From contig NZ_CP121634.1 in the NCBI RefSeq assembly GCF_029714945.1, positions 2,191,001 through 2,255,000 of the forward strand: DNA of 64,000 nucleotides, in the 5' to 3' direction. The translations under genes were made by a program, and so were the position numbers. This stretch comes from Bradyrhizobium sp. CIAT3101. GTDB lineage: Bacteria; Pseudomonadota; Alphaproteobacteria; Rhizobiales; Xanthobacteraceae. Under the pieces are notes generated by a model. It was not told the origin of the DNA and made no database searches. It worked only from the letters and a program-made list of their open reading frames with translations. Below, piece by piece: positions 1 to 64,000 of the stretch. Positions within the stretch are counted from its first letter, which is position 1. Each line of letters begins with the position of its first letter.

Positions 1-1
1 A

Positions 2-685
2 CGCGGCATCGCGCAGCTCTCCGGCGGCCAGCGCCAGCGCGTGGCGCTGGCACGCGCCATGATCTTCGAGCCGCAGCTGATCCTGATGGACGAGCCGCTC
101 TCGGCACTCGACAAGCAGCTTCGCGAATCCATGCAGATCGAGCTGCGTGCGCTGCACCGGCGTATCGGCGCCACCATCATCTATGTCACCCACGACCAGC
201 GCGAGGCGCTGACCATGAGCGACCGCGTCGCCGTGATGAAGGACGGCAAGCTGATCCAGATCGACCAGCCCGAGCGGCTGCACGATCATCCCGCCGATTC
301 CTTTGTCGCGAGCTTCATCGGCGAGGCGACGATGCTGCCGGTCCGCCGCGTCGATGCCTCCAGCGTCGCACTCGGTCATGCGCTTCTGCGCAGCGCCCGC
401 GCCATTCCCGATGGTAATGCGCTGATGCTCGCCGTGCACAGCGAAAAGCTCCTGATCGACGACGGCGCGCAGGATGCCGCCTGCAACCGCCTGACCGGGA
501 CGGTGACCGACATCGTCTACCAGGGCGAGAGCCTGCGCATCTTCCTGGCGCTGACGGACGGCATCGCGCTCAGCCTGCGCCAGCCGGCCTATCACCAGGC
601 CTATGGCCGCATCCCGCCGCTCGGCGGCAGCCTCACCGTCACCCTTCATCCCGAGGACACCATCGTGGTGCCCAGGGTGGACTGA
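2..685 (+). CDS. ABC importer ATPase, PotA-like (5' partial)
   Basis: C-terminal 227 residues of an ABC nucleotide-binding subunit; the start lies before the window, so the Walker A motif is not seen. The fragment opens with the signature LSGGQ (visible residues 6-10), then Walker B LILMDEP with catalytic Glu31, the D-loop SALD and the switch His64 in VTHD. From about residue 95 a TOBE-like regulatory domain follows, as in spermidine/putrescine or Fe(III) importers. It would power the permease pair at 3.8-5.5 kb from the cytoplasmic face. The next gene starts 33 bp downstream, so this is probably the first visible gene of one operon. Family is clear; substrate is inferred from the binding protein downstream. 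Confidence 0.9.
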   Translation, partial: RGIAQLSGGQRQRVALARAMIFEPQLILMDEPLSALDKQLRESMQIELRALHRRIGATIIYVTHDQREALTMSDRVAVMKDGKLIQIDQPERLHDHPADSFVASFIGEATMLPVRRVDASSVALGHALLRSARAIPDGNALMLAVHSEKLLIDDGAQDAACNRLTGTVTDIVYQGESLRIFLALTDGIALSLRQPAYHQAYGRIPPLGGSLTVTLHPEDTIVVPRVD

Positions 686-718
686 CCAAACCTTGTCCAA
701 CCGAGAGAAGAAACGGAT

Positions 719-1435
719 ATGTCGACCCAAGCCGCGTTCAGCAATTTCAAGGTTCTCACCTTCGACGTCGTCGGAACCCTGATCGATTTCGAGACCGGCG
801 TACTCAACGCGGTGCGCAGGATTTCGGGCAAGACGCCGGCCGAGCTCAGCGACGAGCAGATTTTTGAGCCCTACAAGCGCGGCCGCGACAAGCATTACGA
901 GCGCTCCAGCGAGGTGATGTTCCACGTCTATCGCCATCTCGCCACCGAGCTCGGACTGCCGGCGGACGATGCGTCCTGCGACGTGTTCCAGCTCTCGGTG
1001 CTGCGCTGGGGACCGTTCTCGGACTCCGTGGAGGCGCTGAAGCGCCTGCGCACGAAATTCCGCCTCGTGGCGATGACCAATGCCGATCGTGTCGCGCTGT
1101 CCTGCTACGCCCACGCGCTCGGCAATCCCTTCGACGACACCGTCTGCGCTGACGACACTGGCGTGGCGAAGCCGAACCCGGAGTTCTTTGCCTATAACAA
1201 GGGGCGTCAGTCGGCGTTCGGCTACAAGCAGTCCGATATTCTCCACGTCGCGCAGAGCCAGTATCACGACATCGGGATCGCGCGGAAGCTCGGCTACAAG
1301 GTGTGCTGGATCGAGCGCCGCCAGGGCGTCGCCGGATTCGGCGGCACGCCGGCGGTGGAGACGCTGACGAAACCGGACTTCCATTTCCCGACGCTGAAGG
1401 CGCTGGCCGACGCGGCCATCGGGCCTGCGGCGTAA
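719..1435 (+). CDS. HAD-superfamily hydrolase, haloacid dehalogenase type II-like
   Basis: A 238-residue cytoplasmic HAD phosphatase/dehalogenase-like enzyme. Motif I is FDVVGTLID with nucleophile Asp16. The second Asp of the phosphatase DxD motif is Val, as tolerated in L-2-haloacid dehalogenases. Motif II is MTNAD near residue 119, motif III the Lys in GVAKPNP, and motif IV the acidic YHDIG region. The ATG is preceded by a GAGAGAAG ribosome-binding site. It sits between the ABC ATPase and a flavin oxidase, so it probably acts on an intermediate of the imported amine. A true dehalogenase role is not shown by sequence; a sugar- or amine-phosphate phosphatase is the alternative. Confidence 0.88.
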   Translation: MSTQAAFSNFKVLTFDVVGTLIDFETGVLNAVRRISGKTPAELSDEQIFEPYKRGRDKHYERSSEVMFHVYRHLATELGLPADDASCDVFQLSVLRWGPFSDSVEALKRLRTKFRLVAMTNADRVALSCYAHALGNPFDDTVCADDTGVAKPNPEFFAYNKGRQSAFGYKQSDILHVAQSQYHDIGIARKLGYKVCWIERRQGVAGFGGTPAVETLTKPDFHFPTLKALADAAIGPAA

Positions 1436-1438
1436 TCC

Positions 1439-2758
1439 GTGAGTGCGGGCATGACACGGGACTGGAACGCGCTGCCGTCGGCCAATTCGCTGTGGGAAGC
1501 CACGGCGGAGCCGGCGCGCGCGTTTCCCGTGCTGTCCGGCGAGCAACAGGCGGATGTCGTGATCATCGGTGCGGGCTATACCGGCCTGTCCGCCGCGCAC
1601 CACATCGCCAAGAGTGGCTTGTCGCCGGTCGTGCTGGAAGCCAATCGTCCCGGCTGGGGCGCGAGCGGCCGCAATGGCGGCGTGATCACCGCAAAGTTTC
1701 GGCTGTCGTTCCGCGAGATCGACGCCACCCATGGCCGTGCCATGGCAAGGCGGATGTACGAGATCGCGCATGAATCGACCGACATGGTCGAGGAGCTGGT
1801 CTCTGAATTCGGTATCACCAGCGCGAACCTCGTGCGCACCGGACAGGTCAAGGCTGCGCATAACGAGGTGACGCTGAAGGCCGCGATCGACGAAGCCAAC
1901 TGGATGACGCGCGAGATGGGCTCGGCCGAGGTCCGTATCCTCGACAAGAGCGGCGTGCGCGACGAGACCGGCTCGGACATCTTTGTCGGCGGCGTGCTCA
2001 ATCCCGGCTCGGGCGGCATCCATCCGCTGAATTATCTGCGCGGCCTTGCCGATGGCGTGGCGCGCCGCGGCGTACCGATCTTCCAGGAATCGCCGGTTAT
2101 AAGGCTCCGGCGAGAGGGTGATGGTATCGTCGCCGAGACGCCGCAAGGCGCGGTGCGCGCCAGGCAGGCGATCATCGCCACCAACAGCTATTCCGACCTC
2201 ACCGGCGCGACCGCGCATCTGCAGCGCACGCTGATCCCGTTCCGCAGCGCGCTGATCGCGACCGAACAGCTGCCGCGCAATCTCGCCGGCAAGCTGATGC
2301 CGACCGGACGCACCTACACCGAGACCAAGCGCATGATGCGCTGGTTCCGCATGGTCGACAACCGCGTGATCTTTGGCGGCCGCGGTGCCTTCGGCAAGCA
2401 GGATTCGCAAGCCGCGTTCGACGCGCTGCGCAAGGCGATGGTCGGCATCTTTCCTGATCTCGCCGACGTCCCGCTCGAATACAAATGGTCGGGCCTCGTC
2501 GGCATGACCCTGGACTCGGTGCCGCATATCGGCCGGATCGACGACCGCACGCTGGTCTCGATGGGCTACAACGGTGCGGGCGTCGCGATGTCGAGCCTGA
2601 TGGGCCGCTATCTCGCTGCTTTCGTGCGTGGCGAGACGCCCGAGGTCGGGCTGCTCGACGTCAGCCGCATGAAGGCCATTCCTTTCTACCCGCTGCGCGA
2701 GCCCGCCGTGCGCATGGTCGCCGGCTGGTACCAGTTTCTCGATGCGATCGGTCAGTGA
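1439..2758 (+). CDS. FAD-dependent oxidoreductase, DAO family (gamma-glutamylputrescine oxidase-like)
   Basis: A 439-residue flavoenzyme with an N-terminal dinucleotide fold: VVIIGAGYTGLSAAHH from about residue 39, ending in an acidic FAD-ribose ligand (VLEA). A second conserved segment (NGAGVAM) lies near the C-terminus, as in DAO/PuuB-type oxidases that oxidise secondary amines with O2. The GTG start lies 3 bp after the HAD gene; an ATG at 1451 is the alternative and neither has a strong ribosome-binding site. The neighbouring polyamine-type ABC importer supports an amine or N-modified amino acid substrate. Other possibilities are sarcosine- or glycine-oxidase-type activity. Confidence 0.88.
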   Translation: MSAGMTRDWNALPSANSLWEATAEPARAFPVLSGEQQADVVIIGAGYTGLSAAHHIAKSGLSPVVLEANRPGWGASGRNGGVITAKFRLSFREIDATHGRAMARRMYEIAHESTDMVEELVSEFGITSANLVRTGQVKAAHNEVTLKAAIDEANWMTREMGSAEVRILDKSGVRDETGSDIFVGGVLNPGSGGIHPLNYLRGLADGVARRGVPIFQESPVIRLRREGDGIVAETPQGAVRARQAIIATNSYSDLTGATAHLQRTLIPFRSALIATEQLPRNLAGKLMPTGRTYTETKRMMRWFRMVDNRVIFGGRGAFGKQDSQAAFDALRKAMVGIFPDLADVPLEYKWSGLVGMTLDSVPHIGRIDDRTLVSMGYNGAGVAMSSLMGRYLAAFVRGETPEVGLLDVSRMKAIPFYPLREPAVRMVAGWYQFLDAIGQ

Positions 2759-2780
2759 TGTTCATTTGGAGGAGGCGAGG

Positions 2781-3824
2781 ATGAATACGAAGCTGAATTT
2801 TGGATTGGGCTGCGCATTGCTGGGCGCATGTGGTTTCACCGCGGCGCACGCCGCCGAGCAGATCACCTTCGTCTCGCAAGGCGGCGCCTATCAGCAGGCG
2901 CAGACGGTGGCGATCCTCGATCCCTCCGCCAAGAAGCTCGGCATCACCATCAACCAGGATTCCATCCCCGACGCCTGGCCTGCGATCAAGACGCAGGTCG
3001 GCAGCGGCAAGCCGATCTGGGACGTCGTCGACACGCCCACCGGCAATTGCCTGCGTGGTGGCGAGCAGGGGCTGATCGAGAAGCTCGACTTCTCGAAGAT
3101 TCCAAACGGCGCGGCGATGCCGGAGTCCTATCGCAGTCCCTATTCGGTGTCCTACGAGTTCTATTCGAGCGTGCTGTCCTACAGCCAGAAGACCTTCCCG
3201 AAGGACGCGCCCAACAGCTGGGCCGATTTCTGGGACGTCAAGAAATTCCCCGGCCGCCGCGCGCTGCGCAACCATCCGTTCGCCACGCTCGAGGCGGCGC
3301 TGATGGCCGACGGCGTCGCGCCGGACAAGCTCTATCCGCTCGACGTCGATCGCGCCTTCAAGAAGCTGGAAGAGATCAAGCCGCACATCACGGTGTGGTG
3401 GACCTCCGGCGCGCAGTCGGCGCAGCTCCTCAATGACGGCGAGGTCGACATGGAAATGGCCTGGAACGGCCGCGTCAGCGCGGTCGCGAAGGAAGGCGCC
3501 AAGGTCACCTTCACCTACAACCAGGGTATCCTGCAGAGTACGTCGCTCTGCATCCTCAAGGGTGCGCCGAATCTCGACACGGCCGTGAAGTTCCTCAACG
3601 AGGCCGTCGATCCCGTGCACCAGGCCAATTTGCCGCTCAACATCGACTACGGCCCGGGCAATCCCAAGGCATTCGAGACCAGCGTGATCAAGCCGGAGCG
3701 TGCCGCGCAATTGCCGAGCGAGCCGGCGAATGCCTCGAAGCAAGCACTGATGTCCTACGCCTGGTGGTCCTCGCCGGCCGGAGAAGCCGCCGAGAAGCGC
3801 TGGGCATCGTTCATGCAGAAGTAA
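2781..3824 (+). CDS. Polyamine/opine-type ABC substrate-binding protein (PotD/PotF-like)
   Basis: A 347-residue periplasmic binding protein. The ATG at 2781 is chosen because GGAGGCGAGG lies directly upstream and because it opens a Sec signal peptide: K4, hydrophobic 8-19, cleavage after AHA24. The mature part begins with a beta strand (ITFVSQGGAYQQAQ) typical of family 1 binding proteins for spermidine/putrescine. It delivers substrate to the two permeases immediately downstream (15 bp gap, then a 4-bp overlap). The nearby amine oxidase and HAD enzyme suggest an amine or opine ligand; the ligand cannot be read from sequence. Confidence 0.92.
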   Translation: MNTKLNFGLGCALLGACGFTAAHAAEQITFVSQGGAYQQAQTVAILDPSAKKLGITINQDSIPDAWPAIKTQVGSGKPIWDVVDTPTGNCLRGGEQGLIEKLDFSKIPNGAAMPESYRSPYSVSYEFYSSVLSYSQKTFPKDAPNSWADFWDVKKFPGRRALRNHPFATLEAALMADGVAPDKLYPLDVDRAFKKLEEIKPHITVWWTSGAQSAQLLNDGEVDMEMAWNGRVSAVAKEGAKVTFTYNQGILQSTSLCILKGAPNLDTAVKFLNEAVDPVHQANLPLNIDYGPGNPKAFETSVIKPERAAQLPSEPANASKQALMSYAWWSSPAGEAAEKRWASFMQK

Positions 3825-3839
3825 GAGAGCGAGGCAGCG

Positions 3840-4709
3840 TTGACGACATCCGTGCCAGATCCCTCCGAGAAGCATCAGCGCCGCGAGAACGGCCTGATGC
3901 TGGCACTGGTGTCGCCGGCGTTGCTGGTGATTTTGGCTCTGATCGTGCTGCCGGTCGGCTGGCTGGCCTGGCAGTCGATCTACCATGACGGCTTCACGCT
4001 GGAGAACTATCGCCGCGTCTTCACCGAAGACATCTACTGGCGGAGCTTTGCGCTGACCTTTGAGATCAGCCTCGCGGTCACCGTGATCGCGTTGCTGCTC
4101 GGCTATCCCGTGGCCTATCTCGCCAACTCCGTGCCGAAGGGCTGGAGCATCCTCATCCTGTCACTGGTGGTGCTGCCGTTCTGGACATCGGTGCTGGTGC
4201 GCGCCTATGCCTGGCTGGCGCTGCTCCAGCGCACCGGCGTGATCAATCAGTTTCTGCGTTATCTCGACGTCATCTCCGAGCCGCTGGCGCTGGTGCACAA
4301 CACCTTCGGAACGGTGGTGGCGACCGTGCACATCCTGCTGCCGTTCATGGTGCTGCCGCTCTACGCCACCATGCAAAAAATCCCCGGCGATCTGATGCAG
4401 GCCGGCGCCAGCCTGGGCGCGAGCCCGTCGCTGACCTTCTTCCGCGTGTTCCTGCCGCTGTCGCTGCCCGGCGTGCTGGCGGGCTGCACCATGGTGTTCG
4501 TGCTCTGCCTCGGCTTCTACATCACGCCGGAGCTGCTCGGCGGCGGGCGCACGGTGATGGTGTCGATGCTGGTCAGCCGCAATGTCGAGCTCTACAACCA
4601 GTTCGGCGCCGCGAGCGCGGTCGCCGTGGTGCTGCTCGTGAGCGTGCTGCTGATCTTCTTTGTCGTCAGCCGCTTTATCTCGCTCGATCGCGTGTTGGGG
4701 CAGAAATGA
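3840..4709 (+). CDS. ABC permease, PotB-like
   Basis: A 289-residue inner-membrane permease with about six hydrophobic segments. The first is at residues 20-45 (ALVSPALLVILALIV). The cytoplasmic EAA-type loop near residue 190 (AGASLGASPSLTFFRVFLPLS) docks on the ATPase. The start is TTG at 3840 after a GAG-rich ribosome-binding site; an internal ATG at codon 20 would cut off the cytoplasmic N-terminus. It overlaps the next permease by 4 bp (ATGA), showing translational coupling. First of the heterodimeric permease pair. Confidence 0.92.
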   Translation: MTTSVPDPSEKHQRRENGLMLALVSPALLVILALIVLPVGWLAWQSIYHDGFTLENYRRVFTEDIYWRSFALTFEISLAVTVIALLLGYPVAYLANSVPKGWSILILSLVVLPFWTSVLVRAYAWLALLQRTGVINQFLRYLDVISEPLALVHNTFGTVVATVHILLPFMVLPLYATMQKIPGDLMQAGASLGASPSLTFFRVFLPLSLPGVLAGCTMVFVLCLGFYITPELLGGGRTVMVSMLVSRNVELYNQFGAASAVAVVLLVSVLLIFFVVSRFISLDRVLGQK

Positions 4710-5491
4710 CGCGCATCTCGCCCGCCCGCATCGCCCTCTACGTGATCAGCACGCTGGTGCTGATCTATCTGATCCTGCCGGTGCTGATCATCGCGCCGAT
4801 CTCGTTTTCCAGCGCGCGCTTCCTGACGTTCCCGCCGCCGTCGTTCTCGCTGCGCTGGTACCAGCAATATTTCGCCAATCCGGCCTGGATGCAGGCGACG
4901 CAGGTGACGCTGACGGTCGCGCTGTTCACGGTGGCGATCGCAACGCCGTGTGGCGTGGCCGCCGCCTACGCCATCAGCCAGTCGAAGCTGCGGATCATGC
5001 GCGTCATCCACATGGCGCTGCTGCTGCCGCTGGTGGTGCCGATCATCATCACCGCGGTCGGCATCTTCTTCGTCTATGCCAAGATCGGCCTGGTCGCGAC
5101 CCTGCCGGGCCTCGTGCTCGCGAACGTGATGCTGGGCTTGCCTTACGTCGTCATCTCGGTGCTCGCGGGCCTGCAAAGCTTCGATCCCGCGCAGGAGATG
5201 GTCGCCCGCAGCCTCGGGATGAACCGCCTGCGCAGCTTCTTTGCGGTGACGCTGCCGCAGATCAAATCGAGCGTGGTCGCCGGCGGCATCTTCGCCTTCA
5301 TCTCGGCGATGGACGAGACCATCGTCGCGCTGTTCATCTCCGGCGGCCAGTATCAGCCGTTGACCAAGCGCATGTTCACCGCGCTCCGCGACGAGATCGA
5401 CCCGACCATTGCCGCGATCTCGACGCTGATGACAGCGGCGTCGTTCATGCTGGTGCTGCTGGCGAGCACGCGGCAGAAGAAGGTGGGGTAG
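4706..5491 (+). CDS. ABC permease, PotC-like
   Basis: A 261-residue inner-membrane permease, second half of the heterodimer with the upstream gene. About six membrane segments are visible, the first at residues 10-32 (IALYVISTLVLIYLILP). The EAA loop ARSLGMNRLRSFFAVTLPQ lies near residues 170-190. Length and organisation match PotC. It is the last gene of the operon and is followed at once by a palindromic intergenic repeat that may act as transcript end. Confidence 0.92.
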   Translation: MTRISPARIALYVISTLVLIYLILPVLIIAPISFSSARFLTFPPPSFSLRWYQQYFANPAWMQATQVTLTVALFTVAIATPCGVAAAYAISQSKLRIMRVIHMALLLPLVVPIIITAVGIFFVYAKIGLVATLPGLVLANVMLGLPYVVISVLAGLQSFDPAQEMVARSLGMNRLRSFFAVTLPQIKSSVVAGGIFAFISAMDETIVALFISGGQYQPLTKRMFTALRDEIDPTIAAISTLMTAASFMLVLLASTRQKKVG

Positions 5492-5510
5492 GGGACTGTC
5501 ACCCCAATAT

Positions 5511-5622
5511 CGGTGTCATCGCCCGACTTGATCGGGCGATCCAGTATTCCAGAGACAGTTGTGATTCCACGATAGGCCGCGGCGTACTGGATGCCCCCGT
5601 CAAGCCGGGGCATGACAGCGCG
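5511..5622. repeat. Palindromic intergenic repeat element
   Basis: A compound inverted repeat between the permease gene and the convergent TetR gene. Outer arms ATCCAGTA (5539-5546) and TACTGGAT (5585-5592) are exact complements. Each side also holds its own hairpin: GCCCGA/TCGGGC at 5521-5537 and a GC-rich ATGCCCC/GGGGCAT stem at 5591-5613. This architecture resembles dispersed Bradyrhizobium palindromes. It may also terminate transcription from both sides. Confidence 0.7.
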
Positions 5623-5635
5623 TATGGGGCAATCG

Positions 5636-6286
5636 CTAACCCTTCGCCCCCAGCCACGCCAAGATCATCTCCACGATCTGGCTCCTGCTCTTCGCCAGCA
5701 CCTTCGGCTCGCTCAAATCCCGATCGAACAGCGCGCCGAAGGTGTGGCGGTTGGCGACGCGGAAGAAGCAGTAGGAAGAGATCGCCAGATGCAGATCGAT
5801 GGCGTCGACGTCGTCGCGGAAGACGCCCTCGCTGCGGCCGCGCTTCAAGATGCCGTCGAGCGTCGCGATCACGCTGGCGTTGAGCTGGCGCAGCTGCAGA
5901 TTCTGCTTCAGGTGCTTGCCGTGGTGGATGTTCTCGATCGAGACGAGGCGGATGAAGTTCGGGTTGCGCTCGTCGTGGTCGAAGGTCGCCTCGATCAGCC
6001 GGCGCAGGCCCTCGCGCGCGTCGCAGCTTGCGATGTCGAGCTGGTCTTCCAAGGCGCGGATGCTGCGATAGGCTTCCTCCAGCACCGCGAGGTAGAGCTG
6101 CTCCTTGCCGCCGAAATAGTAATAGATCATCCGCTTCGAGGTGCGGGTTCGCGCCGCGATCGCGTCGACGCGGGCGCCGGAATAGCCCTCCGAGGCGAAT
6201 TCGGCCATCGCCACTTCGAGGATGTCGCGCTTGGTGCGCTCGGGGTCGTTGGTGCGCTTCAATGGGGGTGGCATGCGCTCGAGCAT
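5636..6286 (-). CDS. TetR-family transcriptional regulator
   Basis: A 216-residue regulator. The N-terminal helix-turn-helix spans about residues 15-60 (TKRDILEVAMAEFASEGY, then ARVDAIAARTRTSKRMIYYYF, the classic TetR recognition helix). The ligand-binding C-terminal half is variable. ATG 6286 is chosen over GTG 6289; both follow a GGGAG ribosome-binding site. It is divergent from the MFS transporter and carboxylesterase genes, so it most likely represses them and itself through the site at 6379-6392. Ligand unknown; a substrate of the esterases is a reasonable guess. Confidence 0.92.
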   Translation of the reverse strand: MLERMPPPLKRTNDPERTKRDILEVAMAEFASEGYSGARVDAIAARTRTSKRMIYYYFGGKEQLYLAVLEEAYRSIRALEDQLDIASCDAREGLRRLIEATFDHDERNPNFIRLVSIENIHHGKHLKQNLQLRQLNASVIATLDGILKRGRSEGVFRDDVDAIDLHLAISSYCFFRVANRHTFGALFDRDLSEPKVLAKSRSQIVEMILAWLGAKG

Positions 6287-6368
6287 CACTGTTTCTCCCG
6301 CCCGTTTCTATGGATCACCTTGAAGGTGAAGGCAAATTTCGCCCAATCCGACGTCTTTTGAGGTGGAC

Positions 6369-6397
6369 TTGCATAAACGTACTAGTTCGTACATTAT
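6369..6397 (+). promoter_or_regulatory. Candidate promoter with TetR operator in its spacer
   Basis: A TTGCAT -35 (6369-6374) and a CATTAT -10 (6392-6397) are separated by 17 bp. Within the spacer lies GTAC-N6-GTAC (6379-6382 and 6389-6392), an inverted pair of half-sites. A TetR dimer bound there would block RNA polymerase. The site is 103 bp upstream of the MFS start and in the gap divergent to the TetR gene. The boxes are read by eye. Confidence 0.5.
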
Positions 6398-6499
6398 GGA
6401 TTGAAACCAAGGTTGCGGCAACCAAAAGCAAAAAAAGCGCGCACGGCCGGACGGGCCAAAGCGAGCTGCGACCGCCATCGCACACGGGGAGGACTATTG

Positions 6500-7837
6500 A
6501 TGAGCTCGATCTCAACTGCATCGCTGCACGCGCCGGCCGGCACGGACACCACGCCAAACAAGCTGCCGAAGCGCGCTGCGCTCGTCAGCTTCGTCGGCAG
6601 CATGCTCGAATACTACGACTTCTTCATCTACGGCACCGCGGCGGCGCTGATCTTTCCAAAAGTGTTCTTCGCCAATGTCGATCCCGCGACCGGGACGCTG
6701 CTCGCGCTGTTGTCGTTCGGCATCGGCTATATCGCGCGTCCCGTCGGCGCCGTGATCCTCGGCCATTTCGGCGACCGCATCGGCCGCAAGACGGTGCTGC
6801 TGTTCACGCTGGTGATCATGGGCGCCTCGACGCTGGCGATCGGCCTGCTGCCCGACGCCAAGACGATCGGCAATGCCGCGCCCATCATCCTGACGCTGCT
6901 GCGCCTGCTGCAGGGCCTGTCGGCGGCCGGCGAGCAGAGCGGCGCAAACTCGCTGACGCTGGAGCATTCCGCCAATTCCAACCGCGCTTTCTTCACGAGC
7001 TGGACCCTGAGCGGCACCCAGGCCGGCGCGATCCTGGCGACGCTGGTGTTCATCCCGGTGTCCAGCATGCCGGAAGATCAGCTGCTGAGCTGGGGCTGGC
7101 GCATTCCGTTCCTGCTCTCCGCGCTGGTGCTGCTGGTCGCCTATCTGGTGCGGCGGACCATGCCGGAAACGCCCGTGTTCGAAGACATCAAGGACAAGGC
7201 GCAAGTGGCGCGCTTTCCCGTGGTCGCGCTGCTGCGTGATTACTGGCCGGACGTGCTGCGCGTCATCGTCTGCGCGCTGATCGCGACCGTCAGCACCCTG
7301 ACCGCGGTGTTTGCACTCGGCTACGCCACCAGCAAGTTCGGCGTCGCGCGCCCGACCATGCTGTGGGCCGGCGTGCTCGGCAATGTCACGGCGCTGTTCG
7401 CGCAGCCGCTCTGGGCCTTGCTCGCCGACAAGATCGGCCGCAAGCCGGTGTTCATCGGCGGCGTGCTCGGCTGCGCCGTGTTGTTGTTTCCCTATTTCAT
7501 GCTGGTGACCTCGGGCAGCACGCCCGCGATCTTCGCCGCCGCGATCGGCCTCTACATCATCTACTCGGCGCCGAACGCGATCTGGCCGTCGTTCTATGCG
7601 GAGATGTTCGAGGCGCGCGTGCGCTATTCCGGCACGGCGATCGGCACCCAGCTCGGCTTCCTCGCCGCCGGCTTCACGCCGCTGGTGAGCGCGAGCTTGG
7701 TCGGCGAAGGCCCGAATGGCTGGGTCCCGGTTGCGATCTTCGTGGCCGGCTGCTGCGTCGCCTCCGCCTTGGCCGCGATGACCGCACGGGAAACCCACAA
7801 GGTCGACATCGCCGATCTCGGCAAGCGGCGCGCGTGA
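6500..7837 (+). CDS. MFS transporter, metabolite:H+ symporter (MHS) type
   Basis: A 445-residue, 12-segment inner-membrane symporter. ATG 6500 is chosen for the GGGGAGGA ribosome-binding site at 6486-6493. Family hallmarks: the first helix ending in MLEYYDFFIYGTAAAL, motif A GDRIGRKTVLLF after helix 2, and a repeated DKIGRKPVF at the start of the second half. MHS members carry organic acids, amino acids or aromatic acids with protons. It heads a run with two carboxylesterases and faces a TetR gene, so it probably imports the esterase substrate or its product. Confidence 0.9.
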   Translation: MSSISTASLHAPAGTDTTPNKLPKRAALVSFVGSMLEYYDFFIYGTAAALIFPKVFFANVDPATGTLLALLSFGIGYIARPVGAVILGHFGDRIGRKTVLLFTLVIMGASTLAIGLLPDAKTIGNAAPIILTLLRLLQGLSAAGEQSGANSLTLEHSANSNRAFFTSWTLSGTQAGAILATLVFIPVSSMPEDQLLSWGWRIPFLLSALVLLVAYLVRRTMPETPVFEDIKDKAQVARFPVVALLRDYWPDVLRVIVCALIATVSTLTAVFALGYATSKFGVARPTMLWAGVLGNVTALFAQPLWALLADKIGRKPVFIGGVLGCAVLLFPYFMLVTSGSTPAIFAAAIGLYIIYSAPNAIWPSFYAEMFEARVRYSGTAIGTQLGFLAAGFTPLVSASLVGEGPNGWVPVAIFVAGCCVASALAAMTARETHKVDIADLGKRRA

Positions 7838-7859
7838 GCGCAAGACAGGACAAGGATCG

Positions 7860-9356
7860 ATGCTGACCAACGCTATTCCGACCACGCAGGGCCCGATCGT
7901 CGGCGCCGAGCAGGGGCACGTCCGCGCCTTCAAGGGCGTGCCGTTCGCGACCGCGCGGCGATTTGCCAAGGCGACGCCGCCGCAAGCGTGGACGGAGCCG
8001 CGCCGTTGCACGGACTACGGCGCTTATGCGCCGCAGCCCGGGCATCTCGATCAGGTCGAACAATCCTGTCTCAGCCTGAATATCTGGACGCCCGTGGGCG
8101 CCGATCGTCCGCTGCCGGTGCTGTTCTTCATCCATGGCGGCGCTTTCGTCACCGGCGGCGGCGCCGATTATGACGGCGCATTCCTCGCCGCACACGGCCC
8201 GGCCGTCATCGTCACCATCAACTATCGGCTCGGCCCGCTCGGCTTCCTGCAACTGCATCGTCACGGATTGGCCGAGGCCAACAACCTCGCCATTTCGGAT
8301 TCGCTCGCCGCCCTCGACTGGGTCCATGCCAACATCGCCAATTTCGGCGGCGATCCGAACCAGCTGACGCTGTCGGGCCAGTCCGCCGGCGCGTCGATGG
8401 TGATTGCGCTCGCGACGCTGCCGCAGGCCAAGGGCAAGTTCGCCCGCGCACTGGCGCTGAGTGCACCAGGGCGCAACATCATGAGCGCCGATCATGCCGA
8501 CCAGGTCGCGCGCCGCGTCATCGAGGAGCTCGAGCTTGCGCGCGACCCTGCGGCCATTGCCTCCGTGCCGCTGCCAAAACTCTTCGCCGCGGTGGAGCGC
8601 GTCGGCCGCAGGATCGCCGACGAGACGGATTCAGGCACCGTGTTTGGCCCGGTGCTCGACGGCACCGTGATCGCACGCGAGCCGCGCGACATCTTTGCCG
8701 AGGGAAGCCTGCGCGACATTCCGCTTTGGCTCGGTTCCTGCCGCGACGAGATGGTGATGTTTTTGAAGAGCACGCCGCCAGCCGCGATGATCCGCACCAC
8801 CGAGCGCAATGTGCGCACGGCTTTCGGCGATGCCGGCTGGGAGCGGCTGCTGGCCTGTTATCGCGGCTCGGCACGCCCTGACGAGGATCCGTACGAGGCG
8901 CTGCTGTCGGATGCCTTCTGGCACCGCCCGATGGCCGATCTCGCGCGAAGCCACGCGGCGGCAGGCGGCGCGGTGTGGCTGAGCCGGTTCGACCATCGCC
9001 CGTCGCTGGAGCCGTTCCTGTCGCAAGGACCGACCCACGGCGCCGACAATGCCTGCCTCTGGGCGCATCTGCCCGACTTCATCGATCGTCCGATCCTGAA
9101 GCGCAAGGGCGGTCCGATGACCCCGGCCGATATCGACGTCGCGGCGCGGTTCCAGACCAGCCTGCTGCGCTTCGTGACATCTGGCGCGCCCGATGTCGCG
9201 GAAGCCTGGCCGCGGTTCGAGCTGCCCAAGGAGCCACTCGCAATCTTCGGCCAGCCGTTTCATATTGTGCCCCTCAACGAAGGCATGCGCTCCCGCCTCT
9301 GGGCGGAACTGAGCGCTGGCACCAACAATAAAAAGACCATCAGGGAGGCCGTATGA
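7860..9356 (+). CDS. Type-B carboxylesterase (cytoplasmic)
   Basis: A 498-residue carboxylesterase/lipase of the COesterase family without an export signal. Oxyanion hole HGGAFVTGG (near residues 93-101), nucleophile elbow GQSAGAS (Ser near 177), acidic residue in CRDEMVMF and His in THGADNACLW form the expected catalytic set. It would hydrolyse carboxylic esters in the cytoplasm. It begins 22 bp after the MFS gene and overlaps the next esterase by 4 bp, so the three are one transcript. Ester specificity cannot be inferred. Confidence 0.9.
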   Translation: MLTNAIPTTQGPIVGAEQGHVRAFKGVPFATARRFAKATPPQAWTEPRRCTDYGAYAPQPGHLDQVEQSCLSLNIWTPVGADRPLPVLFFIHGGAFVTGGGADYDGAFLAAHGPAVIVTINYRLGPLGFLQLHRHGLAEANNLAISDSLAALDWVHANIANFGGDPNQLTLSGQSAGASMVIALATLPQAKGKFARALALSAPGRNIMSADHADQVARRVIEELELARDPAAIASVPLPKLFAAVERVGRRIADETDSGTVFGPVLDGTVIAREPRDIFAEGSLRDIPLWLGSCRDEMVMFLKSTPPAAMIRTTERNVRTAFGDAGWERLLACYRGSARPDEDPYEALLSDAFWHRPMADLARSHAAAGGAVWLSRFDHRPSLEPFLSQGPTHGADNACLWAHLPDFIDRPILKRKGGPMTPADIDVAARFQTSLLRFVTSGAPDVAEAWPRFELPKEPLAIFGQPFHIVPLNEGMRSRLWAELSAGTNNKKTIREAV

Positions 9357-11014
9357 GCATCTTGAACAGGAATGCTACGCGCGGTTCGATCGTCTCGCTG
9401 CTTGGCGCGTTCGCGCTGCTGGCGGCTTCACCCGTCGCCGCACAAATCGTCGCGACGCCTGTTCCCGGCGATCCCGTCAGCATCGACAGCGGCGCCGTTT
9501 CCGGCAAGGTGCTGCCGTCGAACGTCAAAGCCTATTTCGGCATTCCCTTTGCCGCGCCGCCGCTCGGCGATCTCCGTTGGCGCGCGCCGCAGAAGGTCGA
9601 AGCGTGGCAGGGTGTCTACCACGCCGACCGGTTGGGGCCGGAATGCATCCAGGTGCTGCGCCGGCACAATCTCAATCATTATTTCGGCGAGGAGGCGACC
9701 AGCGAGAACTGCCTCTATCTGAACATCTGGGCGAGTGCGGATGCCAAGCCGGGCGCGAAGCTGCCGGTCGTGGTCTGGATCTATGGCGGCGGTTTTACCC
9801 TCGGCTCCAGCGGCATGGCGATGTATGACGGCGAGAACGTTGCGAAGAAGGGCACGATCTTCGTCAGCTTCAACTATCGCGTCGGCATTCTGGGCAATCT
9901 CGCCCATCCCGAGCTGACCGCGGAATCGCAGAACCACGCCTCCGGAAATTACGGCCTGATGGACCAGGTCGCGGCGCTGCAATGGGTCAAGCGCAACATC
10001 GCGCAATTCGGCGGCGACCCCGACAACGTCACCATCACCGGGCAATCGGCCGGCGCGATGTCGGTGTCGGCGCTGGAAGCGAGCCCGCTGGCCAAGGGCC
10101 TGTTCAATCGCGGCTTCGCCATGAGTCTCAGCATGTTCGACAACCGCTTCAAATTCCCGGCGCTGCCTGCCGCCGAGAAGATCGGCCTCGAGGTGCAGTC
10201 GGCGCTTGGCGCATCGTCATTGGCCGAGATGCGGCAGATCCAGGCCGACAAGATTCTCGCCATCCAGAAGGATTGCCAGCTCGGCTGCGCCGGCACGATC
10301 TCGGTCACGCCCGATATCGACGGTTACGTGCTGCCGGACACGGTCCCGAACATCTTTGCTGCGGGCAAGCAGAACGACGTCGCGACCGTCGCCGGTTTCA
10401 CCAGCGACGAAAGCTCGAACGATCTGCGTACCGCGGGCACGTTAGAGGCTTATGTCGCCGCCGCGAAAAAGCTCTACGGCGACCAGGCCGATCGCTTCCT
10501 CGCGCTCTATCCTGCGAAGACCGACGGCGAGGCGAAGGCGATGGGCCTGCTCGCCGCGCGCGAGGGACTGGTCGAGATCGGCACGCGCAACTGGGCGGAA
10601 GCCCAGGTGAGGGCCGGCAAGGCGCCGTTCTACATGTACATGTTCTCGCGCGTGCATCCGTTCGCGCCCGGTGTCGAATTCTTCGATAGCCCGCAGAAAA
10701 TCGGCGCCTATCACACCTCCGACGTGCCGTACTGGTTCGGAACGCAGGACGCCTTCAACAAATTCCGCACCACGCGCAACTGGACCGAGTTCGACCGCGC
10801 GCTGTCCGAACGCATGATGGACACGCTGGTTGCCTTCGCGCGCACCGGCAATCCCGCCACGCCGGCAACGCCATGGCCGCAATGGAAGCAGGACGCGCAA
10901 ACCTACGTCGAATTCGGCGACGACAGCGGCGTGCGTGAGGAGAACCGGGCGCGGCTCGATTTCCATACGCCCGCCAATGTCACACCCTCGACGCCGCGAA
11001 TCTCGCGGGATTAA
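9353..11014 (+). CDS. Type-B carboxylesterase (secreted)
   Basis: A 553-residue COesterase-family enzyme with a Sec-type signal peptide: arginine near residue 9, hydrophobic stretch 11-25, AxA cleavage before QIVATP. Catalytic elements are visible in order: YGGGFTLGSSG (oxyanion hole), GQSAGAMS (nucleophile Ser), TSDESSND (acid) and AYHTSDVPYWF (His). It overlaps the cytoplasmic esterase by ATGA. The pairing of a periplasmic and a cytoplasmic esterase with an importer suggests two-stage processing of an ester. Best alternative: para-nitrobenzyl-esterase-like broad activity. Confidence 0.9.
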   Translation: MSILNRNATRGSIVSLLGAFALLAASPVAAQIVATPVPGDPVSIDSGAVSGKVLPSNVKAYFGIPFAAPPLGDLRWRAPQKVEAWQGVYHADRLGPECIQVLRRHNLNHYFGEEATSENCLYLNIWASADAKPGAKLPVVVWIYGGGFTLGSSGMAMYDGENVAKKGTIFVSFNYRVGILGNLAHPELTAESQNHASGNYGLMDQVAALQWVKRNIAQFGGDPDNVTITGQSAGAMSVSALEASPLAKGLFNRGFAMSLSMFDNRFKFPALPAAEKIGLEVQSALGASSLAEMRQIQADKILAIQKDCQLGCAGTISVTPDIDGYVLPDTVPNIFAAGKQNDVATVAGFTSDESSNDLRTAGTLEAYVAAAKKLYGDQADRFLALYPAKTDGEAKAMGLLAAREGLVEIGTRNWAEAQVRAGKAPFYMYMFSRVHPFAPGVEFFDSPQKIGAYHTSDVPYWFGTQDAFNKFRTTRNWTEFDRALSERMMDTLVAFARTGNPATPATPWPQWKQDAQTYVEFGDDSGVREENRARLDFHTPANVTPSTPRISRD

Positions 11015-11020
11015 AGCGAG

Positions 11021-11156
11021 AGGTGCGCTGCTCCCTCTCTCGCTTGCGGGGGAGGGCTGGGGTGGGGGTGTCTTGCAACGGGATAGTCCCCAAGTGGAAA
11101 AAGCCCTCACCCGGATCGCTTCGCGATCCGACCTCTCCCGCAAGCGGGAGAGGTGA
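11021..11156. repeat. Palindromic intergenic repeat element
   Basis: The 200-bp gap between the esterase and the convergent alpha/beta hydrolase holds a G/C-rich dispersed-type repeat. It contains the hairpin GGATCGC-TTC-GCGATCC (11113-11129) and the stem CTCTCCCGC/GCGGGAGAG (11133-11152). The other side carries a matching CTCGCTTGCGGGGGAG segment. Similar CTCCCGCAAG-type sequence recurs near 24.58 kb. No coding capacity is evident. It may serve as a bidirectional terminator. Confidence 0.6.
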
Positions 11157-11214
11157 ACGAGCCAGCCGTGCGATCCAAACTAAAACAATTCTGCTTTAGG
11201 TCCAGCGCGGGGTC

Positions 11215-12156
11215 TTAGGGCTTGCCCTTCAGCGTGCGGTCGAAGAAGGCGAGCACCTCGGCCATCACCTCGGGATTGCTGCTGACCTGGCCAAAGCTGT
11301 GGCCGGCGCCCTCGACCCGGATGAAGGTGGCGGGACGCTTCGCCGCGATCAGGCCTGCGTAGAGGTTTTCGCTCTCGCTGATGGGGACGACGACGTCCTT
11401 GGTGCCGTGCACGATGAGCATCGGCGGCGTCTTGTCGGAAATCTGCGCGACCGGATTGGCCTTCTTCACCTTCTCGGCGTTGGCCGGATCCTTGGCGTCG
11501 AAGCCGAGGAACGCGCTCTCCACCGACATGCCCGGGCTGCCGTTGACGGCATTGGCGTCCATGCGGTGGGAGAGGTCCATCGGACCATAAAAGATCACGG
11601 CCGCCTGCACCGCGCTTGACTGGCCGGGCCAGCGGTCGCTGTCGTAGTCCTTGACCTCGCCCGTGGTTGCCGCCATCGCCGAGAGATGGCCGCCCGCAGA
11701 ATTGCCCCAGACGGCGATGTGATCAGGGTCGATGTTGTAGGTCTTGGCGTTGGCGCGGAGGAAGCGGATCGCCGTCTTCACATCTTCGAGCGGTTTTGGA
11801 AAATTCGCCTCGCCGATGATGCGGTAGTCGATCGCCGCGACGAGATAGCCGGCCTTGGCGATCGGCGACAGCTGCGGGATCAGCGCCGCGCGGTCGATGC
11901 TACGCCAGCCATTGCCGGAAACGAACACGATGGCCGGCACCGGTTTGTCGCTGACCGGCTTGATGATGTCCATCATTAAATGCGGCCGCGCAAAGCCGTT
12001 CGGGATGTCGGTGTAGGTGATGCCGGGCTGGAGGGTCGCGAGATTGATCGGCACGCCGCCCTTGATGGTTTTCTCCTCCGCCGAGGCCGGCTTTGAAACG
12101 CCGAGCGTGAGAAGCGCAAAGGCTGTGATGATCGAATTTGCGACGCGCGGATGCAT
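11215..12156 (-). CDS. Secreted alpha/beta hydrolase (esterase/BD-FAE-like)
   Basis: A 313-residue hydrolase. ATG 12156 is chosen because AAAGGGAGGGACT precedes it and because it opens a signal peptide (R4, hydrophobic 8-22, cleavage ASA before EEK). Nucleophile elbow GNSAGGH, acidic residue in DVVVPISES and His in GAGHSFG make a complete triad. The oxyanion segment FVSGNGWRS replaces the usual HGGG. Likely an esterase or peptidase acting in the periplasm. It is convergent with the esterase operon but may share substrates with it. Confidence 0.9.
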   Translation of the reverse strand: MHPRVANSIITAFALLTLGVSKPASAEEKTIKGGVPINLATLQPGITYTDIPNGFARPHLMMDIIKPVSDKPVPAIVFVSGNGWRSIDRAALIPQLSPIAKAGYLVAAIDYRIIGEANFPKPLEDVKTAIRFLRANAKTYNIDPDHIAVWGNSAGGHLSAMAATTGEVKDYDSDRWPGQSSAVQAAVIFYGPMDLSHRMDANAVNGSPGMSVESAFLGFDAKDPANAEKVKKANPVAQISDKTPPMLIVHGTKDVVVPISESENLYAGLIAAKRPATFIRVEGAGHSFGQVSSNPEVMAEVLAFFDRTLKGKP

Positions 12157-12338
12157 GGAGTCCCTCCCTTTGTTGTTGGGTGGAAGCTCGGCGATCCCGG
12201 CTTTCGGTGTCAATGACCAAGAGGGATCTCGGGCTGAACATGATGTTCAGTCCCGTGATCTTTCGCGCTCAGCTCGGGAACGACAGCCGGGCCGGACCTG
12301 TAATCTGCTTCACAGCCAGTCGCGCCGATCTGCGCTAG

Positions 12339-12542
12339 ATGACATCAGGCCCCGCGTCTGCGCGGCCGGCTTCGGAGCTGGCGATGATTGCTGCATTGGC
12401 AAGAGCAATATCCCGCGCGACGGGAACCAATATCGAGGTCGAAACACTGAAGATCCTCATGATCTTCTCGGGCGCGGGCCTGCTGGTCTCGCTCGTGGCC
12501 GCGATGATCTATGGACAGGCCTTCAACGCCGCTCTGTTCTGA
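12339..12542 (+). CDS. Small hypothetical membrane protein
   Basis: A 67-residue open frame with one predicted membrane span at about residues 38-58 (LMIFSGAGLLVSLVAAMIYG) preceded by a short amphipathic, alanine-rich segment. An internal ATG at codon 16 is an alternative start. No family is recognised. It lies alone between a divergent hydrolase and a convergent MFS gene, and no clear ribosome-binding site is visible. Codon usage matches the neighbours, which is the main reason to keep it. Confidence 0.45.
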   Translation: MTSGPASARPASELAMIAALARAISRATGTNIEVETLKILMIFSGAGLLVSLVAAMIYGQAFNAALF

Positions 12543-12557
12543 GCGCGTTGCGATCCG

Positions 12558-13874
12558 TCAGGCCACCGGATCTTCCGAACGGCTCCGCTCAATCGGTGCC
12601 AGTGGTGGCGCGCGCTTGAGGGGAGCAGCTTCGCGTGGCGCGGCGTCACTGCCTGCGGCTTGCTCGACAGGCGCGGGGCCGGTGTCGCGGTAGGCGACGA
12701 TCCAGATCAGAAAGCCCAGGACCGCCAGGGCAGCACCGACGGGACCGGTTGAGGTCCAACCCCAGCCTTGACGAATGGCGAGGCCACCGAGGAACGGGCC
12801 GAGCGCATTGGCGGTGTTGAACGCCGAATGATTGAGCGCGGCAGCGAGCGCCTGAGCGTCTCCCGCGACATCCATCAGCCGCGTCTGCAGCACGGCACCG
12901 AGCGCGACGCTGGCGCCGATCGCGAAAATGTCGATCGCAAGCAGCCAGGGATTTCCGGCGACAAGCGGAAACGCCAGCAGCGCGAGTGTTGCAAACACCA
13001 GGATGCCGCCCGCCGTCGGCATCAGCGCGCGGTCGGCGAAACGCGGCACGAACAGATTGCCGAGGGTGGCGCCGATGCCGAAGATCGCCAGGAAGAACGG
13101 AATGACCTCGGTGCTGACCTTGGTGACCTCGATCAAGGTCGTCGCGAGATAAGTGTAGACGGCGAACATGCCGCCGAAGCCGATGGCGCTGATCGCGAGC
13201 GTCGTCCAGACGCGGCGGCTTTTGAGCGCGCCGAGCTCGCGCAGCGGATCCGATCGGCCGGCCTGGTCGCGCGGTGCGAACAGCGCGCACAACAGCATCG
13301 TGAGCAAGGCCAGAACCGACACGAGGCCGAAGCTGGCACGCCAGCCGACCCGCTGGCCGATCAGATTGGCCAGGGGCACACCGATGATGGTGGCGATGGT
13401 CAGCCCCAGCATCACCTGGCCGACCACCCGCGAGCGGCGGTCTTGCGGAACGAGCGATGCCGCAACCAGCGCGGCGATGCCGAAATAGGCGCCATGGGGT
13501 AGCCCGGAGAGAAAGCGGGCGGCGATCATCGCGCCGAAGCCGGGTGCCAGCGCGGTGAGGGCGTTGCCGAGCGCGAACACGGCCATCAGCGCCAGCAGCT
13601 GCGTGCGCCGGGCGAATTTCGCACCGAGCACGGCGATCAGCGGCGCGCCCAGCACCACGCCGAGGGCGTAGGCGCTGATCGCGTGCCCGGCCGTCGGCTC
13701 GTCGATATGAAGGTCGGCCGCGAAGAACGGCAGCAGGCTCATCGATGCGAATTCGGTGGTCCCGATCGCAAAGCCGCCCATCGCGAGCGAGAACAGGACG
13801 ATGGCGAGATGAGGGGGCGCGGAAGCCGAATTCGGTGTCGCGCTTGGCGAGGCCGCGTGAGGCGAGGTCGTCAT
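12558..13874 (-). CDS. MFS transporter, DHA1 family (AraJ/YdhP-like efflux)
   Basis: A 438-residue 12-segment transporter. The ATG at 13874 (MTTSPHA) is preferred over upstream starts because the first hydrophobic helix then begins near residue 22. Visible motifs: GAKFARRTQLL (motif A variant) and FLSGLPHGAYFGIAAL, characteristic of the AraJ/YdhP branch of drug:H+ antiporters. The C-terminus is a short charged, proline-rich tail. It is a single gene with about 240 bp of non-coding DNA upstream. Likely an export pump for sugars, purines or xenobiotics. Confidence 0.88.
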   Translation of the reverse strand: MTTSPHAASPSATPNSASAPPHLAIVLFSLAMGGFAIGTTEFASMSLLPFFAADLHIDEPTAGHAISAYALGVVLGAPLIAVLGAKFARRTQLLALMAVFALGNALTALAPGFGAMIAARFLSGLPHGAYFGIAALVAASLVPQDRRSRVVGQVMLGLTIATIIGVPLANLIGQRVGWRASFGLVSVLALLTMLLCALFAPRDQAGRSDPLRELGALKSRRVWTTLAISAIGFGGMFAVYTYLATTLIEVTKVSTEVIPFFLAIFGIGATLGNLFVPRFADRALMPTAGGILVFATLALLAFPLVAGNPWLLAIDIFAIGASVALGAVLQTRLMDVAGDAQALAAALNHSAFNTANALGPFLGGLAIRQGWGWTSTGPVGAALAVLGFLIWIVAYRDTGPAPVEQAAGSDAAPREAAPLKRAPPLAPIERSRSEDPVA

Positions 13875-14116
13875 GTGTCCTGCATGGGTGACGGCAACGG
13901 GAACCAGCCCAGCGAACGTCGCCATCCCTGCAGTCTTTGTCTCACCTACTTAAACGCGCATGGATTCGCGTCAACACCGGAAGGGCCACGTAAGGCAGCG
14001 CGCATATCAGCGTCCCGGTTTGCTCAGGGCATCCGCGTCAATATGTCCGGTGAAATCGGCCCAAAACGCCGCAGCTGCGCTTGCTGCGCGGCTGGTCGGC
14101 GGTGCGTCTTCCTGGC

Positions 14117-14845
14117 TCAGCCGAGGTACGGCACCGGATTGGCCGCGCGATAGAACAGATTGATCAACGTGTTGATGTCGAACACCGGCAGGCCCGATCT
14201 CTCGGCGACGTCTCGCGAGAACGGGCACATGTTGGTGCATTCGAACAGGATCGCGCCCGGGTTCTTGCAGGACGCCATGAACGCTTCCGTCATGTCGATC
14301 ATCTCGGCACGCAGCACGTCGGTGTCCAATTCCTCCCGACCGAGAATATAGGTCGCGGGAAACTGCGCATCGGGCTTCATGCCCTGGATCTGGACGGGGA
14401 TCACGTCGGGCGACCAGCCGACGCCGCGGAAGTGCCCCTCGTTCATGTGATGGCCGCGTTCGGTGAAGATGCCGATGACCTTGCCCGGCGGCAGCATGGC
14501 ATGGATCAGCGGTGCCTGGATCAGGCTCGAGGTGAAGACCGGGATGTTGACCGCCGCGGCGAGCTGCTTCTGGAACGGCGCGAGAAAGCCGCAGCTCGTC
14601 GTGATCGCCTTGACGCCGTCGGCCTCCAGCTCGCGGGCAGCCGCGATGAAGGGATCGAGCAGGGCCGGATCAGGCTGGTCGCCCATGATCCTTGTCGCGT
14701 GAGCGCCGCGGACGATCTTGTAGCGCACCGGGAAGTCATAGGAGAGCGCGTTGCCGATGTCGCCGCGCGGACGCGGAAATTTCGTATCGAGCATCAGGAT
14801 GCCGATCGTCTCGCCGTAATTCGTGAAGCCACCGCGCAGTTTCAT
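14117..14845 (-). CDS. Aspartate/glutamate racemase family protein (copy A)
   Basis: A 242-residue member of the cofactor-independent Asp/Glu/hydantoin racemase superfamily. The two catalytic-type cysteines are Cys85 (TTSCGFL) and Cys203 (FECTNM), about 118 residues apart as expected for a two-domain pseudo-symmetric fold. ATG 14845 is chosen over GTG 14857. It is the last gene of an operon with an amino acid ABC importer (38 bp gap). A paralogue with the same motif pair lies at 22843, in the divergent operon. Probable role: racemising or isomerising the imported compound. Maleate-isomerase-like activity is an alternative. Confidence 0.85.
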   Translation of the reverse strand: MKLRGGFTNYGETIGILMLDTKFPRPRGDIGNALSYDFPVRYKIVRGAHATRIMGDQPDPALLDPFIAAARELEADGVKAITTSCGFLAPFQKQLAAAVNIPVFTSSLIQAPLIHAMLPPGKVIGIFTERGHHMNEGHFRGVGWSPDVIPVQIQGMKPDAQFPATYILGREELDTDVLRAEMIDMTEAFMASCKNPGAILFECTNMCPFSRDVAERSGLPVFDINTLINLFYRAANPVPYLG

Positions 14846-14883
14846 CAATCGTCCCACTGATTCGGAATGGTCGCGACGCCAGT

Positions 14884-15642
14884 CTAATGCGTCTCGTGAA
14901 ACCGGCTGAGAAAGGATTTCAGCCGTTCGCTGCGCGGCTGGCGGATGGTCTCGTCCGGCGTGCCGATCTCGGCCATGACGCCGTCGTTCATGAAGCCGAC
15001 GCGGGTGGAGACGTCGGCGGCGAAAGCCATCTCGTGAGTGACCAGCACCATGGTCATGCCTTCGGCGGCAAGGCCGCGGATCACGGAGAGCACTTCGCCG
15101 ACGAGTTCTGGATCGAGCGCCGAGGTCGGCTCGTCGAACAGCATCACGTCGGGCTTCATGGCGAGCGCGCGCGCGATGGCGACGCGCTGCTTCTGGCCGC
15201 CGGACAGCCGGCTGGGGAAGGCGTCCGCCTTGTCGGCGAGGCCGACTTTGGCCAGGAGGTCGCGGCCGAGTGCGTCGGCCTCGTCCTGCGCCACGCCTTT
15301 CACCTGCACCGGGCCCTCGGTGACGTTCGACAGCACCGACATGTGCGGGAACAGGTTGAAGTGCTGGAACACCATGCCGACGCTGCGCCGAAGCAGCGCG
15401 AGCTGGGCGTCGCCCGCGGCACGCACGCCCTTGCCGAAGGAGAACTTGTGCGTGCCGATCGCCAGCTCGCCCTGCTGCGGCATTTCCAGCAGGTTGAGGC
15501 AGCGCAGGAAGGTCGACTTGCCGGAGCCCGAGGCGCCGATCAGGGTGACGACCTCGCCGCGTTCGACCGAAAGCGAGACGCCCTTGAGCACCTCGTGGTC
15601 GCCGAACGCCTTGTGGATGTTGGTTGCGATCAGAGCACTCAT
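14884..15642 (-). CDS. Polar amino acid ABC importer ATPase
   Basis: A 252-residue single-domain ABC ATPase of the GlnQ/HisP class. Walker [10 protein letters not shown] (36-44), Q-loop MVFQHFN, signature LSGGQKQR, Walker [13 protein letters not shown] and switch His in VTHEM are all intact. It overlaps the permease gene by 4 bp (15639-15642), so the two are co-translated. It energises uptake of the amino-acid-like substrate of this locus. Confidence 0.95.
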
Positions 15643-16301
15643 CGATGCGCTCCCATCTTGAGCTCGACCCTGTCAGCGACCAGCGTCAGCGGGAACAGCA
15701 CGACGAAGTACAGCACGGCGATCGTGGTGTAGACTTCGAGCGGCTTGTAGCTCGACGCGGTGATCACCGTGCCCTGGTAGAGCAGGTCTCCGACCGCGAC
15801 CACCGACACCAGCGAGGTGTTTTTCAGCTGCATGATGGTCTGGTTGATGAAGGAGGGGATCATCACCTGGGTTGCCTGCGGCAGCACGATGCGGCGGAAG
15901 ATCTTGCCGCGGCGCATGCCGATGGCGCGGCCCGCTTCCCACTGCCCGGTATCGACGGCTTCGATGCCGCCGCGGAAGATTTCGGCATAGAACGAGCCGG
16001 CATAGAGCGACAGCGCGATGAAGCAGGCCATCGCCGGCGACATGTCGACGCCGATCAGGACCGGCAGGGCGTAGTAGACCCAGATCAGCTGCACCAGCAG
16101 CGGCGTGCAGCGGAACACCTCAATATAGAGACGCAGCGGCACCGTGATCCAACGCGGTGCCGTCGTGCGCAAGATGCCGACGAACAGTCCGATGGCGAGA
16201 CCCGCGACCACCGTGGTCACCGTGTAGAACAGGGTGACCAGGAGCCCTTGCCAGATCAGGCCCCAATACGGCCTGAGCGCCGCGAAGTCCCAGACATACA
16301 T
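15639..16301 (-). CDS. Polar amino acid ABC importer permease
   Basis: A 220-residue HisM/GlnP-family permease. Hydrophobic spans lie around residues 20-42, 60-80, 88-105 and near 190. The EAA loop [22 protein letters not shown] is near residues 142-163. Only one permease gene is present, so the transporter is probably a homodimer of this subunit. It lies 6 bp after the binding-protein gene and overlaps the ATPase gene. Confidence 0.94.
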
Positions 16302-16307
16302 GATCGA

Positions 16308-17144
16308 TCAGAACTGAACTTCGGGCGGGAGATCGTCGGCGGTGAGGCCGACCGCCTCGAAGCCCTTGAGCATCCATTCGCGGGTCTGGCCCATCGAGCG
16401 GTTGTAGTCGGCCCAGGCACTGAGGAAATCCTTGTAGCGGCGGTCGCTCTCGGCGCGGATGCCCATGTTGGTCGGCAGCGTCAGGAGCGGGCGCGGGATC
16501 GCGAGATCGCCGAGGTTCGGATTCTTCTTCAGCGTCGACACGGACAGCACGGCGAGCGAGACGTTGCAGTCGGCGCGTCCGGTCGCAACCGCAAGGATCG
16601 CCTCGTCGCGGTTCTTGAAGCCGAGGATGTTGGCCTTCGGGCAATAGCGGCGCGCGATCGTCTCGTGCGTGGAGCCGATATCGACGGCGATCTTGACCTC
16701 GGGCTTGTTGAGATCGGCCCAGGTCTGCGGCTTGGCAAAGCCCTTCTTGGTGATGACGGTGAAGGAGTGCACCAGGATCGGCGTCGAGAAGTCGATCACC
16801 AGCGCGCGCTCCGGCGTCGGGTTCACGGCGAAGGCGAGGTCGACCTTGTCGGCCTGGAGGTCGAGGATCTGGTTGCCCCAGGTCGATTCCAGCGTCTCGA
16901 GCTTGGCGCCGAGCTTGCCGGCGATGTCCTTGGCCATCTCGATGCAGGCGCCCGACCATTCATTGGTGGCGAGATCCTTGTGGAAGTAGGGCTCCTGTCC
17001 GACGATGACGGCGACCCGCAGCACGCCATTCTTCTTGATGCGGTCGAGCGTGGAGGTCGGTGCGTCGGCCTTGGCCGATCCGCTGGCGGCAGCCATCGCG
17101 GCGCCCGCGAGCGCGACAGTGGTGAGAGCGTCCCTGCGATTCAT
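16308..17144 (-). CDS. Amino acid ABC substrate-binding protein (family 3)
   Basis: A 278-residue periplasmic binding protein. The leader begins with a twin-arginine-like MNRRDALTT, then an alanine-rich core and AKA cleavage near residue 26. The mature protein starts with IKKNGVLRVAV, the usual family 3 opening, and contains the ligand-contact-type segment DIGSTHETIARRY. First gene of the minus-strand operon that ends in racemase copy A. Expression is probably driven from the divergent region at 17145-17381. Confidence 0.93.
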   Translation of the reverse strand: MNRRDALTTVALAGAAMAAASGSAKADAPTSTLDRIKKNGVLRVAVIVGQEPYFHKDLATNEWSGACIEMAKDIAGKLGAKLETLESTWGNQILDLQADKVDLAFAVNPTPERALVIDFSTPILVHSFTVITKKGFAKPQTWADLNKPEVKIAVDIGSTHETIARRYCPKANILGFKNRDEAILAVATGRADCNVSLAVLSVSTLKKNPNLGDLAIPRPLLTLPTNMGIRAESDRRYKDFLSAWADYNRSMGQTREWMLKGFEAVGLTADDLPPEVQF

Positions 17145-17200
17145 GGTCTCTGTCTCCCTGGAATTTGGGTCGGATCGTCTCCGGCCACTGGACTATTTCT

Positions 17201-17340
17201 GTATTCAGAATAAAATGCAATACGGTATTTCGATTTGCTGACCATTTGGGCGGCAAGGCAGGAATGAGCCCAATATCTTGGCAGGATTGCGCAAAATTCC
17301 TGAAAGCCAGGGATTGCAAATCGCATTCAAGTCTGAATAC
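17201..17340. promoter_or_regulatory. Divergent control region with AATAC/GTATT operator motifs
   Basis: The gap between the ABC operon and the catabolic operon carries a perfect 11-bp interrupted palindrome AATAC-G-GTATT (17219-17229). A further GTATTCAG (17201-17208) and its inverted copy CTGAATAC (17333-17340) share the same pentamer. Odd-spaced palindromes of this size suit a FadR/FCD-type GntR dimer, and such a regulator is encoded at 23677. Assignment to that regulator is inference. Confidence 0.4.
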
Positions 17341-17381
17341 AAGACTGAACGCAATATCGAGATGTGCTGAAGGAGAGGCCT

Positions 17382-18299
17382 GTGCGCGCCCTATTCGTCG
17401 ATGCGAACGAGACCCTGGCGGCGGTGACCGACAAGCTGCTGGCTGCCTCGAGGCTGCCGGTCGGCATCAACCGCAATCCCTCGATCAAGCCCGACGATCT
17501 GCCCGGTCTGCTCGGCGATGCCGAGATCATGATCGTCGATCACACCGCGGTGCCCAGTGCGATCGCTGAAAAGTGCAAGGCGCTGAAGCATGTCGTCTTC
17601 CTCGGCACCGGCGCGCGCAGCTACATGAATCCGGAAGAGCTTAGCCAGCGCGGCATCTCCGTGCACACCATCAAGGGTTATGGCGACACGGCCGTGGCGG
17701 AATGCGCGATCGCGCTGATGTGGGCGTCTGCCAAGAGCTTTGGCGAGATGGATCGCGGCATGCGCGAGGGCAATTGGCTGCGTCGCGACGCGGTGCAGCT
17801 TACCGGCAAGACGCTCGGCCTGATCGGTTTCGGCGGCATCGCTGCGGAAGCCGCCCGCATGGCGGCGGGTTGCGGCATGAAGGTGATCGCCTGGAACAGG
17901 ACGCCGAAGACGCATCCGGGCGTCGAGTTCGTCTCGCTGGAGAAGCTGCTCGCCGAGAGCCACGTCGTCTCGCTGCATCTCCTGCTCAACGACGAAACCA
18001 AGGGCTTTCTCTCGCGCGAGCGCATCGCGCAGATGCGCAAGGGCAGCATCCTGATCAACACCGCGCGCGGCGCCGTCGTCGATGAAGACGCGATGCTCGA
18101 CGCGCTGCGTTCGGGCCACATCGCCCATGCCGGCCTCGACGTCTTCACCGTCGAGCCGCTGCCGGCCGGCCACGCCCTGACAAAACTGCCGAACGTAACG
18201 CTGTCGGCGCATTCGGCGTTCCGCACGCCGGAGGCGAGCGACAATCTCATCGGTGCCGCGCTCGATCACTGCCGCCGCATCATCGCCACCGGCAAGTAA
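17382..18299 (+). CDS. D-isomer-specific 2-hydroxyacid dehydrogenase
   Basis: A 305-residue NAD(P)-dependent enzyme of the phosphoglycerate/2-hydroxyacid dehydrogenase family. GTG 17382 is chosen because AAGGAG lies 6 bp upstream. The Rossmann motif GFGGIA is at 149-154. The catalytic trio is Arg229 (TARGAVV), Glu258 (VEPLP) and His277 (SAHSAF). It interconverts a 2-keto acid and a D-2-hydroxy acid in the cytoplasm. First gene of a seven-gene plus-strand run that continues with RidA, aminotransferase, ThDP enzyme, D-amino-acid-dehydrogenase-like protein, racemase and GntR. Confidence 0.9.
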   Translation: MRALFVDANETLAAVTDKLLAASRLPVGINRNPSIKPDDLPGLLGDAEIMIVDHTAVPSAIAEKCKALKHVVFLGTGARSYMNPEELSQRGISVHTIKGYGDTAVAECAIALMWASAKSFGEMDRGMREGNWLRRDAVQLTGKTLGLIGFGGIAAEAARMAAGCGMKVIAWNRTPKTHPGVEFVSLEKLLAESHVVSLHLLLNDETKGFLSRERIAQMRKGSILINTARGAVVDEDAMLDALRSGHIAHAGLDVFTVEPLPAGHALTKLPNVTLSAHSAFRTPEASDNLIGAALDHCRRIIATGK

Positions 18300-18316
18300 A
18301 GCAATAAGGACATCCC

Positions 18317-18670
18317 ATGTCGGATATCACCCGCATCGACCAGAATGCCCGCCGCAGCCGCGCCTCCGTGTTCGGCGATCTCGTTTTTCTCGCGGGCCAG
18401 GTGGCGGACACCAAGACCGCCGACATCACCCAGCAGACGAAAGAGGCGCTGGCCAAGGTCGATGACATGCTGGCGCGCGCCGGCACCGACAAGTCACGCC
18501 TGCTCAGCGTTCAGGTCTGGCTGAAGACCATGGACGATTTCGATGCCATGAACGCGGTCTATGACGCCTGGGTCGTGCCCGGCAACACGCCGACCCGCGC
18601 CTGCGGCAAGGTCGAGCTCGCCGATCCAGCCTTCCGTATCGAAGTGATCGCGATCGCCGCACGCGCGTAG
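18317..18670 (+). CDS. RidA family protein (enamine/imine deaminase-like)
   Basis: A 117-residue protein of the YjgF/YER057c/UK114 family, whole length of the family. Conserved Arg94 in PTRACGKVEL is the residue that binds the carboxylate of the 2-imino acid in RidA proteins. The trimer-interface beta strands (VFLAGQVA) are present. RidA enzymes speed hydrolysis of reactive enamines released by PLP enzymes and amino acid oxidases. Its place directly before an aminotransferase and near a flavin amine dehydrogenase fits that job. Confidence 0.93.
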   Translation: MSDITRIDQNARRSRASVFGDLVFLAGQVADTKTADITQQTKEALAKVDDMLARAGTDKSRLLSVQVWLKTMDDFDAMNAVYDAWVVPGNTPTRACGKVELADPAFRIEVIAIAARA

Positions 18671-18679
18671 AGGACGGCT

Positions 18680-19906
18680 GTGACTGTCAGGGCTCCCGCG
18701 TCGACCTTCCGCCCCGCACAGCGCATCAGCGCGATCGGCGTGTCCGAGATCCTCAAGATCGGCGCGGTCGCGCAGCGGCTGAAGCGCGAGGGGCGGCCCC
18801 TGATCGTGTTAGGGGCCGGCGAGCCTGATTTCGATACGCCCGACCATGCCAAGGACGCAGCCGAGCGCGCCATCCGCGCCGGCCAGACGAAGTACACCAT
18901 CCTCGACGGCTCGGTGGAATTGAAGGCGGCCATCGCCGAGAAATTCCGCCGCGAGAATGATCTCGTCTATGCGCCTGATGAGATTACCGCCGGGGCCGGC
19001 GCCAAGCAGGTGATCCACAACGCCTTCATGGCAACGCTCAGTCCCGGCGACGAGGTGATCCTCGCCGCGCCCTATTGGACCAGCTATGCCGACATGGTGC
19101 GCATCGCCGACGGCACGCCGGTCGACGTGCTCTGCCGCGAAGACAACGGCTTTCGTCTCGATGCCGCCGATCTCGAACGCGCGATCACGCCACAGACGCG
19201 CTGGCTGCTCCTGAACTCGCCGGCCAATCCGACCGGTGCGGCCTATTCCGCGGCGCAGCTGCGCCCGATCCTGGATGTGCTCAAGCGTCATCCGCATGTC
19301 TGGCTGATGGCCGACGATATCTACGAGCACCTCACTTACGATGGCTTGCCGTTCGTCACGGCGGCCGCGCTCGAGCCGAGCCTGAAATCGCGCACGCTGA
19401 CGGTGAACGGTGTCTCCAAGGCCTATGCCATGACCGGCTGGCGCGTCGGCTATGGCGGCGGCCCGCGCGAATTGATCGCGGCGATGGCGGTGGTGCAGAG
19501 CCAGAGCACGACCAATCCGTCCTCGGTGAGTCAGGCGGCTGCGATCGCCGCCCTGACCGGGCCGCAGGACGTGCTCATCGAGCGCCGTTCTGCGTTCCAG
19601 CGTCGCCGCGACATCGTGGTCGATGCGCTCAACGCCATCGACGGCGTCACCTGCCGTCGGCCGGAGGGCGCGTTCTACACCTATGCCAGCTGTGCCGGCC
19701 TGATCGACCGCCGCACGTCGGATGGCACCATCATCGACAGCGACGCGGCGTTCTGCCGCTTCCTGCTGGAGAGGCATGACGTGGCCGTGGTGCCGGGCAG
19801 CTGTTTCGGCCTTGCACCTTATTTCCGCCTGTCCTACGCCACCTCGGAACAAAACTTGCGCGAAGCCCTAGAGCGTATCGCCAAAGCCTGCAGGGAGCTG
19901 TCATGA
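18680..19906 (+). CDS. Class I/II pyridoxal-phosphate aminotransferase
   Basis: A 408-residue fold-type I aminotransferase resembling bacterial aspartate/aromatic aminotransferases (class I-gamma). The PLP Schiff-base lysine is Lys247 in NGVSKAYAMTGWR. Substrate-carboxylate Arg lies in the C-terminal YFRLSYA. The N-P-T-G segment NSPANPTGA sits near residue 180. Start is GTG 18680, nine bases after the RidA stop; the 3' end overlaps the ThDP enzyme by 4 bp. Probably moves the amino group of the imported amino acid to a 2-keto acid. Confidence 0.93.
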   Translation: MTVRAPASTFRPAQRISAIGVSEILKIGAVAQRLKREGRPLIVLGAGEPDFDTPDHAKDAAERAIRAGQTKYTILDGSVELKAAIAEKFRRENDLVYAPDEITAGAGAKQVIHNAFMATLSPGDEVILAAPYWTSYADMVRIADGTPVDVLCREDNGFRLDAADLERAITPQTRWLLLNSPANPTGAAYSAAQLRPILDVLKRHPHVWLMADDIYEHLTYDGLPFVTAAALEPSLKSRTLTVNGVSKAYAMTGWRVGYGGGPRELIAAMAVVQSQSTTNPSSVSQAAAIAALTGPQDVLIERRSAFQRRRDIVVDALNAIDGVTCRRPEGAFYTYASCAGLIDRRTSDGTIIDSDAAFCRFLLERHDVAVVPGSCFGLAPYFRLSYATSEQNLREALERIAKACRELS

Positions 19907-21564
19907 CCATCAGAAACACCCGCACCGGGGGCCAGATCCTGATTGATCAGCTGGTCGCCCAGGGCGTCGATCGCGTCACCTGCGTGCCCGGCGAGAGCTA
20001 TCTCGCCGCGCTCGACGCGCTGCATGACAGTCCGATCGACGTCGTGATCTGCCGCGCCGAAGGCGGTGCTGCGATGATGGCGGAAGCCTATGGCAAGCTC
20101 ACGGGACGTCCGGGCATCTGCTTCGTCACCCGCGGCCCCGGCGCGACCAATGCCAGCCACGGCGTTCACATCGCGATGCAGGATTCGACGCCGATGATCC
20201 TGTTCGTCGGCCAGGTCGACACCGGCATGCGCGAGCGCGAGGCGTTCCAGGAGCTCGACTACAAGGCGGTGTTCGGCACCATGGCGAAATGGGCGATCGA
20301 GATCGATCGCCCCGATCGCATTCCGGAGCTGGTCGCGCGCGCCTTCCGCGTCGCGATGCAGGGCCGCCCGGGTCCGGTCGTGATCGCGCTGCCGGAGAAC
20401 ATGCTGACCGAGACCGCCGCCGTCGCCGACGCCATGCGCATCGAGCCCGCGGTGAGCTGGCCGGCGCCATCAGATCTCGAGCAGGTCGGTGCGATGCTCG
20501 CGAGCGCCAAGGCGCCGCTGGTGATCCTCGGCGGCTCGCGCTGGACCGATGACGCCACCAAGAGCATAGCACGCTTTGCTGAGCGCTTCGACCTCCCGGT
20601 CGCGACCTCGTTTCGCCGTGCGTCGCTGATCGACGCCGATCATTCGCATTATGCCGGCGACCTCGGCATCGGGCCGAGCCCGGGCCTGAAGGCACGCATC
20701 GATAACGCCGACGTCATTCTGCTGATCGGCGGCCGCATGTCGGAGATGCCGTCCTCGTCCTACACGCTACTCGACATCCCCTCGCCGAAGCAGAAGCTGA
20801 TCCACGTGCATCCGGGCTCCGAAGAGCTCGGCCGCATCTATCAGCCGGCGCTGGCAATCCAGGCGACGCCAGCCGCGTTCGCCGCCGCCGTCGAAACGCT
20901 GAAGCCCTCGGGCGCGGTGGCCTGGAAGGGCGAGGCCGCCAAGGCGCATGCCGATTACCTCGCCTGGACCGACAAGGCGCGCGAGCTGCCGGGTACGTTC
21001 CAGTACGGCCAGGTCATGACCTGGCTGCGCGACCGCCTGCCGAAGGATGCGATCGTCTGCAACGGCGCCGGCAATTATGCCGGCTGGATCCATCGCCATC
21101 ATCGCTTCCACAGCTTTGCCGCGCAGCTCGCGCCGACCTCGGGCTCGATGGGCTATGGCGTGCCGGCGGCGGTTCTCGCAAAGCGGCAGTTTCCGGATCG
21201 CGTCGTCGTCGCCTTTGCCGGCGACGGCTGCTTCCTGATGAACGGCCAGGAATTCGCGACCGCCGTGCAGTATGACGCGCCGCTCGTCGTCATCGTCGTC
21301 GACAATTCGCAATACGGCACCATCCGCATGCACCAGGAGCGCGACTATCCCGGCCGCGTCGTCGGCACCCAGCTCAAGAACCCCGACTTCGCGATGTACG
21401 CCAAGGCGTTCGGCGGCCACGGCGAGCGGGTCGAGCGCACCGAAGAGTTCGCGCCGGCGTTCGAGCGTGCGCTGGCCTCGGGCAAGCCGTCGATCCTCCA
21501 TTGCATCATCGATCCGCGCGCGATCTCGGTCGGCAAGGATTTCACGCCGGCAGCGAAGGCGTAA
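19903..21564 (+). CDS. Thiamine-diphosphate enzyme, acetolactate synthase-like
   Basis: A 553-residue three-domain ThDP enzyme. The cofactor-activating Glu is in CRAEGGAAMMAEAY (about residue 50). The middle domain carries a GGSRW-type nucleotide-binding segment. The C-terminal ThDP/Mg motif runs from GDGCFLMNGQEF to DNSQYG. Family members ligate or decarboxylate 2-keto acids, for example acetolactate synthase, glyoxylate carboligase and indolepyruvate decarboxylase. Linked by overlap to an aminotransferase, so it likely acts on the 2-keto acid made there. Biosynthetic acetolactate synthase is unlikely, because no regulatory subunit gene follows. Confidence 0.88.
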   Translation: MTIRNTRTGGQILIDQLVAQGVDRVTCVPGESYLAALDALHDSPIDVVICRAEGGAAMMAEAYGKLTGRPGICFVTRGPGATNASHGVHIAMQDSTPMILFVGQVDTGMREREAFQELDYKAVFGTMAKWAIEIDRPDRIPELVARAFRVAMQGRPGPVVIALPENMLTETAAVADAMRIEPAVSWPAPSDLEQVGAMLASAKAPLVILGGSRWTDDATKSIARFAERFDLPVATSFRRASLIDADHSHYAGDLGIGPSPGLKARIDNADVILLIGGRMSEMPSSSYTLLDIPSPKQKLIHVHPGSEELGRIYQPALAIQATPAAFAAAVETLKPSGAVAWKGEAAKAHADYLAWTDKARELPGTFQYGQVMTWLRDRLPKDAIVCNGAGNYAGWIHRHHRFHSFAAQLAPTSGSMGYGVPAAVLAKRQFPDRVVVAFAGDGCFLMNGQEFATAVQYDAPLVVIVVDNSQYGTIRMHQERDYPGRVVGTQLKNPDFAMYAKAFGGHGERVERTEEFAPAFERALASGKPSILHCIIDPRAISVGKDFTPAAKA

Positions 21565-21567
21565 GCG

Positions 21568-22833
21568 ATGTCGCCAGGCCGCCACGTCGCCATCATCGGA
21601 GCCGGCGCGGTCGGCGTGATCAGCGCCATCGAGGCGCTGCGCGAGGGTCATCGCGTCACGCTGATCGACGCGGGCGAGCCCGGTGGCGAACAGGCGGCAA
21701 GCTATGGCAATGCCGGCTGGCTCTCCTCGCATTCGGTGATCCCGCCGGCCGAGCCGGGCATCTGGAAAAAGGTGCCGGGCTATCTCCTGGATCCGCTCGG
21801 CCCGCTCGCGATCCGCTGGTCGTATCTGCCGAAGGCGCTGCCCTGGCTGATCAAATATCTGCTCTCGGGCTGGACCGAGGCGCGCGTCGAGAAGACCGCC
21901 TTTGCGCTGCGTGATCTCCTGAAGGACGCGCCGCTCTTGCACCGGAAGCTTGCGGAAGAGGCCGGCGTGCCTGAACTCGTCGAGCGCAACGGCGTGATGC
22001 ACGTGTTCCCGTCGCGCGGCAATTTCGACAACGATCTCGGCTGGCGCCTACGCAAGAAGGTCGGCGTCGCATGGATGGAGCTGAACGCCGACGAGATGCG
22101 TCAACGCGAACCGGATCTGCATCCGCGCTACACTTTTGGCGTGGTGGTGGAAGAGGCCGGCCGCTGCCGCGATCCCGGCGCTTATGTTGCGGCGCTGGCC
22201 CAGCATGCGCTGGCGAACGGCGCGAAACTCGTGCGCGCCAAGGCGACGGGCCTCAAGCTTTCCGGCAACAAGTTTGTCGCCGTCCTCACCGAGACCGGCG
22301 AGATCGCTTGCGATGCCGCGGTGGTTGCGGCCGGCGCGCATTCGAAACGGCTGACCGCTTCCGTTGGCGATCCCCTGCCGTTGGAAACCGAGCGCGGCTA
22401 TCACGTCATGATCGAGCATCCGGAATCGGGGCCGCGCAGCTCGATGATGGCATCCGACGCAAAAATGGTGGTGAACTGGACCGACAAGGGTCTGCGCGCC
22501 GCCGGCACGGTCGAGATCGCCGGCCTCGAGGCCGCGCCAAACTGGAAGCGCGCCGAGATCCTGCGCAACAACCTTCTCAGCATGTTCCCCAAGCTGCCGA
22601 GAGATATCCCGGCTTCGCGCATAAGAACCTGGTTCGGGCATCGGCCGAGCATGCCCGACGGCATTCCCTGCATCGGTTACGCGCGCGCCTCGCGCGACAT
22701 CGTCTATGCTTTCGGCCACGGCCATATCGGCCTGGTCGGCTCGGCCCGCACCGGCCGTCTCGTCGCGCAGCTCCTGAGCGGCAAGCAGCCCGAAATTCCG
22801 CTCGCACCATTCGCGCCCACCCGCTTCCTCTGA
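21568..22833 (+). CDS. FAD-dependent D-amino acid dehydrogenase-like protein
   Basis: A 421-residue DadA-family flavoenzyme. The dinucleotide-binding motif is at the N-terminus (IIGAGAVGVISAIEAL, residues 10-25). The C-terminal domain shows WFGHRPSMPDGIPCIG and a final GHGHIGLVGSARTG loop that closes over FAD, both typical of D-amino acid dehydrogenases. It oxidises a D-amino acid to an imino acid and passes electrons to the respiratory chain. It starts 3 bp after the ThDP gene and is followed by racemase copy B. Together they suggest racemase, then dehydrogenase, then RidA. Confidence 0.9.
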   Translation: MSPGRHVAIIGAGAVGVISAIEALREGHRVTLIDAGEPGGEQAASYGNAGWLSSHSVIPPAEPGIWKKVPGYLLDPLGPLAIRWSYLPKALPWLIKYLLSGWTEARVEKTAFALRDLLKDAPLLHRKLAEEAGVPELVERNGVMHVFPSRGNFDNDLGWRLRKKVGVAWMELNADEMRQREPDLHPRYTFGVVVEEAGRCRDPGAYVAALAQHALANGAKLVRAKATGLKLSGNKFVAVLTETGEIACDAAVVAAGAHSKRLTASVGDPLPLETERGYHVMIEHPESGPRSSMMASDAKMVVNWTDKGLRAAGTVEIAGLEAAPNWKRAEILRNNLLSMFPKLPRDIPASRIRTWFGHRPSMPDGIPCIGYARASRDIVYAFGHGHIGLVGSARTGRLVAQLLSGKQPEIPLAPFAPTRFL

Positions 22834-22842
22834 GATCGCACC

Positions 22843-23586
22843 ATGACCAACGCAGCCAGCTCGTCCTCCCGTATCGCCCGTGGCGGCAAGGCCATCTACG
22901 GCGCGCCGCTCGGCATCCTGATGCTGGAAGCACGCTTCCCCCGCATTCCCGGCGACATGGGCAACGGCACGACCTGGCCATTCCCCGTGCTCTATCGCGT
23001 GGTGAGCGGCGCTTCGCCGGAGAAGGTGGTGCTGAAGGGGGCCGCCGGCCTGTTGCCTGACTTCATCGACGCCGCCAAGGATCTGGTGCGGCTCGGCGCC
23101 GAAGCCATCACCACCAATTGCGGCTTCCTCTCGCTGTTCCAGAAGGAGATCGCAGCAGCCGTCGGCGTTCCCGTCGCGACCTCGTCGCTGATGCAGGTGC
23201 CGTGGGTGCAGGCGACCCTGCCGCCGGGCAAGCGCGTCGGTCTCGTCACGGTGTCAGGCTCGACCCTGACGCCGGCCCATCTCGAAGGCGCCGGCGTGCC
23301 GCTCGATACGCCGCTGGTCGGCACCGAGCACGGCAAGGAGTTTTTCCGCGTCCTGATCAAGGCCGAGAAGGACGACATGGACGTGGCGCAGGCCGAGCGT
23401 GATGTGGTCGAGGCCGGAAAGCAGCTGGTCGCCAAAAACCCCGATGTCGGCGCGATCGTGCTCGAATGCACCAATATGCCGCCCTACGCGGCCGCGTTGC
23501 AGGCCGAGGTCGGGTTGCCGGTCTACGACATCTATTCCATGATCACCTGGTTTCATGCTGGACTGCGGCCGCGCGCCTTCGCCTAA
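22843..23586 (+). CDS. Aspartate/glutamate racemase family protein (copy B)
   Basis: A 247-residue paralogue of the protein at 14117-14845. Shared landmarks are GILML near the N-terminus, R-P-R/I-P-GD in the first loop, TTNCGFL with Cys93 and LECTNMPP with Cys209. Cysteine spacing (116) is nearly the same as in copy A (118). It lies 9 bp after the D-amino-acid-dehydrogenase-like gene. It probably makes or consumes the D-enantiomer in the pathway. Why two copies sit in two divergent operons is unknown; they may act on different substrates. Confidence 0.86.
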   Translation: MTNAASSSSRIARGGKAIYGAPLGILMLEARFPRIPGDMGNGTTWPFPVLYRVVSGASPEKVVLKGAAGLLPDFIDAAKDLVRLGAEAITTNCGFLSLFQKEIAAAVGVPVATSSLMQVPWVQATLPPGKRVGLVTVSGSTLTPAHLEGAGVPLDTPLVGTEHGKEFFRVLIKAEKDDMDVAQAERDVVEAGKQLVAKNPDVGAIVLECTNMPPYAAALQAEVGLPVYDIYSMITWFHAGLRPRAFA

Positions 23587-23676
23587 GTCCGGCGGTTGCG
23601 AAGCTCTTCACAACCTCTGCCCTCGTTTGCATTGCAATCGCGCCCGCAGCCCCGGTATATTGGGCTGTGTGCGGGC

Positions 23677-24393
23677 ATGAATGCAGCTGATATGAGCAAC
23701 GTGGAACTGGCTTCCGATAGTATCGTCGATCGCGTCTATGAACAGCTCAAGGCGATGGCCGTGAGCTATGAGTTCAAGCCGGGCGAACGGCTCAACGAGG
23801 GCGAGCTGGCCAAGCGCCTCGGCGTCAGCCGCACGCCGCTGCGCGAAGCGCTCAACCGTCTCAACACCGAAGGCTTCCTGCGCTTCACGCCGGGCAAGGG
23901 CTTCTTCTGCCGCGAGCTCGACGCGCACGAGATCTTCGATCTCTACGAGCTGCGCAAGTCGATCGAGGTCGCCTCGGTCCGCCTCGCCATCAAGCGTGCC
24001 AAGGACGAGGACATCGACGCGCTCCTGAAATTCCTCGAAGCCACCGGCCCCGATCCCGGCGAGCGCTCGTCAGTGGAGCTGGTCGAGCTCGACGAGACCT
24101 TTCACGAGCGGCTGATGGCGATGTCGAACAACGCCGAGATGCTGCGCGTGCTCCGCAACGTCAACGCCCGCATCCGCTTCGTGCGTTGGATCGACATGGA
24201 CAGCATCAACCGCTCCAACACCCAGGCCGAGCATCGCGCGGTCGTCGAAGGGTTGAAAGCGCGGGATGAAGAAGCCTGCGTTTCGGTGCTGGAAAAGCAC
24301 ATCGACCGTCGGCTTGATCGCATCACGTCGGCGATCAAGGAAGGCTACGCGCAGATTTATATGCCGGCTGCGGCGAGGTCTGTGGCGAACTAG
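23677..24393 (+). CDS. GntR-family regulator (FadR/FCD subfamily)
   Basis: A 238-residue regulator. The winged helix spans about residues 10-75 (LAKRLGVSRTPLREALNRLN is the recognition region). The all-helical FCD ligand domain follows, with metal/ligand residues in LDETFHERL and EHRAVVEGL. ATG 23677 is preferred to an upstream TTG, because the DNA between gives no family-like sequence. It is last in the catabolic operon, 90 bp after racemase B. It probably senses a carboxylic acid intermediate and controls the divergent promoter at 17.2-17.4 kb. Confidence 0.9.
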   Translation: MNAADMSNVELASDSIVDRVYEQLKAMAVSYEFKPGERLNEGELAKRLGVSRTPLREALNRLNTEGFLRFTPGKGFFCRELDAHEIFDLYELRKSIEVASVRLAIKRAKDEDIDALLKFLEATGPDPGERSSVELVELDETFHERLMAMSNNAEMLRVLRNVNARIRFVRWIDMDSINRSNTQAEHRAVVEGLKARDEEACVSVLEKHIDRRLDRITSAIKEGYAQIYMPAAARSVAN

Positions 24394-24404
24394 CCTGAGC
24401 GATG

Positions 24405-24605
24405 GTGCCTCTTCTCCCCTCATGTCCGCCGAAGCCTTGGCGAAGGCGGATGCGGGAGAAGGTGGCGCGAAGCGCCGGATGAGGGGTATCTCTCGGCGCA
24501 CATAGCTGCGCGTGAGTGCGTGGAGACGTACCCCTCACCCAAGTGAGTTTGTGTCGACCTGCGGTGATGCCCTCTCCCGCAAGGGGAGAGGGCGCAATCA
24601 TCCGC
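24405..24605. repeat. Non-coding gap with dispersed GC-rich repeat
   Basis: The 324-bp stretch between the GntR gene and the split decarboxylase holds no convincing gene. It contains a compound repeat: TCTCCCCTCAT and its inverse ATGAGGGG around 24413-24487, a CCGCC-rich hairpin at 24427-24452, and CTCTCCCGCAAGGGGAGAG (24571-24589). The last part resembles the stem at 11133-11152. The remaining 110 bp before the next gene should carry its promoter; no clear -35/-10 pair was picked out. Confidence 0.55.
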
Positions 24606-24717
24606 ACTGCGCGAAAACCCAGCTATACAATCCTTCAATATCTGGTCGTGCCAGACGGTCAGCGCTTTCACCCGCGAACCCCGCTAGCGTGCCGCTCGCA
24701 ATTCACGGAGAGACGCG

Positions 24718-25248
24718 GTGCATAGCCCCAAGCCCAATCCTGAAACCGACTGGCCGTCCGAGCTTTATCGCGTCCTGAAGGCCGCCGACGTCAGGCAGAT
24801 GTCGTATGTCCCCGACGCCGGTCACAGCCAGCTCATCCGCATGTTCTCGGCCGACAGCGACGTCACCACCAACGTGCTGACCACGGAAGAGGAAGGCATC
24901 GCCATTGCCGCGGGCGCCTGGCTCGGTGGCCAGCGCAGCGTGCTGCTGATGCAATCGAGCGGGGTCGGCAATTGCATCAACATGCTGTCGCTGTCGGCGA
25001 TCGGCCGCTTTCCGCTGTTGATGCTGGTGACGATGCGCGGCGAATGGGCGGAGTTCAATCCCTGGCAGGTGCCGATGAGCCGGGCGACGCAGCCCTCGCT
25101 GGAGGCCATCGGGCTGAAGGTGATGCGGGCTGAGACAGCGGAGGATCTGGTCGAGACCGTCGAATCCGCGGCGTCGCTCGCCTACGAATCCGATCAGCAG
25201 ATTGCAGTCCTGATCGGGCAGCGCCTGATCGGCAAGAAGAAGTGGTGA
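24718..25248 (+). CDS. ThDP-dependent decarboxylase, alpha (PYR-domain) subunit
   Basis: A 176-residue protein corresponding to the PYR half of sulfopyruvate/phosphonopyruvate decarboxylases. The cofactor-activating Glu is within TTEEEGIAIAAGAWLGG. The following GVGNCINMLS segment matches the split ComD-type architecture. Start is GTG 24718 with GGAGAG upstream. The beta subunit follows within a few bases, so the enzyme is a heteromer. No ComABC, phosphonate or taurine gene is near, so the keto-acid substrate is open. Confidence 0.85.
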   Translation: MHSPKPNPETDWPSELYRVLKAADVRQMSYVPDAGHSQLIRMFSADSDVTTNVLTTEEEGIAIAAGAWLGGQRSVLLMQSSGVGNCINMLSLSAIGRFPLLMLVTMRGEWAEFNPWQVPMSRATQPSLEAIGLKVMRAETAEDLVETVESAASLAYESDQQIAVLIGQRLIGKKKW

Positions 25249-25253
25249 TATCG

Positions 25254-25844
25254 ATGACCGTTCCCTCCGAGCTCGATCGCCGCGCCGCCGTCGCGGCTCT
25301 TCTCAAGAACCGCAAGGACACGCTGGTCGTCTCCGGCCTTGGCTCTCCCACCTACGATTTGCATTCCGTCGGAGACCACGACGCCAATTTCTATCTCTGG
25401 GGCGCCATGGGCGGCGCTGCGCTGATCGCGCTTGGATTGGCGCAGGCCCAGCCGGGCAAGCGCGTCCTCGCGTTGACCGGTGACGGCGAGCAATTGATGG
25501 GCATCGGCGGTCTCGCCACCATCGGCGTCGCCCGTCCGCGCAACCTCGACATCGTCGTGATCGACAACCAGCATTTCGGCGAGACCGGCATGCAGGCGAG
25601 CCACACCGGCCGCGGTGTCGATCTCACCGCGATTGCCGCGGCCTGCGGCTTTGCTGCCACTGCGACGGTGCGGACGATCGAGGAGGTGCAAGGCCTCGCT
25701 GCGCAAATCGCCGCGCCGGCCGATGGTCCGCGGCTTTTTGTCATCAAGGTGAGGGCGGAAAATCCGCCGCGTTCGCTGCCGTCGCGCGATGCCGTCTTTA
25801 TCAAGAACCGGTTCCGTGCTCATCTCGGCTTCGCGGCGGCTTGA
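25254..25844 (+). CDS. ThDP-dependent decarboxylase, beta (PP-domain) subunit
   Basis: A 196-residue partner of the preceding gene, carrying the ThDP diphosphate/Mg motif GDGEQLMGIG through to VVIDNQHFGETG. ATG 25254 is used; an in-frame GTG at 25242 would overlap the alpha gene. Alpha plus beta together are about the length of a fused PYR-PP core without the middle domain, as in ComDE sulfopyruvate decarboxylase. Reaction inferred: decarboxylation of a 3-substituted pyruvate to an aldehyde. The adjacent SDR could then reduce or oxidise that aldehyde. Confidence 0.86.
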   Translation: MTVPSELDRRAAVAALLKNRKDTLVVSGLGSPTYDLHSVGDHDANFYLWGAMGGAALIALGLAQAQPGKRVLALTGDGEQLMGIGGLATIGVARPRNLDIVVIDNQHFGETGMQASHTGRGVDLTAIAAACGFAATATVRTIEEVQGLAAQIAAPADGPRLFVIKVRAENPPRSLPSRDAVFIKNRFRAHLGFAAA

Positions 25845-25901
25845 ACCGGAATTCTCTCCGGGATAGCTCGCTGGCCAAGCAGCTATTCTGGAGTGAGACC
25901 C

Positions 25902-26681
25902 ATGAAACTATCCGGCAAGGTCGCCGCCATCACCGGCGCGGCACGTGGCATCGGCAAGGCCTGCGCAAAGCGGTTCCTCGATGACGGCGTGAAGGTCGTC
26001 ATCTCGGACGTCGATGCCGATGGCCTGGCGGCAACGGCTGCCGAGCTCGGCCGGCCCGATGCTCTGCGCACCGTCGTCGGCAATGTCGCCAAGCGCGCCG
26101 ACGTCGACCAGCTCGTCGCCACCGCCGCGAAGGAATTCGGCCGGCTCGACATCATGGTCAACAATGCCGGTGTCGCCCGCAACCGCGACATCCTGGAGAT
26201 TTCCGAAGCCGAATTCGACGAGATCATCGGCATCAATCTGAAGGGCGCGTTCTTCGGCGTCCAGGCCGCGGCCAAGCAGATGATCGCGCAGGGCGGCGGT
26301 GGTGTCATCATCAACATGTCCTCGGTCAACGCGCTGCTGGCGATCCCCGCGCTTGCGACCTACGCGATGTCCAAGGGTGGCATGAAGCAGCTGACGTCGG
26401 TCGCGGCCGTCGCGCTCGCTCCGCACAACATCCGCGTCGTCGCGGTCGGCCCCGGCACGATCCTGACCGACATGGTGGCGTCCTCGATCTACACCTCCGA
26501 AGATGCCCGCAAGACCGTGATGTCGCGGACGCCTGCGGGGCGCGGTGGCGAGCCGAGCGAGGTCGCCTCCGTCGTGGCGTTCCTCGCCAGCGACGACGCG
26601 TCCTATATCACCGGACAGACCATCTATCCCGATGGCGGCCGGCTGATCCTGAACTACACGGTGCCGGTGAAGGACAAGTAG
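25902..26681 (+). CDS. Short-chain dehydrogenase/reductase (classical SDR)
   Basis: A 259-residue NAD(P)-dependent oxidoreductase with all classical motifs: TGAARGIG cofactor loop (residues 11-18), NNAGV, catalytic Ser in MSSVNAL and YAMSKGG with Tyr and Lys. ATG 25902 (MKLSGKVAAITG) is chosen over an upstream GTG at 25893. It follows the split decarboxylase by 57 bp on the same strand and may act on its product. Exact substrate unknown. Confidence 0.92.
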   Translation: MKLSGKVAAITGAARGIGKACAKRFLDDGVKVVISDVDADGLAATAAELGRPDALRTVVGNVAKRADVDQLVATAAKEFGRLDIMVNNAGVARNRDILEISEAEFDEIIGINLKGAFFGVQAAAKQMIAQGGGGVIINMSSVNALLAIPALATYAMSKGGMKQLTSVAAVALAPHNIRVVAVGPGTILTDMVASSIYTSEDARKTVMSRTPAGRGGEPSEVASVVAFLASDDASYITGQTIYPDGGRLILNYTVPVKDK

Positions 26682-26713
26682 AGGGCGGGCGAAGCCGCTG
26701 CCACATTTTCGGT

Positions 26714-26834
26714 GTCGTCCTGGCGAAAGCCAGGACCCATTACCACAAGACGTGGTTTGACGAAGACTTGTGGTCACTAGCTTAGACGACAACTACTCCC
26801 CGGGGTAATGGGTCCTGGCTTTCGCCAGGACGAC
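26714..26834. repeat. Long perfect inverted repeat (31-bp arms)
   Basis: Two exactly complementary 31-bp arms, 26714-26744 (GTCGTCCTGG...CATTACC) and 26804-26834, are separated by 59 bp. The loop contains a smaller pair, CCACAAG/CTTGTGG (26743-26749 and 26766-26772). Each arm also has its own CCTGGCGAAAGCCAGG hairpin. It sits between the convergent SDR and IclR genes. The structure is that of a non-autonomous dispersed palindrome; it can also stop transcription from both directions. Confidence 0.8.
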
Positions 26835-26843
26835 TCGGAAACC

Positions 26844-27638
26844 TCACTCCGCCGCGATCGTCATGCCATGGCCGAGCCGCTTCGAAATGTGGCTCGCGCA
26901 ATCGCGCAGTGCATGCGCGATCGGGCTGTCCCAGCGCGCATCGAACGTGCCTTCCGGCCCCATCGCGGTGATGACCAGCGCGACATGGCCGGCATGGTCG
27001 AACACCGGCGCCGAGAACGCATTCACGCCGGGCAGGGGATCGCCGAGCGCGCGGGCGAGGCCGTGCTTGCGGACCTCGGTCAGCATCTCGGTGACCTTGG
27101 CGCCTTTCACGGCGCGCTTGGGATTGTAGCCGACGCCGTGACGGTCGAGGCCGCTTTCGAGCGCGGCGTTGATGGTCTTCTCCGGCAGGAAGGCTGCGAA
27201 GGCGCGGCCCGTCGCGGTTTCCAGCAGTGCCATCACCGATCCGGCGCGCATCACGATGTGGACGGGCTGGCCGGGTTCTTCGAGCTGGACCACGGTCGGG
27301 CCGTGCGTGCCCCAGACCGCGAGCGAGACGGCGTGCCCGATCTGGCTCGCCAGTGCGGCGATCTTCGGCTGGGCGATGCGGACGCCGGAGAGGCGGCGCA
27401 GGCTGATCAGGCCGAGCTCCAGCGCGAGCGCGCCGATCTCGTAGCGGCCGGTGGTCTCGTCCTGCTCGATCAGGCCGATGCGCGAAAAGCTGGCGAGATA
27501 AGGATGCGCCTTGGCCGGCGTCATGCCGGCCTCGCGCGCGAGATCGCGCAGCATCATCGGCTCGCCGCTCCTGGCGAGGGCGCGGAGCAATTCTCCGCCG
27601 ACCTCGATCGACTGGATGCCGCGGCTTTCTCTCTTCAT
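26844..27638 (-). CDS. IclR-family transcriptional regulator
   Basis: A 264-residue regulator. ATG 27638 (MKRESRGIQSIEVGG) matches the usual family N-terminus; the upstream in-frame extension looks non-conserved. The winged helix covers residues 10-70 (LRDLAREAGMTPAKAHPYLASF). The C-terminal effector domain shows TGRAFAAFLP and the AFSAPVFDHAGHV segment. It is the last gene of the minus-strand operon, 19 bp after the flavoprotein. Probably controls the promoter at 30670-30697. Confidence 0.92.
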   Translation of the reverse strand: MKRESRGIQSIEVGGELLRALARSGEPMMLRDLAREAGMTPAKAHPYLASFSRIGLIEQDETTGRYEIGALALELGLISLRRLSGVRIAQPKIAALASQIGHAVSLAVWGTHGPTVVQLEEPGQPVHIVMRAGSVMALLETATGRAFAAFLPEKTINAALESGLDRHGVGYNPKRAVKGAKVTEMLTEVRKHGLARALGDPLPGVNAFSAPVFDHAGHVALVITAMGPEGTFDARWDSPIAHALRDCASHISKRLGHGMTIAAE

Positions 27639-27657
27639 GCGCCCCCTGGCGTGTGGT

Positions 27658-29391
27658 TTACGCCGCGTCGCGCTTGGCGGCGCTGTCGGCGAGATGACGG
27701 CCGGCAATGTAGCCGAAGGTCAGCGCCGGCCCAAGCGTGATGCCGGCGCCGGGATAATTGCCGCCCATGATGCTCGCCATGTCGTTGCCGGCGGCATAGA
27801 GCCCGGGAATCACCCGGCCCTCGGCGTCGAGCGCACGCGCGTTCTCGTCGGTGACAATGCCGGCATAGGTGCCGAGATCGCCGACCACCATCTTGATGGC
27901 GTAGTACGGACCGTTCTCGATCGGCGCGATGCAGGGGTTGGGGCCGTGCATGGCATCGCCCTGGTAGCGGTTATAGGCCTTTGAGCCCTTGCCGAATGCG
28001 GCGTCATGCCCCTGCGGAGCGGTCGCATTGAACTGCTTGACGGTCTCGGCGAACGCTTTCGCATCGATGCCGGCCTTCGCCGCCAGCGCTTCAAGCGTGT
28101 CGCCGCGCATGAGGTAGCCGGTCGCGAGGTGATGACCGAGCGGCATCGGGAACGGCGGCACGCAGCCGAGGCCGTATTTGCGCAGCGTCGGGTGGTCGCA
28201 GACGAGATAGGCCGCGATCTCTTCGCCGGGCTTTGCGGCCTTGATCATGGCCTGGACGAAGTCGTGATAGGAATTGCCTTCATTGGCAAAGCGCTTGCCG
28301 TCGCGCATCACCGCGATCACGCCGGGCTTGGCGCGGTCGATGAAGTGCGGCATCACGCCCTTCGAGCCGTCCTTGCGCGTGGTCAGCGACACCGGCACCC
28401 AGGCCGCCGCATTCGGCAGGCGGTCCTCGACATGCCCGCCGGCGCTCTCCGCAAGACGCAGGCCGTCGCCGGTGTTGCCGGTCGGGCCGGGCGAAAAGTG
28501 CTCATGGCCGGTCGGCGCGTGGGGAAACATCTTCTTCCGCCGCTCGACATCATGCGGGAAGCCGCCGCAGGCGAGCACGACGCCCGCGCGCGCACGGACA
28601 CGGACCTCGCGGCCCTCGCGCGAAACGATCGCGCCCGTCACCGCGCCGTTCTCGACGGTCAGCTCGCGGACCGGCGAGGACAGCCACATCGGGATCTTCA
28701 GATCCTGCGCGGATTTGGCGAGACGCCCGGCGAGCGCGTTGCCATTGGTCAAGGTCATGCCGCGGCCGTAGCGCAGCACGTCCATCAGGTGCCGCGACAG
28801 GCGCTTTGCGACATAGACCGCCGAGGTCAGCGACTTCGTCACGCGCATGAAATGGATGATCTCCTTGCCGGAGCCCAGCATCATGCCGAACACGGTGAGC
28901 TCGGGCAGCGGCATGCCGAGCGTCTTGATCTGATCGCCGAGCTCGCGGCCGTCGAACGGGCGCGTCACCATCGAGCGGCCGCCCTGCGTGCCGCCGGGCG
29001 CTTCGGCATGGTAGTCCGGGAACACCAGCGGCATGTCGAAGCGCAGCGCCGTCTTGGTGGTGAAGAAATCGACGGCTTCGGGGCCGGCGCTCAAGAATGC
29101 ATCGACGCGCGCGGCGTCAAAATTGTTGCCGGCCTCGTGCCGCAGATATGTGCGGGCTTGCTCCGGCGTCTCCGCGATGCCGTAGGCTTTCGCCAGCGAC
29201 GTGCCGGGGATCCAGAGCCAGCCGCCGGAGCGTGCGGTGGTGCCGCCGAAGCGCGGCTCCTTCTCGACGATCAGCACGTCGAGGCCGCGATAGCGCGCGG
29301 TGATCGCGGCCGACATGCCGGACGCACCCGATCCGGCCACGAGCACATCGCACTCGTATGTTTCGCTTGCGTTGCGCTCGTTGCCGGTCAT
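27658..29391 (-). CDS. FAD-binding oxidoreductase, fumarate reductase/ketosteroid dehydrogenase family
   Basis: A 577-residue flavoprotein. The FAD motif is VLVAGSGASGMSAAI (residues 16-30), continued by EKEPRFGGTTARSGG. The C-terminal flavin-contact GGNYPGAGITLGPALTFG is the signature of 3-ketosteroid delta-1-dehydrogenases and urocanate/fumarate-reductase-like enzymes. No export signal is seen. It begins 7 bp after the binding-protein gene. It likely desaturates a carbonyl compound; a steroid substrate is only one possibility and nothing else here supports it. Confidence 0.88.
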   Translation of the reverse strand: MTGNERNASETYECDVLVAGSGASGMSAAITARYRGLDVLIVEKEPRFGGTTARSGGWLWIPGTSLAKAYGIAETPEQARTYLRHEAGNNFDAARVDAFLSAGPEAVDFFTTKTALRFDMPLVFPDYHAEAPGGTQGGRSMVTRPFDGRELGDQIKTLGMPLPELTVFGMMLGSGKEIIHFMRVTKSLTSAVYVAKRLSRHLMDVLRYGRGMTLTNGNALAGRLAKSAQDLKIPMWLSSPVRELTVENGAVTGAIVSREGREVRVRARAGVVLACGGFPHDVERRKKMFPHAPTGHEHFSPGPTGNTGDGLRLAESAGGHVEDRLPNAAAWVPVSLTTRKDGSKGVMPHFIDRAKPGVIAVMRDGKRFANEGNSYHDFVQAMIKAAKPGEEIAAYLVCDHPTLRKYGLGCVPPFPMPLGHHLATGYLMRGDTLEALAAKAGIDAKAFAETVKQFNATAPQGHDAAFGKGSKAYNRYQGDAMHGPNPCIAPIENGPYYAIKMVVGDLGTYAGIVTDENARALDAEGRVIPGLYAAGNDMASIMGGNYPGAGITLGPALTFGYIAGRHLADSAAKRDAA

Positions 29392-29398
29392 GTGAGCC

Positions 29399-30613
29399 TC
29401 ACTTCTTCAGCAGCGGACATTTGGACTCGGAGACCGGGCGATAGGCGTCCTCGCCCTTCACGGTCTTGATGATCTCCAGATAGTCCCAGGGCTCCTTGGA
29501 CTGCTCGGGCGACTTCACCTTCGCCAGATACATGTCGCGGATGACGCGGCCGTCTTCGCGCAACTTGCCACCATGGACGAAGGTGTCCTCGATCGGCAGC
29601 TCGCGCATCTTGGCCATCACCTTGGCCGGATCGTCGGTGCCGGCGGCCTTGATGCCCTTGAGATAGTGCAGGACCGAGCCATAGACGCCGGTCTGGATCA
29701 TGGTCGGCATCACGTTGGTGCGGGCGAAGAACTTTTTCGACCAGGCCCGCGTCGCCTCATCCATGTTCCAGTACGACGCCGTCGTCATGTAGGTGCCTTG
29801 CGCGGACTTCAGCCCGATCGCGTGCACGTCGGTGTCGAACATCAGGAGGCCGACCAGCTTCTGGCCGCCCTGGACCAGGCCGAACTCGCCGGACTGCTTG
29901 ATGGCGTTGTCGGTGTCCTGGCCGGCATTGGCGAAGGCGACGACGTCGGCCTTGGAGCTCTGCGCCTGCAGCGCGAAGGAGGAGAAGTCCGCCGTGTTGG
30001 TCGGATGTTTGACGCCGCCAAGCACCTTGCCGCCCATCTCGTTGATGAAGCGCGTGGCGTCCTTCTCGAGCTGCTGGCCGAAGGCGTAGTCGGCGGTGAT
30101 GAAGTACCAGGACTTGCCGCCTTCCTTGATCACGGCGGAGGCGGTCACCTTCGACAGCGCATAGGTGTCGTAGGTGAAGTGCACGGTGTTCGGGCTGCAC
30201 AGCTCGTCGGTGAGCGAGCTCGCGCCGGGGCCGGACAGCAGCGCGATCTTGTTGCGCTCGCGCACCATGTTGTGCACGGCGATCGCGATGCCGGAATTGG
30301 GAATGTCGACGACCGCATCGACCTTGCCGTTGTCGAACCAGCCGCGCACGATATTGACGCCGACGTCGGTCTTCATCTGGTGGTCGGCGCTGATGATCTC
30401 GATCGGCTTGCCGAGCACGGTCGGCCCGAACTCCTCCACCGCCATCTTGGCGGCCTCGACCGATCCGGGTCCGGAATTGTCGCGGCCCCAGCTGGAGAGA
30501 TCCGTCAGCACGCCGATCCGCACCACGTCGTCGGAGACTTGCGCGCTCGCAATAGTGGTCATGGCGGCAGACGTCATGGCCGCGAGCATGGTGCAGGCCA
30601 AAAGCCCTCTCAT
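29399..30613 (-). CDS. ABC substrate-binding protein, branched-chain amino acid type
   Basis: A 404-residue periplasmic protein of the LivK-like family. The signal peptide has R2, hydrophobic 4-20 and ASA cleavage before QVSDD. The mature start VRIGVLTDLS and the PNSGIAIAVHNM region are typical of Periplas_BP_6 proteins in rhizobia. No permease or ATPase gene is near, so it must use a transporter encoded elsewhere or act as a sensor. First gene of an operon with the flavoprotein and IclR regulator, which suggests uptake of the flavoprotein substrate. Confidence 0.92.
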   Translation of the reverse strand: MRGLLACTMLAAMTSAAMTTIASAQVSDDVVRIGVLTDLSSWGRDNSGPGSVEAAKMAVEEFGPTVLGKPIEIISADHQMKTDVGVNIVRGWFDNGKVDAVVDIPNSGIAIAVHNMVRERNKIALLSGPGASSLTDELCSPNTVHFTYDTYALSKVTASAVIKEGGKSWYFITADYAFGQQLEKDATRFINEMGGKVLGGVKHPTNTADFSSFALQAQSSKADVVAFANAGQDTDNAIKQSGEFGLVQGGQKLVGLLMFDTDVHAIGLKSAQGTYMTTASYWNMDEATRAWSKKFFARTNVMPTMIQTGVYGSVLHYLKGIKAAGTDDPAKVMAKMRELPIEDTFVHGGKLREDGRVIRDMYLAKVKSPEQSKEPWDYLEIIKTVKGEDAYRPVSESKCPLLKK

Positions 30614-30669
30614 CGTCGTTCCCTCTCTTTTATGGGCCGCCTTGGCGCGGCCGGTTGTTCTGGCGAGGA

Positions 30670-30697
30670 ATTAGATATTAGCAAATTAATTTGTCAA
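30670..30697 (-). promoter_or_regulatory. Promoter with palindromic operator, minus strand
   Basis: Read on the minus strand, TTGACA (30697-30692) and TCTAAT (30675-30670) are spaced by 16 bp, 6/6 and 5/6 matches to sigma-70 consensus. They lie 57 bp upstream of the binding-protein start. The spacer holds the perfect palindrome AAATTAATTT (30683-30692), a good site for a dimeric repressor such as the IclR protein encoded by the operon. The AT-rich block stands out in GC-rich DNA. Confidence 0.65.
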
Positions 30698-30785
30698 TGG
30701 CGAATTTTGGTGCGTCTCGTCCTTGCGAGCAAAGCGAAGCAATCCGGAACACCCCCGTAAGTTGCAACGGACATCATGATTGGCC

Positions 30786-32120
30786 ATGATGTCCGCTGGA
30801 ATCGTGGGGCGCATGGCAATGACGGCAGCAGCGGGGGTCTCCGGCGTCACGGAGCGGTCGACCACGGCGCATGTGGTGTGGGCGAGTGCGCTCGGCACCG
30901 CGATCGAGTGGTACGATTTCCTGATCTACGGCACGGCCGCCGCCCTCGTGCTCAACAAGCTGTTCTTCCCGAGCTTTGACCCGTTCGTCGGCACGCTCGC
31001 GGCATTCTCGACCTACGCCGTCGGCTTCGTGGCGCGGCCGATCGGCGGCGCCATCATCGGACATTACGGCGACCGGCTCGGCCGCAAGAGGATGCTGGTC
31101 GCGACCATGATCGCGATGGGGCTCGGCACCTTCCTGATCGGATGCCTGCCGACCTACAGCCAGATCGGGGTCTGGGCGCCGATCCTGCTCGTCATCCTGC
31201 GCTTCGTCCAGGGCATCGGTCTCGGCGGCGAGTGGAGCGGCGCGGTCGTCATGGTGGCCGAGCATGCCGGCAATCGGCGCGGCTTTTATGGCAGCCTGGT
31301 GCAGATCGGCTTTCCCGTCGGCGTTGCCGCCTCCACCGGCATTTTCGGGCTGATGACGCAACTGCCCGAGGCCGACTTCCTGAGCTGGGGCTGGCGCGTG
31401 CCGTTCCTGATCAGCATCCTGCTGGTCGGCGTAGGCTTCATCGTGCGGCTCAAGCTCGCGGAGACGCCGCACTTCAAGGAGGTGGTCGAGCGCAAGGAGG
31501 TGCTGGCGCAGCCGGTGTGGGAGGTGATACGGCGCGACTGGCGCAGCTTCCTGCTGGCGATCGGCATCACGGTGTCCGAAGTCGGGCTCGCTTATCTCCT
31601 CACCGTCTTCACCGTGGTCTATGCCACGACGAAGCTCGGCCTGCCGCGCCAGGTGATCCTGAATGCGGTGGTCTATGCCGCGATCGTCGAATTCGCGACG
31701 CTGCCGCTCGCCGGCTGGCTGTCCGATATCTTCGGCCGCAAGGCGCTCTATCTCGCCGGCGGCGTGTTCTCCGTCGCGCTCGCGTTTCCGCTGTTCTGGT
31801 TCCTCGACACCAGGGACCCGGTGCAGATCACGCTCGCGCTCGTGGTCACGATGACGCTGACGCATGCGCTGCTGTTCGGACCCAAAGCGGCGTTCATGCC
31901 GGAACTGTTCCGCACCCAGGTGCGCTACAGCGGCGCCTCGCTCGGCGCAAATGTCGCAGCCGCGCTGAGCGGCGGCTTCTCGCCGCTGATCGCAACCGCG
32001 CTGCTCGCCTGGGCCGGCACGTACTGGCCGGTATCGCTCTACATCATCGCGCTGTCGATCATCACGATTGTTGCGACGCTGATGGCGCCGGAGACCGCGC
32101 GCGACACGCTGAAATCATAG
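30786..32120 (+). CDS. MFS transporter, metabolite:H+ symporter (MHS) type
   Basis: A 444-residue, 12-span symporter of the same subfamily as the protein at 6500. Hallmarks are TAIEWYDFLIYGTAAAL at the end of helix 1, motif A GDRLGRKRMLV and a second SDIFGRKALYL. Start is uncertain: TTG 30780, ATG 30786, ATG 30789 and ATG 30813 are in frame and none has a strong ribosome-binding site. Upstream DNA resembles half of a dispersed repeat (around 30718-30765). It is a single gene, convergent with the GH79 gene. Likely imports an organic acid or amino-acid-like compound. Confidence 0.88.
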   Translation: MMSAGIVGRMAMTAAAGVSGVTERSTTAHVVWASALGTAIEWYDFLIYGTAAALVLNKLFFPSFDPFVGTLAAFSTYAVGFVARPIGGAIIGHYGDRLGRKRMLVATMIAMGLGTFLIGCLPTYSQIGVWAPILLVILRFVQGIGLGGEWSGAVVMVAEHAGNRRGFYGSLVQIGFPVGVAASTGIFGLMTQLPEADFLSWGWRVPFLISILLVGVGFIVRLKLAETPHFKEVVERKEVLAQPVWEVIRRDWRSFLLAIGITVSEVGLAYLLTVFTVVYATTKLGLPRQVILNAVVYAAIVEFATLPLAGWLSDIFGRKALYLAGGVFSVALAFPLFWFLDTRDPVQITLALVVTMTLTHALLFGPKAAFMPELFRTQVRYSGASLGANVAAALSGGFSPLIATALLAWAGTYWPVSLYIIALSIITIVATLMAPETARDTLKS

Positions 32121-32123
32121 GCG

Positions 32124-32150
32124 GTCAGAGGCAGGCAGTCAGAGGCAGGC
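32124..32150. repeat. 14-bp tandem duplication at a gene end
   Basis: GTCAGAGGCAGGC occurs at 32124-32136 and again at 32138-32150, a 14-bp period. The second copy contains the stop codon of the minus-strand GH79 gene; the first lies in the 18-bp gap to the convergent MFS gene. Likely a replication-slippage duplication. Confidence 0.75.
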
Positions 32151-33710
32151 GGGATTGGCCGCGCCGGGGATCACCAGGAATGTGATCGTGGCCGGGGCGA
32201 GACGGATCGTGCCGGCCGCTGTCGGAAGGCTCGCGATGTCAGGTATTCGATCGCCCGCCGCAAGCGCGAGCGGGTTGCCGTTCAATTGCACGCCGGCACT
32301 CTGCAGCCGGGCGGAGCTGAGCGTGTAACGCTCGGACGGAAGCGGCAGGGCGAGCGAGCGCGAAGCATCGCGCGAAATGTTGATTGCGAGCAGCGTGACC
32401 GCGCCGTTCAGCTTCGGATGGCAATGCGCGTAGACGTGAAGACCCGGGACGACCGCGAGACCTGTCTCGAGCACCGTCGATCCCATCAGCCGATGCCAGA
32501 GCAGCGCAGCCCAGTAGTTCGGTCGGGGACGGAATGTCGTCTCATCCAGCAGGCCGTAGTCGCTCGCGGCCAGCGTGTTGTGCATCACGACCTGGACGCC
32601 GGCTTTGGCCAGCCGCCCGAGCTGGTCGAGATAACGAAACGTGTCGAGGAATGTCTTGTCCCAGCGATTGCCGCCACAAGCCGCATCCGCTGTCTCGGTC
32701 AGCCAGATCGGCTTGCCCGGCTCGAACCTGTCGCGCAAGTCGCGATAGATCGCCAGCGTCGTATCGGTGCGCGCGAGCCATTGTTCCGAAACCGCCTGCG
32801 CCGGGTCATCGCGGCCCCCACAGCGCGGCGAGATCGTGTTGTAGTGATGATAGGAGAAGCGGTCGACGCCGGGGCCGGACGCGGCGAGCAGATCGCGCGT
32901 GGTGATGCCTGAGCCGGATGGGGAGGCGGTATCGCCGACAGAGCCGGGCCCTGCGATCAGCGTCTCCGGCGCACTGTGCCGAATCCATTCGCGAAAAATC
33001 TTGATGTCACGGCCGTAGGCGGTCGCGTCGTACCCGGGCGGAGCGCCGGCCGCGAGCGTCGGCTCATTCATGAACTCGATGGCGCTGAGGCGGCCGCCGA
33101 GCGAGCGCGTGAAATCGAGCAGGCGTTGGGCCTGATCCGGTCGCCAGGTACCATTGCCGTTGCGGCTACCGGGACTGACGGCCAGGGAGGTGACGATCTC
33201 CGCATCGACAGCGCGCGCGAAATCGACGATGCCGCGCCACTGCGCGTGGGTGAGCACGGAGTCGAAACCGGCAGGCGGTTCCGACGGTGCGCTCTCCGTG
33301 TCGGCAAAGAACGTCGCGTTGGCCCAGGTTCCGCTGACCCGCACATAGGCCGGCGACAGAGCGGCTGCGAGCTTGCGCAGGCGCGCGTTGGACAGATCGA
33401 TCGGAGGCCTGAAGCTGTAGCGATCGCGCTGATCGAAGCTGCGGCCCGCGCGCGGATACGGCTTCCAGAACCGTCCGCCCGTCACCTCCACCATCTCGAT
33501 ATTGTAGGACTGAAAGCGCGGGTCGATCTTTCCGATCGCTTTCAACGTCGCCGCCGCAACGGATGTTTCGTCGGCAAGTGCGACGCCCGAGGTTGCGGCA
33601 ATGAGCAGCACAATCGTCGCCGCTGTTGCCGCGCAAAGGGGCCCGCGCCGTTGTCTACGTGCGCTTGTATGCACGGCCTGACGCCTTCTTATGCGCGCTG
33701 CCAAAAGCAA
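32139..33710 (-). CDS. Glycoside hydrolase family 79-like (heparanase-like), exported
   Basis: A 523-residue protein with a basic N-terminus and hydrophobic signal/anchor near residues 27-46. It has a TIM-barrel layout with proton donor Glu216 (FMNEPT) and nucleophile Glu339 (WLTETAD), 123 residues apart. Human heparanase has Glu225 and Glu343 with NEP and GET motifs, and the segments around YWAALLWHRLMGSTVLE and AKAGVQVVMHNT also echo it. A C-terminal beta domain follows. Likely cleaves a glucuronide-containing glycan outside the cytoplasm. The start is TTG 33710 or an in-frame GTG at 33674. It stands alone and is not in a polysaccharide cluster. Confidence 0.8.
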   Translation of the reverse strand: MLLAARIRRRQAVHTSARRQRRGPLCAATAATIVLLIAATSGVALADETSVAAATLKAIGKIDPRFQSYNIEMVEVTGGRFWKPYPRAGRSFDQRDRYSFRPPIDLSNARLRKLAAALSPAYVRVSGTWANATFFADTESAPSEPPAGFDSVLTHAQWRGIVDFARAVDAEIVTSLAVSPGSRNGNGTWRPDQAQRLLDFTRSLGGRLSAIEFMNEPTLAAGAPPGYDATAYGRDIKIFREWIRHSAPETLIAGPGSVGDTASPSGSGITTRDLLAASGPGVDRFSYHHYNTISPRCGGRDDPAQAVSEQWLARTDTTLAIYRDLRDRFEPGKPIWLTETADAACGGNRWDKTFLDTFRYLDQLGRLAKAGVQVVMHNTLAASDYGLLDETTFRPRPNYWAALLWHRLMGSTVLETGLAVVPGLHVYAHCHPKLNGAVTLLAINISRDASRSLALPLPSERYTLSSARLQSAGVQLNGNPLALAAGDRIPDIASLPTAAGTIRLAPATITFLVIPGAANPACL

Positions 33711-33870
33711 ATGCAGCGACCCGAACCATTAGCCGCTCTTATACGCCGAATTTTTACTTCCAATTTTACTTCGCGAAACCTCAGCCATAGCCTCACGCGC
33801 AACTGATCACGGAAAGCAGCCGATCAATGGCGATCGGTGCGAGCGTTCATCGTAACCAACGAGGGTTGCC

Positions 33871-35220
33871 ATGTCTGATGAGACGAAGGGAACGTCCACC
33901 TCCAATCCGGCGGGAATGGAAGCGGGATCGACGAAAAAGCTGAGCCGGCGCACGCTGTTGAAGGGTGCGGCCGCTGTTGCGGGTGCGGCCGCGGGGTCGG
34001 ATGCGATCCGCGGATTCCCGACCATCTGGGCGCAGGAGATCAAGGACATCGAGCTGCGCCATGTCGGCGTCTCCTATTCCGTCGTGAAGGCGATCGGCGA
34101 CCAGGCCGCCAAGGACCTCGGCTTCAAGGTGACGATGCAGAACCTCGACACCTCCGCCGCCATCAACCGCTTCATAAGCCAGCCTAATACGGTCGATATC
34201 GCCGACCTCGAGGGCTGGCAGGCCAAGCTCGCCGCCAAGCGCAGCGTGATCCAGGGCATCGAGGTCAAGAAGATCAAGGAGTTCGACAACATCCTGCCGA
34301 TCTTCACCAAGGGCGAGATCGACGGCCACAAGATCCCGCGTCAGGGCATTTCGCCTTACGAGGCCATGTACATCTCCAAGCCGGACTCGACCGATCTGCA
34401 CGATGGCGTCACCGAATGGGCAACCTTCCTGCCGCAGGTCTACAATGCCGACTCGATCGGCTATCGCCCCGATCTCGTCGGTCACGAAGTGACCGAGTGG
34501 AAGGACCTGATCGATCCGAAGTTCAAGGGCAAGGCCGCGATCCTCGACGTGCCCGCGATCGGCATCATGGATGCCGCGCTCTGCTTCGAAAGCGCCGGGC
34601 TGATCAAGTACGGCAACAAGGGCAACATGACCAAGGAGGAGATCGACTTCACCTGCAACAAGCTGATCGACCTGAAGAAGCAGGGCCAGTTCCGCGCGAC
34701 CTGGACCACCTTCGACCAGTCGGTGCAGCTGATGGCGGCGGGCGAAGTGGTGATCCAGTCGATGTGGTCGCCGGCGGTGGCGGCCGTGCGTGTCAAGGAA
34801 ATCCCCTGCGTCTACGCGCCGGTCAACGTCAAGAACGGCAAGGAAGGCTATCGCGGCTGGTGCAACGGCATGGGCCTGATGAAGCACCTCTCCGGCAAGA
34901 AGCTCGACGCCGCCTACGAATATCTCAACTGGTATCTGTCGGGTTGGCAGGGCGGCTTCGTCGGCCGCTACGGCTATTACAGCCCGGTGCCGTCGACGGC
35001 GAAGAAGTTCCTGACCGCTGCCGAATGGGACTTCTGGTACGACGGCAAGCCGGCGCCTGAAGTCATCAATGATCCCTATGGCGTGCCGATGGAGAAGGTC
35101 GGCACCAAGCGTGACGGCGGCTCGTTCCTCGACCGCGTCAAGAACATCTCGTGCTGGAACACGCTGATGGACGAGGCGGCCTACATGAACAAGCGCTGGA
35201 ACGACTTCAAGGTGGCCTGA
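33871..35220 (+). CDS. Polyamine-type ABC substrate-binding protein with Tat leader
   Basis: A 449-residue binding protein. A 24-residue polar extension precedes the twin-arginine motif SRRTLLK and an alanine-rich core, so export is probably by Tat. The mature part belongs to the PotD/PotF-like family 1 group; QNLDTSAAINRF and DPKFKGKAAILDVPA are family-type segments. The Tat route implies folding, or ligand or cofactor binding, before export. It heads an eight-gene operon with two permeases, ATPase, molybdenum hydroxylase and amidase. A TTTTACTTC direct repeat (33752 and 33764) lies upstream. Confidence 0.9.
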   Translation: MSDETKGTSTSNPAGMEAGSTKKLSRRTLLKGAAAVAGAAAGSDAIRGFPTIWAQEIKDIELRHVGVSYSVVKAIGDQAAKDLGFKVTMQNLDTSAAINRFISQPNTVDIADLEGWQAKLAAKRSVIQGIEVKKIKEFDNILPIFTKGEIDGHKIPRQGISPYEAMYISKPDSTDLHDGVTEWATFLPQVYNADSIGYRPDLVGHEVTEWKDLIDPKFKGKAAILDVPAIGIMDAALCFESAGLIKYGNKGNMTKEEIDFTCNKLIDLKKQGQFRATWTTFDQSVQLMAAGEVVIQSMWSPAVAAVRVKEIPCVYAPVNVKNGKEGYRGWCNGMGLMKHLSGKKLDAAYEYLNWYLSGWQGGFVGRYGYYSPVPSTAKKFLTAAEWDFWYDGKPAPEVINDPYGVPMEKVGTKRDGGSFLDRVKNISCWNTLMDEAAYMNKRWNDFKVA

Positions 35221-35246
35221 AACCTGCTTTCCCTGACCCAAGCGAA

Positions 35247-35272
35247 GCACCGGCGCCGTCACGCGCCGGTGC
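35247..35272. promoter_or_regulatory. Intercistronic stem-loop
   Basis: A perfect 10-bp stem GCACCGGCGC / GCGCCGGTGC with a 6-nt loop lies 26 bp after the binding-protein stop and 30 bp before the first permease. There is no T-run, so it is more likely a 3' mRNA stabiliser or partial terminator that raises binding-protein level over permease level than a full terminator. Confidence 0.65.
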
Positions 35273-35302
35273 GACAAGACCGAGTTCGAGGCAATTGCTG
35301 AT

Positions 35303-36187
35303 ATGCAGCCCAGTCCAAGCTCAAGTCCTTCGCGCTCCAATCTCGCCGGCTGGCTTTATGTGTCGCCGCTGGTCCTGGTGCTCGTGCCGTTCTTCGTGGC
35401 GCCGATCCTGGTCGTGCTGGCCGCGAGCTTCTTCGCCGCCGACGGCTTTGGCGGGCTGACGCCGGGTTTCACGCTGGCAAGCTATGTCGAGGTGCTGCAC
35501 TCGGCGCTGACGCTGAAGCTGTATCTGGCGACCATCAAGTTCACCGTGCTGACCTGGATCTTCACGCTGATCATCGGCTTCTTCGTCGCCTATTTCCTGG
35601 TGTTTCATGTCCGCAACCAGTTGCTGGCGATCGGCTTGTTCCTGCTGTGCACGGTGCCGTTCTGGACCTCGAACATCATCCGGATGATTTCCTGGATCCC
35701 GCTGCTGGGCAAGGAAGGCCTGATCAATCAGGCGCTGCTCGCGATGGGCGTGATCCACCAGCCGCTGGAAGTGCTGCTGTTCTCCGACCTCGCCGTCGTC
35801 ATCGCCTATGTTCACCAGCTCACGATCTTCATGATCGTGCCGATCTTTAATTCCATGGCGCGGATCGACAAGAAGCTGATCGAGGCCGCGATCGACGCCG
35901 GCGCCAGCCGTTTCGACATCATGCGCCTGATCGTGGTGCCGATGTCCAAGAGCGGCATCGCGCTCGGCACCATCTTCGTGGTTTCGATCGTGATGGGCGA
36001 CTTCTTCGTGGTCAAGGTGATGTCCGGCGGCGGCTCGGCCTCGGTGGTCAGCGCGTTTTATGAAGACGTCGGCGTGCTGCAATATCCGACGGCGGCGGCG
36101 AGTGCCGTGCTGCTGACGCTGGCGCTGGTCGCGATCGTCTCGCTGATCCTGCGCACCGTCGATATCAGGCAGGAGATCACGCGATGA
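35303..36187 (+). CDS. ABC permease, PotB-like
   Basis: A 294-residue inner-membrane permease with six hydrophobic segments; the first spans residues 14-40 (GWLYVSPLVLVLVPFFVAP). The EAA-type loop IDAGASRFDIMRLIVVPMS is near residues 196-214. It overlaps the next permease by 4 bp. First of the heterodimeric membrane pair for the Tat-exported binding protein upstream. Confidence 0.93.
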   Translation: MQPSPSSSPSRSNLAGWLYVSPLVLVLVPFFVAPILVVLAASFFAADGFGGLTPGFTLASYVEVLHSALTLKLYLATIKFTVLTWIFTLIIGFFVAYFLVFHVRNQLLAIGLFLLCTVPFWTSNIIRMISWIPLLGKEGLINQALLAMGVIHQPLEVLLFSDLAVVIAYVHQLTIFMIVPIFNSMARIDKKLIEAAIDAGASRFDIMRLIVVPMSKSGIALGTIFVVSIVMGDFFVVKVMSGGGSASVVSAFYEDVGVLQYPTAAASAVLLTLALVAIVSLILRTVDIRQEITR

Positions 36188-37104
36188 GCGCGGTTCTCGC
36201 CGACATGCCCAAAACAGGCGCGTCCAAGACCGGCGCGTCCGAGTCTGTCGCGCCGGCGACGACCAAGGCGATCGCGCCGAGCAAAGGCGGCCGGCCCTGG
36301 ACGTTCTATGTGCTGGCGGCGCTGTTCGCCGCTTACGTCATCGCCCTCTATGGCCCGATGTTCTGCATCTACATCCTGTCGTTCCAGGATATCAGAGGCG
36401 GCCTCGTGTTCCCGATGAAGGGGCATTCGCTGCACTGGTTCGTCGATCTCTTCACCCAGGCGCGGACCGGCGACGTCAAGGGCTCGTTCGACCGCTCGAT
36501 CAAGCTGGCGATGATCGTCACGATCATCACCGTCGTGGTGTCGTTCCTCGCCGGACTCGGCTTCCGCAAGCGCTTCCGCGGCGACACATTCGTCTTCTAC
36601 ATGATGATCGGCAGCCTGGTCGCACCCGGCCTCGTGCTCGGCCTCGGCACGGGGCTTCTGTTCCAGGCGCTGGGGCTGGATGCGAGCTGGTATACCTCCG
36701 CACTCGGCGCGCAGCTGTCCTGGACGCTGCCGTTCGGCGTGCTCGTGATGTTCGCGGTGATGTCGCGCTTCAACCACGTCTGGGAGGAGGCGGCCTACGA
36801 TCTCGGCGCCAGCCGCTGGCAGTCGATCTGGCTGGTGATGATCCCGGTGCTCGCACCCGGCCTCGTCGCGGTCGCGCTGTTCGGGTTCACGCTCTCTTAC
36901 GACGAATTCGCGCGCAGCCTGCAGACCGCGGGCTCGCTGAACACGCTGCCGCTGGAAATCTGGAGCATGACGCTGAACGTCACCTCGCCCTCGCTTTATG
37001 CGCTCGGCACCGTGACCACCATCGTCTCCTTCATCGTCATCGGCGCAAGCCTCGGCACCATCGTGCTGATCCAGAAGAAGCGCGGCAGCCAGGCCAAGGG
37101 TTGA
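36184..37104 (+). CDS. ABC permease, PotC-like
   Basis: A 306-residue permease with an unusually long polar N-terminus (about 35 residues rich in Ala, Thr, Lys) containing a short tandem KTGAS repeat (PKTGASKTGAS). Six hydrophobic segments follow. The EAA loop DLGASRWQSIWLVMIPVLAP is near residues 203-222. Second half of the permease pair; the ATPase gene begins 2 bp after its stop. Confidence 0.93.
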   Translation: MSAVLADMPKTGASKTGASESVAPATTKAIAPSKGGRPWTFYVLAALFAAYVIALYGPMFCIYILSFQDIRGGLVFPMKGHSLHWFVDLFTQARTGDVKGSFDRSIKLAMIVTIITVVVSFLAGLGFRKRFRGDTFVFYMMIGSLVAPGLVLGLGTGLLFQALGLDASWYTSALGAQLSWTLPFGVLVMFAVMSRFNHVWEEAAYDLGASRWQSIWLVMIPVLAPGLVAVALFGFTLSYDEFARSLQTAGSLNTLPLEIWSMTLNVTSPSLYALGTVTTIVSFIVIGASLGTIVLIQKKRGSQAKG

Positions 37105-37106
37105 GA

Positions 37107-38213
37107 ATGAAGAGCGATCGCGGCGATATCGAACTGGCAGGCGTCTGCAAGAGCTTTGACGGCGTCACCAACGTGGTCGACGGCGTCAATCTCAAGATCG
37201 ACGACGGCGCCTATTGCTGCTTCATCGGCCCGTCCGGCTGCGGCAAGACCACGATCCTGCGCATGATCGCCGGCCATGAAGACCCGACCGCGGGCGAGAT
37301 CGTGATCGGCGGCCAGAATGTGGTGGGGCTTGCGCCCGTGCAGCGCCGCACGGCGATGATGTTCCAGTCCTACGCACTGTTTCCCCATCTGACGGTCCGC
37401 GAGAACATCGCCTTTGCGCTGCGCGTGCGAGGTCAGTCCAAAGCCGATCGTCTCCGGGCAGCCGACGCCATGATCGAGAAGGTCCGGCTGACACAGTTCA
37501 CCGACCGCCTTCCGGCGCAGCTCTCCGGTGGCCAGCAGCAGCGCGTGGCGCTGGCGCGGGCCGCGATCACGGAACCGCGCGTGCTGCTGCTCGACGAGCC
37601 GTTGTCGGCGCTTGACGAGCAGCTCCGTGTCCAGATGCGGCAGGAGCTGCGGCGGATGCAGCAGGAGCTTGGCATCACCTTCATCCATGTCACCCACACC
37701 CAGCTCGAGGCGATCGCGCTCGCGGATCTCGTGGTGGTGATGGAGCAGGGCAAGATCAAGCAGGCGGGCGCTGCGCGCGACGTCTACGCCCATCCGCACG
37801 ACCGCTATGTCGCCGAGTTCATGGGCGGCCAGAACGTGCTGTCCGGCCGCGTCGAAAAGGTCAACGGTGCGAGCTTTACGCTCGCACAGGCCGCACCCTC
37901 CGGCATCGAAGTGCCGCTGCAGGCGCGCCCGACCGTCAGCGTGGGCGACAAGGTCGATATCGCCGTGCGCCGCGACGACGTCGCGCTGGTCAGGCCGGGC
38001 AGGGACCTGCCGCCCGGCTACACCACGTCGCTGCCGAGCCGCGTGCTCGCGATCGAGTACCAGGGCTACTTCGTCAAGGTCATGCTCGACACCGTGCCGG
38101 ACGACGAGTTCGTCGCCTATGTGCCGGAAAAGACCTTCTTCGCAGATCCCTTCACCGTCGGCGATGTCGTCATGGCCACATGGGCCACCGGCAGCGCGCT
38201 TCCACTCGCCTAA
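37107..38213 (+). CDS. ABC importer ATPase, PotA-like
   Basis: A 368-residue ATPase. Walker A GPSGCGKTT (41-49), Q-loop MFQSYALFPH, signature LSGGQQQR, Walker B LLLDEPLSALD and switch His in VTHTQ are intact. A C-terminal TOBE domain occupies about residues 235-365. ATG 37107 is chosen over TTG 37101 because AAGGG lies 6 bp upstream. It completes the four-gene importer; the molybdoenzyme genes follow 19 bp later on the same strand. Confidence 0.95.
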   Translation: MKSDRGDIELAGVCKSFDGVTNVVDGVNLKIDDGAYCCFIGPSGCGKTTILRMIAGHEDPTAGEIVIGGQNVVGLAPVQRRTAMMFQSYALFPHLTVRENIAFALRVRGQSKADRLRAADAMIEKVRLTQFTDRLPAQLSGGQQQRVALARAAITEPRVLLLDEPLSALDEQLRVQMRQELRRMQQELGITFIHVTHTQLEAIALADLVVVMEQGKIKQAGAARDVYAHPHDRYVAEFMGGQNVLSGRVEKVNGASFTLAQAAPSGIEVPLQARPTVSVGDKVDIAVRRDDVALVRPGRDLPPGYTTSLPSRVLAIEYQGYFVKVMLDTVPDDEFVAYVPEKTFFADPFTVGDVVMATWATGSALPLA

Positions 38214-38232
38214 AGCCCCGTCGCGCAGGAGT

Positions 38233-38724
<492 letters not shown>

Positions 38725-38726
38725 CC

Positions 38727-41114
38727 ATGGGCAATGTGATCGGCATCGGCGCCGCACCGAAGCGAAAAGAGGATCAACGCTTCCTCACCGGCCGCGGCAA
38801 TTACGTCTCTGACATCAAGCGCCCCGGCATGTCAGCCGGCGTGTTCGTGCGTTCGCCGCACGGGCACGCGGTGCTGCGTGGCATCGACAAGAGCGCGGCG
38901 CTGGCCTCGCCCGGTGTCATCGCCGTCCTGACCGGCGACGACGTCAAGGCCGACGGCCTCGGCGGTCTGCCCTGTGGCTGGGGCATTTCGGACGCCAAAG
39001 GCGTGCCGATGAAGGAACCGCCGTTCCCGATGCTGGCGCAAGGCAAGGTGCGTTTCGTCGGCGACATGGTGGCCTTCGTCGTCGCGGAGACGCCGGAGCA
39101 GGCCAATGCCGCGGCAGAGCTCTTGAATGTCGATTACGACGTGCTGCCCTCTGTCGTGGGCGTGCTCGAAGCGGTGCGGCCGAATGCGCCGCAATTGTTC
39201 GACGACGTCCCGAACAACATCTGCTGCGATTGGGAGCTCGGCGACAAGGCGGCCGTGGAGTCCGCTTTTCGCAAGGCCGCGCATGTCGCCAAACTCAGCC
39301 TGGTGAACAATCGCCTGATCGGCAATCCGATGGAGCCGCGCGCGGCGATCGCCGAATACGAGCCGGGCACCGACCGCTTCACGCTGTGGACCACCAGCCA
39401 GTTTCCGCACGTCGTGCGCTTCCTGATGGGCGCGCTGGTGCTGAACATCCCGCAGCACAAGCTGCGCGTGGTTGCGCCCGATGTCGGCGGCGGCTTCGGC
39501 GTCAAGCAGTTCCACTATGGCGAGGAGGCCGTGATCACCTGGGCCGCCAAGTGGGTGAAGCGGCCGATCAAATGGGTCGCGAGCCGCTCGGAAGGTTACG
39601 TCTCCGATCGCCATGGCCGCGACCACGTCACCGAAGCCGAGCTTGCGCTCGATGAACACGGAAAGTTCCTGGCGTTCCGCGTCAACACGCTCGCCAACAT
39701 GGGCGGCTATCTCTCGACCTTCGGGCCGAACATTCCGACCAATCTCTATGGTCCCTTGCTTGGCGGCGTCTACACCACGCCCGCGATCTACTGCAATGTG
39801 AAGGTGGTCTTCACCAACACGGTGCCGGTCGATGCCTATCGCGGCGCGGGCCGGCCCGAGGCGACCTTCGTGCTGGAGCGCATCGTCGATGTCGCCGCGA
39901 GCGAGATGGGTATCGACCGCGTCGAGATCCGCCGCCGCAACATGATCCCGAAGGAGGCCTACCCGTACCAGACCCCGGTGCTGGTGCAGTACGATTCCGG
40001 CGATCCGATGGGCTGCCTCGACGGCGCGCTGGTTGCCGCCGATGTGAAGGGTTTTGGCATCCGCAAGGCGGCCTCCGCCAGCAAGGGCAAATTCCGCGGG
40101 CTCGGCTACTCGACCTATGTCGAGGCCTGTGGTCTCGCGCCGTCGCGCTTCGCCGGCCGGCTTGGCGCCCGCGGCGGCCTCTACGAGAGTGCCACGGTGC
40201 GCGTGCATCCGACCGGTCAGGTCACGGTCATGATCGGTACCCACAATCACGGCCAGGGCCACGAGACGACGTTCGCGCAGATCGTCTCCGACAAGCTCGG
40301 CGTCGCCTTCGAGAATGTCGACATCGTGTTCGGCGATACCGACCGCGTGCAGTTCGGCATGGGCACCTATGGCTCCCGCTCGCTGGTGGTGGGTGGTGCT
40401 GCGCTGTCCAAGGCGACCGACAAGGTGATCGCCAAGGGCAAGAAGATCGCGGCGCATCTGCTCGAGGCCGCCGAAGTCGATATCCAGTTCGAGGCCGGAA
40501 ACTTCTCGGTCGCGGGCACGGACCGCATCAAGTCGTTCGAGGAGATCGCGGGCGCGGCTTACGTGCCGCACAACTACCCGCTCGAGGTGCTGGAGCCGGG
40601 GCTGGAGGAGCAGGCCTATTACGATCCCGTCAACTTCACCTATCCCGGCGGCTGCCACATCGCCGAGGTCGAGGTCGATCCGGAGACGGGCACGGTGACG
40701 CTGGTCAACTACACGGCGGTCGACGACGTCGGCACGGTCATCAATCCGATGATCGTCGAGGGCCAGTTGCACGGTGGCATCGTGCAGGGCGTCGGCCAGG
40801 CGCTGTTCGAGAACGCGGTCTATGACGAAGGCTCGGGTCAGCTGCTGTCAGGCTCGCTGATGGACTATTGCATGCCGCGTGCCGATCACATGCCGATGAT
40901 GAAGGTCGCGACCCACTCCACGCTTTGCACGCACACCCCGATGGGCGTGAAGGGGTGCGGCGAGGTCGGCACCATCGGCTCGCCGGCCGCCGTCATCAAC
41001 GCCGTGGTCGATGCATTGTCGCATCTCGGCGTCACCCATGTCGACATGCCGGCGACGCCGAACCGGATCTGGCGCCTGCTGCAGAACGCGTCGCTGCCGG
41101 TCGCCGCGGAATAG
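38727..41114 (+). CDS. Molybdenum hydroxylase large subunit, form II CoxL-like
   Basis: A 795-residue molybdopterin-cytosine-dinucleotide subunit of the xanthine oxidase family. The active-site loop is AYRGAGR (370-376), the form II signature; true form I CO dehydrogenases have AYxCSFR. The catalytic base is Glu746 in GCGEVG near the C-terminus, and GGGFGVKQF is near residue 253. It hydroxylates a carbon next to nitrogen or a carbonyl using water. ATG 38727 is chosen over GTG 38721. The amidase and N-compound importer in the operon point to an N-heterocycle or amide; CO oxidation is unlikely. Confidence 0.9.
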   Translation: MGNVIGIGAAPKRKEDQRFLTGRGNYVSDIKRPGMSAGVFVRSPHGHAVLRGIDKSAALASPGVIAVLTGDDVKADGLGGLPCGWGISDAKGVPMKEPPFPMLAQGKVRFVGDMVAFVVAETPEQANAAAELLNVDYDVLPSVVGVLEAVRPNAPQLFDDVPNNICCDWELGDKAAVESAFRKAAHVAKLSLVNNRLIGNPMEPRAAIAEYEPGTDRFTLWTTSQFPHVVRFLMGALVLNIPQHKLRVVAPDVGGGFGVKQFHYGEEAVITWAAKWVKRPIKWVASRSEGYVSDRHGRDHVTEAELALDEHGKFLAFRVNTLANMGGYLSTFGPNIPTNLYGPLLGGVYTTPAIYCNVKVVFTNTVPVDAYRGAGRPEATFVLERIVDVAASEMGIDRVEIRRRNMIPKEAYPYQTPVLVQYDSGDPMGCLDGALVAADVKGFGIRKAASASKGKFRGLGYSTYVEACGLAPSRFAGRLGARGGLYESATVRVHPTGQVTVMIGTHNHGQGHETTFAQIVSDKLGVAFENVDIVFGDTDRVQFGMGTYGSRSLVVGGAALSKATDKVIAKGKKIAAHLLEAAEVDIQFEAGNFSVAGTDRIKSFEEIAGAAYVPHNYPLEVLEPGLEEQAYYDPVNFTYPGGCHIAEVEVDPETGTVTLVNYTAVDDVGTVINPMIVEGQLHGGIVQGVGQALFENAVYDEGSGQLLSGSLMDYCMPRADHMPMMKVATHSTLCTHTPMGVKGCGEVGTIGSPAAVINAVVDALSHLGVTHVDMPATPNRIWRLLQNASLPVAAE

Positions 41115-41125
41115 GGAGGACAACA

Positions 41126-41923
41126 ATGAAACCATTTGCCTATCATCAACCCGACCAGATCCCGGACGCGGCCAAGCTCCTGACCTCGATCGAGGACAGC
41201 AAGCTCGTCGCCGGCGGCATGACGCTGATCCCGACGATCAAGCAGCGGCTCGCGAGCCCCGCCGCGTTGGTCGACCTGTCGAAGTTCGAATCCCTCAAAG
41301 GCATCACCGACGACGGCGCCACCATCACCATCGGTGCGATGACGCCGCATGCCGTGGTGGCGGCCTCGAAGCTCGTGCAGGCGAAGATCCCCGGGCTCGC
41401 GGCGTTGGCGTCGATGATCGGCGACCCCGCCGTGCGCAGCCGCGGCACCATTGGCGGCTCGGTGGCGAACAACGATCCGGCTGCGGATTATCCGGCCGGC
41501 GTGCTCGGTCTCGGTGCCACCATCGTCACCAGCACGCGGGAGATCGCGGCCGACAAGTTCTTTCTCGGCCTGTTCGAGACCGCGCTTGAAACCGGCGAGA
41601 TCATCACGGCGATCCGCTTTCCCGTACCGCTCAAGGCCGGTTACGCAAAATTCAAGGCGCCGGCGTCGCGTTATGCGCTGGTCGGCGCGTTCGTCGCGAA
41701 ATTCGCCGATGGTGTCCGCGTCGCCGTAACCGGCGCGGGGCCGGGCGTGTTCCGCGTGCCGCCGATGGAGGTGGCGCTGTCGGAGAATTTCGATCCGTCC
41801 GCAATCGCGGCGATCAAGATCGACACCGACGGTCTCACCTCCGATATCCATGCCGAAGCCGATTACCGTGCGCATCTCGTCACGGTGATGGCCAAGCGCG
41901 CCGTCGACGCGGCGCTCAGCTAG
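41126..41923 (+). CDS. Molybdenum hydroxylase FAD subunit (CoxM-like)
   Basis: A 265-residue FAD-binding subunit. FAD diphosphate motifs are AGGMTLIPTIKQRL (about 30-43) and TIGGSVANNDPAADYP (about 108-123), both conserved in CoxM/KdhA-type proteins. The C-terminal CO-dehydrogenase flavoprotein domain is complete. ATG 41126 is preceded by AGGGAGGA. It takes electrons from the iron-sulfur subunit and passes them to the quinone pool or another acceptor. Confidence 0.93.
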   Translation: MKPFAYHQPDQIPDAAKLLTSIEDSKLVAGGMTLIPTIKQRLASPAALVDLSKFESLKGITDDGATITIGAMTPHAVVAASKLVQAKIPGLAALASMIGDPAVRSRGTIGGSVANNDPAADYPAGVLGLGATIVTSTREIAADKFFLGLFETALETGEIITAIRFPVPLKAGYAKFKAPASRYALVGAFVAKFADGVRVAVTGAGPGVFRVPPMEVALSENFDPSAIAAIKIDTDGLTSDIHAEADYRAHLVTVMAKRAVDAALS

Positions 41924-41936
41924 CTCTTTAGGGTTG

Positions 41937-43403
41937 ATGATGACTGATGGTTCCGGCCGAGCGGCCTTCCCGCCGGCGCCGACTGGCCTTGGCGCGCTTT
42001 CTGCAATCGAGATCATGGCCGGCTACCGGCGCAAGGCGTTCACCCCGCGCGATGTCGTCGACGACACCATTGCCGCGCTTGAAGCCGCAAATGAAGCCTG
42101 CAATGCGGTGGTGACACCGATGTATGAGCAGGCGAGGTCGGAGGCCGACCGTATCACCAAGGAGATGCGGTCGGGCGAAGCGAAGGGGCCGCTTGCCGGC
42201 GTGCCCGTCACGATCAAGGATCTCGTGTTCGTTGCGGGCGTGCCGGCCTATGCCGGCTCGCCGATGAACAAGAGTTTTGTGCCCGATGTCGATGCCGCCG
42301 TGGTGTCGGCGCTGAAAGCATCCGGCGCGATCGTCACCTGCAAGACCACGACTTGCGAGTCCGGCTACAAGCTGACGGCGGACAGCCCCGTCACGGGTAC
42401 GACGCGAAACCCCTGGAATCCCGGCCGCACCAGCGGCGGATCGAGTGGCGGTGCGGCGGCGGGCGTCGCCGCCGGTTGCGGTCCGATCGCGATCGGCACC
42501 GACGGCGTCGGCTCGATCCGCGTGCCGTCGTCCTTCTGCGGCGTGTTCGGGCTGAAGCCGACCTTCGGCCTGGTGCCCCGCTCGCCCGGATTCTCGCCGC
42601 CGTCCTGGGCCTCGCTCGCGCATACCGGGCCGATCACGCGGACGGTCGCGGATGCCGCGCTGACGCTGGAGATCATTGCCGGCTACGATCTACGTGATGC
42701 CGCAAGCCTTCCGGTGTCCACGCGTCGCTTCGATGCGAATGCAGGGCGGCTCGATGGCATTCGCATCGGCGCCAGTGCCGATCTCGGTTACGCCGCCGTC
42801 AGCCCCGATGTCTGTGCTGCCTTTGGCAAGGCGCTCGCCATTCTGGATTCCTGCGGCGCGCAGGTCACTATGGATGGCCCGGGTCTCGATCCCGGCATTC
42901 TGGAGCACACGCTGAAGCCGATCGCGTTCACCGAACAGGCCGCCGCCGTCGCGACCAAGACGACTGCCGATCTCGCCAGTTCCGAAGCGGACTATCGCGA
43001 TGTCGTCAGCGCCGGCCGTCGCTATACCGGCACGGACTACATCGAAGCCAGTTACCGCCGCGGCCAGGCACGCAATGCCTTCGTCAAACTGTTCGAGCGC
43101 GTCGATGTGCTGGTGACGCCGACGGTCGCGGTGACCGCATTCGAGGCTGGCCGGATCGGCGTCGACACGATCGATGGCAAGAAGATCGATCCGCATCTCG
43201 GCTGGTCGCCCTTCACCTGGCCGATCAATCTCGCCGGGCTTCCGGCGGCGACGCTGCCTTGCGGTTTCGATCGCGACGGCATGCCGGTCGGTCTTCAGAT
43301 CGTCGCGCCCTGGCTCGACGAGCCCACCATCTTCCGCATCGCAGCGGCATTTGAAGCGGCGCAGCCCTGGGCCAAGTTCTGGCCGCAGGTGGCGTTACGC
43401 TAG
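41937..43403 (+). CDS. Amidase signature family hydrolase
   Basis: A 488-residue amidase with the Ser-cisSer-Lys triad: Lys94 (VTIKDLV), Ser169 (GGSSGG) and nucleophile Ser193 (GSIRVPS). The 24-residue spacing between the serines is typical. There is no signal peptide. It follows the FAD subunit by 13 bp and ends the operon. It probably hydrolyses the amide or lactam produced after hydroxylation, or the imported amide itself. Several in-frame ATGs (41937, 41940) make the start ambiguous by one residue. Confidence 0.92.
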   Translation: MMTDGSGRAAFPPAPTGLGALSAIEIMAGYRRKAFTPRDVVDDTIAALEAANEACNAVVTPMYEQARSEADRITKEMRSGEAKGPLAGVPVTIKDLVFVAGVPAYAGSPMNKSFVPDVDAAVVSALKASGAIVTCKTTTCESGYKLTADSPVTGTTRNPWNPGRTSGGSSGGAAAGVAAGCGPIAIGTDGVGSIRVPSSFCGVFGLKPTFGLVPRSPGFSPPSWASLAHTGPITRTVADAALTLEIIAGYDLRDAASLPVSTRRFDANAGRLDGIRIGASADLGYAAVSPDVCAAFGKALAILDSCGAQVTMDGPGLDPGILEHTLKPIAFTEQAAAVATKTTADLASSEADYRDVVSAGRRYTGTDYIEASYRRGQARNAFVKLFERVDVLVTPTVAVTAFEAGRIGVDTIDGKKIDPHLGWSPFTWPINLAGLPAATLPCGFDRDGMPVGLQIVAPWLDEPTIFRIAAAFEAAQPWAKFWPQVALR

Positions 43404-43417
43404 CCGGAGGAGGAACG

Positions 43418-43470
43418 CGAAAACCCCTTTGCAAACAAGGGCCGTTCTACTGTGCATGGGGTTGTTTTCG
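43418..43470. terminator. Inverted repeat between convergent genes
   Basis: CGAAAACCCC (43418-43427) pairs with GGGG-TTG-TTTTCG (43458-43470) through a 3-nt bulge, with a smaller CCTT/AAGG pair inside. The stem ends in a T-rich run on the plus strand. It lies between the amidase stop and the convergent LysR stop, so it can end both transcripts. The sequence also looks like a dispersed rhizobial repeat. Confidence 0.5.
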
Positions 43471-43482
43471 TGTTGTTTGGGT

Positions 43483-44382
43483 CTAGCCCAGCTCGATCGG
43501 CGCACCGCGGCCGCTGAGCTCTTCGTCGAGGCGCAGATAATGCGCGAGATAGTCGTGCAGCGCGGTCGCCGCCTTCGAGGTGGCCCCGCTCGATTTGTAG
43601 AGCAGCAACTCGATCTTCGGCAGCGGCGGCAGGCCTTCGTTCGGCCCGATCTCGCGCATCGCCGGCACCAGCGCGCTACGGCCGAGCACGGTGACCGCCA
43701 TGCCGGCGAAGGCCGCGGCCTGCAGTCCGCCGACGCTTTCGCTGACGCAGGCGATGCGCCAGCGCAGATTGGCGCGCTCCAGCGTATCGATGGCGTAGTC
43801 GCGATAGATGTTGCCCGGCGGCAGCAGCGCAAGCGGGATCGGGCGTTCCTGATGCGCGGCGGATTGCTCGCCGGTCATCCACACCAGCTGCTCGCGCCGC
43901 ACCACCTGGCCGCCGGTGAAATCGTTCATGCGGGTGACGAGCGCGATGTCGACATCGCCGCGCTTGACGAGGCCGACCAGCGGCGTCGACAGCGCGCAGT
44001 TGAGCTCGACCTGCACGCGCGGAAACGATTTCCGGAACACGCTGAGGATCTGCGGCAGCATGAATGCCGCGTAGAGGTCGGGCGTGCCGAGCACGACCTG
44101 GCCCTCGATCTCCTGCGACGCCAGCTGCGAGATCAGCTCGTCATGCAGCCTCAGGATGGATTTGGCGTAGGTGAGGACGGTGGTGCCGTCGTCGGTCAGC
44201 GTCAGCCTGCGGCCGCCATGCTCGAACAGCTGCTTGCCGGTCAGCTCCTCCAGCCGCTGCAGCTGCAGCGTGATCGCCGGCTGGGTGCGGCCCAGCCGTC
44301 GCGCGGTCTCGGTGATGCTGCCGGTCTCGACCACCGAGATCAGCGACCTGAGCATGCGGATGTCGAGACTGATGAGGTTCAT
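43483..44382 (-). CDS. LysR-family transcriptional regulator (1)
   Basis: A 299-residue LysR protein. The winged helix-turn-helix occupies residues 8-65 (VVETGSITETARRLGRTQPAITLQLQRLE). The effector domain has the usual two-lobed pattern; VVLGTPDLYAAF starts lobe 1. It lies 46 bp downstream of a second LysR gene on the same strand and is convergent with the amidase operon. Target unknown: either the symporter/PdxA operon or the molybdoenzyme operon. Confidence 0.92.
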   Translation of the reverse strand: MNLISLDIRMLRSLISVVETGSITETARRLGRTQPAITLQLQRLEELTGKQLFEHGGRRLTLTDDGTTVLTYAKSILRLHDELISQLASQEIEGQVVLGTPDLYAAFMLPQILSVFRKSFPRVQVELNCALSTPLVGLVKRGDVDIALVTRMNDFTGGQVVRREQLVWMTGEQSAAHQERPIPLALLPPGNIYRDYAIDTLERANLRWRIACVSESVGGLQAAAFAGMAVTVLGRSALVPAMREIGPNEGLPPLPKIELLLYKSSGATSKAATALHDYLAHYLRLDEELSGRGAPIELG

Positions 44383-44428
44383 GCGGCGTCCATGTCGCCC
44401 AGAATTTATGCAAGTTCCATGCTAGGCC

Positions 44429-45397
44429 TCACTTGGCCCGAGACGCAGATGCGGCGGATTTCACGCCCGGCCGGCCCTTGCGGACCGAATTCCAGAAATT
44501 CTCGGCCGCCCGCGTCATGCGGGCGCGGGTGCGGAACAGCGAGACATTGATCGGAATGTCCCATTCGCCCCCGCCGGCCCGCAGCAGGCGGCCATGGTCG
44601 AGATCGGCGCGGACGAGGCTCATCGGCGCCCATGTCACGCCGCGCCCCTCGCGCGCCATGTCGATCAGCAGCATGACCGGCGCGGAGAAGCCGGGAACGA
44701 GCCAGGCCGACGGATCCTTTGCCGCCAGGAACGACGTGACAAGCCGCCCCACGCCCGAGCCCGGGTGATAGGCGAGATAGGGCAGCGGCGCGCCGGATGC
44801 GCCGGGCAGGGGGTAGCGCGGCAGTGCCTTCTTGCTACGGCTGCCACCGCGGCCCGGCTTTGCCGCCGGCGCGCTGATCGGGATCAGCACGTCGGTGGCG
44901 AGATCGATGCGCTGGAAGCGGTCCATGTCGAGCCGGCTCACCAGCGACGGATGGTAGTGCGCCAGCATGAAGTGCGCCTGCGCGTCCAGCAGCAGTTTTT
45001 CGCATCCGGCGAAATTCGAGGCGACGAGCTGCACGGCCGAGCCCGCGCGCGCGCCATCGGAGTTACGGATCCATTCCGGGAAGAAGGTCTGCGACAGCGA
45101 ATGCGTGGCGACGAAGGTGATGGTCTCGGCTTTCAGCCGGGCCACTTCGAGCGCCTCCTCGCGGCCGACCAGCACCCGGCGCAGCACGTCCTCGGCGACC
45201 GGGCGAAAGCTCTCGCCGGCGGCTGTGAGCGTGATGGTGTGGGTCGAGCGTTCGAACAGCTGTGTCCCCAGCCAGTCCTCGAGCGACTTGATGCGGCGGC
45301 TCAGCGCCGGCTGGGTCACGTGCCGTCGCTCGGCGGCGCGGGAGAAGCCGCCCTCCTCGGCGATGGCAAGGAAATCCTCCAGCCAGACCAGGTCCAT
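44429..45397 (-). CDS. LysR-family transcriptional regulator (2)
   Basis: A 322-residue LysR protein, slightly long because of a Lys/Ala-rich C-terminal tail. The helix-turn-helix (residues 5-62) reads EEGGFSRAAERRHVTQPALSRRIKSLE. A basic insert (KPGRGGSRSKKALPR) lies in the effector domain near residue 195. It is divergent from the dicarboxylate-type symporter with a 135-bp gap containing CCG-N3-CGG (45423-45431), so the symporter operon is its most likely target. Confidence 0.92.
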   Translation of the reverse strand: MDLVWLEDFLAIAEEGGFSRAAERRHVTQPALSRRIKSLEDWLGTQLFERSTHTITLTAAGESFRPVAEDVLRRVLVGREEALEVARLKAETITFVATHSLSQTFFPEWIRNSDGARAGSAVQLVASNFAGCEKLLLDAQAHFMLAHYHPSLVSRLDMDRFQRIDLATDVLIPISAPAAKPGRGGSRSKKALPRYPLPGASGAPLPYLAYHPGSGVGRLVTSFLAAKDPSAWLVPGFSAPVMLLIDMAREGRGVTWAPMSLVRADLDHGRLLRAGGGEWDIPINVSLFRTRARMTRAAENFWNSVRKGRPGVKSAASASRAK

Positions 45398-45532
45398 GAT
45401 GCCGTTTCGTCCTCAAATCATACCGATACGGCATTAGCGCCTGACACGCCGCTGGTCCAATGTAAACGCCATCGAAAGACAAGAACGAAGCGCCGTCAAC
45501 GCATGGCGCCGATGCCGTTGGAGGAAAGTACA

Positions 45533-46846
45533 TTGCAGATTGCCGCGACGCCGCTGTCTGAACCCATGGCGAGCTCCACGTCCGAACGCCGCCGCAAGCC
45601 GCTCTGGCGCGAGCAATATGTCCTCGTGGTTGCCGGCGCCGCGCTCGGCGCGCTGCTCGGTGCTCTGTTTCCGAACTTTGCGGTGGAGCTCAAGCCGCTC
45701 GGCGATGTCTTCATCTCGCTGATCAAGATGACCATCGCGCCGCTGATCTTCCTGGTCGTGGTCACCGGGATCGCACAGGTCGGCGACATGAAAGCGGTCG
45801 GGCGCATCGGCCTCAAGGCCTTCGCCTATTTCGAGGTGGTGACGACGATCTGTCTCCTGATCAGCTTCGTCGTGGTGCGCTGGGTACAGCCCGGCGCGGG
45901 CGTCGCGCACGCCACCGCGCAGCAGGCCGAGACGGTCGCGCGCTATCAGCAGGCCCATGTCGGATCGCTGTCGGCCTATATCCAGCACATGGTGCCGGAA
46001 AGCTTCGTCGGCGCCTTTGCCGCCGGCGACGTGCTTCAGGTGCTGGTGCTGGCGCTGCTCTGCGGTATCGGCCTGTTGCTGCTCGGCGAGAAAGCCGGCC
46101 CGCTGCGGACGGGCCTCGAGCGCGTGACCGAGCTCGTGTTCAGCGTGGTTCATGTCGTGGTGGCGCTGGCGCCCATCGGTGCGTTCGGGGCCATGGCGTT
46201 CACCGTGGCAAAATTCGGCGCCGCGACGCTCTATGCGCTGGCACTTCTGGTCGGCACCGCCTGGGCGATGATGGCATTCTTCATCTTCGTCATCCTCGGC
46301 ACCATCTGCCGCCTCGTCGGCGTTCGCCTGATGGATCTCCTGCGCCTGCTGCGGACCGAACTGCTGGTGGTGCTCGGCACCTCGTCGTCGGAGACCGCTA
46401 TTCCCGGCATGATGGAAAAGCTGCCGAAGGCCGGTGTCGGCCGCGCGGTCGCTGGCCTCGTCATTCCCTCCGGCTATTCCTTCAATCTCGACGGCGTTGC
46501 GCTGACGCTGCCGCTCTCCACCATCTTCGTCGCCCAGGTCTACGGTGTCGAGCTGTCGGCCGCGCAGCAGCTGAGCCTGTTCGTGGTGATGCTGTTCACC
46601 AGCAAGGGGGCGGCCGGCGTCACCGGCGGTGCGTTCGCAGCACTCGCTGCAACCGTCGTCGCCGCAGGGCTCCCGGCGGAAGGGCTGGCGTTGCTGCTCG
46701 GCATCGACCGTTTCATGTCGCTGGCGCGTGCCATCACCAACACCATCGGCAACGCAGTCGCCGCGATCGTGGTCGCGAAATGGGACGGCGAATTCAATCG
46801 CGAGGACTGGGTTCAGTCCGCCGCGCAAATCCAGCAAGCGAAGTAA
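45533..46846 (+). CDS. Dicarboxylate/amino acid:cation symporter (DctA/GltP family)
   Basis: A 437-residue SLC1-type symporter. The serine-rich re-entrant loop SSSETAIPGMMEKL and the following PSGYSFNLDG (substrate/cation site in helix 7) are intact. The second hairpin FTSKGAAGVTGGAF and helix 8 DRFMSLARAITNTIGN are also present. Start is taken as TTG 45533 because GGAGGA (45520-45525) sits 7 bp upstream; ATGs at 45503 and 45512 lie before that site. It imports C4-type dicarboxylates or acidic amino acids. First gene of the 45.5-55 kb run. Confidence 0.92.
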   Translation: MQIAATPLSEPMASSTSERRRKPLWREQYVLVVAGAALGALLGALFPNFAVELKPLGDVFISLIKMTIAPLIFLVVVTGIAQVGDMKAVGRIGLKAFAYFEVVTTICLLISFVVVRWVQPGAGVAHATAQQAETVARYQQAHVGSLSAYIQHMVPESFVGAFAAGDVLQVLVLALLCGIGLLLLGEKAGPLRTGLERVTELVFSVVHVVVALAPIGAFGAMAFTVAKFGAATLYALALLVGTAWAMMAFFIFVILGTICRLVGVRLMDLLRLLRTELLVVLGTSSSETAIPGMMEKLPKAGVGRAVAGLVIPSGYSFNLDGVALTLPLSTIFVAQVYGVELSAAQQLSLFVVMLFTSKGAAGVTGGAFAALAATVVAAGLPAEGLALLLGIDRFMSLARAITNTIGNAVAAIVVAKWDGEFNREDWVQSAAQIQQAK

Positions 46847-46863
46847 GGATCCAAGGCTTCAAT

Positions 46864-47898
46864 ATGGCTATCAGCACCAACGAACTTCCTGTCATCGCGC
46901 TGACGCCCGGCGACTGCACCGGCATCGGCCCCGAGCAGATCGCGCGCATCCTCTCGGACGACCGCCTCGCCGATGTCGCGCGTCTCGTCGTGGTCGGCGA
47001 TGCCCGCGTGCTCGACATGGGCATGGAACATGCCGGCGTGAAGCTGAAGGTCGAGCGGATTGCCTCGCCGAAGGCCGCAAAATGGGGCCGCGGCACGGTA
47101 CCGCTCGTTGACTTGGGCAATACCGATCCCGCCAAAATCCCGCTCGGCAAGGCCAGCGCCGAATCCGGTCGGTTGACCGGCGAGACCCTTTCGCGCGCGA
47201 TCGACTTCTCCAAGGCCGGCGAGGTCGATGCCATCACCTTTGCGCCGCTCAACAAGCGCGCGATGTTCGACGGCGGCTGGAAGTTTCCCGACGAGCACAA
47301 GATGTTCGCGAGCCTGCTGGGGCACAAGACCTACTTCTCCGAGATGAACGTGCTCGACGGCCAATGGATGTCGCGCGTCACCGGGCACCAATCGCTGCGC
47401 GAGGCGCTCGACGGCATCAATCCGGCGAGCATCACCGATGCGATCGAGCTGGTCGACCGCATGATGCGGCGGGCCGGCGTCGCCAAGCCGCGCATCGCGG
47501 TCGCAGCTCTCAATCCGCACGCCGGCGAGAACGGCCTGTTCGGCCGCGACGAGATCGAGATGATCCGTCCGACGGTCGAGGCCGCCGCCAAGACCGGCAT
47601 CGCCTGCACCGGGCCTTATCCCGCCGATACCGTCTATATCCGCGCCTTCGCCGGCGAGTTCGACAGCGTGGTCGCGATGTATCACGACCAGGGCCAGATC
47701 GCGACCAAGCTGCGCGGCTTCAACCGCGGCGTCACCGTCACCGCGGGGCTCGAGACCGTCTTCACCACGCCGTCGCACGGCACGGCGTTCGATATCGTAG
47801 GCCAAGGCGTCGCCAACACCGGTGCGCTGGAGAGCGCAGTGCGTCTGGCGGCCAAGCTGGTGTCGATCAAGGTCAAGGAGGCTGCCTATGCGCACTGA
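46864..47898 (+). CDS. PdxA-family dehydrogenase (catabolic paralogue)
   Basis: A 344-residue member of the 4-hydroxythreonine-4-phosphate dehydrogenase family. The N-terminal TPGDCTGIGPE and the metal/substrate segments ALNPHAGENGLFG and AMYHDQGQIATKL are conserved. The region around residues 125-150 (FPDEHKMFASLLGH) departs from biosynthetic PdxA. It does not lie next to ksgA, the usual neighbour of biosynthetic pdxA. It probably performs NAD-linked oxidative decarboxylation of a hydroxy acid. It overlaps the next gene by 11 bp. Confidence 0.88.
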   Translation: MAISTNELPVIALTPGDCTGIGPEQIARILSDDRLADVARLVVVGDARVLDMGMEHAGVKLKVERIASPKAAKWGRGTVPLVDLGNTDPAKIPLGKASAESGRLTGETLSRAIDFSKAGEVDAITFAPLNKRAMFDGGWKFPDEHKMFASLLGHKTYFSEMNVLDGQWMSRVTGHQSLREALDGINPASITDAIELVDRMMRRAGVAKPRIAVAALNPHAGENGLFGRDEIEMIRPTVEAAAKTGIACTGPYPADTVYIRAFAGEFDSVVAMYHDQGQIATKLRGFNRGVTVTAGLETVFTTPSHGTAFDIVGQGVANTGALESAVRLAAKLVSIKVKEAAYAH

Positions 47899-49342
47899 TC
47901 GCAGGACTCTGCTCCAGGCGGCGGCCGCGCTGCCGCTCGCGACCGTCGGCGCCGACGCTGCCTTTGCACAAAATTCGGCTGCGGCTCCTGTCGCGGTGCC
48001 TCCGAAAGACGTCACGCGCGCACTGGCGCATTATCTCGTCAACGCGCAGTACGACGACTTGCCGGCCAATGTCCGAAAAGAGGGCATGCGGACGCTGCTG
48101 AACTGGGTCGGCGTCGCCATCGGCGGATCGCATCACGAGACGGTCGATATCGCGGTGTCCGCGCTCGGCCCGTTCTCCGGGCCGCAGCAGGCTTCCCTGT
48201 TCGGACGGCGTGAGCGGTTCGACATCATGAACGCCGCCTTCATCAACGGCGTGTCGAGCCACATCTTCGACTATGACGATACGCATCTGAAGACGATCAT
48301 CCATCCGGCCGGTCCCGTGGCCTCGGCGATCCTCGCGCTGTCGGAAATGCAGCCGGTCTCGGGCAAGGACTTCCTCAACGCGCTCGTGCTCGGCGTCGAG
48401 ACAGAGTGCCGGATCGGCAACTCGGTCTACCCGAACCACTACGATGTCGGCTGGCACATCACCGGCACGGCCGGCGTGTTCGGCTCGGCCGCGGCCATCG
48501 GCAAGCTTCTCAAGCTCAACGAGCAGCAGATGACCTGGGCGCTCGGCCTTGCCGCATCCCAGCCCGTGGGTCTGCGTGAATCCTTCGGCTCGATGAACAA
48601 GAGCTTCAATCCGGGCCGTGCTGCCTCCAGCGGCATTTTCGCGGCGATCCTGGCCTCGAAGAATTTCACGTCGTCTGACGCGATGATCGAGGCCAAACGC
48701 GGCTGGGCCAACGCGATCAGCACCAAGCAGGATTACAACGAGATCCTCGGCGACCTCGGCAAGCGCTATGAGGCCGCTCTCAACACCTACAAGCCGTTCG
48801 CCTGCGGTATCGTCATTCATCCCGCGATCGATGCGGCAATCCAGCTCCGCAACGAGAACAAGCTGACTGCCGACCAGATCGAGCGGGTCGATCTCAAGAT
48901 CCATCCGCTGGTGCTCGAGCTGACCGGCAAGAAGACGCCGAAACTCGGACTCGAAGGCAAGTTCAGCATCTATCATTCGGTCGCGGTCGCCATCGTTGAG
49001 GGCGCCGGCGGCGAAAAGCAGTTCAGCGATCGTGCGGTGAACGACCCCACCATCGTCGCGTTGCGCGAGAAGGTGTTCCCGGTCATCACACCCGGCATCA
49101 AGCCGGAGCAGGTCGATATGACCATCGTGCTCAAGGACGGCCGCAAGCTGAACCGGTACATCGAGCATGCGATCGGCAGCGTCGAGGTGCCGATGACCGA
49201 CAAGCAGCTCGAAACCAAGTTCTCCGACCTTGCCGACGGCATCATTCCCGCGGCGACCATCCGGCGCGTGATGGATGCCTGCTGGGGTGTCGAGAACCTG
49301 CCGAGCGCGGCAGAGATCGCCAAGATGTCGGTCGCGGTCTGA
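47888..49342 (+). CDS. MmgE/PrpD-family protein with twin-arginine leader (1)
   Basis: A 484-residue MmgE/PrpD (2-methylcitrate dehydratase/aconitate decarboxylase-type) protein. The N-terminus has DRRTLLQ followed by an Ala/Leu-rich core and an AxA site before QNSAAA, a Tat-type leader. Family active-site landmarks remain: DYDDTH then IHPAGP, the NKSFNPGRA lysine region and IHPAIDA. Family members are normally cytoplasmic, so the leader is unusual. Start ATG 47888 lies inside the PdxA gene. Likely dehydrates a hydroxy tri- or dicarboxylate, here perhaps in the periplasm. Confidence 0.85.
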   Translation: MRTDRRTLLQAAAALPLATVGADAAFAQNSAAAPVAVPPKDVTRALAHYLVNAQYDDLPANVRKEGMRTLLNWVGVAIGGSHHETVDIAVSALGPFSGPQQASLFGRRERFDIMNAAFINGVSSHIFDYDDTHLKTIIHPAGPVASAILALSEMQPVSGKDFLNALVLGVETECRIGNSVYPNHYDVGWHITGTAGVFGSAAAIGKLLKLNEQQMTWALGLAASQPVGLRESFGSMNKSFNPGRAASSGIFAAILASKNFTSSDAMIEAKRGWANAISTKQDYNEILGDLGKRYEAALNTYKPFACGIVIHPAIDAAIQLRNENKLTADQIERVDLKIHPLVLELTGKKTPKLGLEGKFSIYHSVAVAIVEGAGGEKQFSDRAVNDPTIVALREKVFPVITPGIKPEQVDMTIVLKDGRKLNRYIEHAIGSVEVPMTDKQLETKFSDLADGIIPAATIRRVMDACWGVENLPSAAEIAKMSVAV

Positions 49343-49360
49343 TCGCGAGGGAGAGAAGCA

Positions 49361-50797
49361 ATGCGGTCACGCCGCCATTTCCTGCAATCCTCCGGTTCGG
49401 TCGCCGCTCTGGCTGCCACCGGCGGCCGCGTGGCTTTCGCAGCCGGACCGGGCGTGACGGAGCGGCTCGCCCGCTACATGGTTGCCGCGCGGGATCAGGA
49501 GCTGCCCGAGCAGGTGCTGCGCGAATGCAAGCACCGCATCCTCGATACGCTCGGCGCGATGATCTCGGGATCGCGCATGAAGCCGGGCGAGATGGCGCTG
49601 AAATACGTGCGCACGCTCGGCGGCGATGCCCAGGCCTCCGTGGTCGGCTCGGACTTTCGCACCACGGCAGTCAACGCGGCCCTGGCGAATGCGATGTGTG
49701 CGCATGCGGACGAGACCGACGATTTCGAGCCCGTCACCAAGGCGCATCCGGGATGCTCTGTGGTACCGGCCGCGCTCGCGTTCGGTGAGCGGGAGCATCG
49801 CAGCGGACAGGACGTCATTCGAGCCGTCGCGCTCGGCTACGATTTGACCTGCCGCCTGTTGATGGCGCTGGGCCCGGATCTCGTGCGCGGCACGCACCGC
49901 AGCGCCGAGGGAACATCATCGAACTTCGGTGCGCTCGGCGCGGCGGCCTCGCTCGCACGGCTCGACGAGAAGGGGATGCGCTACGCGATCTCCTATTCGT
50001 CGCAGCAGGTTTCCGGCTTGTGGAGCTGGGTGAAGGACCACGATCACATCGAGAAGGCGTTTGACTTCGCCGGCATGGGCGCCCGCAATGGCGTCATGGC
50101 GGTCGACATGGCTCTCAACGGCCTGACCGGTGTCGACGACGTGCTCGACGGCACGCATAATCTCTTCATCGCGCTGTCGACCGATCCGAAGCCCGAGGAG
50201 ATGGTGAAGGATCTCGGCAAGCTGTTCTATGTCACGGAAACCGCGATCAAGACCTTCTCGGTCGGCTATCCCATCCAGTCGCCGCTGGATGCGATGCTGA
50301 CGCTGCGCAGGCAGCACAGCCTCACGCCAGATAACGTCCATAGCATCCTGGTCAAGCTGCCGACCGATGCGATGGGAATTGTAGGCGAAAGCGCGATGCC
50401 AGACGTCAATTGCCAGCACCTCGTGGCGGTCGCGCTGGTCAAGGGCGCGGTGTCGTTCAACGACAGCCATGACGTCGCGCTGATGCACGATCCGAAGATC
50501 CTGGAGCAGCGCGCCAAGGTGACGCTGGTCGGTGACAAGGCGCTTATGGACCCGGCGGCGCCGCGCGGGGCTGTCGTCGAAGTGACATTGGCCGATGGCA
50601 GGAAGGTCGAGCACTTCACGAAATATCCGCCGGGTACCAAGGAGAATCCGCTGAGTACCGAAGCCGTCGCGGCGAAGACGCGGGACCTGATTGCACCGGT
50701 TTTGGGAGGCGACAGGGCCGAGAAGCTGATCGAGCAGGTCAGCAATCTCGAGCGACTGGACGACGTCGGCAAGCTGAGGCCATTGCTGACGGCGTGA
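49361..50797 (+). CDS. MmgE/PrpD-family protein with twin-arginine leader (2)
   Basis: A 478-residue paralogue of the preceding protein, 18 bp downstream. Its leader holds a near-perfect Tat motif, SRRHFLQ (residues 3-9), a hydrophobic segment and AFA cleavage near residue 27. Conserved features: HADETDDFEP then AHPGCS, IEKAFDFAGMGARNG and VGYPIQSPLDAM. The two copies differ clearly outside these motifs, so they may form a heteromer or act on successive intermediates. The ribosome-binding site is GAGGGAGAG. Confidence 0.87.
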   Translation: MRSRRHFLQSSGSVAALAATGGRVAFAAGPGVTERLARYMVAARDQELPEQVLRECKHRILDTLGAMISGSRMKPGEMALKYVRTLGGDAQASVVGSDFRTTAVNAALANAMCAHADETDDFEPVTKAHPGCSVVPAALAFGEREHRSGQDVIRAVALGYDLTCRLLMALGPDLVRGTHRSAEGTSSNFGALGAAASLARLDEKGMRYAISYSSQQVSGLWSWVKDHDHIEKAFDFAGMGARNGVMAVDMALNGLTGVDDVLDGTHNLFIALSTDPKPEEMVKDLGKLFYVTETAIKTFSVGYPIQSPLDAMLTLRRQHSLTPDNVHSILVKLPTDAMGIVGESAMPDVNCQHLVAVALVKGAVSFNDSHDVALMHDPKILEQRAKVTLVGDKALMDPAAPRGAVVEVTLADGRKVEHFTKYPPGTKENPLSTEAVAAKTRDLIAPVLGGDRAEKLIEQVSNLERLDDVGKLRPLLTA

Positions 50798-50837
50798 CGA
50801 TTCAATCAACAACAAAACAAACATCAAGGAAGTGCCC

Positions 50838-51809
50838 ATGCGCGGGGTTATGCGACGCACCTTTCTGGTCGCCTGCGCGGCCGTCCTATTCTCCGGCGTT
50901 GCGGGTGCGCAGGATTATCCCTCCCGGCCCGTCAAGATCATCGTGCCGTTCCCGGCCGGCGGGTCCAACGACATCATCGCCCGCATCGTTGCCCAGAAGC
51001 TGACCGAGCGGAACGGTCAGAATTTCTTGGTGGAGAACCGTGGTGGTGCCGGCGGCAATATCGGCGCCGAGGCGGTCGCAAGCGCAGAGGCCGACGGCTA
51101 TACCCTGTTGCTGACCGCGCCGCCGCCGCTGACGATCAACGGTTCCCTCTACAAGAAGCTGCCGTTTGATCCGGCAAAGGCCTTTGCGCCGGTGGCGCTG
51201 ATTGCCTCGGTGCCGATCGTGCTGGTCGTCAATCCTTCGGTGCAGGCGAAGAATGTCGGCGAGCTGATTGCGCTGGCCAAGGCCAAGCCGGGCACGCTGA
51301 ATTTCGGCTCGTCGGGTATCGGGTCGACCAATCATCTCGCCGGCGAGCTGCTGAAGAGCATGGCCGGCATCGATATCGTGCACGTGCCGTATCGTGGTGC
51401 GGCGCCGGCGATGAACGATCTGCTTGCGGGCCAGATCCCCTTCATATTCGACAACATGCCGGCAGTGCTGCCGCAGGTGCAAGGCAAGGCCATCAACGCG
51501 ATCGCGGTGGCCGGTGCCAAGCGGGCGGAAGCGCTGCCTGATGTGCCGACGGTCGGCGAGACCGTGCCGGGCTTCGAGGCCTCCTCCTGGTTCGGACTGG
51601 TGGCGCCGGCCAAGACGCCTGCGCCGGCGCTCGCCAAGCTGAGCGGCGAGCTCGAGACGATCCTGAAGATGCCTGACGTCAAGAAGCGGCTTGCCGAGCT
51701 CGGGGCCGAGCCCGGCACGGTGTTCGGCGATGCGTTCGGGCAATTCATGACGGACGAGACTGCAAAGTGGGGCAAACTCGTCAAAGCCTCCGGCGCCACA
51801 GTGGACTGA
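50838..51809 (+). CDS. Tripartite tricarboxylate transporter (Bug) substrate-binding protein
   Basis: A 323-residue TctC/Bug-family periplasmic protein. The Sec signal covers residues 1-23 (two Arg, hydrophobic core, AGA before QDYP). The mature start YPSRPVKIIVPFPAGGSNDIIARI is diagnostic; the loop NRGGAGGNIGAEAVA and the FDNMPAVLPQ region also fit. ATG 50838 follows AAGGAAG. No TctA/TctB membrane genes occur in the window, so it is an orphan binding protein that must share a distant transporter or signal instead. Confidence 0.93.
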   Translation: MRGVMRRTFLVACAAVLFSGVAGAQDYPSRPVKIIVPFPAGGSNDIIARIVAQKLTERNGQNFLVENRGGAGGNIGAEAVASAEADGYTLLLTAPPPLTINGSLYKKLPFDPAKAFAPVALIASVPIVLVVNPSVQAKNVGELIALAKAKPGTLNFGSSGIGSTNHLAGELLKSMAGIDIVHVPYRGAAPAMNDLLAGQIPFIFDNMPAVLPQVQGKAINAIAVAGAKRAEALPDVPTVGETVPGFEASSWFGLVAPAKTPAPALAKLSGELETILKMPDVKKRLAELGAEPGTVFGDAFGQFMTDETAKWGKLVKASGATVD

Positions 51810-51819
51810 GGAGCGCGTC

Positions 51820-52608
51820 ATGGATCTGAATCTGGGCGGCAAGGTTGCCGTCGTCACCGGCGGCAGCATCGGCATCGGCCGGGCCATTGCTGCCGAGCTT
51901 GCGCGCGAGCAGGCGCATGTCGTCATCGTGGCCCGCGATGCCGAGCGCCTTGCCGCGTCCGCGCAAGACATGTCGCGGGACACCGGCCGGCGGGTGATTG
52001 CTTGTGCCGGCGACATGACCAGGCCGGACGACATCGCCCGCGCAATGGATACCGCGCGCGAGGTCTTTGGCCGCGTCGACATCCTCGTCAATAATGCCGG
52101 CGCCTCGCCGATGGGCCGGATCGCGGAAACGCCTGATGCGATCTGGGCCAAGTCGATCGAGCTGAAACTGCTGGGCTACATGCGTTGTGCGCGCAATGTG
52201 CTGCCGGAGATGCGCGACCGCCGCTGGGGACGCATCATCAACATCATCGGTCGCAGCGGGCATCAGCCGCGCGCGGCCTATATGGCGGGCGGCGCGGTCA
52301 ACGCGGCGCTGCTCAACTTCACGCTCGCGCTCGCCGAGGAATGCGCGCCTGACAATGTGCTGGTTACCGGCGTCAATCCCGGTCCGGTGCAGACCGATCG
52401 CTGGGACAGCCTGATCTCCCAGGGGGCGGCCATCTCCGGACAGGATCAGGGCGCAACCAATGCGGCAGCCATCGCCTCGGTTCCGCTTGGCCGCGTTGGA
52501 CAACCGGACGAGGTGTCGGGGATCGTTGCGTTCCTCTGTTCAGACCGCGCATCCTTCATTACGGGTACCTGCATCAATGTCGATGGCGGTGGAACGAGGT
52601 GTATCTGA
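51820..52608 (+). CDS. SDR-family protein lacking the canonical YxxxK lysine
   Basis: A 262-residue short-chain dehydrogenase fold with an intact cofactor loop TGGSIGIG (13-20) and NNAGAS (91-96). The catalytic Tyr154 is present, but position +4 is Gly158 instead of Lys (YMAGG). The usual Ser 13 residues before Tyr is Asn141. A Ser146 is nearer. It may be a divergent subfamily with altered chemistry or a non-catalytic member. It overlaps the next gene by 1 bp (TGATG) and lies 10 bp after the Bug protein gene. Confidence 0.85.
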   Translation: MDLNLGGKVAVVTGGSIGIGRAIAAELAREQAHVVIVARDAERLAASAQDMSRDTGRRVIACAGDMTRPDDIARAMDTAREVFGRVDILVNNAGASPMGRIAETPDAIWAKSIELKLLGYMRCARNVLPEMRDRRWGRIINIIGRSGHQPRAAYMAGGAVNAALLNFTLALAEECAPDNVLVTGVNPGPVQTDRWDSLISQGAAISGQDQGATNAAAIASVPLGRVGQPDEVSGIVAFLCSDRASFITGTCINVDGGGTRCI

Positions 52609-53426
52609 TGGCTAGCGAACTGCGGAAGATCGGTGTCAGCGACGATTGCGAGCTTGCGGTTCGCGTCGACGATTATCTCCTGCCGTGGGACACCAAGCCG
52701 CCGGTCGTGATGCTTCATGGGCTCGCCGAGAGCGGCGAGGCGTTCCGGCGCTGGGTGCCGTATTTTGCCACGCATCATCTGGTGGTGAGGCCCGATCTTC
52801 GCGGCTACGGCGATTCGACGCCGATGCAGGGCACTTATGTCTATCGCTTCGCCGGCCTCGGCGACGATATCATTCGGATGCTGGATGCGCTGAAGCTCGA
52901 TCGCGTGTTCCTGATCGGCGGCAAGATCGGCGGCACGCTGGCGATGTATCTCACGGCCAAGCACCCGGATCGCGTGATCGCGGTTGCCGCGGTCGGCGCG
53001 CCGGCGTCGCTGACCTCGTTCAACGAGCGGGCGCCGACCTGGCGCAAGCAGATCCGCGAGCAGGGCGTCGAAGCCTGGGTCCGCGAGACCACGGCCGGCC
53101 GGCTCGGCTCGTCGCTGCCGCCGGCGGCGTTCGACTGGTGGATCAGCCTGATGTCGAAGACCAAGGCGTCGACGCTGGAAGCGTTCCTTCAGATGGTGCC
53201 GACGGTCGACGTCACCAGCGAGCTCCCGGCCATCAAGCGCCCGGCGCTGGTGATCACCACGACCGGCTCGGGGCTCGGCGACGTTGCGTCCGTGAAGGCG
53301 TGGCAGGAGACGATCCCGGGCTCGAAGCTCGAAGTGCTGCCGGGCGATTCCTATCATGTCGCCGCGACGGACCCCGACGTCTGCGCGCGAAAGGTGCGCG
53401 AGTTCTTCGATCGCGTCGCGACTTAA
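52608..53426 (+). CDS. Alpha/beta hydrolase-fold protein with Lys at the nucleophile position
   Basis: A 272-residue alpha/beta hydrolase fold. The HGLAESG oxyanion loop (37-43), RPDLRGYGDS (61-70) and a late His in GDSYHVA are present. The nucleophile elbow reads IGGKIGGT, putting Lys106 (codon AAG) where Ser, Asp or Cys is expected. Ordinary ester hydrolysis by a Ser nucleophile is therefore unlikely. It is translationally coupled to the altered SDR. Alternatives are a cofactor-independent lyase or retro-aldol enzyme using lysine, or a binding protein. Confidence 0.85.
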   Translation: MASELRKIGVSDDCELAVRVDDYLLPWDTKPPVVMLHGLAESGEAFRRWVPYFATHHLVVRPDLRGYGDSTPMQGTYVYRFAGLGDDIIRMLDALKLDRVFLIGGKIGGTLAMYLTAKHPDRVIAVAAVGAPASLTSFNERAPTWRKQIREQGVEAWVRETTAGRLGSSLPPAAFDWWISLMSKTKASTLEAFLQMVPTVDVTSELPAIKRPALVITTTGSGLGDVASVKAWQETIPGSKLEVLPGDSYHVAATDPDVCARKVREFFDRVAT

Positions 53427-53437
53427 GACGTACAGGT

Positions 53438-53452
53438 CGGGCCATTGGCCCG
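53438..53452. terminator. Candidate intrinsic terminator
   Basis: A perfect CGGGCC-ATT-GGCCCG hairpin lies 12 bp after the hydrolase stop, followed by a weakly T-rich tract. It may end the symporter-to-hydrolase transcript, leaving the fumarylacetoacetase-family gene with its own start. The T-run is poor, so read-through is possible. Confidence 0.45.
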
Positions 53453-53515
53453 CCCGTCGTTTGGCTCTAAGACTGACGTTCCGACAAGAAACGGCGAAAA
53501 TCAGGGAATGACGCC

Positions 53516-54307
53516 ATGACAAAAACCACCCGACGCAGCGTGCTCACTGCCGCAGCCGCGATGACCGCTACAGGCCTCGCAGATGCGTCGCCGGCCGCAG
53601 CGCAGGCTGCGCCCAAGCCGATCTTCCCGGTGCCGATGGTCGCGATCCCGATCGTCGGCGAGACGAGCGTGTTCCAGGTCCGCCGCATTTACTGCATCGG
53701 CCGCAACTATGCCGCGCACGCGATCGAGCGTGGCTCGGATCCGAACCGCGAGCCGCCGTTCTTCTTCCAGAAGCCGACGGATGCGATCCAGAACGTTGCG
53801 ATCGGCGAGGTCGCCGATCATCCCTATCCGTCGCTGACCAAGAACTACCACCACGAGGTCGAGCTGGTCGCGGCGCTGAAATCCGGCGGGACCAACATCC
53901 CGGCCGAGAAAGCGCTCGACCATGTCTATGGCTACGCACTCGGCCTCGACATGACCCGGCGCGATCTTCAGAACGGCATGGCCGCGGAGAAGAAGCCGTG
54001 GGAGATCGGCAAGAGCTTTGACCATGCTGCGGTGATCGGCCCGATCCATCCCGTGAGCAAGACCGGTCATTTCGAGAAGGGTGCGATTTCGCTCGCGATC
54101 AACGGCACCGTGAAGCAGAGCTCGGACCTCAGCAAGATGATCTGGAGCGTCGCCGAGCAGATCGCGAAGCTTTCGGAAGCGTTCGAGCTGAAGGCTGGCG
54201 ACATCATCTATTCCGGAACGCCGGAGAATGTCGGCCCCGTGGCGAAGGGCGATGTGCTGTTGTGCAAGCTCGAAGGCTTGCCCGATATGTCGATCAAGAT
54301 CGTCTGA
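53516..54307 (+). CDS. Fumarylacetoacetate hydrolase-family protein with twin-arginine leader
   Basis: A 263-residue FAH-superfamily protein. The leader is TRRSVLT followed by an Ala-rich stretch and AQA near residue 32, a Tat-type signal rare in this family. The core is intact: YCIGRNYAAHA, FFFQKPTDA, metal ligands in HHEVELVAAL and the Asp of LGLDMTRRDLQ, then KSFDHAAVIGP. Family members cleave C-C bonds or decarboxylate 2-keto diacids such as fumarylpyruvate and oxaloacetate. It lies in the same run as two Tat-leader PrpD proteins. Signal cleavage before the FAH fold is plausible. Confidence 0.87.
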   Translation: MTKTTRRSVLTAAAAMTATGLADASPAAAQAAPKPIFPVPMVAIPIVGETSVFQVRRIYCIGRNYAAHAIERGSDPNREPPFFFQKPTDAIQNVAIGEVADHPYPSLTKNYHHEVELVAALKSGGTNIPAEKALDHVYGYALGLDMTRRDLQNGMAAEKKPWEIGKSFDHAAVIGPIHPVSKTGHFEKGAISLAINGTVKQSSDLSKMIWSVAEQIAKLSEAFELKAGDIIYSGTPENVGPVAKGDVLLCKLEGLPDMSIKIV

Positions 54308-54343
54308 GTATCCGCGAGCCATTCAGTGCTGGAGGGACGTGAC

Positions 54344-55135
54344 ATGTTGCGGCTCGGCTTGATCGCCACGTTGGGATTGGTCGCTCTCATGACCGGTGCT
54401 CCCGAGGTGAAAGCCGAGGGTGCGCTCGAGGTTGCGCCGACGGGAACATTGCGCGTGGCGGTAGCCGTCGGTCCCGCCGCGTCGGCGTTCTGGACGACGC
54501 GCGATCCCGCGACCGGGAAGCCGCGCGGCGTCACGGTCGAACTGGCCAAGGCTGCCGCCGGGATGCTCCACCTTCCGCTGCAGCTCGTCGAATACCAAAG
54601 CTCGGACGAGATCGCCGCTGCCAGCGGCAAGGACGTCTGGGATCTCTCCTTCATGCCGGCTGACGTCAAGCGCGAAGCGTTCGTGGACCAGGGGCCGGCC
54701 TACGTCGCCTATATGAGCGGCTATCTCATCCGCGCGGGTTCGGACATCCGCTCTGTTGCGGATGTCGATCGCGCGGGCATGCGGGTCGGATGCATCGAGG
54801 GAACGTCGACGTCGCGGACGGTCGAGAAATCGCTGAAGCAGGCGAAGCTCACGAAGTTCGTCAAGCCGGAACAGGCGGCCGAGCTGATCGGCAAGGGCGA
54901 GCTCGATGCGCTCGCAATGGGCATGGGGGCGCTGGAAGACCTCTCGCGAAAACTGCCGGGAACGAAGGTGCTGGACGAAGTGGTTCAGTCGACCGGCGTG
55001 GTCGTGGTCGTGCCGAAGGGCAAGACCGTCGCGAAGGTCTGGGCCGCGCAATTCCTGACGGAGGCCAAGGCTGACGGCACAGTCCGCCGTGCGCTCGACA
55101 GCAACGGCTTTACGGCCGACAAGGTCGCGCCTTAG
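54344..55135 (+). CDS. Solute-binding protein family 3 (orphan)
   Basis: A 263-residue periplasmic binding protein. ATG 54344 follows GGAGGG by 6 bp and opens a signal peptide (R3, hydrophobic 4-17, cleavage near KAEG). The mature sequence shows the opening TGTLRVAVAVGPAAS and the hinge VADVDRAGMRVGCIEGTSTSRT. No ABC membrane genes accompany it. It may serve a distant ABC system or bind a product of the nearby Tat-exported enzymes. Confidence 0.88.
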   Translation: MLRLGLIATLGLVALMTGAPEVKAEGALEVAPTGTLRVAVAVGPAASAFWTTRDPATGKPRGVTVELAKAAAGMLHLPLQLVEYQSSDEIAAASGKDVWDLSFMPADVKREAFVDQGPAYVAYMSGYLIRAGSDIRSVADVDRAGMRVGCIEGTSTSRTVEKSLKQAKLTKFVKPEQAAELIGKGELDALAMGMGALEDLSRKLPGTKVLDEVVQSTGVVVVVPKGKTVAKVWAAQFLTEAKADGTVRRALDSNGFTADKVAP

Positions 55136-55265
55136 CGCGCGGAAACCGCGGCCCGAGCCTTTGAATTGCCGGAGTTCCATCCGCGATTGCCCCGTGTTGG
55201 GCCACGAACAAACCCGCTGTGGCCATATTTGAGTCAGAGTGATCTCCCGAGAGGGAGGCGCTCCG

Positions 55266-55682
55266 ATGAACAAAGCTCTGATCACTGCCATCGTGCTGCT
55301 GGCCGGCGTGCCGGCAAGCGCCGCTGCGCAGGAGCGTGCTGGCTCTGCAGCATTAGGCGCCGTGTCCGGCGCCGTCGTGCTCGGTCCGATCGGTGCCGTC
55401 GCGGGCGCGGTAATCGGCTATACCGCCGGACCTTCGATCGCGAGGTCATGGGGCGTGAGAGGTTCGCAGTCGGCGAGACATCGGCAGCCGTCACGCCGTG
55501 AGGCGTCCCCCGTCGCCGCAACCACCGCTCCGCCGCGCACGCGCCAGGCGATGGAGGCCAGCGGTCAGATGAGGGCTGCGAGCAATCCGCCGGTCCAGGC
55601 CGCACCTGTGGAGCAGCCGGCTCAAGCTGCACCGGCGGCGCCGGTGGAGACCACGACGCCGCCGGCTCAGGGATTCGACTGA
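55266..55682 (+). CDS. Small exported glycine-zipper protein, function unknown
   Basis: A 138-residue protein. Signal peptide residues 1-20 (MNKALITAIVLLAG, cleavage near SAAAQ). A Gly/Ala-rich hydrophobic stretch at about 27-52 (GAVSGAVVLGPIGAVAGAVIG) has GxxxG spacing like glycine-zipper envelope proteins. The last 75 residues are Pro/Ala/Gln-rich and probably disordered. ATG 55266 has GAGAGGGAGG upstream. Its stop lies 2 bp from the convergent IclR stop. An envelope protein is likely; no specific role can be given. Confidence 0.7.
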   Translation: MNKALITAIVLLAGVPASAAAQERAGSAALGAVSGAVVLGPIGAVAGAVIGYTAGPSIARSWGVRGSQSARHRQPSRREASPVAATTAPPRTRQAMEASGQMRAASNPPVQAAPVEQPAQAAPAAPVETTTPPAQGFD

Positions 55683-55684
55683 AG

Positions 55685-56425
55685 CTACGCCGCCGTCTTC
55701 GGCCGCAGCCGATCCACCGTCCGCGCGATCAACGACGCGACTTCCGCCACCTTCGGCCCGATCCGGAATTCCGGCCCCGCGACGACGACCGACAGGCGGC
55801 GGTCGCCGATCGGCAGCGGGATCGCAGCACCAGCGAGGTCGCGGCTGTAGTCGGCAAAGCTCTGGCAGTAACCACGCTCGATCGAATTGCGCAGCTCGGC
55901 CTCCACCGCCTCGATGCTGATCGGGGTCGACGGACCATATTGCTTGAACTCGATCTTGCGATAGACGGAGTCGCGCTCCTCCGGCGAATATTGCAGCAGC
56001 AGCGCGCGACCGCTCGCGGTGGCGTGGATCGGCACGCGGTGGCCGATGGTGGCGAAATAGCGGATCGCGGCCTGGGATTCGACGACGTCGATGAAGACAG
56101 CCATGACGCCCGCGGGCGCCACGATGGACGCGGTCTCGCCGGTCTCGGCCGAGAGATCTGCGATCAACGTATGCGTCCACGGCGGCAGCGGCTCGACTTC
56201 TGAGATCATCCGCGCCATCGCCAGCCATCGCGGCGTCGGATAGAAGCCGGCGCGCGGCCGGGGTTCGTAGAGATAACCCTTCTCCGACAGCGTCGCGAGC
56301 AGGTTGAAGGTCGACGAGCGCGGCCAGCCGAAATGATCGGCGATTTCGGCAAGCGTCGCCGGCTTCCTCGTTTGTGCGAAGAATTCCATGATCTCCAGGA
56401 CGTTTGCGGCTTGGCGAACGATCAT
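55685..56425 (-). CDS. IclR-family transcriptional regulator
   Basis: A 246-residue regulator. The winged helix is at residues 8-62 (LAEIADHFGWPRSSTFNLLATL). The effector domain has the conserved ATASGRALLLQYSPEE and FRIGPKV regions. Last gene of a four-gene minus-strand operon behind the CitE-like lyase (17 bp gap). It is the best candidate to bind the TTCATA repeats at 59013-59123, which lie between that operon and the TRAP genes. Confidence 0.93.
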   Translation of the reverse strand: MIVRQAANVLEIMEFFAQTRKPATLAEIADHFGWPRSSTFNLLATLSEKGYLYEPRPRAGFYPTPRWLAMARMISEVEPLPPWTHTLIADLSAETGETASIVAPAGVMAVFIDVVESQAAIRYFATIGHRVPIHATASGRALLLQYSPEERDSVYRKIEFKQYGPSTPISIEAVEAELRNSIERGYCQSFADYSRDLAGAAIPLPIGDRRLSVVVAGPEFRIGPKVAEVASLIARTVDRLRPKTAA

Positions 56426-56442
56426 GGTGGCGGCGTTCCGAT

Positions 56443-57294
56443 CTAGCTCTCGCCGAGGATCTTCTTCGCGGCGCGAAGATGCGGCTTGTCGATCATCTGG
56501 CCGTCGAGCCGCAGCGTACCGGAGTTCGGATTGCTCGCGAACGCCGCGATCACCTTCTCTGCCCAGGTGCGCTCGGCATCCGTCGGCGCGAACGCCGCGT
56601 TGACGACATCGACATGTTTGGGGTGGATCAACGCCTTCGCCGAAAACCCGTCGCGCCGCGCCGCGCGCGTCTCCTGCTCGAGGCCGGCGAGATTGTCGAT
56701 GTCGGTATAGACGGTGTCGATCGGTGCGACTTCCGCCGCGGCCGCCGCCATCAGGCAGAGGTCACGCGCGAGGCGATAGGGGCTGTGGAACACGCCGCCC
56801 GAAGCCTTCTCGGTGGCGCCGAGCGAGGCCGAGAGATCCTCCGCGCCCCACATCAGGCCGGCGAGGCGAGGGGAGCAGCCCTTGTAGCTGCCGAGACCGA
56901 AGATGGAGCTTGCCGTCTCGGTCGCAACGCAAACGATACGCGTCGTGCCGACGGCGATGCCGGCGGCCGCCTCCAAGGCTTCGAGCCAGGTCGCGACTTG
57001 CCGCACGTCGTCACCGCCTTGCGATTTTGGCAGCACGATGCCGTCGGGCCTGCCCGGCATCACCGCGGCGAGATCGGTCAGCGTCATGCCGGTATCGAGC
57101 GCGTTGACGCGGACGTAGAGCTGATGCGGGCCGGGTCGGCTCTTCAGCATCGCCAGCGTCAGGGTGCGCGCCTCCGGCTTCTTGTCGGTGACGACGGAAT
57201 CCTCGAGATCGATGATCAGCGCGTCGGCCCTGCCTTCGCTGGCCTTCTCGAACTTGCGCGGGGAATCGCCCGGCACGAACAGCATGGAACGCAT
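56443..57294 (-). CDS. HpcH/HpaI-family CoA ester lyase (CitE-like)
   Basis: A 283-residue TIM-barrel lyase of the citrate lyase beta/malyl-CoA lyase family. MRSMLFVPGDSPRKFEKA is the standard N-terminus. The Mg ligands are the Glu in TETASSIF and the Asp in GAEDLSAS. RVNALDTG binds the acyl group. It cleaves 3-hydroxyacyl-CoA diacids such as citramalyl-, malyl- or beta-methylmalyl-CoA. ATG 57294 overlaps the MaoC stop by 1 bp. With the MaoC hydratase and CoA-transferase it forms activation, hydration and cleavage steps. Confidence 0.92.
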   Translation of the reverse strand: MRSMLFVPGDSPRKFEKASEGRADALIIDLEDSVVTDKKPEARTLTLAMLKSRPGPHQLYVRVNALDTGMTLTDLAAVMPGRPDGIVLPKSQGGDDVRQVATWLEALEAAAGIAVGTTRIVCVATETASSIFGLGSYKGCSPRLAGLMWGAEDLSASLGATEKASGGVFHSPYRLARDLCLMAAAAAEVAPIDTVYTDIDNLAGLEQETRAARRDGFSAKALIHPKHVDVVNAAFAPTDAERTWAEKVIAAFASNPNSGTLRLDGQMIDKPHLRAAKKILGES

Positions 57295-57746
57295 CAGACC
57301 GGCCTCTTGTGCATCATCGCCATGCGGCGGCATTTGCCGACGATCTCGTCGTTCTGGTTCAAGGCATGATGCTCGAACTCGACGATGCCCGCCTTCGGGC
57401 GCGATTTGGATTCCCTCAACGAAAGCACCTTCGTCGTCGCCCGCAAGGTGTCGCCATGGAAGACCGGTTTTGGAAAAGTCACGTCGGTCATGCCGAGATT
57501 GGCAACGGTGGTGCCCATGGTCGTATCATAGACCGTCATGCCGATCATGATGCCGAGGGTGTAAAGGCTGTTGAAAATGCGCTGGCCGAACTCGGTCTTT
57601 TCCGAGAAATGCGCGTCGATATGCAGCGGCTGCGGATTGAGCGTCAGCAGGCTGAACATGGTGTTGTCCATTTCCGTGACGGTCCGGGTCAGCGGATGCC
57701 TGAACTCCTGGCCCACGGAAAAGTCCTCGAAATAAAGTCCGGCCAT
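57294..57746 (-). CDS. MaoC-family hydratase/dehydratase
   Basis: A 150-residue single hot-dog domain protein. The active-site helix reads TLNPQPLHID with Asn37 and His42. The Asp of the common GDxNPxH motif is absent, and an extra residue lies before PLH, a variant I associate with mesaconyl-/itaconyl-CoA-type hydratases. It hydrates an unsaturated dicarboxylyl-CoA to the 3-hydroxy ester used by the adjacent lyase. The ribosome-binding site is GGGAGGAA. The neighbour spacing is 45 bp upstream and a 1-bp overlap downstream. Confidence 0.9.
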   Translation of the reverse strand: MAGLYFEDFSVGQEFRHPLTRTVTEMDNTMFSLLTLNPQPLHIDAHFSEKTEFGQRIFNSLYTLGIMIGMTVYDTTMGTTVANLGMTDVTFPKPVFHGDTLRATTKVLSLRESKSRPKAGIVEFEHHALNQNDEIVGKCRRMAMMHKRPV

Positions 57747-57791
57747 CGCGTTTTCCTCCCTGTTGTCCTGCGATTTGGCCGGCGCCTGCCT

Positions 57792-58994
57792 CTAGGGCGG
57801 CGCCGCCAGGTGAACTGCCTTCTGCTCCGCCAGCCGTTCGATCTCTTCGGACGAGAAGCCGGCCTCGTGCAAAATGTCGCGGCCATGCTGGCCGAGCGTC
57901 GGCGCCGGGCCGGCGGGCTCCGGCTGGGTCGCGCTCCAGGTCGAGGGCACGCGCATCTGGCGGATGCGGCCCTCCACGGGGTGATCCACCGTCTTGAAGA
58001 AGTCGATCGCCTTGAGATGCGGATCCTCGAGGATCGTCTCCAGCGTGTGCATCGGCATCACCGGAATATCGGCACGCTCCAGCAGCTCGCGCCACTCGGC
58101 GGTGGTGCGCGTAACGAAGACGTGGCCGATCTCCTCGTAAATCTCGTCGATGTGCTTCGTGCGCGCGGCGTGGTTGGCAAAGCGCGGCTGCTCGAGGAAA
58201 TGCGGCTGCCCGATCGCCTCGAAGAAGCTACGCCAGTGCTTGTCGTTGTAGATGAGCACGCAGAGATGGCCGTCGCTGGTCTTGTAGGGCCGGCGATAGC
58301 GCGAGAGCAGGCGAGTATAGCCGCCGTGATCGAGCGGCGGATCGTAGGTCAGGCCACCCAGATGATCGACCAGCACGAATTCGGTCATCGATTCGAACAT
58401 CGGTACGTCGATGCGCTGGCCCTGGCCGGTGCGTTGCTGGTGCATCAAGCCGCCCATGACGGCGTTCACCATCATCAGCCCGACGATGCGATCGGCGATG
58501 GTGACGGGGACGTAGCGCGGCGTGCCGTCGCCGGCTGCCGCAAGCAGCGTCGGAATGGTCGCCGCGCCCTGGATCAGATCGTCATAGGCAGGCTTGGCGG
58601 CATAGGGGCCGGACTGGCCGTAGCCGAACGCGCCGACATAGACCAGCGACGGATTGATCGCGGCGAGCGTCTCGTAGTCGAGGCCGAGCCGCGCCATGGC
58701 CTGCGGGCGCACATTGTAGACGAGCGCGTTGGCGCTTTTCGCCAGCCGCAACAGCGTATCGCGCGCCTCTGGCTTCTTGAGGTCGAGCACGATGCTGCGC
58801 TTGCCGCGATTGGCATTGTGGAACATCCCGCCCATGCCGGGCGTGCGGCCGGGACCGATCTGGCGAACGATGTCGCCTTCGGGGCTTTCGACCTTGATGA
58901 CGTCAGCGCCCATGTCGGCCAGCACCTGGGTGCCGTAGGGGCCCATCAGCACCGAAGTCAGGTCGAGAATGGTGAAGCCGGCGAGCGGTCCCAT
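57792..58994 (-). CDS. CaiB/BaiF-family (class III) CoA-transferase
   Basis: A 400-residue class III CoA-transferase. Catalytic Asp168 lies in VTIADRIVG, the same place as Asp169 of formyl-CoA transferase. The N-terminal ILDLTSVLMGPYGTQVLADMGADVIKVE and the GQGQRIDVPMFE segment are also characteristic. It moves CoA from a donor such as succinyl-CoA to the imported acid. First gene of the minus-strand operon, divergent from the TRAP transporter across a 228-bp control region. Confidence 0.93.
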   Translation of the reverse strand: MGPLAGFTILDLTSVLMGPYGTQVLADMGADVIKVESPEGDIVRQIGPGRTPGMGGMFHNANRGKRSIVLDLKKPEARDTLLRLAKSANALVYNVRPQAMARLGLDYETLAAINPSLVYVGAFGYGQSGPYAAKPAYDDLIQGAATIPTLLAAAGDGTPRYVPVTIADRIVGLMMVNAVMGGLMHQQRTGQGQRIDVPMFESMTEFVLVDHLGGLTYDPPLDHGGYTRLLSRYRRPYKTSDGHLCVLIYNDKHWRSFFEAIGQPHFLEQPRFANHAARTKHIDEIYEEIGHVFVTRTTAEWRELLERADIPVMPMHTLETILEDPHLKAIDFFKTVDHPVEGRIRQMRVPSTWSATQPEPAGPAPTLGQHGRDILHEAGFSSEEIERLAEQKAVHLAAPP

Positions 58995-59012
58995 GGGGCC
59001 TCGTGGGATAAA

Positions 59013-59129
59013 TTCATATAGGTGGAGTTAGAATTCATAAATCGGCGATGTCAATTCGCGTGGTTCGCCGAGGGGCGCATAGCTCCATGCATAGTTCATA
59101 TACTTGACAGATAAATTCACATATATGTA
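59013..59129. promoter_or_regulatory. Divergent control region with paired TTCATA repeats
   Basis: TTCATA occurs at 59013, 59034 and 59095, and the near match TTCACATA at 59116. Spacing is 21, 61 and 21 bp, so two pairs each sit two helical turns apart on one face. One pair is close to each divergent gene (CoA-transferase and TRAP binding protein). A perfect ACATATATGT palindrome lies at 59120-59129 and a TTGACA at 59104-59109. The likely ligand is the IclR protein at 55685. Confidence 0.5.
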
Positions 59130-59222
59130 CATTTTCCTCAAGCAAGAAACGGAGCGAGGGACCGAACGGCTCGGCAGCAAGCGGCTGCCGCCTTCGGCGC
59201 GGGACGCCTCAGGGAGAATGAC

Positions 59223-60248
59223 ATGAAGACAAATCTGGTCCGGGCTGCAGCCGTGCTCGCGTTGTCGCTGCCGGTCTCGACATTGTCGGCGCAAGCGCTC
59301 GAGCTGAAGGTCGCCGACAGCTTCCCCGCCGGACATTATCTCGTCCGCCTGATGCTCAAGCCCTGGATGGACGACGTCACCAAGCGCACCAACGGCGCCG
59401 TGACCTTCACCTATTATCCGAACCAGCAGATCGGCAAAGCCGCCGACATGCTGCGGCTGACGCAGTCGGGCGTGGTCGACATCGGCTACATCGGACCGTC
59501 CTACGTCTCCGACAAGATGCCGCTGTCGGAAGTGGCGCAATTACCGGGTGCGTTCGCGACCAGCTGCCAGGGCACGCTTGCCTATTGGAAGACCGCGCGC
59601 GAAGGCGTGCTGGCCAAGCAGGAATACGCGCCGAACAAGATCAAGCTGCTGCTCGCCGTGGTGCTGCCGCCCTACCAGGTGTGGACCGTCAAGTCGAAGG
59701 TCGAGACCACCAAGGACATGCAGGGCCTGAAGCTGCGCACCACCGGCGGCGCGCAGGATCTCACGCTGCGCGCGCTCAACGCCGTGCCGGTGCGCATGGC
59801 CGCACCCGATGCCTATGAGTCGCTGTCGCGCGGCACGATGGATGGCCTGCTGTTTCCGCTGGACAGCGTCGTGGCCTATGGCCTCGACAAGCTGGTCAAG
59901 CACGCGACCGAAGGCGTCAGCTTCGGCAGCTTCATCGTCGCCTATTCCATCAATCAGTCGGTCTGGGACAAGCTGCCGGACGACGTGAAAAAGGCGATGA
60001 ACGAGGCTTCGGAGGCGATCACGCCGAAAGCCTGCGCCGATGTCGACAAGGAAGGCGAAGCCACCAAGAAACACATGCAGGACGAAGGCGTCACCTTCGA
60101 TCCGCTGCCGGAAGCAACGCGCGCCGAAATGAAGGACAAGCTCAAGGGCGTCGGTCATGAATGGGCCGCAGGTCTCGACAGCCGCGGCAAGCAGGCCTCT
60201 GCCGCGCTGAAGGAGTTCGACGACCTGCTGGCCGCCGGTGGCAAGTAA
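59223..60248 (+). CDS. TRAP transporter substrate-binding protein (DctP)
   Basis: A 341-residue DctP-family periplasmic protein. Signal peptide residues 1-24 (R7, hydrophobic 9-20, cleavage near AQALE). Mature ELKVADSFPAGHYL and the ligand-clamp Arg in LKLRTTGGAQ near residue 173 fit carboxylate-binding members. First gene of a plus-strand operon with DctQ, DctM, acyl-CoA dehydrogenase and CoA-transferase, so the substrate is probably a carboxylic acid handled as CoA ester. Confidence 0.95.
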   Translation: MKTNLVRAAAVLALSLPVSTLSAQALELKVADSFPAGHYLVRLMLKPWMDDVTKRTNGAVTFTYYPNQQIGKAADMLRLTQSGVVDIGYIGPSYVSDKMPLSEVAQLPGAFATSCQGTLAYWKTAREGVLAKQEYAPNKIKLLLAVVLPPYQVWTVKSKVETTKDMQGLKLRTTGGAQDLTLRALNAVPVRMAAPDAYESLSRGTMDGLLFPLDSVVAYGLDKLVKHATEGVSFGSFIVAYSINQSVWDKLPDDVKKAMNEASEAITPKACADVDKEGEATKKHMQDEGVTFDPLPEATRAEMKDKLKGVGHEWAAGLDSRGKQASAALKEFDDLLAAGGK

Positions 60249-60275
60249 TCCGCAAATCGGAGAAGGAGGCGCGAC

Positions 60276-60830
60276 GTGATCGAACGGGCAGGGCAGGTGC
60301 TCGGCGCGCTGGAGCGCGCGCTGACAGTGATCGCGGTGTTATTCATGTTCGTGATCATGGTTCTGGTCGTGACCGACGTGTTCATGCGCTATGCGCTGAA
60401 CAGCCCGTTCTCCTTCACCTATGACCTGATCGGGCTCTATCTGCTCGCGGGCGTGTTCTTCTTCACGCTGTCGGACGCCTTGCGCGAGCATGTCCATGTC
60501 GGCGTCGACATCCTGTTGTCGCGGTTCTCGCCCACGGGGCGGCGGCTGTCCGAGATCGTCACCGCGCTCGCGGGCCTCTTCGTGTTCGTCCTGATCTGCA
60601 AGGTCGGCTTCGCGCGCGCGCTGGAGAATTACGAGCAGCACGACGTTCTCTCTGGCGCCATTCCCTGGCCGACCTGGATCTCGGCGGCGCTGGTGCCGTT
60701 CGGGTGCGGTGTGCTGGTGCTGCGGCTGGCGCTCCAGCTGGTCGGCAATGTGCTGAGCCTCGTCAGCGGGCGCGACCTTTATCCGCTGCCGCCGGTGACC
60801 GGCGTCGGCGAAGCGCGCGGCTTCGAGTAA
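60276..60830 (+). CDS. TRAP transporter small permease (DctQ)
   Basis: A 184-residue membrane protein with four hydrophobic spans (about 15-38, 50-70, 92-112 and 132-155). The conserved FTYDLIGLYLLAGVFFF region in span 2 and HVHVGVDIL after it are DctQ features. The ribosome-binding site is GAGAAGGAGG. It pairs with the large permease 12 bp downstream. Confidence 0.93.
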   Translation: MIERAGQVLGALERALTVIAVLFMFVIMVLVVTDVFMRYALNSPFSFTYDLIGLYLLAGVFFFTLSDALREHVHVGVDILLSRFSPTGRRLSEIVTALAGLFVFVLICKVGFARALENYEQHDVLSGAIPWPTWISAALVPFGCGVLVLRLALQLVGNVLSLVSGRDLYPLPPVTGVGEARGFE

Positions 60831-60842
60831 CGGCGGATATCC

Positions 60843-62132
60843 ATGACACCTCTCATCGTTCTCGCTTTGCTGTTCGGCCTGCTCGCGCTCGGCACGCCCG
60901 TCGGTTTCGCCATGGCCTTTTCCGGTTCGGTCGGCCTCGTGATGGTCGGCGGCTTTCCGACCTTGTTCGGCATCCTGGAGACCGCGCCGCTCTCGACCGT
61001 GTCCTCCTACGAGCTGATCACCATTCCGATGTTCCTGTTGATGGCGGATCTCGTGCTGTTGTCCGGCGTCGCGGACGATCTGTTCAAGACAGCCTCGGCC
61101 TGGGTCGGCCGTGTTCCCGGTGGGCTCGGCATGGCGACCGCGCTGGCCGGCGCAGGCTTCGGTGCGATCTGCGGCACTTCGACGGCGTCCGCTGCGACGC
61201 TGTCCTCGACCAGCCTGCCGGCGATGATCCGCCAGGGCTATGAGCCGAAGATGGCCGCGGGCGTGGTCGCGATCTCGGGCACGCTGTCGATGCTGCTGCC
61301 CACCAGCGTTGCGCTCGTCATCTTCGGCCTGCTGGCCGAAGTGAATATCGGCAAGCTGCTGATCTCCGGCATCATCCCAGCGATCCTCGTCACCATCACC
61401 ATTATGGCCACGATCTATTTCCTGGTCTGGCAGGATCCCTCGCGGGCGCCGGCTGCAAAGTCAGTGCCGTGGCGGGAAAAGTTTGCGCTGCTGTGGCAGG
61501 TCTCGCCGATGGTGGTGCTGTTCTCGATCGTCACAGGCACGATCTATCTCGGTGTCGCGACGCCGACGGAGGCCTCGGCCTTCGGCGCGTTCGGTGCCTT
61601 CCTGCTCGCGATCGTCAAGGGCAAGATCACCCCGACCTCGCTCTACAAGACCCTGCTGCGCGCCTGCCACGGCACCTGCATGATCATCATGATCCTCGTT
61701 GGTGCCTCGATCTTCGGCTACTTCTTCACGCTCACCCATGTGACCCAGGATCTCGTCGCCTGGATCGGCAGCTTGCCGACCTCGCGCTGGGTGATCATCA
61801 CGCTGATCCTGTGCGGCTATATCGTGCTCGGCTCGTTCATGGACCAGATCGCGATCCTGGTGCTGACCGTGCCGATCGTGTTGCCGCTGATCAAGACGCT
61901 CGGCTTCGATCCGATCTGGTTCGGCGTCATCAAGATCGTCACCGCCGAGGTCGGCATGATCACGCCGCCGGTCGGGCTGAACTGCTTCATCGTCGCCCGC
62001 TACGCCAAACGGCCGGTGGCGGAGGTGTTTCACGGCACCTTCCCGCACTTCATCGCCCACCTGATCGCGATCGCGATTTTGGTGGCGTTCCCGTCTATCA
62101 TTCTCTGGCTGCCCTCGCAGATGGGGCGCTAG
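60843..62132 (+). CDS. TRAP transporter large permease (DctM)
   Basis: A 429-residue inner-membrane permease with about 12 hydrophobic spans. Family signatures include GTPVGFAMAFSG near the start, FGAICGTSTASAATLSS and the C-terminal EVGMITPPVGLNCFI, where the substrate/Na+ sites lie. It mediates Na+-driven uptake of the substrate delivered by DctP. 38 bp separate it from the acyl-CoA dehydrogenase gene. Confidence 0.95.
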   Translation: MTPLIVLALLFGLLALGTPVGFAMAFSGSVGLVMVGGFPTLFGILETAPLSTVSSYELITIPMFLLMADLVLLSGVADDLFKTASAWVGRVPGGLGMATALAGAGFGAICGTSTASAATLSSTSLPAMIRQGYEPKMAAGVVAISGTLSMLLPTSVALVIFGLLAEVNIGKLLISGIIPAILVTITIMATIYFLVWQDPSRAPAAKSVPWREKFALLWQVSPMVVLFSIVTGTIYLGVATPTEASAFGAFGAFLLAIVKGKITPTSLYKTLLRACHGTCMIIMILVGASIFGYFFTLTHVTQDLVAWIGSLPTSRWVIITLILCGYIVLGSFMDQIAILVLTVPIVLPLIKTLGFDPIWFGVIKIVTAEVGMITPPVGLNCFIVARYAKRPVAEVFHGTFPHFIAHLIAIAILVAFPSIILWLPSQMGR

Positions 62133-62170
62133 GATCGGAGCTCGCGGCTCCCAAGAAGGAGATCAAGAAC

Positions 62171-63337
62171 ATGGATTTCGCGCTCACCGATCAGCAGGAA
62201 GCCATTCGCGACGCCATCGCAAAGATCTGCGAGGCCTTTCCCGATGCCTATTGGCTGAAGAAAGACCACGACGGCGGATTCCCGCACGATTTTCACAAGG
62301 CGCTCGCGGATGCCGGCTGGCTCGGCATCTGCGTGCCGGAAGAATATGGCGGTTCAGGGCTCGGCATCACCGAAGCCGCGATCATGATGCGCACGATCGC
62401 GGAGTCCGGTGCCGGCATGTCCGGCGCCTCCGCAGTGCATATCAACGTGTTCGGTCTCAATCCCGTCGTCGTGTTCGGCACCGAGGAGCAGCGCAAACGC
62501 ATGTTGCCACCAATGGTGGAAGGCCGCGAGAAAGCCTGCTTCGCCGTCACCGAGCCCAACACCGGCCTCAACACCACCCAGCTCAAGACCCGCGCGGTCG
62601 CCAAGAACGATCGCTACATCGTCAACGGCCAGAAGGTGTGGATCTCGACCGCGCAGGTCGCGCACAAGATCCTGCTGCTCGCGCGCACCACGCCGTTGGA
62701 GGATGTGCGCTCGCCCACCCATGGTCTCAGCCTGTTCTACACGGACTTCGACCGCAACAGGATCAAGGTCCACGAGATCGAGAAGATGGGCCGCAAGATC
62801 GTCGATTCCAACGAGCTGTTCTTCGAGGATTTCGAGATCCCGATGGAGGATCGCATCGGCGAAGAGGGCAAAGGTTTCCAGTACATCCTCGAGGGCATGA
62901 ACCCCGAGCGCATCCTGATCGCAGCGGAAGCCGTCGGCCTCGGCAAGCTTGCGCTGTCGCGCGCGACGGAATACGCCAAGACGCGCGTCGTCTTCAATCG
63001 TCCGATCGGCAAGAACCAGGGCATTCAGCATCCGCTCGCGGTCAACTGGGTCGAGCTCGAGGCGGCCTGGCTGATGGTGATGCAGGCGGCCTGGCAATAC
63101 GACAAGGGCTTGCCGTGCGGCGCCGGCGCAAATGCCGCCAAATATTTCGCAGGCGAAGCCGGATACCATGCCTGCGAGCAGGCGGTGATGACCCACGGCG
63201 GCTTCGGCTACGCCAAGGAGTTCCACGTCGAGCGTTATTTGCGCGAGGTGCTGATCCCGCGCATCGCGCCGGTCAGCCCGCAGCTTGCGCTCAGTTTTAT
63301 TGCGGAAAAGGTGTTGGGCCTCGCGAAGTCATACTAG
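62171..63337 (+). CDS. Acyl-CoA dehydrogenase
   Basis: A 388-residue flavoenzyme. FAD/substrate segments AVTEPNTGLNTTQL and KVWISTAQVAHKIL are present. The usual C-terminal catalytic Glu (YEGT-type motif) is replaced by IAPVS. A Glu at 246 (NPERILIAAEAVG) matches the alternative base position of isovaleryl-CoA-type dehydrogenases, implying a branched or 2-substituted acyl-CoA. The AAGGAG ribosome-binding site precedes ATG 62171. It is in the TRAP operon, so the imported acid is probably oxidised as a CoA ester. Confidence 0.92.
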   Translation: MDFALTDQQEAIRDAIAKICEAFPDAYWLKKDHDGGFPHDFHKALADAGWLGICVPEEYGGSGLGITEAAIMMRTIAESGAGMSGASAVHINVFGLNPVVVFGTEEQRKRMLPPMVEGREKACFAVTEPNTGLNTTQLKTRAVAKNDRYIVNGQKVWISTAQVAHKILLLARTTPLEDVRSPTHGLSLFYTDFDRNRIKVHEIEKMGRKIVDSNELFFEDFEIPMEDRIGEEGKGFQYILEGMNPERILIAAEAVGLGKLALSRATEYAKTRVVFNRPIGKNQGIQHPLAVNWVELEAAWLMVMQAAWQYDKGLPCGAGANAAKYFAGEAGYHACEQAVMTHGGFGYAKEFHVERYLREVLIPRIAPVSPQLALSFIAEKVLGLAKSY

Positions 63338-63356
63338 GCTGAAGCAGAATTGGGCG

Positions 63357-64000
63357 ATGCCCGAGGACACGGCGCCGATCGACTTCTCCGGCCTGATCCG
63401 CGAGGGCGATCTCGTGGTGTGCGGGCAGGCGACGGCAGAGCCGGTCACCCTGACCGAAGCGCTGATGGCGCAGGCTGGAGAGCTGCCGGCATTCCGGATG
63501 ATGGTCGGGCCGATCTTCTCGGAGACGTTCTCCGCGGCCTGCGCGCCCAACGTGTCATTCCAGAGCTATGGCGTGATCGGGAACGCGCGGCGGCTGGCCA
63601 AGGCTGGGCGGCTCGACGTGATCCCGAGCAGCTACAGCGCCTTCTGCTCCGATTTTTCTGCGCGCCGCCATCGGGCCGATGTCGTCCTGGTGCAGCTTGC
63701 GGAGTCCGGCGGACGGCTGAGCGCCAGCCTCTCCAACGACTATGTCATCAGCGCCGCGCGCGGTGCGCGCCTCGTCATCGCCGAGGTCAATCCGGATGCG
63801 CCGTTTACGTTTGGCGCGGAATGGCCTGAGGACGTGCCGATCCACGTGCGCGTCGTTGCTCGCCGTCCTCCTGTTGAGTTGCCGTCACCGCCTCTGGACG
63901 AGGTCTCCAGGCGTATCGCGGCACATGCCGCGGGCCTTATCGCCGACGGCAGCACGCTTCAATTCGGTGTCGGGCGGATTCCGGACGCGATCCTCTCCTC
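63357..64000 (+). CDS. Acetyl-CoA hydrolase/4-hydroxybutyrate CoA-transferase family (3' partial)
   Basis: The first 214 residues of a class I-type CoA-transferase run off the window end. The frame opens at ATG 63357, 19 bp after the dehydrogenase stop. Family features are FSGLIREGDLVVCGQA near the start, VNPDAPFTFG near residue 148 and IADGSTLQFGVGRIPDAIL at the visible end, which precedes the catalytic-Glu domain not seen here. It would activate an acid with CoA, or recycle CoA from succinyl-CoA, in the TRAP-linked pathway. Confidence 0.85.
   Translation, partial: MPEDTAPIDFSGLIREGDLVVCGQATAEPVTLTEALMAQAGELPAFRMMVGPIFSETFSAACAPNVSFQSYGVIGNARRLAKAGRLDVIPSSYSAFCSDFSARRHRADVVLVQLAESGGRLSASLSNDYVISAARGARLVIAEVNPDAPFTFGAEWPEDVPIHVRVVARRPPVELPSPPLDEVSRRIAAHAAGLIADGSTLQFGVGRIPDAILS

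Follow-up and report, generated by a model that had tools for sequence, protein, structure and literature searches.

In Bradyrhizobium sp. CIAT3101, two MmgE/PrpD proteins (PrpD1 and PrpD2) and a fumarylpyruvate-hydrolase-like protein (FAH) with twin-arginine (Tat) leaders are encoded in one locus. Since well-kept export signals are found here on normally cytoplasmic enzymes, small organic acids probably undergo a step of their breakdown on the outer side of the inner membrane before they are taken up. According to our whole model, the trio is Tat-exported, PrpD1 acts as an epimerase or isomerase and PrpD2 in elimination or decarboxylation, the product is then taken up, and FAH joined separately; we give this complete model an even chance of being correct. 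With a conserved exported branch that was gained at least twice, various soil and plant bacteria would carry out part of their dicarboxylate metabolism beyond the inner membrane, and the reading of many genes that carry the name '2-methylcitrate dehydratase PrpD' would change. Further, such a branch would offer a simple test of why cells do acid chemistry before uptake. A full-text literature search yielded no paper on exported MmgE/PrpD proteins.

Three Tat leaders in one locus

The first-pass annotation of the window (the whole stretch of 64,000 nucleotides that was analysed) had described three genes whose products each start with a twin-arginine leader, a hydrophobic core and an AxA-like site, and all three were found in place (Table 1). 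The N-termini read MRTDRRTLLQAAAALPLATVGADAAFA-Q in PrpD1, MRSRRHFLQSSGSVAALAATGGRVAFA-A in PrpD2 and MTKTTRRSVLTAAAAMTATGLADASPAAA-Q in FAH. They have in common the RR motif, an uncharged hydrophobic core and AxA triplets, among them those at residues 25-27 (PrpD1 and PrpD2) and 27-29 (FAH). The ATG of PrpD1 at 47888 is preceded by AAGGAGG, and 11 bases are shared with the PdxA-like gene.

Table 1. Features of the locus, with positions in the window
Feature	Position	Strand	Basis or remark
LysR1, LysR regulator	43483..44382	-	Pfam HTH_1 and LysR_substrate; divergent to FAH in relatives without the PrpD cassette
LysR2, LysR regulator	44429..45397	-	Pfam; divergent to the PrpD operon
DctA-type C4-dicarboxylate symporter	45503..46846	+	start at 45503 or 45566
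PdxA-like dehydrogenase, without leader	46858..47898	+	Pfam PdxA 292 bits
PrpD1, MmgE/PrpD protein with Tat leader	47888..49342	+	Pfam, leader, residues, structure model
PrpD1 Tat leader, residues 1-27, up to AFA site	47888..47968	+	
PrpD2, MmgE/PrpD protein with Tat leader	49361..50797	+	Pfam, residues
PrpD2 Tat leader, residues 1-27, up to AFA site	49361..49441	+	
Bug/TctC binding protein	50832..51809	+	Pfam TctC 242.1 bits
Short-chain dehydrogenase (SDR), no leader seen	51820..52608	+	Pfam
Alpha/beta hydrolase (ABH), no leader seen	52599..53426	+	Pfam
FAH, fumarylpyruvate-hydrolase-like protein with Tat leader	53516..54307	+	Pfam FAA_hydrolase; PDB 6j5y alignment
FAH Tat leader, residues 1-29, up to AAA site	53516..53602	+	
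Family 3 binding protein, Sec-like leader (by eye)	54326..55135	+	Pfam SBP_bac_3 35.7 bits
Neighbour module: IclR, CitE-type lyase, MaoC hydratase, CaiB CoA-transferase	55685..58994	-	Pfam, NCBIfam
TRAP transporter DctP, DctQ, DctM	59223..62132	+	
Acyl-CoA dehydrogenase	62171-63337		

PrpD1 and PrpD2 both show the fold of solved MmgE/PrpD members, with Pfam scores for the N- and C-terminal domains of 268.2 and 135.2 bits (PrpD1) and 179.1 and 101 bits (PrpD2; cut-off 32.1). FAH reaches 160.5 bits for FAA_hydrolase (cut-off 23.9). The annotation had proposed a comparison of the leaders with the fold, and they lie outside it in all three proteins. According to Pfam the fold begins at residue 45 in PrpD1, 34 in PrpD2 and 58 in FAH, and the first residues aligned to PDB chains are 44, 33 and 38 (the last against 6j5y), respectively. 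In the structure model of PrpD1, residues 1-35 have a pLDDT below 50 and the alignment to solved relatives starts at residue 37-41. The FAH model, built from 20 near-identical rows, reached a mean pLDDT of only 35 and is thus too poor for this purpose, so that the FAH leader was placed by the 6j5y alignment.

The Pfam model TAT_signal listed PrpD2 but neither PrpD1 nor FAH, with 19.7 bits at the protein level (cut-off 22.7) and 25.0 bits at the DNA level (150 of 250 candidates scored). The Tat machinery, judged by tatC, is present in the genome (200.4 bits, cut-off 132.7). The sequence features suggest that PrpD1, PrpD2 and FAH are exported. As the annotation had pointed out, binding proteins (Bug, family 3) lie alongside, and so do carriers; the symporter (45560-46846) scored 334.8 bits for Pfam SDF and 483.4 bits for NCBIfam DctA (cut-off 513).

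Conservation of the leaders

The nearest 120 database relatives of each protein were scored with a Tat-like rule of our own, applied to the first 70 residues, which was passed by 118 (PrpD1), 116 (PrpD2) and 119 (FAH). After those failing had been re-read by eye, the RR proved to be retained in 120, 118 and 119 of the 120, respectively. True exceptions are P0142 (without leader), P0240 (RW) and P0328 (RS), and good leaders missed by the rule were found in P0080, P0106, P0164 and P0209, in the locus L053 and in C1:2343962 of this genome. The leaders otherwise drift: among relatives their identity is 31% versus 77% in the fold for PrpD1, and 43% versus 75% for PrpD2.

In the genomes of relatives, gene calling was codon-based. 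Since the caller trims many leaders (59 of 79 PrpD1, 8 of 24 PrpD2 and 2 of 13 FAH gene calls pass the rule), they were read from stop-to-stop frames. One locus, L072, has no leader in frame and is a true exception. As a control, the rule was applied to 1202 other genes that surround PrpD1 in 80 relatives; 39 passed with the first 40 residues and 50 with 70, which is an underestimate because of the same trimming. In the window the rule was passed by five of 58 called genes, including PrpD1, PrpD2, FAH and Bug.

Leaderless relatives and origins of export

The leader is kept in nearly all PrpD1 relatives with at least 70% identity. In cousins at 38-57% identity it is absent, and the protein starts at the fold (23/23 loci). 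In a phylum sample, all 48 MmgE/PrpD proteins that were read lack a leader, and among the 15 FAA_hydrolase genes of this genome, 14 of which were read to the start region, only FAH has one; its nearest paralogue (51-53% identity) is without leader. Where they were checked, both families thus otherwise have no leader, which supports the annotation in calling them normally cytosolic.

In the tree, exported PrpD1s and exported PrpD2s form separate clades (weakest p 0.0002 against one clade), which implies that export arose at least twice. AU tests with three different groupings led us to reject a single origin for both. The first grouping contained only the PrpD1 and PrpD2 rows and left a third exported protein of this genome outside (p 1.9e-47), the second all 14 exported rows (p 1.8e-40), and the third, which is the fairest, admitted the leaderless sister L133 (p 2.4e-4). 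The groupings were chosen with the tree already in view, and tree building was quick, under a plain model. Sequences below 380 residues, identical copies and 12 long-branch rows were dropped, and about half of the leaderless rows were left out of the AU-test trees. In one tree L203 is unlabelled and the labels L192-L211 were set by eye; L115, L117, L119 and L192, whose contigs match those of L019, L036, L073 and L054 in length, were not recounted.

PrpD1-PrpD2 pairing and the looser partner FAH

In 25 of 80 loci PrpD1 and PrpD2 are direct neighbours, with the order reversed in four. Among 248 host-family genomes, seven have both, adjacent in six. In Bradyrhizobium relatives LysR2 is kept beside DctA-PdxA-PrpD1. 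Bug is present in 12 of the 80 exported PrpD1 loci, yet it is frequent beside leaderless PrpD1 cousins. It is tempting to speculate, if somewhat below even confidence, that two MmgE/PrpD lineages moved independently to the periplasm and joined as a travelling two-gene unit. This unit would provide soil and plant bacteria with a step outside the cytoplasm, in which substituted dicarboxylates undergo stereo-inversion plus elimination or decarboxylation, and would widen the range that their carriers can take up.

The locus is a mosaic in which FAH is the looser partner. A FAH relative (at least 63% identity) occurs in all 10 host-family genomes with a PrpD2 relative (at least 73%) as compared to 66 of 248 overall. 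Co-occurrence, which the annotation had proposed to survey, is supported by these numbers, though six of the ten are one genus. Such a FAH is also present in eight of nine PrpD1 genomes, where kinship explains part. In five same-genus genomes without PrpD1 or PrpD2 match, FAH stands beside another gene set, and in L168-L172 the neighbour module, whole or in part, adjoins Tat-FAH without PrpD genes. The PrpD pair was also found without FAH nearby. In L168, FAH is located 134 bp from LysR1, at the site where the window has 9.1 kb with LysR2-DctA-PdxA-PrpD1-PrpD2-Bug-SDR-ABH; this empty site weakens the idea of one ancestral three-enzyme operon. Thus, of the annotated proposal that part of a carboxylate pathway runs in the periplasm, the part based on kept leaders and carriers alongside is supported, while a single pathway for all three is not fully supported, because FAH occurs without PrpD genes and the reverse; such a shared pathway is our suggestion.

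Active sites and proposed chemistry

The residues H99, Y145, H150, K198 and K266 of IDS epimerase correspond to H139, Y185, H190, K238 and K302 in PrpD1 and are kept in 84, 82, 83, 84 and 84 of 84 PrpD1 proteins, with Phe in place of Tyr in two. PrpD2 has the equivalents H129, H179, K232 and K297 (27, 25, 27 and 27 of 27) but lacks the epimerase Tyr, whose position, next to an alignment gap, is occupied by Leu in 26 of 27. The catalytic His and two Lys of the family are found in 84/84 PrpD1 and 27/27 PrpD2 proteins. A two-base His/Tyr mechanism with Lys residues is described for MmgE/PrpD epimerases in PMC12290011 and PMC7347537, where B. subtilis IRG1, of unsettled function, also carries the Tyr. 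The Tyr does not single out epimerases, since it is present in 30 of 57 other members, in 6/6 leaderless cousins near 57% identity and in this genome's cytosolic paralogue.

PrpD1 and PrpD2 are likely to act in the periplasm, ahead of uptake, on a substituted C4 dicarboxylate, PrpD1 by epimerisation and PrpD2 by elimination or decarboxylation; substrate and order of steps are our suggestion. The three proteins would be made and folded in the cytoplasm and then exported by Tat. In PrpD1, the His would deprotonate a substituted succinate at C2, the Lys residues would hold the enolate, and the Tyr would give a proton back on the opposite face. For PrpD2, which has His and Lys but not the Tyr, the most likely reaction is loss of water or CO2 from a related dicarboxylate. 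DctA (or the Bug or TRAP carriers) could then bring the product into the cell for oxidation by the PdxA-like enzyme, while FAH, brought to the PrpD pair separately, would likewise act in the periplasm and hydrolyse a 2-oxo acid. To our knowledge, MmgE/PrpD enzymes need neither CoA nor a nucleotide cofactor, which would allow them to function outside the cytoplasm. Known catabolic PdxA enzymes act mostly on phosphorylated or cyclic substrates, and the lack of a kinase among the neighbours listed counts against the PdxA role.

Comparison with known systems

By description, (S)-(R)-methylsuccinate isomerase (PA0881 and relatives), an MmgE/PrpD member, shares with PrpD1 the His/Tyr pair and Lys (PMC12290011). 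In contrast to PrpD1 with its Tat leader and other neighbours, the characterised enzymes are presented in the main text of that paper without mention of export or the words periplasm, Tat and signal. The aligned chains of iminodisuccinate epimerase (PDB 2hp0, 2hp3; 26% identity over the aligned fold) are without Tat leader, and those of cis-aconitate decarboxylase (IRG1/ACOD1; 24-25% identical to PrpD1) start at the fold. Identity as 2-methylcitrate dehydratase PrpD was rejected, as NCBIfam scores were 20.7-49.9 bits against cut-offs of 458-950 (best 49.9 vs 950, 35.2 vs 575, 28.6 vs 458). The closest solved FAH relatives, fumarylpyruvate hydrolase-like proteins (PDB 6j5y, 4maq), align over the whole fold, to which FAH adds the Tat leader. 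A link to opines, raised by PMC6733357, was kept as a lead only.

Alternative explanations

That the leaders are unused and the proteins remain cytoplasmic would fit the detection of PrpD2 only by TAT_signal, but we regard it as very improbable: the RR is kept while the rest of the leader drifts, and leaders are present by clade, gained at least twice. Also improbable, though less so, is that PrpD1 is a periplasmic methylsuccinate isomerase feeding the adjacent CoA-transferase, hydratase, lyase and TRAP genes. PrpD1 has the same His/Tyr pair, the neighbours, together with the acyl-CoA dehydrogenase, are similar in type to the P. aeruginosa itaconate/methylsuccinate set, MaoC contains a mesaconyl-CoA hydratase domain above the Pfam cut-off, and a Cupriavidus row consists of CoA-transferase, GntR, an enoyl-CoA hydratase-like gene (by eye), Bug and Tat-PrpD1. 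However, the neighbours score far below the cut-offs for enzymes of the itaconate degradation cluster (RipABC / Ict-Ich-Ccl; RipC 182.8/375, RipB 133.2/340, mesaconate CoA-transferase 216.6/700), genomes that lack PrpD1 retain their module, and no match to it was seen at most of the 80 PrpD1 loci. The exported enzymes might instead modify or detoxify an outside acid (itaconate, aconitate, a plant or fungal acid) rather than serve feeding, in which case no dedicated carrier is needed. Itaconate is termed an antimicrobial agent in the abstract of PMC12290011. Many exported PrpD1 genes outside Bradyrhizobium (Pseudomonas, Pandoraea, Paraburkholderia) have a lone LysR (14 loci) or GntR (7 loci) upstream, one of each being Pfam-checked, and none of the window's carriers nearby, and one bare PrpD2-PrpD1 pair adjoins a transposase, unlike a catabolic operon. 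On the other hand, the Bradyrhizobium pair closely follows DctA and the PdxA-like dehydrogenase, and a distant PrpD2 relative (L208) is likewise near PdxA. We consider this reading rather unlikely.

More weight is to be given to the possibility, which we rate not far below even, that two unrelated pathways became neighbours and only PrpD1 and PrpD2 cooperate. The empty site in L168 speaks for it, as does the finding that of the 66 genomes with a FAH relative only eight have PrpD1 at 77% identity or more. The presence of FAH in nearly all PrpD1 and all PrpD2 genomes, partly due to kinship, argues in the opposite direction. So do L018 and L024, a more diverged pair of relatives with Tat-FAH behind PrpD2 in other surroundings, and an exported CxxCH protein that is encoded between PrpD2 and FAH in nine of 13 loci.

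Three leaders outside the fold

The source genome of the window comprises 9.37 Mb in one contig, and the closest relatives that carry a name belong to Bradyrhizobium. The region 47888..54307 contains the genes for PrpD1 and PrpD2 (two MmgE/PrpD proteins), a Bug binding protein, a short-chain dehydrogenase, an alpha/beta hydrolase and FAH, a fumarylpyruvate-hydrolase-like protein. PrpD1 is preceded by genes for a LysR regulator, DctA and a PdxA-like dehydrogenase. The genes downstream of FAH encode a family 3 binding protein, an IclR regulator, a lyase of the CitE type, a hydratase (MaoC) and a CoA-transferase (CaiB), followed by a TRAP carrier. The first-pass annotation had noticed twin-arginine leaders on three normally cytoplasmic enzymes here, and this was confirmed: PrpD1, PrpD2 and FAH each have such a leader with an AxA site. 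The alignment check that it proposed also places the leaders outside the fold, since the Pfam domains of PrpD1, PrpD2 and FAH begin only at residues 45, 34 and 58 and their PDB alignments at residues 44, 33 and 38, respectively. A structure model of PrpD1 built from 27 sequences reaches a mean pLDDT of 84 and stays under 50 over residues 1-35; its alignments to 11 solved family members begin at residue 37-41. Judged from their sequences, the three proteins are very probably exported.

Our own pattern for twin-arginine leaders (Tat-like rule) was passed by 118, 116 and 119 of the nearest 120 database relatives of PrpD1, PrpD2 and FAH, respectively (taken from 8000 scored per search); with the misses checked by eye, RR is kept in 120, 118 and 119. 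As a control, the rule was applied to the 1202 other genes that surround PrpD1 in 80 relatives; 39 pass, or 50 when as many residues are read as for the database proteins. This is a lower bound, since starts from the same caller let only 59/79 PrpD1, 8/24 PrpD2 and 2/13 FAH pass. Within the window itself, the rule selects 5 of the 58 genes called. Between proteins with folds less than 82% identical, mean identity is 31% in the leader and 77% in the fold for PrpD1 (80 proteins), and 43% and 75% for PrpD2 (26 proteins). RR is invariant in these leaders, the selection rule itself requiring it. Drift of the leader around a constant RR is the way in which Tat signals evolve.

Distribution and origins of the leader

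The genome scan yielded 228 PrpD1 relatives, the best 80 of which were kept; together with the window protein and those of L114, L116 and L118 they make up 84 proteins at 70% identity or above. The rule finds a leader in 81 of them. Of the remaining three, L019 is cut at a contig end, L053 has a good leader that escapes the rule, and L072 lacks a leader in frame. Two plasmid PrpD1 loci at 74-78% have the leader. It was found in none of 23 loci with PrpD1 cousins at 38-57% (14, 7 and 2 from three sets), and in none of the 48 MmgE/PrpD proteins read from other genomes in a 120-genome phylum sample (50 matches, two below the family cut-off being left out). The source genome has four MmgE/PrpD genes, three of them with a leader; the exported protein besides PrpD1 and PrpD2 (C1:2343962) starts with MKRRDFLRLTTTGLALAPARGFAEG, recognized by eye and missed by the rule, and the gene at C1:16808 is leaderless. 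Among the 14 of 15 FAA_hydrolase genes of this genome read to the start region (L156 left out), only the FAH of the window has a leader. Leaders are present in all 15 fetched FAH relatives at 75-94%, and in 16 of all 20 fetched (49-94%).

A tree built from 99 proteins groups the exported PrpD1s into a single clade (SH-aLRT 100) nested in leaderless relatives and the exported PrpD2s into a separate one; leader presence requires at least three changes. A single exported clade was rejected without (p 1.9e-47) and with (p 1.8e-40) the third exported protein of the source genome, and even with the leaderless L133 admitted (p 2.4e-4). The tree points to at least two origins of export, one for PrpD1 and one for PrpD2. 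Distant PrpD2 relatives (40-45%) mostly have a leader (a 26-row clade, SH-aLRT 100, with 23 exported, two not and one unclear).

Possible roles of PrpD1 and PrpD2

At the positions of IDS epimerase H99, Y145, H150, K198 and K266, PrpD1 (n=84) has H in 84, Y in 82 (F in 2), H in 83, K in 84 and K in 84 proteins; PrpD2 (n=27) has H in 27, L in 26, H in 25, K in 27 and K in 27. Sections of PMC12290011 and PMC7347537 describe a His and Tyr two-base mechanism and a common enolate step, and a section of PMC9875883 gives growth evidence for PA0881. With its His/Tyr pair, PrpD1 resembles an epimerase or isomerase, whereas PrpD2, with Leu for Tyr, seems to catalyse a different reaction. The Tyr is not confined to PrpD1: 30 of 57 other family members have it, as does the cytosolic paralogue of the source genome. 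It is thus consistent with an epimerase and no proof of one.

The best reading, to which we give an even chance, is that PrpD1 and PrpD2 jointly act on a substituted dicarboxylate ahead of uptake. Aconitate isomerase is a periplasmic acid-converting enzyme. Full-text literature searches, with subscription papers mostly outside their reach, returned no exported MmgE/PrpD or FAH protein. A Bug gene is present in 15 of 23 leaderless cousin loci (within the fetched stretch) versus 12 of 80 exported PrpD1 loci, the latter scored over longer stretches with a stricter cut-off. On one reading, in the older arrangement the acid was taken up first and the enzyme acted inside, whereas in the exported branch the enzyme is outside and its tie to the Bug carrier is looser.

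Pairing of PrpD1 and PrpD2, and a mosaic locus

PrpD2 adjoins PrpD1 in 25 of 80 loci (Bradyrhizobium 16, Tardiphaga 2, Pseudomonas 2, Burkholderia/Paraburkholderia 4, Methylobacterium 1), with reversed gene order in the four Burkholderia/Paraburkholderia pairs. On plasmid p3 of Caballeronia grimmiae (L189) the two genes of a PrpD2-PrpD1 pair, each encoding a leader, share four bases and are followed by a transposase gene; this pair may travel as a unit. Among 248 family genomes (at most six candidates scored per genome, kinship ignored in the counts), PrpD1 (at least 77%) was found in 9, PrpD2 (at least 73%) in 10 and both in 7, side by side in six. Among 398 phylum genomes, source genome included, PrpD1 (at least 73%) was found in three and PrpD2 (at least 79%) in two.

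In 13 of the 80 loci, all of them from Bradyrhizobium, FAH follows the PrpD genes. In two same-genus genomes without a PrpD1/PrpD2 match, FAH is 134 bp (L168) and about 200 bp (L172) from LysR1, and in L168 it also adjoins IclR-CitE-MaoC-CaiB-DctP. In the window, 9.1 kb with LysR2, DctA, PdxA, PrpD1, PrpD2, Bug and the dehydrogenase and hydrolase genes occupies this gap; by gene order the locus is a mosaic. In the co-occurrence survey proposed in the first-pass annotation, an FAH relative (at least 63%) is present in 8 of 9 PrpD1 and 10 of 10 PrpD2 genomes, but also in 66 of the 248 family genomes, which indicates a wider spread of its own, and six of the ten PrpD2 genomes are of one genus, so kinship accounts for part of the association. 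The suggestion of a carboxylate pathway running partly in the periplasm before uptake is partly supported: the PrpD1/PrpD2 part stands as the best reading, and FAH may or may not act in one chain with them.

Neighbouring genes

An exported protein of about 720 residues with a CxxCH motif and a weak carboxypeptidase-regulatory domain adjoins exported PrpD2 and/or FAH in relatives, and sits between them in 9 of 13 loci. It has no PDB or NCBIfam match, and no match in the window or source genome. Genes in the 55685-63337 stretch resemble in kind the itaconate/methylsuccinate cluster of Pseudomonas, a likeness that does not extend to curated NCBIfam scores. Four loci, one from Bradyrhizobium and three from Methylobacterium, encode near exported PrpD1 a further protein that itself carries a Tat-like leader; the two scanned (L023, L034) have a metallo-beta-lactamase fold. 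In a family member (G161, L208), a PdxA gene 65% identical to that of the window lies near a distant exported PrpD2 relative.

Features with their positions (window positions unless a locus or contig is named)
Feature	Position	Strand	Remarks
LysR1	43483-44382	-	
LysR2	44429-45397	-	
PrpD1	47888-49342		
PrpD2	49361-50797		
Bug	50832-51809		
FAH	53516-54307		
Protein resembling family 3 binding proteins	16308-17144	-	Tat-like leader NRRDALTT..., passes the rule
Protein with Tat-like leader	33871-35220	+	SRRTLLKG..., by eye only; no match to NCBIfam models
IclR, lyase, hydratase, CoA-transferase, TRAP carrier, acyl-CoA dehydrogenase	55685-63337		
Third MmgE/PrpD of the source genome	G000 C1:2343362-2344786 (L004)		Outside the window; Tat leader MKRRDFLRLTTTG...; 42% identical to PrpD2
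CxxCH protein	L005:13116-15278		Also L006, L008, L011, L012, L013, L015, L018, L021, L023, L026 (cut), L173, L203 (49%, cut)
Tat-like-leader protein near PrpD1	L023:15405-16403		
Tat-like-leader protein near PrpD1	L034:13439-14494		
Tat-like-leader protein near PrpD1	L038:13477-14481		
Tat-like-leader protein near PrpD1	L041:12201-13193
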